Below, piece after piece: positions 1-21,888 of a stretch of 21,888 nt of DNA. The position numbers and the translations under genes were made by a program. The DNA comes from a virus. The notes under the pieces are model-generated. The model did not search any database and had not been told where the DNA came from. It saw only the letters and a list, made by a program, of their open reading frames with translations. Location of the stretch: IMG/VR virus record IMGVR_UViG_3300036903_000062, positions 1 to 21,888 of that record, one strand, 5' to 3'. The first letter of the stretch is position 1, and each line of letters begins with the position of its first letter.

Positions 1-1895
1 CGCGGAATGAGATTCAGCGGAGTGCCCTGCGGTCCCTTCTGCAGGCGCATGGCACCGCGTCCTTTGCCGAGTGCGGTCAGCGGAGCGGAGTTGGCAACGG
101 TGGAATCGATGGCGCTGGCCACGCCGGTCAGCAAGTTACTGTGATTGGCATGGAAGAGCGCGGTGGAGTTCTTGTCGCCCGCATACACCGCTGCCGGATT
201 CGACGTGATGATGCCCCAGACGGTATTCGATTCCAGCTGCGCAGCCGCCACGCCGAGCAGTGCCGGGACCCGGGTGAACGCCTGAAGGTCGTCATTGATG
301 ATGACCTTGCGCGTCAGCGCCACGATCTCGCCGTACGTGCCGAGTGCGTAGTTGATGTTGTTGTCGGTCAGGTTGGCGCGGTGGTACTCGCCCTTCTCAT
401 TCAGCGCCTGTAAGACGGGCGCATCGGCGAGCATCACACGGTTGATGGGCTTGAAGTCCTGTGCCGTCACCTGCCGGCAGAACGGCTGGAAGGTGCGCGG
501 ATAGGCCTCATAGCCCTGGCGCAGGGTCTTGTTGGCGACGTTGGCCAGGATCGCCGGGAAGTCCGCGGTCGATTCTGCGCCGCCCGCGAAGAACTCCCGT
601 CCCCGCGAGGATCCCTGGAGTGCCATCTCCGCAATCCGCGTCACATCCATCCCGCGAGGGTTGGTGCCGCGCAGTTCCAAGGCTTCCTTCGCCATGTCGA
701 TGAGCTTGAAATTGCGGTACTCGCGCGCCATCTCGACGGCGCGGCGCTGCTGCTCGGGGCCGTAGCCATCGAGATATTCCCCGGTTTCGTTGCCGTTGTG
801 GTCCCTGCGCCGCGCCAGGAAGAACCGCCCATCCGCACGCAGCAACAGAGCCATCTGCATGCAGGCAAGGCGCTGCTCCATGCCGTCGCGGGTTACCGAA
901 GTGCCGCCCTCCCCGCGAATCGGGAATGCCGGGCCCTCTGCGCCCGGGCGCGTCGGGACTCCCTGTTGGCCCTTGGTCGCGAGATGGGCAAACAGTTCCT
1001 TCCGTGCCTGATCGACGGGCACGCCCTTGGCGATGAACTCGCTGATGACGGTCTCGTCGATCCCGTATTTGATTGCGGTCGCGCCCAGCGTTTGGATTTC
1101 GCTGACGCGCTCCCGTTCGGCCTGGACCGCCTCTTCACGCGCGGCGGCCAGGGCCTGATCGTTCACAGTACGGGCATCCGCGCCCGTGTCCTGCGTGGTC
1201 GTCTGTTCCATTGCAGGTTTCTCCTTTTGTGGGCTGATTGCCCGTACTGAGTCGTTGGGTTGTGCGCTCAGAAAGCACGTATTGAAATCGGCCGGCACCG
1301 TGCAAGGCGAAATCTCGAACGGCTCCCAGTCGGTGGCCTTGAACATGCCGATTTCTTTATCGTTCAGGTAGGGCGGTTTGCCCTCCGGTATTCCTTCAGT
1401 CTGCGCATCCACCTTTTCGCGTTTGTACACGAAGGTTCCGAAGCTGAGGTTTTGCAGGATGCCGGTGCTGGCTTTGCGGAACATCTCGGCGCCATCCGGA
1501 TCGCCCAGATCGAATTGCAGCGTAGCCATGCCCTTATCGCCGTTGGGCCAGGCGCGGCGCACCACGCCCAACTGGGCGCGCGTGCCGACCTTGCCCGCCA
1601 TGAGGGACTTGAAATCGTCGCCAGTGAAATGGGTGTCGAACACCGGCGCGCCGTTGTTCAGCCGGTCGAAGCGGCAGCCCTGCATGTCGAGCTGGAGCAT
1701 GTAGGGTTCGCCTGTCGCGCGGTCAACCCTTGGGACGGAGGCCCCGCTATACCAGACCACATCGATGGTGCCGTCCTTGGCGTTGGCCGTGCTCGGCAGC
1801 ACCTGTGCATCGGCGGCGAAGACTTCGGCGTCGCACTGCGCGGGCGGCGGCTCGCCGGTACCCGCAAAGGATATTTCGGTTCGTAGAAGTGGCAT
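1..1895 (-). CDS. Prohead protease / major capsid protein fusion (3' end outside window)
   Basis: An open frame of 631 codons runs without a stop from the ATG at 1895 to the window edge, so the C-terminus is missing. Residues 1 to about 215 look like a phage prohead protease: His89 in FDTHF and Ser151 in QNLSFGTF are the likely catalytic pair of the S78/U35-like fold. Residues about 225-330 are charged and helical with many Glu and Gln, as expected for a scaffold or delta domain. From about residue 430 the chain matches the Mu-F/HK97-fold major head protein type, with the features FQPFCRQV, DFKPINRV, VWGIITSNP and ALFHANHSNL. Known members are made as one polypeptide that scaffolds and is then cleaved to mature capsid subunits. 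The start has a very good site, AGGAGG, which overlaps the stop of the upstream ferritin-like gene, so the two are probably translationally coupled. Confidence in the family is high; the exact catalytic residues are inferred. Confidence 0.9.
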   Translation of the reverse strand, partial: MPLLRTEISFAGTGEPPPAQCDAEVFAADAQVLPSTANAKDGTIDVVWYSGASVPRVDRATGEPYMLQLDMQGCRFDRLNNGAPVFDTHFTGDDFKSLMAGKVGTRAQLGVVRRAWPNGDKGMATLQFDLGDPDGAEMFRKASTGILQNLSFGTFVYKREKVDAQTEGIPEGKPPYLNDKEIGMFKATDWEPFEISPCTVPADFNTCFLSAQPNDSVRAISPQKEKPAMEQTTTQDTGADARTVNDQALAAAREEAVQAERERVSEIQTLGATAIKYGIDETVISEFIAKGVPVDQARKELFAHLATKGQQGVPTRPGAEGPAFPIRGEGGTSVTRDGMEQRLACMQMALLLRADGRFFLARRRDHNGNETGEYLDGYGPEQQRRAVEMAREYRNFKLIDMAKEALELRGTNPRGMDVTRIAEMALQGSSRGREFFAGGAESTADFPAILANVANKTLRQGYEAYPRTFQPFCRQVTAQDFKPINRVMLADAPVLQALNEKGEYHRANLTDNNINYALGTYGEIVALTRKVIINDDLQAFTRVPALLGVAAAQLESNTVWGIITSNPAAVYAGDKNSTALFHANHSNLLTGVASAIDSTVANSAPLTALGKGRGAMRLQKGPQGTPLNLIP

Positions 1896-1903
1896 CGTGC
1901 CTC

Positions 1904-2392
1904 CTAATCCTTCACCGCGCTGACGGCGATGTAGTCGTTTTCTCCCAGCTTTTTCAACTGGTAGAGTTGCTTCTGCAACCACGCGACATGGCCCTTGAAC
2001 TTGTCGTCGCCTTCGCGATGCCACTTCACCAGATGCTGGTAGAAGTGGAAGTTCGACATGTCGCCGGCGTCGTAGCACTGTTTGCAGAGATCGGTGAACC
2101 GCGCGATGGCGGCCTGCTCGGCGGCAAAGGCATCGTTCAAAATCTCGGTGACGCTATCGTGGGTCGCGGCGGGCTTCAGCTCAATCGTGGGTGCGCCCTC
2201 CAGAAACAGCGCGCGGCTCACCAGACATTTCATGTGGTCCTCGCACTGCTCCCTCATCTGCTTCAGGCCATCGGCCAGATCCAGACCCAGGCGCTTCACG
2301 TCACGCTGGTCGAGAAGATACTGAAGCATCATGGAGCCTTCCATGTTGGCGGCCTCCTGAAGCCCAGCGATTACCTGTGGGTTTCCTTTCAC
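1904..2392 (-). CDS. Bacterioferritin-like (ferritin-fold) protein in the head gene cluster
   Basis: 162 aa, about the normal length of bacterioferritin. It begins with GTG read as MKG, as Bfr proteins do, and AAGGAAGGAC lies just upstream. It aligns by eye along its whole length with E. coli Bfr: KGNPQVIAGL at the N-terminus, Glu18 and Tyr25 at identical positions, ALFLEGAPT for RILFLEGLPN, AAEQ around the Glu94 equivalent, and KGHVAWLQ for EGHIDWLE, ending with KKLGENDYI for QKMGLQNYL. In the known family these residues form a di-iron ferroxidase centre in a 24-subunit cage. Here the residue at the Glu127 position is Phe, the Glu51 region has a one-residue shift (CEDH), and no Met clearly sits at the haem position. 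Iron oxidation may therefore be weakened or lost. The gene lies between portal and protease-capsid, where phage lambda has no such gene. It could be a capsid-associated protein, a cargo, or an acquired host gene. Confidence 0.85.
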   Translation of the reverse strand: MKGNPQVIAGLQEAANMEGSMMLQYLLDQRDVKRLGLDLADGLKQMREQCEDHMKCLVSRALFLEGAPTIELKPAATHDSVTEILNDAFAAEQAAIARFTDLCKQCYDAGDMSNFHFYQHLVKWHREGDDKFKGHVAWLQKQLYQLKKLGENDYIAVSAVKD

Positions 2393-2418
2393 AAACGTCC
2401 TTCCTTGTGGTTGAGTCT

Positions 2419-4107
2419 TTAGCCGCGGTAAAGCCGTGAGGCCGTTTCGAAACCGCTGCCGGCGCGCGACATGCCGGCGACGAGCAGATCCTTGACCATG
2501 CCCAGGTCCTCTTCCGAGAGCGCCGCGAAGCCCTGGCCCTTGGACTTGGTGGGGGCCGCTTTGCTGCTCGGGGTTCGCTCCTCCGTTGCCGCCGGCTGCT
2601 CCTGGCCACGGAGCGTCGTGTTGCGCGGGTCCGAATCCAGGATGATTTCAAATTTATCCACCAGCTTGTTGAACAGCGCAATCTGCTGAAGCTGGGTGGG
2701 AGGGTCGTAACCGTTCTCCAGCACGGCCTCGAACCAGGTCTTGCGGCCCATGCGGACATCTTTCAATACACCCTCTGCGTCCTTCACCGGATCCACCGAT
2801 TCGAACCGTGGCGCGGTCCACTGCACACTGCGCAGTCCGATCTTCGGGTCGTTGGCCGCGGATTTCGGAATCTTGCCCTGCATAATCAGCGTGTCGACGA
2901 ACCGCCGCCACACAGGCATCGCGAATAACGGAATCAAGGTGAGCCAGCGAAAAGCTTCCACGGTGTTGCGAAAACCCAACATGCCGCCGCGCCAGGAAGA
3001 GTAGTTCACCTGCGACATGTCGCCCGTGCCGAGTTCGTAGGGCAAGCCAATGCCTGCCATGATCCCCTGCAACTCGGTAATTTTGTACTCGCGGTACCCG
3101 CCCGCCGGCGGCGGATTGTTGAACTTGATGTCCTGGCCGGGCTTCAGATATTCGACCATGCCCGGCTGGAAGCTCTCGACCGGCAGCCCGCTCGATGGAT
3201 CGGTTCCCGCGATGCCGAGTGGATCGCCGTCGACGCCTTCCGGTTGTTGGACGAACGCCGTAACACAGGCTTCCACCTTCTTGCGCACGCGCTCCGCATC
3301 GCAGTAATCGTCGAGATCCCGGAGCGCCATCATCACGGGCGCGAGCCACGGCACGCCGCGCACCTGGCCGGGCCGGAGCACGCGGTAAACGTGCATGATC
3401 TGGTCGGCCGGAACCGGCTGGCTCACTATGCCGCCGCGCGGGTTGAGGATCAGCACGCCGCCGGGATGGTAACTGAACAGCCAGTACGCGACGCGGCGTC
3501 CCATCTCGTCGAACTGCACGCCCTCCATCACGTGGCCGTTGACCAGGCCCATCGTACGGGCCTGATCGAGGAAATCGGATTCGAGCATTTGAAGCTGAAG
3601 CGGAATGCGCAGACCTTCGTCCGAAGGACGCGGCCTGAAACGGACAATCGCTTCTCCCGATTCCGCCATAGTGCGGACGGTCAACGTCTGCATGCCATAG
3701 AAATCGAGGCGTTGCGGCGTGTCGCATCCGTCTGCGAAGAACGGCCACTCGGCATCAATGATCTTGTCGATGGCGGTGTTGCCGGTCTTGGCCTTCGGCA
3801 CTATCCCAGTTCCAACCACATTCCCGGCCAGTTCCTCCACCGCGCGCGCCGCATAGGGATTGTTGCGAATGAGATCGCGGCTGCGGTTGCGGAGCCAGAT
3901 GAGCGACCCCATCAGCTCGACATTGGCGTCGGTCGAGGCGGCGTACCAGCCATGGGCGCGGCGGCCGGCGCTGGCGCCTTCGTACCGGAACCGCTGCGCG
4001 TGCCGCTCCAGATAGCCCGTGGTCAATTCGAGCGCGACGCGACTACGCACACGCTGCAACGCAACGCGCGGCGCTACGATGCTGATGGCCTTGTCGAGAA
4101 GATTCAT
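2419..4107 (-). CDS. Phage portal protein, lambda gpB-like
   Basis: 562 aa, in the usual size range of lambda-type portals. The portal forms the dodecameric ring at one capsid vertex through which the terminase pumps DNA. The N-terminal region (about 1-110) has an amphipathic and Arg-rich start and then SLIWLRNRSRDLIRNNPYAA and AVEELAGNVVGTGI, typical of the Phage_portal_2 family. The middle (about 130-380) holds FRPRPSDEGLRIPLQLQMLE, SDFLDQ and YWLFSYHPGG, followed by the conserved region around RGVPWLAPV and NYSSWRGG. The C-terminal 60 residues are polar and low in complexity and probably disordered. The ATG lies 4 bases after the gpW-like stop, and the gene is followed by the ferritin-like gene after 26 bases. 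Family assignment is by recognition of these motifs and by the terminase-gpW-portal order. Confidence 0.93.
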   Translation of the reverse strand: MNLLDKAISIVAPRVALQRVRSRVALELTTGYLERHAQRFRYEGASAGRRAHGWYAASTDANVELMGSLIWLRNRSRDLIRNNPYAARAVEELAGNVVGTGIVPKAKTGNTAIDKIIDAEWPFFADGCDTPQRLDFYGMQTLTVRTMAESGEAIVRFRPRPSDEGLRIPLQLQMLESDFLDQARTMGLVNGHVMEGVQFDEMGRRVAYWLFSYHPGGVLILNPRGGIVSQPVPADQIMHVYRVLRPGQVRGVPWLAPVMMALRDLDDYCDAERVRKKVEACVTAFVQQPEGVDGDPLGIAGTDPSSGLPVESFQPGMVEYLKPGQDIKFNNPPPAGGYREYKITELQGIMAGIGLPYELGTGDMSQVNYSSWRGGMLGFRNTVEAFRWLTLIPLFAMPVWRRFVDTLIMQGKIPKSAANDPKIGLRSVQWTAPRFESVDPVKDAEGVLKDVRMGRKTWFEAVLENGYDPPTQLQQIALFNKLVDKFEIILDSDPRNTTLRGQEQPAATEERTPSSKAAPTKSKGQGFAALSEEDLGMVKDLLVAGMSRAGSGFETASRLYRG

Positions 4108-4111
4108 TCCG

Positions 4112-4366
4112 TTACCAGCGGTCGTCCAGCGTTGGGCCTGTGGGACCGTCGCCGCGCTGGTGCTGCGCGAACCGGACGCGGCTTCCGGTCTGTCCGCTGG
4201 TCTTGCGGATATCCTCTTCGATGGTGGCCTTCGCCTTCAGAAGCTCGTCCGTCGAGCGGTAAGTCACCTCGCGCCCATCCGGGAAGCGGACTTTGAGCGT
4301 GGGGCCTCCGATGGCCTGGGTGACCGCATCCAGGTTCAATTGCAACTGCTGAACGGTCAGTGCCAT
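4112..4366 (-). CDS. gpW-like head-tail connector protein
   Basis: 84 aa from the ATG at 4366. I chose this start over a longer upstream one because GGAAGA is well spaced before it and because only one base separates it from the large terminase stop (TGATATG). The protein begins with a helix (ALTVQQLQLNLDAVTQAI), then a beta hairpin (TLKVRFPDGREVTYRSTD), then a second helix (ELLKAKATIEEDI). This helix-hairpin-helix arrangement is that of lambda gpW, which binds beneath the portal and stabilises packaged heads. Lambda gpW is 68 aa; the extra residues here are a polar Gly/Arg-rich tail. Position between terminase and portal matches the lambda order exactly. Confidence is good for the fold and lower for the detailed role. 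Confidence 0.85.
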   Translation of the reverse strand: MALTVQQLQLNLDAVTQAIGGPTLKVRFPDGREVTYRSTDELLKAKATIEEDIRKTSGQTGSRVRFAQHQRGDGPTGPTLDDRW

Positions 4367-4367
4367 A

Positions 4368-6251
4368 TCAATTTCTTCCAAACCAGTTGCGGCGCGGTAT
4401 CCATGGGTCTTCCCCGCGCTCGGCGGGCGGCTCGGCACTGGCCGGCTTTGGCACCGCCGGAATGTTCGACGGCGTCTCCCCGCGCCGCGTCTGCACCATC
4501 CGCGCGAAGCGGTCGCAATGCACCGGCAGTTTCAAGCCGCTGGCGTACAGCGCGTGCAACGCCGCGTACGCGAGGACCCGGGCGTCCAACCCTTCGTTGC
4601 GGGCGTTGGCCGGCTTCCGCCATTCCTGTTTCGGAAACCCGTTGTGGTACCGCGTGAACTTCCGCTCGGCGGTCAACTGCTCGAAATACTCGAGGTCCCG
4701 CCCGATCGGGAAGTGGCAATAGCCCGGCCCCACGTCCCGGAGCTTCAGCCGGTCGTAGATCGCCGTCTTCGCCGCATCCACGCCAATCATGAAGAACGGC
4801 GTCTGGTTCTTCCGGCTCGGCTTGCGCGGCCAGATCGGCGACTCGCCCGCGCGCCCCTTCGTAGCGTACACACGGCGGTTGTAGCGGTCGCGTGTGAAAT
4901 GCAAAACGGTGGCATCCTTAAACCCGCAGTCGATGCACGTCGCGACGATCCGCATGGGCAGCCCGGACGCATGCAGGTATTCGGAGAGCAGCAGGCCTTC
5001 CAAGTGCTCCCAGACCTCGTTGCGGGTCACGTCGCCGGGGATCACGTGATAGGCAATCGACCACGATTCTTCATCGCGTCCCCACCCAACGATTTCCATC
5101 TCCAACCGGTCTGCCTGCACGTCGACGCCAGCCGTGATCAGCGCGACTCCTTCCGGTGCTTCGGCTTCAAAAGGCTCGCACCGGTTCCACAATGCATGAG
5201 CATCCGTCGCTACTTCGTGGGTCTCCTCCCACAACTCAGCGAGCACCGTGTTCAGAAAGGCTTTCAGCGTCTCAGGCGATTTCTTCGCCGCCAGGAACTC
5301 CACCGCGATCTCCCCCCAGGATTTCTTTGGCGAGATCAACTGCGAGACGCGAAAGCCAGGAATCGGCGACGACGGGTTCGCCGCGCGGTACTCGCCGCGC
5401 TCCACCATCTCGGCTTTCAAGCGGTGAGGAATCAACTCGCTGCACTCGGCGCAGCGGTACGCCGCGTCTTCCGGCCTCCCCTCCGGCCACACCACGCCCG
5501 GCCCCGTGCCGTCGCCGAACGCGAGTACCTGGAAGCACCCGCACTGTGGGCAGGGCACGAAGTAATCCCGCTGGTCGCTCTCGCGCCACGCCAACTCGAT
5601 GCGGCTGACGCCCTTGATCGTCGGCGTGGACGCCATGACGATCTTCTTGTTGTGGGCGAACTCCGCGGTGCGCTGAATAGCCAGCGATACCGGGTCGCCC
5701 TCAGTGCCCGCGCTCGCCGGGTAACGGTCCACCTCATCCAGCAGCGCGTAGCGGATCGGCCGCATGGCCAGGCCCGAGGGCGAGATCGCTCCGGTCAGCG
5801 TGATCTGCCCTGCGCCATTTGCGAGGACCTTGTGTAGCGTCGTGTTGCTCGAATCGCGCGACTTGACGGGCGCAATCTTCCCACGGAGTGCGGGCGTCGC
5901 ACGAAACATGGGCGCCACCCGATCCTTTGAGAGCGCCTTCGCATCCTCCGTGCGCGGCTCGACGACCAGCACAGGCCCTGGATCTACATCAGCGATGAAG
6001 CCGATGAAGTTGAGAAGCACTTCCGTCTTGAGAATTTGCGCTCCCGATAGCACAACGACCTGGCGGCAGGGATGGCTGGGGCTGAGCACATCCATCGGCT
6101 CCCGCTGGTACGGCCGCGTGCGCCACTGGCCCCGTTCGGCCGCCGCGCCGCCGGTCAGGACGCGGTTCTCATCCGCCCACTGCGAGACGGTAATGTCACG
6201 CGGCGGCAGCATGGCCGCGGCGCCAACTTCGTGTATGGAGAACGGTTGCAT
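4368..6251 (-). CDS. Terminase large subunit, GpA family
   Basis: 627 aa, close to lambda GpA (641 aa). It is the packaging motor that cuts concatemeric DNA and drives it into the prohead by ATP hydrolysis. The ATPase half shows the GpA-type deviant Walker A (SGAQILKTE, about 69-77) and Walker B (YALLDEVDRYP, about 168-178), with an ASTP motif at about 207-210. A probable zinc knuckle follows, with CPQC near 234 and CAEC near 267. The nuclease half begins with GVDVQADRLEMEIVGWG near 375 and has an acidic DCGFKD near 441, consistent with a two-metal RNase H-like site. The ATG directly follows the small terminase TAA (TAAATG), so translation is probably coupled. GpA-type terminases usually go with cohesive-end packaging; that is inferred, since no cos site is recognised here. 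Confidence 0.95.
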   Translation of the reverse strand: MQPFSIHEVGAAAMLPPRDITVSQWADENRVLTGGAAAERGQWRTRPYQREPMDVLSPSHPCRQVVVLSGAQILKTEVLLNFIGFIADVDPGPVLVVEPRTEDAKALSKDRVAPMFRATPALRGKIAPVKSRDSSNTTLHKVLANGAGQITLTGAISPSGLAMRPIRYALLDEVDRYPASAGTEGDPVSLAIQRTAEFAHNKKIVMASTPTIKGVSRIELAWRESDQRDYFVPCPQCGCFQVLAFGDGTGPGVVWPEGRPEDAAYRCAECSELIPHRLKAEMVERGEYRAANPSSPIPGFRVSQLISPKKSWGEIAVEFLAAKKSPETLKAFLNTVLAELWEETHEVATDAHALWNRCEPFEAEAPEGVALITAGVDVQADRLEMEIVGWGRDEESWSIAYHVIPGDVTRNEVWEHLEGLLLSEYLHASGLPMRIVATCIDCGFKDATVLHFTRDRYNRRVYATKGRAGESPIWPRKPSRKNQTPFFMIGVDAAKTAIYDRLKLRDVGPGYCHFPIGRDLEYFEQLTAERKFTRYHNGFPKQEWRKPANARNEGLDARVLAYAALHALYASGLKLPVHCDRFARMVQTRRGETPSNIPAVPKPASAEPPAERGEDPWIPRRNWFGRN

Positions 6252-6788
6252 TTACAGGCCCGCGTCCGCGATGGCTTTGCTCACCTTGCGCAGCACGGCC
6301 TCATCGTCGTTTTTCAGTAGCCGATGGATGGCTTTCTCGTCGTTGACGGCGGCCAGCATGGGCGCCAAACGGTCGGCACGCGCCTGGAGGTGGTCCTTCA
6401 CGATGGCAGAGAAACTCGCGGCGTACTCCGAGGCGCGCACCGCCTGGATCAGTTTGCCGGCGCGCTCCTCATATTCCAACTGCGCCGTTCGCGCCTCGAA
6501 GCTCGTTTTGACCGCTCGGGCGCGCAGGTATTGAGCGACCGGATCGCCCGTCGCTGTCGGCGGTTCGGGCATCTGGGAAACCCGTTCCTTCGGTGCTGCG
6601 GCCGCCGTTCGATTGACCGTCTGGCCGGCGAAGGTGTTCTTGGCCCATTCCTGGTTGGCGCGCTCCGGATCGATAGTCCCGTCCGGCAGCGTCGTGATGC
6701 GCTTGGTGGCGATGGCCTTCTGTACGGCGGTGAGACTGCAACCGCGCATCCGCGCGTATGCCCGGAGAGAAATGCCCATCATCGCCAT
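6252..6788 (-). CDS. Terminase small subunit, Nu1-like
   Basis: 178 aa, the size of lambda Nu1 (181 aa). The first 50 residues form a winged helix-turn-helix of the Nu1/excisionase type (SLRAYARMRGCSLTAVQKAI, then the wing IDPERANQEW), which in the family binds the cos region. A polar Ala/Pro linker (about 55-85) follows, then a long helical part (about 85-178) likely to make the dimer and hold the large subunit. It lies immediately upstream of the large subunit with adjoining stop and start codons. Several Met codons occur at the N-terminus (M1, M3, M4); the first is used here because AGGCGA precedes it. It is the first gene of the head operon, and the 80 bases upstream separate it from a divergent plus-strand gene. 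Confidence 0.88.
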   Translation of the reverse strand: MAMMGISLRAYARMRGCSLTAVQKAIATKRITTLPDGTIDPERANQEWAKNTFAGQTVNRTAAAAPKERVSQMPEPPTATGDPVAQYLRARAVKTSFEARTAQLEYEERAGKLIQAVRASEYAASFSAIVKDHLQARADRLAPMLAAVNDEKAIHRLLKNDDEAVLRKVSKAIADAGL

Positions 6789-6824
6789 ACGTTCGCCTAG
6801 TGAATCTTTCTTTGGAAAAGTCGA

Positions 6825-6856
6825 ACTTCAGAGTTGCTATTCGTCGCGACTGAAGT
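6825..6856. promoter_or_regulatory. Inverted repeat in a divergent intergenic region
   Basis: The only space between the terminase operon (minus) and the plus-strand cassette contains ACTTCAG at 6825-6831 and its exact complement CTGAAGT at 6850-6856, separated by 18 bases. This layout suits a dimeric regulator or simply overlapping promoters. On the plus strand TTGGAA (6813-6818) followed 17 bases later by TGCTAT is a weak sigma-70-like candidate. No convincing minus-strand promoter hexamers were found. Seven-base arms can occur by chance, so this is only a candidate. Confidence 0.3.
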
Positions 6857-6870
6857 GATGTATGTGTTCG

Positions 6871-7116
6871 ATGCCACGCACCACCAAGACCACCAAACAA
6901 ACCGCCGCCGCCTGCTACGCCGAACGCCACGCCGAGTGCCAGGACCTGCTGAAGCGCATCGCCAGCCGTCTGGAGCAACACCAGAAGGACCAGACTCAGG
7001 AACCCGCCAACTGGGGGTATGCCGGCGACCTCGGCCGCGTCACCGAGGAACTGGCCTACGTCCTCGCCAGCCTGGGCGACCGCAGCGCGGTGGACCGGAA
7101 AGGACTGGAGTACTGA
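6871..7116 (+). CDS. Small hypothetical protein (81 aa), first gene of plus-strand cassette
   Basis: Reads against the flanking phage genes. ATG at 6871 gives MPRTTKTTK; an ATG 9 bases upstream (6862) is equally possible, and neither has a strong ribosome binding site. The chain is polar. A basic Thr/Lys N-terminus is followed by a probable helix with Cys (YAERHAECQDLLKRIASRLE, about 16-35) and a second helix (DLGRVTEELAYVLASLG). It ends 2 bases before the start of the next gene, so the two are one transcription unit. No named family is recognised. Codon choice (third-position G/C) agrees with a real gene. Confidence 0.7.
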   Translation: MPRTTKTTKQTAAACYAERHAECQDLLKRIASRLEQHQKDQTQEPANWGYAGDLGRVTEELAYVLASLGDRSAVDRKGLEY

Positions 7117-7118
7117 CC

Positions 7119-7628
7119 ATGCAGAAACACAACGTACAAATCGGCACGACCTACATCGTGAAGGTCAGCGGCACGCTGGCCAAGGTTCGCATCACGCGCG
7201 AGCACCCACGCGGCGGATGGTACGGCACCAACCTCGCCACTGGCCGCGAGATCCGCATCCGCACAGCCGCCCGCCTCCGCTCGGAGGTGAAGCCCGCTGG
7301 AGGAGAGTGCCCCGAGCAAATCCGCAACCCGCGCCTGCCGGGCTTCAGCGCCGACGAATTGCGCCGCGTTGTGGAACGGGCCAAGGCCGAGATTCTCGCG
7401 GACGTCGCCGCCGGAACCGTCCCCAGCACTTGCGCCTCCTTCAGCGAACTGCACGACTACACGGACGCCAACGGCTACGGCGGGGCGTTTGAGCGTCCCT
7501 TCGACAACAACGAGACGGACTTCTGGAACGCTGTCCAGGATGCCGTTGACGCATGGATCAAGCAGGGAGGCTTGCAACGCCTCACTGACGACGAGGCGCG
7601 CCGGATCGCCGACGAGATCGAATTCTGA
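7119..7628 (+). CDS. Conserved hypothetical protein with N-terminal SH3-like beta domain
   Basis: 169 aa. The ATG at 7119 starts 2 bases after the stop of the preceding gene, and GGAG at the end of that gene serves as the ribosome binding site. Residues 1 to about 58 are beta-rich (IGTTYIVKVSGTLAKVRI, GGWYGTNLATGREIRIRTAA) and resemble a small SH3/KOW-like barrel. That is a fold guess from strand pattern only. Residues about 70-115 are helical (FSADELRRVVERAKAEILAD). The C-terminal third is acidic with Asp/Glu/Trp (NNETDFWNAVQDAVDAWIKQ, then DDEARRIADEIEF). No signal peptide or membrane segment is seen. The function is unknown; its partner genes (81 aa upstream, DUF3489 downstream) suggest a small DNA- or RNA-related cassette. 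Confidence 0.8.
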   Translation: MQKHNVQIGTTYIVKVSGTLAKVRITREHPRGGWYGTNLATGREIRIRTAARLRSEVKPAGGECPEQIRNPRLPGFSADELRRVVERAKAEILADVAAGTVPSTCASFSELHDYTDANGYGGAFERPFDNNETDFWNAVQDAVDAWIKQGGLQRLTDDEARRIADEIEF

Positions 7629-7642
7629 AACAGGAGACCACC

Positions 7643-8194
7643 ATGACGACTTTCACCATTGACACCGACAACAACATCACTGCCTTCGCCGCCGCCGAGC
7701 AGATTCCAGAAGGCCAAGATCGTTTCACCAGCGAAAAGGAGTTCGCCAAGCTCTCCGCCGACTGGCCCATCACGCGGTTCGTCGAAGTCTGGAACGCCTT
7801 CGCCGGCGCGCCGCCCTTCGGCGAGTTGAAGCCGGTCAAGAAGTTCACGGACCGCAAGACGGCGGTCGCGCGAATCTGGAAGGCCATCCAGGCACTGACG
7901 CCCACCCCCGCGCCACAGGCCGCCCCGGTTGCGCCGAAGAAGGCGAAGGCGACCAAGGCGGCCACTGCGGAGGACGCCACGCCCACGCCGCGCGACGGCA
8001 GCAAGAAGGCCATCGTCCTCGACATGCTGAAGCGCCCGGACGGCGCTACGCTCGCCGACATCATGTCTGCTACCGATTGGCAGGCACATAGCGTCCGCGG
8101 CTTCATCTCCGGCAGCCTCGGAAAGAAGATGGGCCTCACCGTCGAATCCTTCAAGCGCTCCGATGGGGTCCGTGCTTACAAGGTCGCGCAGTAA
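7643..8194 (+). CDS. DUF3489 domain protein
   Basis: 183 aa with AGGAGA well spaced before the ATG. Residues 1-85 are a mixed domain (FTSEKEFAKLSADWPITRFV, then VEVWNAFAG and KKFTDRKTAVARIWKAIQAL). Residues about 90-125 are an Ala/Lys/Pro-rich flexible linker. Residues about 125-183 are the DUF3489 domain, recognised from GSKKAIVLDMLKRPDGATLA, then IMSATDWQAHSVRGFISG and a closing KKMGL...YKVAQ. This is a winged-helix-like pattern often seen in proteins encoded near site-specific recombinases and on mobile elements. Here no recombinase is nearby. The gene ends the plus-strand cassette and is followed by a strong hairpin. A role in binding DNA is likely from the fold pattern but not proven. 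Confidence 0.88.
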   Translation: MTTFTIDTDNNITAFAAAEQIPEGQDRFTSEKEFAKLSADWPITRFVEVWNAFAGAPPFGELKPVKKFTDRKTAVARIWKAIQALTPTPAPQAAPVAPKKAKATKAATAEDATPTPRDGSKKAIVLDMLKRPDGATLADIMSATDWQAHSVRGFISGSLGKKMGLTVESFKRSDGVRAYKVAQ

Positions 8195-8213
8195 CAGCCC
8201 CACACCGAAACGC

Positions 8214-8250
8214 GCCGCCGGTCTAATCGCCGGCGGCGTTTCTGTTCTTC
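8214..8250 (+). terminator. Intrinsic terminator between convergent genes
   Basis: Arms GCCGCCGG (8214-8221) and CCGGCGGC (8230-8237) are perfectly complementary around an 8-base loop. The outer GAAAC and GTTTC can pair further across a small bulge. On the plus strand the stem runs into a T-rich tract (GTTTCTGTTCTTC), so it should stop transcription leaving the DUF3489 gene. It contains the TAG stop of the convergent minus gene (8223-8225). On the minus strand the tail has few Ts, so termination there is less sure. Confidence 0.7.
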
Positions 8251-8483
8251 AGATCCTCGGCGATGGCGGCGAATCTTTCGTGGACCAACTGCTCCCGGAG
8301 TTGGCATTCCCCCGCGCGGACATAGGTTCCATTGATCCGCGCAATGATGCGATTCTCCAACTCGGCCAACTCCCTACGCACCTCGGCCAGCAGCGCGCGA
8401 TTCTGAAGGCTGACATAGGTCGCGATCAGTCCGGACACCAGCCCGGTTACGGGGATCAGAATCTGAAATAGATGATCGTTCAC
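8223..8483 (-). CDS. Small single-pass membrane protein with coiled coil (86 aa)
   Basis: The GTG at 8483 is preceded by GGAGAGGG at good spacing, which decides the start against longer readings. Residues about 5-27 (FQILIPVTGLVSGLIATYVS) form one transmembrane helix. Residues 28-85 are charged and heptad-like (NRALLAEVRRELAELENRII, EQLVHERFAAIAEDLKN), a likely coiled coil in cytoplasm or periplasm. The architecture resembles inner-membrane spanins or phage accessory membrane proteins, but no lysis enzyme is nearby and no family is recognised. It overlaps the end of the upstream gene in another frame by 110 bases. It is the last gene of the modification block before the convergent cassette. 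Confidence 0.72.
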   Translation of the reverse strand: MNDHLFQILIPVTGLVSGLIATYVSLQNRALLAEVRRELAELENRIIARINGTYVRAGECQLREQLVHERFAAIAEDLKNRNAAGD

Positions 8484-8643
8484 GTTCCCTCTCCAGTATG
8501 CGTAGCTCGGCGTGCCAGTCCGAGAGTGCCAAACACAGGCCGTGTAGATCCTTGTGACCGCCACGCAGCAACGCTTCGACGGCGGCGATCTCCGCGCGGC
8601 ACCGCGCCATCTCACGTTGGAGATCCGGCGCCGCGGCTCTCAC
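8374..8643 (-). CDS. Small coiled-coil hypothetical protein (89 aa), overlapping its neighbour
   Basis: The GTG at 8643 overlaps the stop of the upstream gene (GTGA), which suggests coupled translation; there is no strong separate ribosome binding site. Residues about 8-55 look like a genuine helical protein (LQREMARCRAEIAAVEALLR, then LHGLCLALSDWHAELRILER). The last 34 residues, where the frame overlaps the next gene (8374-8483), have an Arg/Ser-rich composition. That looks more like an out-of-frame reading constrained by the other gene. Either the protein really ends at 8374 or a frameshift joins it to the membrane protein. Function unknown. Confidence 0.5.
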   Translation of the reverse strand: MRAAAPDLQREMARCRAEIAAVEALLRGGHKDLHGLCLALSDWHAELRILERERERSSISDSDPRNRAGVRTDRDLCQPSESRAAGRGA

Positions 8644-8804
8644 TTCGTCGTTGCAGGCGGCGGCTTCGGCGGGCATTTGTGGCCCGTCTTCGCAAGGCAT
8701 CCGATCTGGTGACCCACCTTCTTCACGCCATGCACGGTCTTCTGGGCTCCGATTACGACCAGAGCGACCGCCATCTCGGCCACTATGATTCCAGGGGTTG
8801 GCAT
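8640..8804 (-). CDS. Tiny membrane protein (54 aa)
   Basis: The ATG at 8804 has a strong GAGGAGG ribosome binding site 5 bases upstream, which makes this short frame credible. It starts inside the last 22 bases of the methyltransferase gene. Residues about 4-20 (PGIIVAEMAVALVVIGA) are a probable transmembrane or hydrophobic helix. A basic stretch follows (VHGVKKVGHQI), then two Cys residues in IGCLAKTGHKC and a Pro-rich tail ending in Lys. No family is recognised. Its size and hydrophobic N-terminus fit a small phage membrane protein. Together with the two genes after it, it forms a run of three overlapping small frames. Confidence 0.68.
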   Translation of the reverse strand: MPTPGIIVAEMAVALVVIGAQKTVHGVKKVGHQIGCLAKTGHKCPPKPPPATTK

Positions 8805-10114
8805 TGATCCTCCTCACTTGATTTGCGCGGTTCCGCGAACGCGCGCCCATCCTCTGCGTGCCGCGCCTGCTTCCCGCTGAACCCCTGCCACCTGGTGACA
8901 ATCACATCGCAGTACTTCGGGTCCAACTCAATCACGCGCGCCTGGCGGCCGGACTTCTCGCACGCGATCAGCGTCGTGCCGGAACCCCCGAACGGATCGA
9001 GCACGGTATCGCGGCCCTTGCTGCTGTTCCTGATGGCGCGCTCCACCAGTTCCACAGGCTTCATCGTCGGGTGAAGATCGTTCACCGAAGGCTTCTTGAT
9101 GAACCAGACGTCACCCTGATCGCGGGCGCCGCACCAGAAATGATCCGTGCCTTCCTTCCACCCATAGAGGATCGGTTCGTACTGGCGTTGATAATCGGAA
9201 CGTCCCATCGTGAAGGTGTTCTTCGCCCACACGATGAAGGTGGACCAGTGCCCTCCCGCCTCGCGGAACACCCGCTGCAGCGTGTGGATCTCCGACGACG
9301 ACATGCAGATGTAGATCGCGCCCTTGGTCACCGCCAACAGGTTCGTGCAGGAGTCCCGCAGGAACTGCTCGAAGCCATCGCCCAGATTGTCGTTGGCGAT
9401 CCTGCGATTCTTCTTGCGGAGCTTGTCCTTCATCGTCGCGCCGTAGTTCACGTTGTACGGTGGATCGGTGAAGGCCATGTCAGCCAAGCCGCCGGCCATG
9501 ACCTTCTCCACGGATTCCATCTGCGTGCTGTCGCCGCAAAGCAGGCGGTGCTCACCCAGAACCCACACGTCGCCAGGGACCGTGACCGCAGTCTCCGGCG
9601 TCTCCGGGGCTGCATCGTCGTCGGTGTTCCCGGCGCGCTCCTCTTCCGGCTCCTGAAGCAGCGCTTCAATTTCCTCATCGCTGAAGCCGACGATGTCCAG
9701 ATTGAAGCCGTCCACCTGGAGCGACTCCAGTTCGACGCGCAACATCTCCTCGTCCCATCCGGCATTCATCGCCAGACGATTGTCCGCGATGACCAGCGCG
9801 CGGCGCTGTGTTTCGGAGAGGTGGTCGAGGACGATGACCGGGACTTCGGTCATCCCGAGTTTCCGGGCGGCAAGCAGGCGCGCGTGCCCGGCGATGATCA
9901 CTCCGTCCGCGCCGACCAGGATTGGATTCGTCCACCCGAACTCGACGATGCTGGCGGCGACCTGCGCGACCTGCTCCTCCGAATGCGTCCTCGCATTGCG
10001 GATATAGGGAATCAGGCGGTCGACCCGCCATCGCTCTACGAGAAGATCGCGCAAGGCACGCTCTGGTGTCACGGAACGTTCCTGACTCGTGGTCGTATCT
10101 TGCGCGGTCTTCAT
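8783..10114 (-). CDS. ParB-domain DNA adenine-type methyltransferase (DPPY class)
   Basis: 443 aa, a fusion. Residues about 28-115 are a ParB/sulfiredoxin-like domain with RLIPYIRNARTHSEEQVAQV, the GHARL signature (76-80) and the ADNR motif. An acidic linker (about 150-178) follows. The catalytic part has DPPY (217-220, motif IV) and later DPFGGSGTT (373-381, motif I). This IV-before-I order is that of beta-class amino-methyltransferases, and DPPY suggests N6-adenine as target. LHPTMKPVEL near 347 is the usual conserved segment. It transfers a methyl group from S-adenosylmethionine to DNA; recognition sequence unknown. No partner nuclease is present, so host-restriction evasion or genome marking is likely. 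A second methyltransferase at 11003-12544 has a near-identical N-terminal domain. The start lacks a clear ribosome binding site and lies 12 bases after the preceding stop. Confidence 0.9.
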   Translation of the reverse strand: MKTAQDTTTSQERSVTPERALRDLLVERWRVDRLIPYIRNARTHSEEQVAQVAASIVEFGWTNPILVGADGVIIAGHARLLAARKLGMTEVPVIVLDHLSETQRRALVIADNRLAMNAGWDEEMLRVELESLQVDGFNLDIVGFSDEEIEALLQEPEEERAGNTDDDAAPETPETAVTVPGDVWVLGEHRLLCGDSTQMESVEKVMAGGLADMAFTDPPYNVNYGATMKDKLRKKNRRIANDNLGDGFEQFLRDSCTNLLAVTKGAIYICMSSSEIHTLQRVFREAGGHWSTFIVWAKNTFTMGRSDYQRQYEPILYGWKEGTDHFWCGARDQGDVWFIKKPSVNDLHPTMKPVELVERAIRNSSKGRDTVLDPFGGSGTTLIACEKSGRQARVIELDPKYCDVIVTRWQGFSGKQARHAEDGRAFAEPRKSSEEDQCQPLES

Positions 10115-10126
10115 GTGGATGGGGAG

Positions 10127-10309
10127 TTACGCGGTCTTGGCGAGGTGGGCGCCGAGAGCGGACGCCACAGCCTGCTGGTGAGTCGCCGGAGTCTGGCCGG
10201 CGGTGAAAGCGGCTTCGATGGCCTGAACGAGTGCCACCACCTCCTGCGTCAACTGAATGCCGGAGGGAGCCACGCTGAGAATCGTTTGAATGATTTGCAA
10301 AAAGTTCAT
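10127..10309 (-). CDS. Small helical/hydrophobic protein (60 aa)
   Basis: I start at the ATG at 10309 because AAAGGAC lies 7-8 bases upstream; longer readings would translate an Arg/Pro-rich stretch typical of non-coding GC-rich DNA. The N-terminal 40 residues are one or two amphipathic to hydrophobic helices (MNFLQIIQTILSVAPSGIQL, EVVALVQAIEAAFTAG), and the end is Ala/His-rich. Size and character resemble small holin-like or membrane-associated phage proteins, but no family is recognised and the helix may be too polar to cross a membrane. It sits 100 bases after the 171-aa gene and just before the ParB-methyltransferase. Confidence 0.7.
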   Translation of the reverse strand: MNFLQIIQTILSVAPSGIQLTQEVVALVQAIEAAFTAGQTPATHQQAVASALGAHLAKTA

Positions 10310-10389
10310 CGACTTGTCCTTTCTGGTCCACACGAGACGGCCCTTGGAGGCGGCCACGGAGCCGAAGCGTCCGCAACCGCCCCGGTAGG

Positions 10390-10410
10390 GATCTCCCGTA
10401 TGGGGAGATC
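10390..10410 (-). other. Hairpin at the end of the 171-aa gene
   Basis: GATCTCCC (10390-10397) and GGGAGATC (10403-10410) are perfect complements around a 5-base loop. The stem reaches into the TAG stop codon of the upstream gene. There is no T-rich tract after it on the minus strand, so it is probably not a classical terminator. An RNA-processing, partial-attenuation or stabilising hairpin between two genes of one operon is more likely. Confidence 0.45.
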
Positions 10411-10925
10411 TACGCCGCCTTGGGCTGCGTCTGGGAAGGGGTGGAGGCACCACCCGAAGCGGTCACCACCACCGGCACAAGCGCCGCGATGGTCTGCGAG
10501 ATGGCGGCGGCCAGAGCGCTCGCGATCACCGGCGTCAGTGAGGTGAACAGGTTCGCGACGTTAGCGGTGACGGCTTCGGCGCTCACCGCTTCGCCAGCTC
10601 CGGCGGCGGCGACGGCGCCCTTGGTAGTCTCGCTGGCCGCCGTGCCGGCGGGCGATACCGTTTGCTGGCCCTCGGTCGTGCCCACCTGGCCGGACAACAC
10701 AATGCCGGCGTTGATGGCGTGATCGATCGTCGCCGCGTTTTGCGCGCGCCGGCTGGCGGTCTGCGCCAGATCCAGCGATACGGCTTCCCACGCGCGCTGC
10801 CGCGCCAGGGTTTCGCGCCGGTTGTCGAGCTCTTCGTCGAAGAGCAGCTTGATGTTTTCGGCGCCGCCCAGCAAGCTCGGCTGGTGGGTGACACAGGGGG
10901 AAAGATTGGGATTGGTTTCGGCCAT
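10410..10925 (-). CDS. Ala-rich hypothetical protein with hydrophobic C-terminal segment (171 aa)
   Basis: The ATG at 10925 has AAAGGAC at about 9 bases. Residues 15-70 are helical and charged (LLFDEELDNRRETLARQRAW, then DLAQTASRRAQNAATIDHAI). Residues 80-115 are a Gly/Ala/Thr-rich low-complexity region. Residues about 120-158 are hydrophobic (NLFTSLTPVIASALAAAISQ, then TIAALVPVVVTASG) and could insert in a membrane or form a buried helix pair. The tail is polar (Ser/Gln/Pro). No catalytic motif and no family are recognised. It lies between two methyltransferase genes, which fits a phage accessory region, and says nothing firm about function. Confidence 0.72.
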   Translation of the reverse strand: MAETNPNLSPCVTHQPSLLGGAENIKLLFDEELDNRRETLARQRAWEAVSLDLAQTASRRAQNAATIDHAINAGIVLSGQVGTTEGQQTVSPAGTAASETTKGAVAAAGAGEAVSAEAVTANVANLFTSLTPVIASALAAAISQTIAALVPVVVTASGGASTPSQTQPKAA

Positions 10926-11002
10926 ACGGGAAAAGTCCTTTCGGTTGGAGTTGCGGTTTGGGTCATGCAGCCCGGATCGCCGGGCCGCTCAAAAAAGAGA
11001 GA

Positions 11003-12544
11003 TCAGGATGTCTTCTTAGGTCCGTAGAACGGATTCGGACCGCGATGTTTGATGGCCAGCGAGTCCTGTTGCTTGGGGTTCAAAGCCTGATCGACGGGCA
11101 CGCCGCGCGACTCGGCTGCCGTAGCGAATGTTTCCCCCGTCTCCGCGAGCATTGCCGTCTCACCAGTCAGGTTCATGATCCGGCGCAGGATCACGTCGCA
11201 GTAGGCTGGGCTGATCTCACAGCCATACCCAACGCGTTCCAACAACGCCGCGGCGGCCATCGTGGTTCCAGACCCCATGAATGGATCGAACACCACGTCG
11301 CCGGCATCGCTGAACGCCAGCAGGAAGAACTCGACGAGCGGGCGTGGGAACGGAGCGGAGTGCGATCCCTGACCGGACTCCGTGCGGACCTCGATCACGT
11401 TGGAAGGCCGCGCGACGCCCGCGTGCCGGCCTTCGGAATCATCGGACAGGCTGCTCCGGCTGCGTTGCCACGCGCTCTGGTTCTTTCCCCCGTCGGCTGC
11501 TGCGCCGCGCGGCCCCGTGCCCAGCAAGCCGCTGCCGGAAGTCGATTTCGGGTTGTTCGGGTTGTAGTCGAAGCAATCCTCCGACTCGTGCCCGACCGCC
11601 TTGGGCCGGAATTTGATCTGCTGCTGCCGGCAGAAATGGTAAATGGGCTCGAATGCGTTCTTAAATCGATTTCCCCAGCCGCCCGGCACGCCGTTGTCGG
11701 TCTTGCGCCAACAGAACTCGTCGACGAAGCGCCAGCCCCATTGCCGCCGGTGCGCCAGCACCAGATCCATCACGTAGAGATTCCGCTCGCCCTCATCGGC
11801 GTGCGCCTTAATGTTCAGGAAGTAGGAACCATCCGGCGCCAGCACCGACTCGATCCCGCTGGCGACCGCACGGAACCACTCCACGTACTCTTCCGGGGGC
11901 ACCGGCTTGAACCCGCTCGTGGGATCATACTCGCGCTGCGTGGCGTACGGCGGCGACGTAATCACTACGTTGGCCTTCTGCCCGTCGAACAATCGCGCTC
12001 GCGTGCCATGATCGCGGCAGTCCCCGCAAATCAGCCGGTGCTTTCCGATCAACCAGACGTCTCCCGCCCGCGTTACTGGGTCCGCCGGCGCCTCGGGGAT
12101 CTCCTCCTGAGCCGCGGCAGGAGCCTCTGCCGCAGGTTCGGCATCGGCCAGGAGCTTGGCGAGTTCTTCTTCGGAGAAGCCCAGCAGATCGAGCCGCCAA
12201 TCGGCGGCTTGCAGTTCCCCGAGTTCCGCCGCCAGCGTATCTTCGTCCCACCCGGCGTTCTCACTGATCCGGTTGTCCGCGAGTATGTACGCGCGTTTCT
12301 GCGTCTCGCTGAGGTGATCGAGCACGACCACCGGAACGTGTTCCAGCCGTAACTTCCGCGCGGCCAACAACCGTCCGTGCCCGGCGATGATCCCGGCGTT
12401 GGTATCCACCAGGACCGGATTGTTGAACCCGAACTCCACGATGCTCGCCGCAATCTGGGCAATCTGATCGTCGGAATGCGTCCGTGCATTCCTCGCGTAT
12501 GGCACCAGCCGCGCGACAGGCCACAGTTCGATTTGCCGCGCCAT
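11003..12544 (-). CDS. ParB-domain DNA N4-cytosine-type methyltransferase (TSPPY class)
   Basis: 513 aa from ATG 12544; a TTG at 12601 would add 19 residues and overlap the previous gene. Neither has a good ribosome binding site, so the start is uncertain. Residues about 8-95 (ATG numbering) form a ParB/sulfiredoxin-like domain (RLVPYARNARTHSDDQIAQI, GHGRLLAARKL, LADNRISENAGWDE), strikingly like the one in the 8783-10114 gene. An Ala/Glu/Pro linker follows. The catalytic part has TSPPY (about 196-200), the signature usual for N4-cytosine methyltransferases, and DPFMGSGTTM further on, again in beta-class order. A 60-residue Gly/Ser/Asn-rich insertion with little order separates these (FDYNPNNPKSTSGSGLLGTG). 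Substrate is double-stranded DNA with S-adenosylmethionine; the recognition site is unknown. The SPPY-to-N4C rule is good but not absolute; some SPPY enzymes methylate adenine. Confidence 0.9.
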   Translation of the reverse strand: MARQIELWPVARLVPYARNARTHSDDQIAQIAASIVEFGFNNPVLVDTNAGIIAGHGRLLAARKLRLEHVPVVVLDHLSETQKRAYILADNRISENAGWDEDTLAAELGELQAADWRLDLLGFSEEELAKLLADAEPAAEAPAAAQEEIPEAPADPVTRAGDVWLIGKHRLICGDCRDHGTRARLFDGQKANVVITSPPYATQREYDPTSGFKPVPPEEYVEWFRAVASGIESVLAPDGSYFLNIKAHADEGERNLYVMDLVLAHRRQWGWRFVDEFCWRKTDNGVPGGWGNRFKNAFEPIYHFCRQQQIKFRPKAVGHESEDCFDYNPNNPKSTSGSGLLGTGPRGAAADGGKNQSAWQRSRSSLSDDSEGRHAGVARPSNVIEVRTESGQGSHSAPFPRPLVEFFLLAFSDAGDVVFDPFMGSGTTMAAAALLERVGYGCEISPAYCDVILRRIMNLTGETAMLAETGETFATAAESRGVPVDQALNPKQQDSLAIKHRGPNPFYGPKKTS

Positions 12545-12563
12545 CGCGGGCGGGACACGCGGG

Positions 12564-13817
12564 TCAGCCAATGCTGTCCACCATCTGAATTCGGCGGCCA
12601 ATCCACCGCATCACCGGTACCGCCATCGAGTTTCCAATTGCCCGGTACCGGGGACCGTCGGCGGCTGGCTTTCCGCGACATGGGATCAACGTGTAATCGT
12701 CCGGCATCCCCTGCAACCGCTCGCACTCACGCGGGGTCAACCGCCTGACCGCCAAGGGCCCGCCGACCGCGAGCAACGGAGCGGCATCACCACGGCCTGT
12801 CCCGCCGGACTGTGCCTTGAGCGGCGGCACAACTTCAGATGGACCGCCCCGCCCGTTTCGCGCCACGCGACTCTCGAAGCACACCGCGATCTGGCCACCC
12901 GCGTTGGCATGGCTGCGGTCATGCGGCATCGCCCGGAGCGTCGGCGCGAGCGGTCCGGCGTCAGCTCCGTGGTCCTTCGCGGAGAACGCGGTCACCAGTG
13001 TCTCCGTCTCATAATCGATCCGGTGCATGCCGCCCCCATTCAGACAGTGCGAGATATTGCCCGTCGAAGCGACCAGATGCTCGTGCGATTCCTGCTTGCG
13101 TGCCCGGAGCGTGCCCGCTCCTTCGTGCCAGTAGCCATCGCCCGTGGTGTGGTGCACCGCGACTACCGGATCCTGCCCTCGCGAATCGCCGTTTCGTTCG
13201 ACTCCCCGCCCACTTCGTGTAAGGCTTGGCGCAAGATCGTGGGTAATTCCTTCCCCCGTCTGGCGGCGCGCCGGAGTATGCCTGCACAGGCCTTCGCGCT
13301 CAAGAAGTACCGCTGCGGCACGCCGCCAGTCTCCAAGATGTCCGACAACGAAGACGCGACGGCGCCGCTGGGGCACTCCAAAGAACTGAGTGTCCAGCAC
13401 TCGCCAGGCGCAACCAAACCCGAGTTCCGCCAGCGCCCCGACGATGGAGCCGAAGTCCCGCCCGCCGTTCGAGGACAGAACACCGGGGACGTTTTCCCAG
13501 ACGATCCAGCGAGGCCGCAGTCGGCCAGCAAGCCGGCAAAACTCGATGGCCAGGTTGCCACGCGCATCCTCCAGGCCGCCACGTCTTCCGGCGAGGGAGA
13601 AGGACTGGCAGGGAGTTCCTCCGGCCAGAACGTCGATTGGATCGCAGCTTCGTTTGATCGTCGTGAAGTTGCCAAGGTTGGGAACGTCCGGGTAGCGATG
13701 CGTCAGCAGCGCGGAGCAAAACGGATCGATCTCGGCAAACCATGCCGGCCGGAAGCCCAGCGGCTGCCAAGCCACGGTCACCGCCTCAATGCCCGAACAT
13801 ACGCTGCCGTAAGTCAA
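12564..13817 (-). CDS. DNA (cytosine-5-)-methyltransferase
   Basis: 417 aa from a TTG at 13817. An ATG at 13886 would add 23 residues that do not look conserved and that lack a ribosome binding site. Members of this family normally begin right at YGSVCSGIEA, and AGGTTGGA precedes the TTG. Motif I is SVCSGIEA (about 5-12), motif IV GGTPCQSFS with the catalytic Cys near 70, motif VI ENVPG near 108, motif VIII QRRRRVF near 150, and motif X RAIGNSMAVPV near 390. The region between motifs VIII and IX is a long variable target recognition domain with several GG-rich turns. The enzyme flips out cytosine and methylates C5 using S-adenosylmethionine. No cognate endonuclease or Vsr is nearby. It is the first of three methyltransferases in one direction and is separated from the next gene by 19 bases. 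Confidence 0.93.
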   Translation of the reverse strand: MTYGSVCSGIEAVTVAWQPLGFRPAWFAEIDPFCSALLTHRYPDVPNLGNFTTIKRSCDPIDVLAGGTPCQSFSLAGRRGGLEDARGNLAIEFCRLAGRLRPRWIVWENVPGVLSSNGGRDFGSIVGALAELGFGCAWRVLDTQFFGVPQRRRRVFVVGHLGDWRRAAAVLLEREGLCRHTPARRQTGEGITHDLAPSLTRSGRGVERNGDSRGQDPVVAVHHTTGDGYWHEGAGTLRARKQESHEHLVASTGNISHCLNGGGMHRIDYETETLVTAFSAKDHGADAGPLAPTLRAMPHDRSHANAGGQIAVCFESRVARNGRGGPSEVVPPLKAQSGGTGRGDAAPLLAVGGPLAVRRLTPRECERLQGMPDDYTLIPCRGKPAADGPRYRAIGNSMAVPVMRWIGRRIQMVDSIG

Positions 13818-13860
13818 AGAAATCCAACCTGGCGGATGGCCAAGGGGCTCGCTGCAGGGG

Positions 13861-13883
13861 TGACAACCTGAAGTGACAACCTG
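13861..13883. repeat. Tandem direct repeat ahead of the C5-methyltransferase
   Basis: TGACAACCTG occurs at 13861-13870 and again at 13874-13883, a period of 13 bases. GCAGG at 13854-13858 and CCTGC at 13880-13884 also make an inverted pair around it. The block lies upstream of the TTG start at 13817, so it could be an operator for the methyltransferase itself. If the ATG at 13886 were the true start it would instead be coding. Confidence 0.4.
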
Positions 13884-13944
13884 CATAAACCCATGTAACT
13901 AGGCAAACTGCGCAACATTTCAAGCCGCGGCCGCCGATGCCCAG

Positions 13945-14235
13945 TCAGGTCCCTGAATTGCTGCGGGCTACCTCGACATGCCGTTTGCGAATGCGCGCCG
14001 CGATGGTCAGTGCCGTTTGCTGCGCCACCGTCGCCCCTACTCCGCGGCATCGCTCGGCTTCGTCCTCCGCAATCTCCAGGCATACGACCTTTGCCGCCCC
14101 GATCGCCACGTCGCGCGTCTCGTTGAGTGCCACCCGCAGGATTTCGGTCAGGCTCTCGGCGTGGTTCTTGGCAGGTAGGCCGAGCGTCCGGCAAACGCGC
14201 TCCGCAAGGATCTCGGGTGTGATCACGCCTGGCAT
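13945..14235 (-). CDS. Small helical hypothetical protein (96 aa)
   Basis: ATG 14235 has AAAGGACC at about 8 bases upstream and overlaps the end of the previous gene by 13 bases, so the pair is probably coupled. The chain is almost wholly helical: ITPEILAERVCRTLGL, then ESLTEILRVALNETRDVAIG, AAKVVCLEIAEDEAERCRG, and AQQTALTIAARIRKRHVEV. It has three Cys but no metal motif. It ends 127 bases before the TTG start of the C5-methyltransferase. In that gap TTGAAA (minus strand, near 13920) is a possible -35 without a clear -10. No family is recognised. Confidence 0.75.
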   Translation of the reverse strand: MPGVITPEILAERVCRTLGLPAKNHAESLTEILRVALNETRDVAIGAAKVVCLEIAEDEAERCRGVGATVAQQTALTIAARIRKRHVEVARSNSGT

Positions 14236-14408
14236 GGCTTCGGTCCTTTCATTGGCTCGCTGTTCTCCTTCGTCATGCGCCGCAAGTTGCGGTTGCGGCG
14301 GGCGGCCATCGTGTTCCGTACCTCGCGCCCGAACGGCCACCCGGACCATGCCGGGATGAGTCCCCGCTCCTTCGCAACGTGCCGGCCTCCGATGGACCTC
14401 TTTGTCAT
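14223..14408 (-). CDS. Small basic protein (61 aa)
   Basis: ATG 14408 overlaps the stop of the zinc-ribbon gene as ATGA, and AAGGACAGGAG just upstream serves as ribosome binding site. The protein is rich in Arg and Lys (about one quarter), with KRSIGGRHVAKERGLIPAWS, GWPFGREVRNTMAARRNRNL and a polar tail. Size and charge fit a nucleic-acid-binding or ribosome-associated small protein, but no family is recognised. It belongs to a chain of small overlapping genes leading to the methyltransferases. Confidence 0.68.
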   Translation of the reverse strand: MTKRSIGGRHVAKERGLIPAWSGWPFGREVRNTMAARRNRNLRRMTKENSEPMKGPKPCQA

Positions 14409-14569
14409 GACTCCTGTCCTTCCGCCACGAGGTCGTCCACGTCACCCGTAGCACCACAGGCACGACACCGAAACCTGTCACCCGTATCGTGACAGCCCGT
14501 CTGCTGGCAGACCCCGAAGTCGTACTCGTGGACGGCGACGGCGTCGCTCAGGCATTCGGGGCAGCGCAT
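14405..14569 (-). CDS. Zinc-ribbon protein (54 aa)
   Basis: ATG 14569 opens a 54-codon frame with six Cys: C3 and C6 (MRCPEC), C21, C26, and C35 and C38 (FRCRACG). The two CxxC knuckles about 30 residues apart are the pattern of a zinc ribbon, and the central Cys pair with a His (GCHD) could add a second site. The C-terminus is acidic (DVDDLVAEGQES). It is coupled to the next gene by an ATGA overlap. It lacks an obvious ribosome binding site but starts 12 bases after a perfect palindrome. A nucleic-acid-binding or transcription-linked role is the usual one for such proteins; not shown here. Confidence 0.75.
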   Translation of the reverse strand: MRCPECLSDAVAVHEYDFGVCQQTGCHDTGDRFRCRACGATGDVDDLVAEGQES

Positions 14570-14581
14570 GCGTGTCAAACT

Positions 14582-14666
14582 GACTGCGGAATTTCCGCAG
14601 TCGTTGGCCGTTCCGGATGGAAACGGTTTCGCTCAAGAAAACGATGACTTGGGAATTTCCCAAGTC
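14582..14666. repeat. Cluster of three inverted repeats (two perfect, covarying)
   Basis: Palindrome A, 14582-14602, has arms GACTGCGGAA and TTCCGCAGTC around a single T. Palindrome B, 14646-14666, has arms GACTTGGGAA and TTCCCAAGTC, also around a single T. The arms differ at two positions (GC versus TG), and the opposite arm changes to match in both. Between them, 14608-14626 holds an imperfect dyad, CCGTTCC and GGAAACGG with one bulged base. On the minus strand A and B would fold into 8-bp stems with the same AAATT loop. The block lies 2 bases after the stop of the 106-aa gene and 12 bases before the zinc-ribbon start. Operator pair or structured leader RNA are both possible. Confidence 0.7.
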
Positions 14667-14668
14667 GT

Positions 14669-14989
14669 TTACGGCTTCGCCATGCAATCCGTCACCACTG
14701 CACAGAAGATCGGCCGCAGTTCATCGCCCTTGCCCAAGCGTTTCAATGCCCAGGCGACCGTCCCGTTATCGAGTTGCTCTCGGAAGCTGTAGCGCGTGCC
14801 AGCCCGTACTTGGGTCGTGATCGCCGAGGCGCCATCCTCCTGCTTTGTTTGGACCGCTTTCAGGTGACCCTTGCGGCCATACACGGCTTCCACGTATCCG
14901 TTGGCAATCAGCCGGCGCGCCGATTCGAGGGAGCGAAAGCCCAGGGACCGGCCATCGGCGGCATACATTGGAATCTGTTGTTGCATCAT
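14669..14989 (-). CDS. Conserved hypothetical protein (106 aa)
   Basis: I start at ATG 14989 (MMQQQIPMYA); the frame upstream of it reads as Arg/Ser-rich non-coding translation. The second Met is an equal alternative, and no strong ribosome binding site is seen. The N-terminal part looks like a small mixed fold (YAADGRSLGFRSLESARRLI, then GYVEAVYGRKGHLKAV). A polar middle is followed by RAGTRYSFREQLDNGTVAWA and a C-terminal hydrophobic strand (IFCAVVTDCMA). No catalytic motif is seen and I do not recognise a named family. It is probably the first gene of the transcription unit starting at the promoter-like element at 15127-15157, about 130 bases upstream. Confidence 0.72.
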   Translation of the reverse strand: MMQQQIPMYAADGRSLGFRSLESARRLIANGYVEAVYGRKGHLKAVQTKQEDGASAITTQVRAGTRYSFREQLDNGTVAWALKRLGKGDELRPIFCAVVTDCMAKP

Positions 14990-15037
14990 GCTCGCGGATA
15001 CACTTCGTCTGTCAGGGGTAGGAGGGAAAGGGATTAA

Positions 15038-15055
15038 CGAGCGTCCCGTCGCTCG
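15038..15055. repeat. Short inverted repeat in the leader of the 106-aa gene
   Basis: CGAGCG (15038-15043) and CGCTCG (15050-15055) pair around the 6-base loop TCCCGT. It lies between the candidate promoter (15127-15157) and the 106-aa gene start, so it would be in the 5' untranslated RNA. The rest of the 193-base gap (14990-15182) shows no other clear gene. Confidence 0.35.
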
Positions 15056-15126
15056 AATGATTGTTTGGAGGGATCTATCGGAGGGTGCGCCCTGCGCTCG
15101 CCTGTCGAACAGCGCCTTCAATAGAA

Positions 15127-15157
15127 ATATACGCGAAACGCGTGAAAAGTGTCCGGC
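15127..15157 (-). promoter_or_regulatory. Promoter-like repeated element, copy 1
   Basis: ATATACGC (15127-15134), then 9 unrelated bases, then GAAAAGTGTCCGGC (15144-15157) on the plus strand. The same two blocks with the same spacing occur at 18644-18674. Read on the minus strand it offers CGGACA as a weak -35, an 18-base spacer and TATATT as a -10, aimed at the 106-aa gene. Conservation of blocks around a variable spacer suggests a binding site for RNA polymerase or a phage regulator. Confidence 0.55.
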
Positions 15158-15182
15158 CATTGCCGAAGAAGATTGCGCGGCC

Positions 15183-15854
15183 TCACCGGATTCGCCGTAT
15201 CCACGGCTGATCGACGTCCGGGTTGTAGAAGCGCAGCCGGGTTTCTCGCGGCGGCGGCCCCACGATCTCAATGGCCTGACGCGTAACATCGCCGATGCGA
15301 TCTTTCGATCCGATGTAGCAGACGAGCCCGTAGTCCGCGGCGAAGGGCCGTTTCTGAAATCCCTCGTGACGGTACAACCGCTCAAGATTCCATCCCAGCT
15401 CGACGGCCTTCTCTCGTATGGCGTCGACGAGGCGAATAGCCCGATGAATTCTCTCGTCGTCGCGGGACGCAGGCTCGGACCGCCGACTCTCGGTTTCCCC
15501 CCGTGGCGGGTCGTACGCCTTCGGCGTCAGGTTGCGGATGGCGGCCATGATGGTCTGCGCGCCGAAATGATCCAATGACCATGCCTCGATTCCGGCGAAG
15601 CGGTTGCGGAGTTCGTCAAACTCCGCGGGATCGATTCGCCCGGACTTGGCAGCCTCCTTGGCGAGCGCCAGCCTGCTCCGCAGCCAGGCGAAGTACACGG
15701 GATCGAGGCGGCGGTAGGCGGTGTCGTTGATCTGGACGTCGCGGCAGAACGTCGCGGGCGAGTCCGTCTTCCAGAAGCCCAGATCGGTCGCTACGTAGAG
15801 TGCTTCGGCCGCGCCGGGACTTATTGCGTAGTGGGTTTGAGTAGCTAACTCCAT
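15183..15854 (-). CDS. Hypothetical protein (223 aa)
   Basis: The ATG at 15854 follows an AT-rich leader and lacks a clear ribosome binding site. Residues 1-60 (YAISPGAAEALYVATDLGFW, then YRRLDPVYFAWLRSRLALAK) are helical. Residues 70-110 contain DELRNRFAGIEAWSLDHFG. A charged linker (about 118-135) follows, then a helix (IHRAIRLVDAIREKAVELGW) and a beta-rich end (YGLVCYIGSKDRIGD, EIVGPPPRETRLRFYNPD). No catalytic motif, signal or membrane segment is visible and no family is recognised. It lies downstream of the primase gene in the same direction but after a 179-base AT-rich gap, so it may have its own promoter. Confidence 0.82.
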   Translation of the reverse strand: MELATQTHYAISPGAAEALYVATDLGFWKTDSPATFCRDVQINDTAYRRLDPVYFAWLRSRLALAKEAAKSGRIDPAEFDELRNRFAGIEAWSLDHFGAQTIMAAIRNLTPKAYDPPRGETESRRSEPASRDDERIHRAIRLVDAIREKAVELGWNLERLYRHEGFQKRPFAADYGLVCYIGSKDRIGDVTRQAIEIVGPPPRETRLRFYNPDVDQPWIRRIR

Positions 15855-16033
15855 TGGTTTCTATTTTTTGCAGCTAGAACGTTTTTTGCGTACTTTATTC
15901 ATTTATGCTTCTTCAAAAATCTCTCTACTGCCATGTAATAAAAAATAACTATTCAAGGAGTCCTTTACGAATTAAACGAACTCTACTCAAAAAGCTGATT
16001 CCATAGGCACTTAGCCAAAACAATAAGTACGAA
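15855..16033. other. AT-rich intergenic island
   Basis: About 180 bases that are clearly AT-rich within GC-rich surroundings. The 10-mer TACGAATTAA occurs at 15966-15975 and again at 16028-16037, 62 bases apart; the second overlaps the primase stop codon. AAGGA and TCCTT flank one base near 15954-15964. Two minute Lys-rich frames exist on the minus strand (MAVERFLKKHK and MNKVRKKRSSCKK) without good ribosome sites. A minus-strand TTGAGT followed after 17 bases by TAAAGG is only a weak promoter candidate. A promoter/leader, an easily melted replication origin or recently acquired DNA are all possible. Confidence 0.5.
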
Positions 16034-18469
16034 TTAAGCCCCCACCCCTTCCGGCGACACCTCTTTCCACACCGCAAACCACCTTTCAACCGGACGGCCA
16101 GCCGTCTTCTCCCGAGCAAACCTGGCCAAGCCAGCATTGGCAAGTACGGAGAGAGCCCGGCCAATTTCCGAACTGCTCTTGTTGCGGTCGAAGATCGCAC
16201 CGACTTCTGTCCGCGTCATGCCGCCCGGACAACCGCGTAGTGCCCGGAGGATCTCGTCGGCTGTCGGATCGCCCAGCGCGTCGCCGAAGATGTGTTTGGC
16301 CGAGTCCTGGCAATACCGCCAAACCTCCAGCGCGGCGACCAGGTGTTCCCACCGGATCTCGGCAGCGCAATCCAGCAGCGCGTAGATCAGGGAGAGCCGG
16401 AGTACTTGCGCGGCGCCGCGCGCGACAACCGCGCCGCACAGCCCAAACTGATCCTTGGTGAGCTCGCGATAGGCGCCGACGTCGGGCATGATGTTGTGGC
16501 CCCACAGGTCGGCGGCGTTGCTATCCCGCGACACCGCTTCCAGGTTGTTCGCGTTGTAGCAGACTCGCTGGAAGGCGCGCTGCAGTTCGGTGAAGTCGAC
16601 GGTCCAAATCCGGCCGCCCTCTGGCAGGCACTTCGAGCGCCGGGAGCATGCCCACAGAAATCGGTTCGCCAAGCCATTGTCAGCCTCGTTAGAGAGCATT
16701 CCGCGCAGGAGTTCCTCCTTCGTGATGTTGCCGATGATGCTGATATGCGGATCGGTAGAACGCCCCGGACTGTTCTTGGTCATGGAGGCGAGGAAATCCC
16801 TATCCCAGGCGTCGCGGAGGACAACTGAGAGCGTATTGCCCTCGCGGCGCATCACCTGCAACGCGCCGAAAAACTCCGACTGCTTCACCAGGAGCCGCTT
16901 GTCGCTGACTCCCTCGTCGACGCAAACCTCCTGGAACTCGGCTTCCTGGCCCCGCTTCTTGGCGCGCTCCCGTTTGAAGATCGGGTCGCGAACCGCCCAG
17001 ATCAGTCCTTCGCCGCTCGCCAGGCCGGACTGGTTCGACTTGAGCCAGGTCTCGTCCACACCACGGAAGAACATCTCCACCGGACCCTGTGCGCTCCCTT
17101 TCCGTCCGGCCGAGGTCGGGCCGACGCCCACGGCGAACAGATTGGTGTGGTGCTTGTCGCCGCCCGCCCAGACGAACCCATTCCGTCCGATGACGTTCCC
17201 GGCATAGACCAGGAACAGGATGAGCAGCCAGTTGGGATCAGCCTCAGTATGCGGTTCGACCAAGCGGACGAATTCGCCGGCGAGACCATAGTGGCCCTCC
17301 ACTCCGATCGGCGCGGGCCATGGAACGGTGAACGGAGCGCCGTAGAAACCGCCAGCGTCGCTCTCACGCTCCCGCGTGCCCGTCTCAGGAACCCATTCCC
17401 GGTCGGCTTGGCCGTAGTCCGGTTCGAAGAACTTACGGAAATCTCGCCAGCTGAGATGGCGGCAACTGTTGTGGAGGCACCTGAAGCCGAGGCGGCCATC
17501 GGCGCTTTCGAAGACCGCCGCATCGGGCGCCTTGTGGGATTCGTCCCAGGGGCAGGCTTCCAGCACGAGCTTGCGGCCGCCACGATAGGACTGCGCGGAC
17601 CGGAATGCGATCCCGTGTTTCACCAGGAACGCTTCGAGGTCGAACTGGCCCCCGTCCGTGCGCGGGGGCATGGTGAACACCCGCGCTCCGGTGGCTGGCT
17701 CTGGTTCAGCCTGGGCGGCAAGCCTCTTCAGAATTTCCAGGGGGACAACCGTGAGTTCCAACGGCACTTGGAGCATCCGCGAGATACGATGGGGCCGCTC
17801 CGCTGTATCGTCGCCCTTCCGGGAGGTGCTGCCGTAGGCTTTGAAGATGCGCGAGGCATTGAAGTTCGTCTCGTCCACGGCAACCGCTTCGGTCCCGAAC
17901 CGCTCGCTCAATGCCCGCAGGCAGCGTTTGAACAAATCGGCGATCTCCGCGGTGTTGGGGAGATCCGTGGGGAAAAGCAGGTGGGCACCGTTGCCGCTAT
18001 CGGCGTATACAGGCTCCGGCCAGCCTTCCACCTGTAACGCGGCGGAAATCAGCATCGCCAGGTCCAACGCCTGCTGGTGCTCGGCATCGCTGCTGGAGAT
18101 GCCGGTGGGCCGCCGCGGATCGAGATCCACCGGCAGCCAACGGCGGCAGAGGATATCGGCGTCGGAAGTGGTCGCCTCTGCGTACAGCTTGAGTTTCTCG
18201 CTGGCCCGCGCAGCCAACGCCGGGTTGACGGGATTCAGGGTCCAGTAGATCCCCGGCCATTTGTTTTGCTCCAGGCGCGCCACGGCGGCCGCCAGTTCGC
18301 CGAAGTCTGAGAAGTACCCGGAGATGGTGCGGTAGCGTCCCGCCTTGGGCACGCGGACCTCCACGACATCGCCAGGCCGGAACAGGATGTCCACCGCCCG
18401 GCGAATCTCCACCGCGTCTTCGTCAGGAGCAACAGCATCAACTGCAGGTTCGGTTTCACGAGATTGCAT
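16034..18469 (-). CDS. Archaeo-eukaryotic-type primase fused to DUF3987-like ATPase/helicase
   Basis: 811 aa from ATG 18469, chosen because GAGG lies 6 bases upstream; a GTG at 18577 would add 36 poorly ordered residues. Numbers use the ATG. Residues about 30-230 are an AEP primase domain: VDLDP (114-118) is the metal-binding DxD, SGNGAHLLF (158-166) gives the conserved His, and VDETNFNASRIFKAYGS (198-214) gives the third motif. Residues about 300-350 hold CPWDESH and FRCLHNSCRHLSWRDF, a Cys/His knuckle. From about 390 on is an ATPase domain: VGPTSAGRKGSA (449-460) is a GRKGS-type P-loop, and NGLANRFLWACS (598-609) is typical of DUF3987. A winged-helix-like end follows. It probably lays down primers and unwinds DNA for phage replication. 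Confidence 0.85.
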   Translation of the reverse strand: MQSRETEPAVDAVAPDEDAVEIRRAVDILFRPGDVVEVRVPKAGRYRTISGYFSDFGELAAAVARLEQNKWPGIYWTLNPVNPALAARASEKLKLYAEATTSDADILCRRWLPVDLDPRRPTGISSSDAEHQQALDLAMLISAALQVEGWPEPVYADSGNGAHLLFPTDLPNTAEIADLFKRCLRALSERFGTEAVAVDETNFNASRIFKAYGSTSRKGDDTAERPHRISRMLQVPLELTVVPLEILKRLAAQAEPEPATGARVFTMPPRTDGGQFDLEAFLVKHGIAFRSAQSYRGGRKLVLEACPWDESHKAPDAAVFESADGRLGFRCLHNSCRHLSWRDFRKFFEPDYGQADREWVPETGTRERESDAGGFYGAPFTVPWPAPIGVEGHYGLAGEFVRLVEPHTEADPNWLLILFLVYAGNVIGRNGFVWAGGDKHHTNLFAVGVGPTSAGRKGSAQGPVEMFFRGVDETWLKSNQSGLASGEGLIWAVRDPIFKRERAKKRGQEAEFQEVCVDEGVSDKRLLVKQSEFFGALQVMRREGNTLSVVLRDAWDRDFLASMTKNSPGRSTDPHISIIGNITKEELLRGMLSNEADNGLANRFLWACSRRSKCLPEGGRIWTVDFTELQRAFQRVCYNANNLEAVSRDSNAADLWGHNIMPDVGAYRELTKDQFGLCGAVVARGAAQVLRLSLIYALLDCAAEIRWEHLVAALEVWRYCQDSAKHIFGDALGDPTADEILRALRGCPGGMTRTEVGAIFDRNKSSSEIGRALSVLANAGLARFAREKTAGRPVERWFAVWKEVSPEGVGA

Positions 18470-18620
18470 GAGTGCCTCGGTCGCCCTGGGGAAGGCTCGG
18501 TCATGAGCAGGCGCGGCGGTGACGGGTGAGATAGAAAAGACGGATTCTGGTGGCTCGCCATGGCCGGCGCCGCCCACAACAGAGTCCGCCTCGCGGTCGT
18601 CTGGTTGTCTGGCTACGTTT

Positions 18621-18636
18621 GGGGGGAAGTCCCCCC
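18621..18636 (-). other. G6/C6 hairpin next to promoter-like element copy 2
   Basis: GGGGGG (18621-18626) and CCCCCC (18631-18636) pair around AAGT. If the minus-strand promoter at 18644-18674 is real, transcription would start near 18636, so this stem would lie at the very 5' end of the primase messenger. It could stabilise the RNA or act as an operator. No similar stem follows copy 1. Confidence 0.4.
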
Positions 18637-18643
18637 ATTGGAG

Positions 18644-18674
18644 ATATACGCAGGATCACGGAAAAGTGTCCGGC
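18644..18674 (-). promoter_or_regulatory. Promoter-like repeated element, copy 2
   Basis: ATATACGC (18644-18651), 9 bases, GAAAAGTGTCCGGC (18661-18674), identical in both blocks and in spacing to 15127-15157. On the minus strand CGGACA, 18 bases and TATATC point to the primase gene; the leader would be about 165 bases. The element also lies in the divergent gap before the plus-strand gene at 18720, so it could regulate both. Confidence 0.55.
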
Positions 18675-18719
18675 AAGTAGTGCGCCCTCTGCGATCTGTT
18701 AGCCTTGTCGCTACGGACC

Positions 18720-19202
18720 ATGGCCGACAGTCAGCAAAGATCAGCAGCAGCGATCTGGAGGCAGAGCCAAATCCCAGTCATCTATCGCCGAGGACGCGGG
18801 CTGCCTTTGATGGTGAGGCTTCCGTACTCACCTGACAATTTCGATTGGCTCCGAAACGAGAACCGCCGCAAGCCCGAATATGACAGGCAGTACAAGTGCT
18901 GGTATGTCCCGAGCAGTTGGTTCGATGACTTGATTCGGCGCACACTGCAGAAATTTGGCCGTGTCTATGTAATCCAGCCGTTTCGGGCTCTTGAGAAATG
19001 CGCGCCTGCCTGCTGGAACGCCCAGGGGTTCGAGTGCGAATGTTCGTGCCTCGGAATGAATCACGGCTCTTCAGCTTCGGGCAATTGGTGGATAATATCG
19101 GAGACGTTCGCAATGCGATGGCACGAACGCGAACTCGCTTGCCGCCTCATCGAGCGCCGCCCACCACCTGCACAACTTACTTCGCTGGTGACCGGATCCT
19201 GA
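18720..19202 (+). CDS. Cys/His-cluster hypothetical protein (160 aa)
   Basis: Reads on the plus strand between the divergent primase and the convergent RecD2 gene. ATG 18720 is preferred; a TTG 15 bases upstream is possible and no strong ribosome site is seen. Residues 20-90 look like a mixed fold with many aromatic residues (IPVIYRRGRGLPLMVRLPYS, YKCWYVPSSWFDDLIRR, FGRVYVIQPF). Residues 94-115 hold a dense Cys/His cluster of pattern C-x3-C-x7-C-x-C-x-C-x4-H, then GNWWIISETFAMRW and a polar end. The cluster should bind zinc or an iron-sulfur centre. No named family is recognised. Codon use and intact cluster indicate a real gene. A role in DNA metabolism or in regulation next to the replication genes is inference. 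Confidence 0.78.
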   Translation: MADSQQRSAAAIWRQSQIPVIYRRGRGLPLMVRLPYSPDNFDWLRNENRRKPEYDRQYKCWYVPSSWFDDLIRRTLQKFGRVYVIQPFRALEKCAPACWNAQGFECECSCLGMNHGSSASGNWWIISETFAMRWHERELACRLIERRPPPAQLTSLVTGS

Positions 19203-19223
19203 CAAGATCCCTGCACGTTTTCC

Positions 19224-21428
19224 TCATCCTGAAGCAGCACGCGGCTCACTCAGCAGGAACGACAGGAAAGTGTTGCGCCGGTCCACCTGGCGCTTGTGAG
19301 CGCAGTGATGAATGCCCCAGTGGTCGCCGAGGATGATCGCCGAGTGCTGTGCCCGCGTCACCCCCGTGTAGAGCAAATTGCGGTGGTGCTGGTACTCGTG
19401 CGACTTGTGGGTGATGACGATGGCGCAGGGGAACTCCGATCCCTGGCACTTATGAATACTCAAGCAGTAGGCGAGTTGCAGATCCTGCCGCTCCGGGGAG
19501 TCGCGGCCGACGCCGACCAGGGCGCCCTCGAAATCCACGACGATGCCGCCATCGGACAGGACATCGGCCACGACTCCGATGGTCCCGTTCATGATGCCCG
19601 TCTTGTAGTTGTTGCGGGTCTGGATCACCTTGTCGTGAAGCAGGAAGGCGAATGGGGAATTCTCATCGAGTTCCGGAGTCCGCGCGCCATGGAGTTTCCA
19701 CTGGATTAACTGCTGCAGGTCGATGTTCAACGAGCGTGTGCCAATCGGACCCTTGTGCGTGGGCGACAGCACCTGCACGTCCTTCACGATGTCGAAGCGC
19801 AGGCGTTCGGCCAGCACCTTCTCAAACAGCATGAGAAGGAATCGCCTGACCTCCATCGAGTCCGAGAACTGGTCCACCACGTACCAGGGCCGCCGGCCGC
19901 GCTCCTCGCAATCGCTCGTGGGACGCACCTCGCCATCCAGCACGGCAGCGCAGTTCTCCTTGAGTTCTCCGGCCTGCCGCATGACCTTCGGGAGAATCAC
20001 CGTGGGGATCGCCAGCGACTGAATCAGGTCGCGCAGAACATTTCCCGGCCCCACCGGCGGCAACTGGTTGTGATCGCCCACCAGCAACAGGGCCGTCCGG
20101 TCGAAGTTGATCGCGCGGAACAGGCGCCACGCAAGCCGGACATCGAGCATCGACACTTCATCCACGATCACCATGCCGGCCTGGATCGGATTCCCAGGGC
20201 CGACTTTGAATTCGTGCCCATCGAACTGCAGGAGCCGGTGGATGGTTTGCGCGGGCTGCTTCACCAGTTGTTCCATTCGTTTCGCCGCCTTGCCGGTGGT
20301 AGCCGCCATCTCCACCCGGAGCCCCTTCTCCCGGCAGATCTCGACCAGGGTGCGAATTGTGAACGTCTTCCCGGTTCCGGCGCCGCCAGACAGCAGCGAG
20401 ATGCGGTGCCGCAACGCCGCCGCCACCGCTTCGCACTGCTGCGCATTGAGCCGTGGCTCGTGCTTGCGCGCCAGAGATTCAAGGTTATCGAAATCGCTGT
20501 AGTGCGGGTTCGGCTCGGCGGCGCGGCGAAATGCCTCCGCAAGGTCGCGCTCCATCTCCTCGATCTCGGGCTTTGCCACCACCAGGCATTCGTAAGGCGA
20601 TGTGACCAGTTCGCCCTCGCGTACCAGCGCCTCCAGATGCCGCTCGATCATCTCCCGGCTGTCCAGGTCGTCCATCACCAGCAGGAGATTGGCGCGGTCG
20701 AGCAAGTCCTCGTATTCCACCCAGCAGTCACCCTCTTCGAGCGCCTCGTTGATGCAGTAGAGCAAACCGGCGCGGATCCGGCCCGGACTCTCTTTCGGCG
20801 TGTTCATCTTGCGCGCCGCCTTGTCGATCCGCTTGAATCCCATCCCCGGCACGGCGCTGACCAGCAGGTACGGGTTCTCCTCCAGCATGGGCACCACGCT
20901 GTCGCCGAACTGTTCGACCAGTGCCGTGATCTGCTTGTGGGTGAGGCCGTAGGCGGCCAGGTGCGTGGCCGCCGCATTCCGGTTTCTGTTTTCGAGCCAC
21001 GCCTCACGCACGGCGTACACCGCGTCGAGAGAAAGCTTCGCGGCACGGGCGATCGCCTCCGGATTGTGCGTGATGGTCTCATTGAAGTTGCCGGCGAACT
21101 CTTCGGCTATCAGCGCCGCCTTCGCCGGACCGATGCCTTTGAACTCGGGGTGATTCGCCAAGTAGCGCGCCAGGCCCGCCGCATCGATTTCCAGGTCCAG
21201 GGAGACACCGGTTACCTTGAACTGCCGTCCGTATTTCGGGTGGTTGTGCCAGCGCCCGCACAGTACGACCGGATCGTTTTCACGCGCGTAAATGGGCCCG
21301 GCGAACTTCACCGTGGAGTCGTCCGCCAGCCGCAACAAGCCGGCGGCAAAACCGTCCTTGGAGAAGTACATCGTTTCGATCAGGCCACGAACGGTTACCG
21401 CCGATTCGGTGCTCTCCCTTTTCTTCAT
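19224..21428 (-). CDS. RecD2-like ATP-dependent DNA helicase
   Basis: 734 aa, normal for RecD2 (about 720-800). The N-terminal domain (about 10-80) is beta-rich and OB-like, with LLRLADDSTVKFAGP and FKVTGVSLD. Residues 95-111 (FKGIGPAKAALIAEEFA) are a helix-hairpin-helix. The SF1B motor follows: Walker A GGAGTGKT (348-355), Walker B VIVDEVSML (420-428), motif III GDHNQLPPVGPGNVL (451-465), the arginine in VMRQA (482-486), motif V MNGTIGVV (613-620), the SIHKCQGSEF signature (657-666) and YTGVTRAQ (687-694). Family members unwind DNA 5' to 3' and act in recombination or replication-fork repair outside RecBCD. Its ATG overlaps the stop of the ERCC4 nuclease gene by 4 bases, so the two are coupled. 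It ends convergently with the plus-strand gene at 19202, with only a weak GGATC/GATCC stem between. Confidence 0.93.
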   Translation of the reverse strand: MKKRESTESAVTVRGLIETMYFSKDGFAAGLLRLADDSTVKFAGPIYARENDPVVLCGRWHNHPKYGRQFKVTGVSLDLEIDAAGLARYLANHPEFKGIGPAKAALIAEEFAGNFNETITHNPEAIARAAKLSLDAVYAVREAWLENRNRNAAATHLAAYGLTHKQITALVEQFGDSVVPMLEENPYLLVSAVPGMGFKRIDKAARKMNTPKESPGRIRAGLLYCINEALEEGDCWVEYEDLLDRANLLLVMDDLDSREMIERHLEALVREGELVTSPYECLVVAKPEIEEMERDLAEAFRRAAEPNPHYSDFDNLESLARKHEPRLNAQQCEAVAAALRHRISLLSGGAGTGKTFTIRTLVEICREKGLRVEMAATTGKAAKRMEQLVKQPAQTIHRLLQFDGHEFKVGPGNPIQAGMVIVDEVSMLDVRLAWRLFRAINFDRTALLLVGDHNQLPPVGPGNVLRDLIQSLAIPTVILPKVMRQAGELKENCAAVLDGEVRPTSDCEERGRRPWYVVDQFSDSMEVRRFLLMLFEKVLAERLRFDIVKDVQVLSPTHKGPIGTRSLNIDLQQLIQWKLHGARTPELDENSPFAFLLHDKVIQTRNNYKTGIMNGTIGVVADVLSDGGIVVDFEGALVGVGRDSPERQDLQLAYCLSIHKCQGSEFPCAIVITHKSHEYQHHRNLLYTGVTRAQHSAIILGDHWGIHHCAHKRQVDRRNTFLSFLLSEPRAASG

Positions 21429-21880
21429 GCGCGGGCTCTCTCGTAGATCCGGATGAGGTAGGCTTCGACGAACCGGGCGGCCGCCTGCCGGTTGGAGCAG
21501 AAGAACACCGGCACGCCGAAATCCACCGTGATCGCCGCGATGGTTCCCAGCAGCGCGTTCGGGTGGGCGGCACTCCGGTAGCGCCCGCCCAGCACGTCCA
21601 TCAGGTTTCCCTCAACCACTACGGCCGCGGCAAGGTATCCGGAAAGGCGGGCGAGTTCCCGGTAGAAGCGTGGCCGGTTGTGGATCACCGTGGATACGAA
21701 ATCGGAGAGCGACTTGCGCTCCACGGCGACCGACGTTTCCATCCCCTCTATCGAGTAATCGCCCGCGGGCAATGCCCGGCGAATGACCCTCACTCGCCGG
21801 GCATCGAAGCCGTAAGGCTCCTGTTCCCGCGTGTCGGACACAATGGGCACAAGGGCCGTTTTAGAATGGGACGTCATCAT
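21425..21880 (-). CDS. ERCC4-domain nuclease
   Basis: 151 aa, a stand-alone ERCC4 (XPF/MUS81-type) nuclease domain. The active-site pattern is complete: DTRE (16-19) after a hydrophobic strand, LPAGDY (38-43), and VERKSLSDF (53-61), which contains the ERKxxxD signature. IHNRPRFYRELARL and VVVEGN follow as in the family. Such nucleases cut branched or flapped DNA with two metal ions. The gene is translationally coupled to the RecD2-like helicase (ATGA, 21425-21428), suggesting a joint role in resolving or degrading branched DNA in phage recombination. The start is 8 bases from the window edge; two Met codons are adjacent (21880 and 21877), and an upstream extension cannot be ruled out. Confidence 0.9.
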   Translation of the reverse strand: MMTSHSKTALVPIVSDTREQEPYGFDARRVRVIRRALPAGDYSIEGMETSVAVERKSLSDFVSTVIHNRPRFYRELARLSGYLAAAVVVEGNLMDVLGGRYRSAAHPNALLGTIAAITVDFGVPVFFCSNRQAAARFVEAYLIRIYERARA

Positions 21881-21888
21881 CCCCGGCC

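Follow-up and report, generated by a model that had tools for sequence, protein, structure and literature searches.

Several described systems share features with the phage locus analyzed here. In encapsulin systems with ferritin-like cargo, the gene for an HK97-fold shell adjoins a ferritin-fold gene. A virus-encoded bacterioferritin (Bfr) derived from Thermoproteota is under purifying selection and has been judged likely functional and a likely AMG (PMC10904782). Dps-like genes are carried by Streptomyces phage Tomas (gp36), its relatives and Lactobacillus phages, and their products have a ferritin-like four-helix fold. The head module of Rhodobacter phage RcDormio has TerS, TerL, a gpW-like gene, a lambda-type portal and a protease-capsid fusion in the order found here. 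In the literature we searched on phage ferritin and Bfr, no description of a Bfr between portal and capsid genes was found. Such an arrangement had been predicted in a viral sequence of 21,888 nucleotides (IMG/VR record IMGVR_UViG_3300036903_000062, positions 1 to 21,888), the whole of which we refer to as the window. The present family resembles the published viral Bfr in being a bfr-like viral gene under purifying selection, and differs from it in its eroded active sites and its fixed position between portal and capsid. New here are the site erosion within a phage lineage, the cassette behavior of the slot and a suggestive association with a capsid tail.

The gene lies at window positions 1904-2392 on the minus strand and encodes 162 aa from a GTG start. 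Its product matches the Pfam Ferritin family (PF00210) with an E-value of 1.2e-11 and a score of 45.1 bits (cut-off 24.5), and this match and the predicted four-helix fold place it in the ferritin-like superfamily. The best sequence matches in the PDB are the Bfrs of Brucella and Blastochloris, with E-values of about 1e-8. An AlphaFold2 model built with 24 aligned relatives (pLDDT 90.5, pTM 0.85) shows a four-helix bundle plus a short additional helix at the C-terminus, and helix D is interrupted at residues 128-134. Foldseek gives the model TM-scores of 0.82-0.90 to Bfr structures (0.89 to 4am2). A second model, of the divergent relative L093 (loci and their proteins are given L numbers), agrees with it in fold and in the interruption of helix D, with a TM-score of about 0.87. 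These matches and models confirm the proposed full-length Bfr-like protein as one of predicted bacterioferritin fold, and the residues named in the original prediction (Glu18, Tyr25, LFLEGAP and the His130 equivalent) are all present in the alignment. Such residue matches are not due to chance, since Tyr25 and Glu94 are invariant in 72 unique relatives.

Compared with Bfr (TIGR00754; PDB 1bcf and 4am2), the window protein has the same fold, length, MKG N-terminus, LFLEGxP motif, Glu18, Tyr25, Glu94 and His130. It differs in lacking Glu51 and the haem ligand Met52, in its displaced Glu127 and its helix D insertion, and in belonging to a phage-only family sited in a head operon. The cut-off of the Bfr equivalog model TIGR00754 (125.55 bits), which host Bfr clears, is missed by the window protein (39.9 bits) as well as by the relatives L118 (63.5) and L182 (94.4). 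The phage Dps-like proteins, unlike this family, are of the Dps type and have about 12-13% identity in structural matches, and Tomas gp36 is encoded in an accessory region rather than in a head operon. The window protein has no match in PHROGs v4, so the family is missed by annotation pipelines relying on that resource.

The expected intact head operon is also present, with all of its components identified on the minus strand. The order is complete, running from the terminase small subunit (6252-6788; phrog_57, E 1.5e-17) through a GpA-type terminase large subunit (4368-6251; GpA_nuclease 2e-87, GpA_ATPase 4e-76), a gpW-like head-tail adaptor (4112-4438; phrog_2545, E 4.4e-13), a lambda-family portal protein (2419-4107; Phage_portal_2, E 4.8e-104) and the ferritin-fold gene to a protease-major capsid fusion (2-1895; phrog_4523, E 1.9e-119). 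The last of these begins with the N-terminal tail MPLLRTE and runs off the window; its full-length orthologue in L008 has 747 aa and matches PF25209 (Phage_capsid_4). The ferritin-fold gene is separated by 26 bp from the portal stop codon and by 8 bp from the capsid ATG. A consensus scan of positions 1600-4300, a weak method for Acidobacteria, returned no promoter-like and no terminator-like sites, and co-transcription of the gene with the head operon is therefore likely. In RcDormio, by contrast, the portal and capsid genes overlap directly and there is no ferritin gene.

The original prediction had raised an evolutionary link to encapsulins, and this was not supported. Although an HK97-fold shell gene adjoins a ferritin-fold gene in both cases, the phage shell is a true capsid, an ordinary protease-capsid fusion with Phage_capsid_4 in an operon with portal and terminase, and the ferritin-fold protein is Bfr-like rather than of the EncFtn or EncB type. 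The alignment shows no extension beyond the end of Bfr that could be a C-terminal cargo-loading or targeting peptide. Among NCBIfam models for encapsulin cargo (EncFtn/EncB), the window protein has no match, and L182 scores 28.1 bits against EncB_fam, below the threshold of 90. Encapsulin homology was thus rejected by family scans and tail comparison.

The pairing of Bfr homologue, portal and capsid recurs well beyond this genome, as a neighborhood search revealed. About 80 IMG/VR contigs carry the ferritin-fold gene in the portal-capsid slot at 30-99% identity, which rules out a lone acquisition. A single-sequence search of IMG/VR found 74 loci and an alignment search 90 stretches, 58-99% identical and nearly full length; where enough flank is available, the portal is followed by the ferritin-fold gene and then directly by the capsid gene, with 5-21 bp in nearly all. 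Using the portals of outlying members as queries recovered more alleles in the slot, including L093-L096 (45-47% identical to the window protein), L113 (56%) and L118 (30%), along with L173-L177, L182, L204, L249, L296 and L300-L302. Among 50,697 GenBank phage records, the gene was not found in isolated phages; GenBank matches to a host Bfr query mostly look like records of host origin. Two Acidobacteria genomes have the gene, a Bryobacterales bog MAG (L084) and L085, in which a decayed ferritin-fold copy and a capsid remnant lie inside an Acidobacteria contig. The L085 segment (7148-8643) is a decayed prophage piece with a gpW-like gene, a truncated ferritin gene and a truncated capsid gene between cellular genes. 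In a profile search of 396 Acidobacteria genomes, the remaining matches look like ordinary Bfr. The family is therefore phage-borne, carried by soil phages with Acidobacteria as likely hosts, a host assignment resting on the two MAGs.

In a tree with 32 cellular Bfrs (31 from Acidobacteria plus that of E. coli), the phage proteins all fall on one side of a branch with support of 100/98, and L182 is the phage-side member nearest to the cellular proteins. Recent acquisition from a host, which we also considered, was rejected by this separate phage clade. The gene is under purifying selection: from pairs with dS under 1, its median dN/dS is 0.115, compared with 0.079 for the portal and 0.160 for the capsid, and the reading frame is open in nearly every contig that has it.

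We aligned the 72 unique phage proteins with the 32 cellular Bfrs and surveyed the ligand positions, with E. coli Bfr as the numbering reference; the same columns are seen in the fetched Acidobacteria Bfrs. All 32 cellular proteins keep Glu18, Glu51, Met52, His54, Glu94, Glu127 and His130. The phage proteins retain Tyr25 and Glu94 in every case, His130 in 71, Glu18 in 69 and His54 in 58 of 72. At the Glu51 position they have Cys (64), Ser (5), Ala (2) or Glu (1), only three have Glu127 at the aligned position, and none has the haem ligand Met52, which is present in 32/32 cellular Bfrs. The six di-iron ligands (E18, E51, H54, E94, E127 and H130) are complete only in L182, and there too the haem ligand is missing. 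Glu127 is kept in L173 and L118, neither of which has the insertion; both have lost Glu51 and His54, and L118 has lost His130 as well. The main clade has lost Glu51 and has a displaced Glu127, and L300 and L302 additionally lack Glu18. These alignments show that the di-iron and haem sites were eroded inside the phage lineage.

In the window protein, E18, H54, E94 and H130 are retained, Glu51 is replaced by Cys and Met52 by Glu. A seven-residue insertion, GDDKFKG (window 1991-2011, minus strand), falls at about codons 128-134; its exact placement is ambiguous, and it is indicated by the alignments and by the helix break in the model, where it interrupts helix D close to the di-iron site. The insertion stands just before His130 and has 7 residues in the main clade, 11 in L093 and 12 in L300; it is absent from cellular Bfr and from the phage relatives L118, L173 and L182. 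The original prediction had placed Phe at the Glu127 position. This holds in the gapped alignment and is a consequence of the insertion, for in an ungapped register His125 stands at or next to that position. Its suggestion of changed chemistry is borne out by the lost Glu51, the displaced Glu127 and the lost Met52, and the alignment of ligands that it proposed finds Glu18, His54, Glu94 and His130 surviving, while adding the insertion and the loss of Met52, which it had not mentioned. Two new histidines (window 120 and 125) are present in 71/72 phage proteins. On this alignment evidence, the location of His125 leaves room for an altered metal site, and a metal may still be bound by Glu18, Glu94, His130 and the two new histidines.

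The slot between portal and capsid behaves as a cassette. On starred branches of the portal trees there are at least five presence/absence changes of the ferritin-fold gene, with three forced on a smaller tree, and in phages without the gene, the capsid gene follows the portal almost directly. L287 and L288, both nested among phages with the gene, have an in-frame deletion scar (L287:2584-2714, L288:4065-4195) in which the capsid starts with MNPQVIAG or MNPQVTAG, that is, the ferritin start (MKGNPQVIAG) fused to about capsid codon 13. These scars show that loss of the gene is real and tolerated; absent from sister phages and deleted in two lineages, it is dispensable. Alleles are also replaced. 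L081 and L095 have portals that are 100% identical and capsids that are 96% identical, yet their ferritin-fold proteins share 54% identity. At the DNA level, the 93-100% identity declines to 45-67% where the ferritin gene begins and is back at 98% some 40 codons inside the capsid gene, so that the replacement (L081:7001-7610 versus L095:5808-6410) covers only the ferritin gene and the first capsid codons. In L083, an allele resembling that of L081 (84%) is combined with different head genes. Both exchange and deletion thus carry capsid N-terminal codons along. In L042 and L080, opposite-strand inserts separate the portal from the ferritin-fold gene, and the distance to the capsid stays near 10 bp; the L080 insert (6370-6971, minus strand) likely encodes a PIN toxin and a small partner, as judged by sequence only. 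An ORF of ~37 aa, with a likely membrane helix (MTDFWSTYKPIIMAIVFACAVTGLLVWNDPTLLHACR), is found between the portal and ferritin genes of L081 (6860-6970) and L095 (5667-5777). Long gaps before the capsid gene of some loci, considered as possible extra genes, are mostly capsid N-terminal extensions instead.

The capsid start M[P/A/S]L[L/M/T/I], followed by a variable and often Pro/Ala-rich linker, is present in 67/72 loci with the ferritin-fold gene and in 1/91 without it, with some loci overlapping. After removal of near-copies, the counts are 24/26 and 1/21. The exceptions are L118 and L173-L177 (gene without motif) and L087 (motif without gene); the capsid of L182, the most Bfr-like allele, starts with MPLL. 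Five independent tree contrasts of tail versus gene include about four concordant and no opposite cases (p 0.06-0.25). The motif was defined post hoc and then checked on newly fetched loci, where the association stayed one-directional and not significant; we regard it as suggestive. It is possibly mechanical, because the deletions and swaps span the gene-capsid junction. The M[P/A/S]LL tail may hint at a docking peptide and does not amount to evidence of one.

Our preferred reading, which we hold tentatively, is that the gene encodes an accessory protein, dispensable and produced along with the head, in which the ferritin fold has been repurposed for a putative role in or on that head. A phage-specific Bfr descendant would be translated, like the portal and the protease-capsid fusion, from the head operon, its fold being kept for service as an internal protein, assembly aid or stabilizer, and enzymatic iron oxidation would no longer be its main job. 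The fusion might dock it through its M[P/A/S]LL tail, which, being N-terminal, would face inside in HK97-like proheads. The tie between gene and capsid, intact despite the inserts in L042 and L080, counts for a head role, as do the likely co-transcription, the low dN/dS, the separate phage clade, the stepwise ligand loss, the exchange of alleles together with the capsid start and the distribution of the tail motif. However, sister phages assemble heads without the protein, which counts against such a role, and a close, co-evolved fit between the two proteins is made less likely by the swap of 54% identical alleles on a near-identical capsid. L118 and L173, with the gene and without the motif, likewise count against docking by the tail. 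We consider it doubtful that a short peptide at the N-terminus of the protease-capsid fusion, M[P/A/S]LL followed by a flexible linker, loads the ferritin-fold protein into the prohead, with cargo gene and peptide exchanged as one cassette. Such loading would be an independently evolved phage counterpart of the encapsulin process in which the shell, not the cargo, bears the docking peptide.

A function in the infected cell is a plausible alternative. The protein would be an iron/redox effector (AMG), acting as a late cytoplasmic metal sink or as a ferroxidase-poor, haem-less subunit that enters host Bfr cages and alters iron storage or release. It is Bfr-derived, one relative (L182) retains the six di-iron ligands, host genomes have canonical Bfr as a potential partner, hetero-oligomeric Bfr cage structures are among the fold matches, and virus-encoded Bfr provides a precedent as a likely AMG (PMC10904782); allele exchange would also fit a gene answering to the host. 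Against it, 71/72 proteins have an incomplete six-ligand set and none retains Met52; the gene has a fixed position within the head operon, with a tie to the start of the capsid gene; and the phage proteins group in a clade of their own instead of branching with those of hosts. The patchy presence, with at least five changes forced on the portal tree, the L081/L095 allele swap and the accessory inserts of L042 and L080 in the portal-ferritin interval would suit an exchangeable gene for superinfection exclusion, anti-defence or another moron function, with the ferritin fold incidental. We judge this improbable given the constant place and orientation of the gene and, unlike typical morons, no promoter or terminator of its own seen in the scan. 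That it is a passing acquired host gene with no selected function would agree with its absence from sister phages and the scars in L287 and L288, and is hardly credible for an old separate clade with a dN/dS of 0.115 over deep divergence and a frame open in nearly every contig.

In this family, the conversion of an iron-storage enzyme fold to another use by a phage would be documented with unusual clarity, with the stages in between surviving as present-day alleles, from the complete site through the half site and the insertion to further loss. If located in the head, as we prefer, the protein would found a new class of head accessory proteins, and ferritin-fold proteins would have come together with HK97-type shells along a second path, distinct from that of encapsulins. 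If located in the cell, it would be a widespread means by which phages influence iron use in soil and peat Acidobacteria. Three uncultured Caudovirales proteins in BFVD annotated as "prohead protease" (A0A6J7XDU5, A0A6J7WIS1 and A0A6J7WPK9; 333-763 aa) have a weak ferritin-like Foldseek match; should these matches be genuine, other phages have head proteases with a fused ferritin-like domain. Elsewhere in the window, three DNA methyltransferase genes are clustered at 8783-10114, 11003-12601 and 12564-13886 (minus strand), two of which resemble ParB-methyltransferases by sequence and one of which is a cytosine-5 type (Pfam), and a RecD2-like helicase gene lies at 19224-21428.
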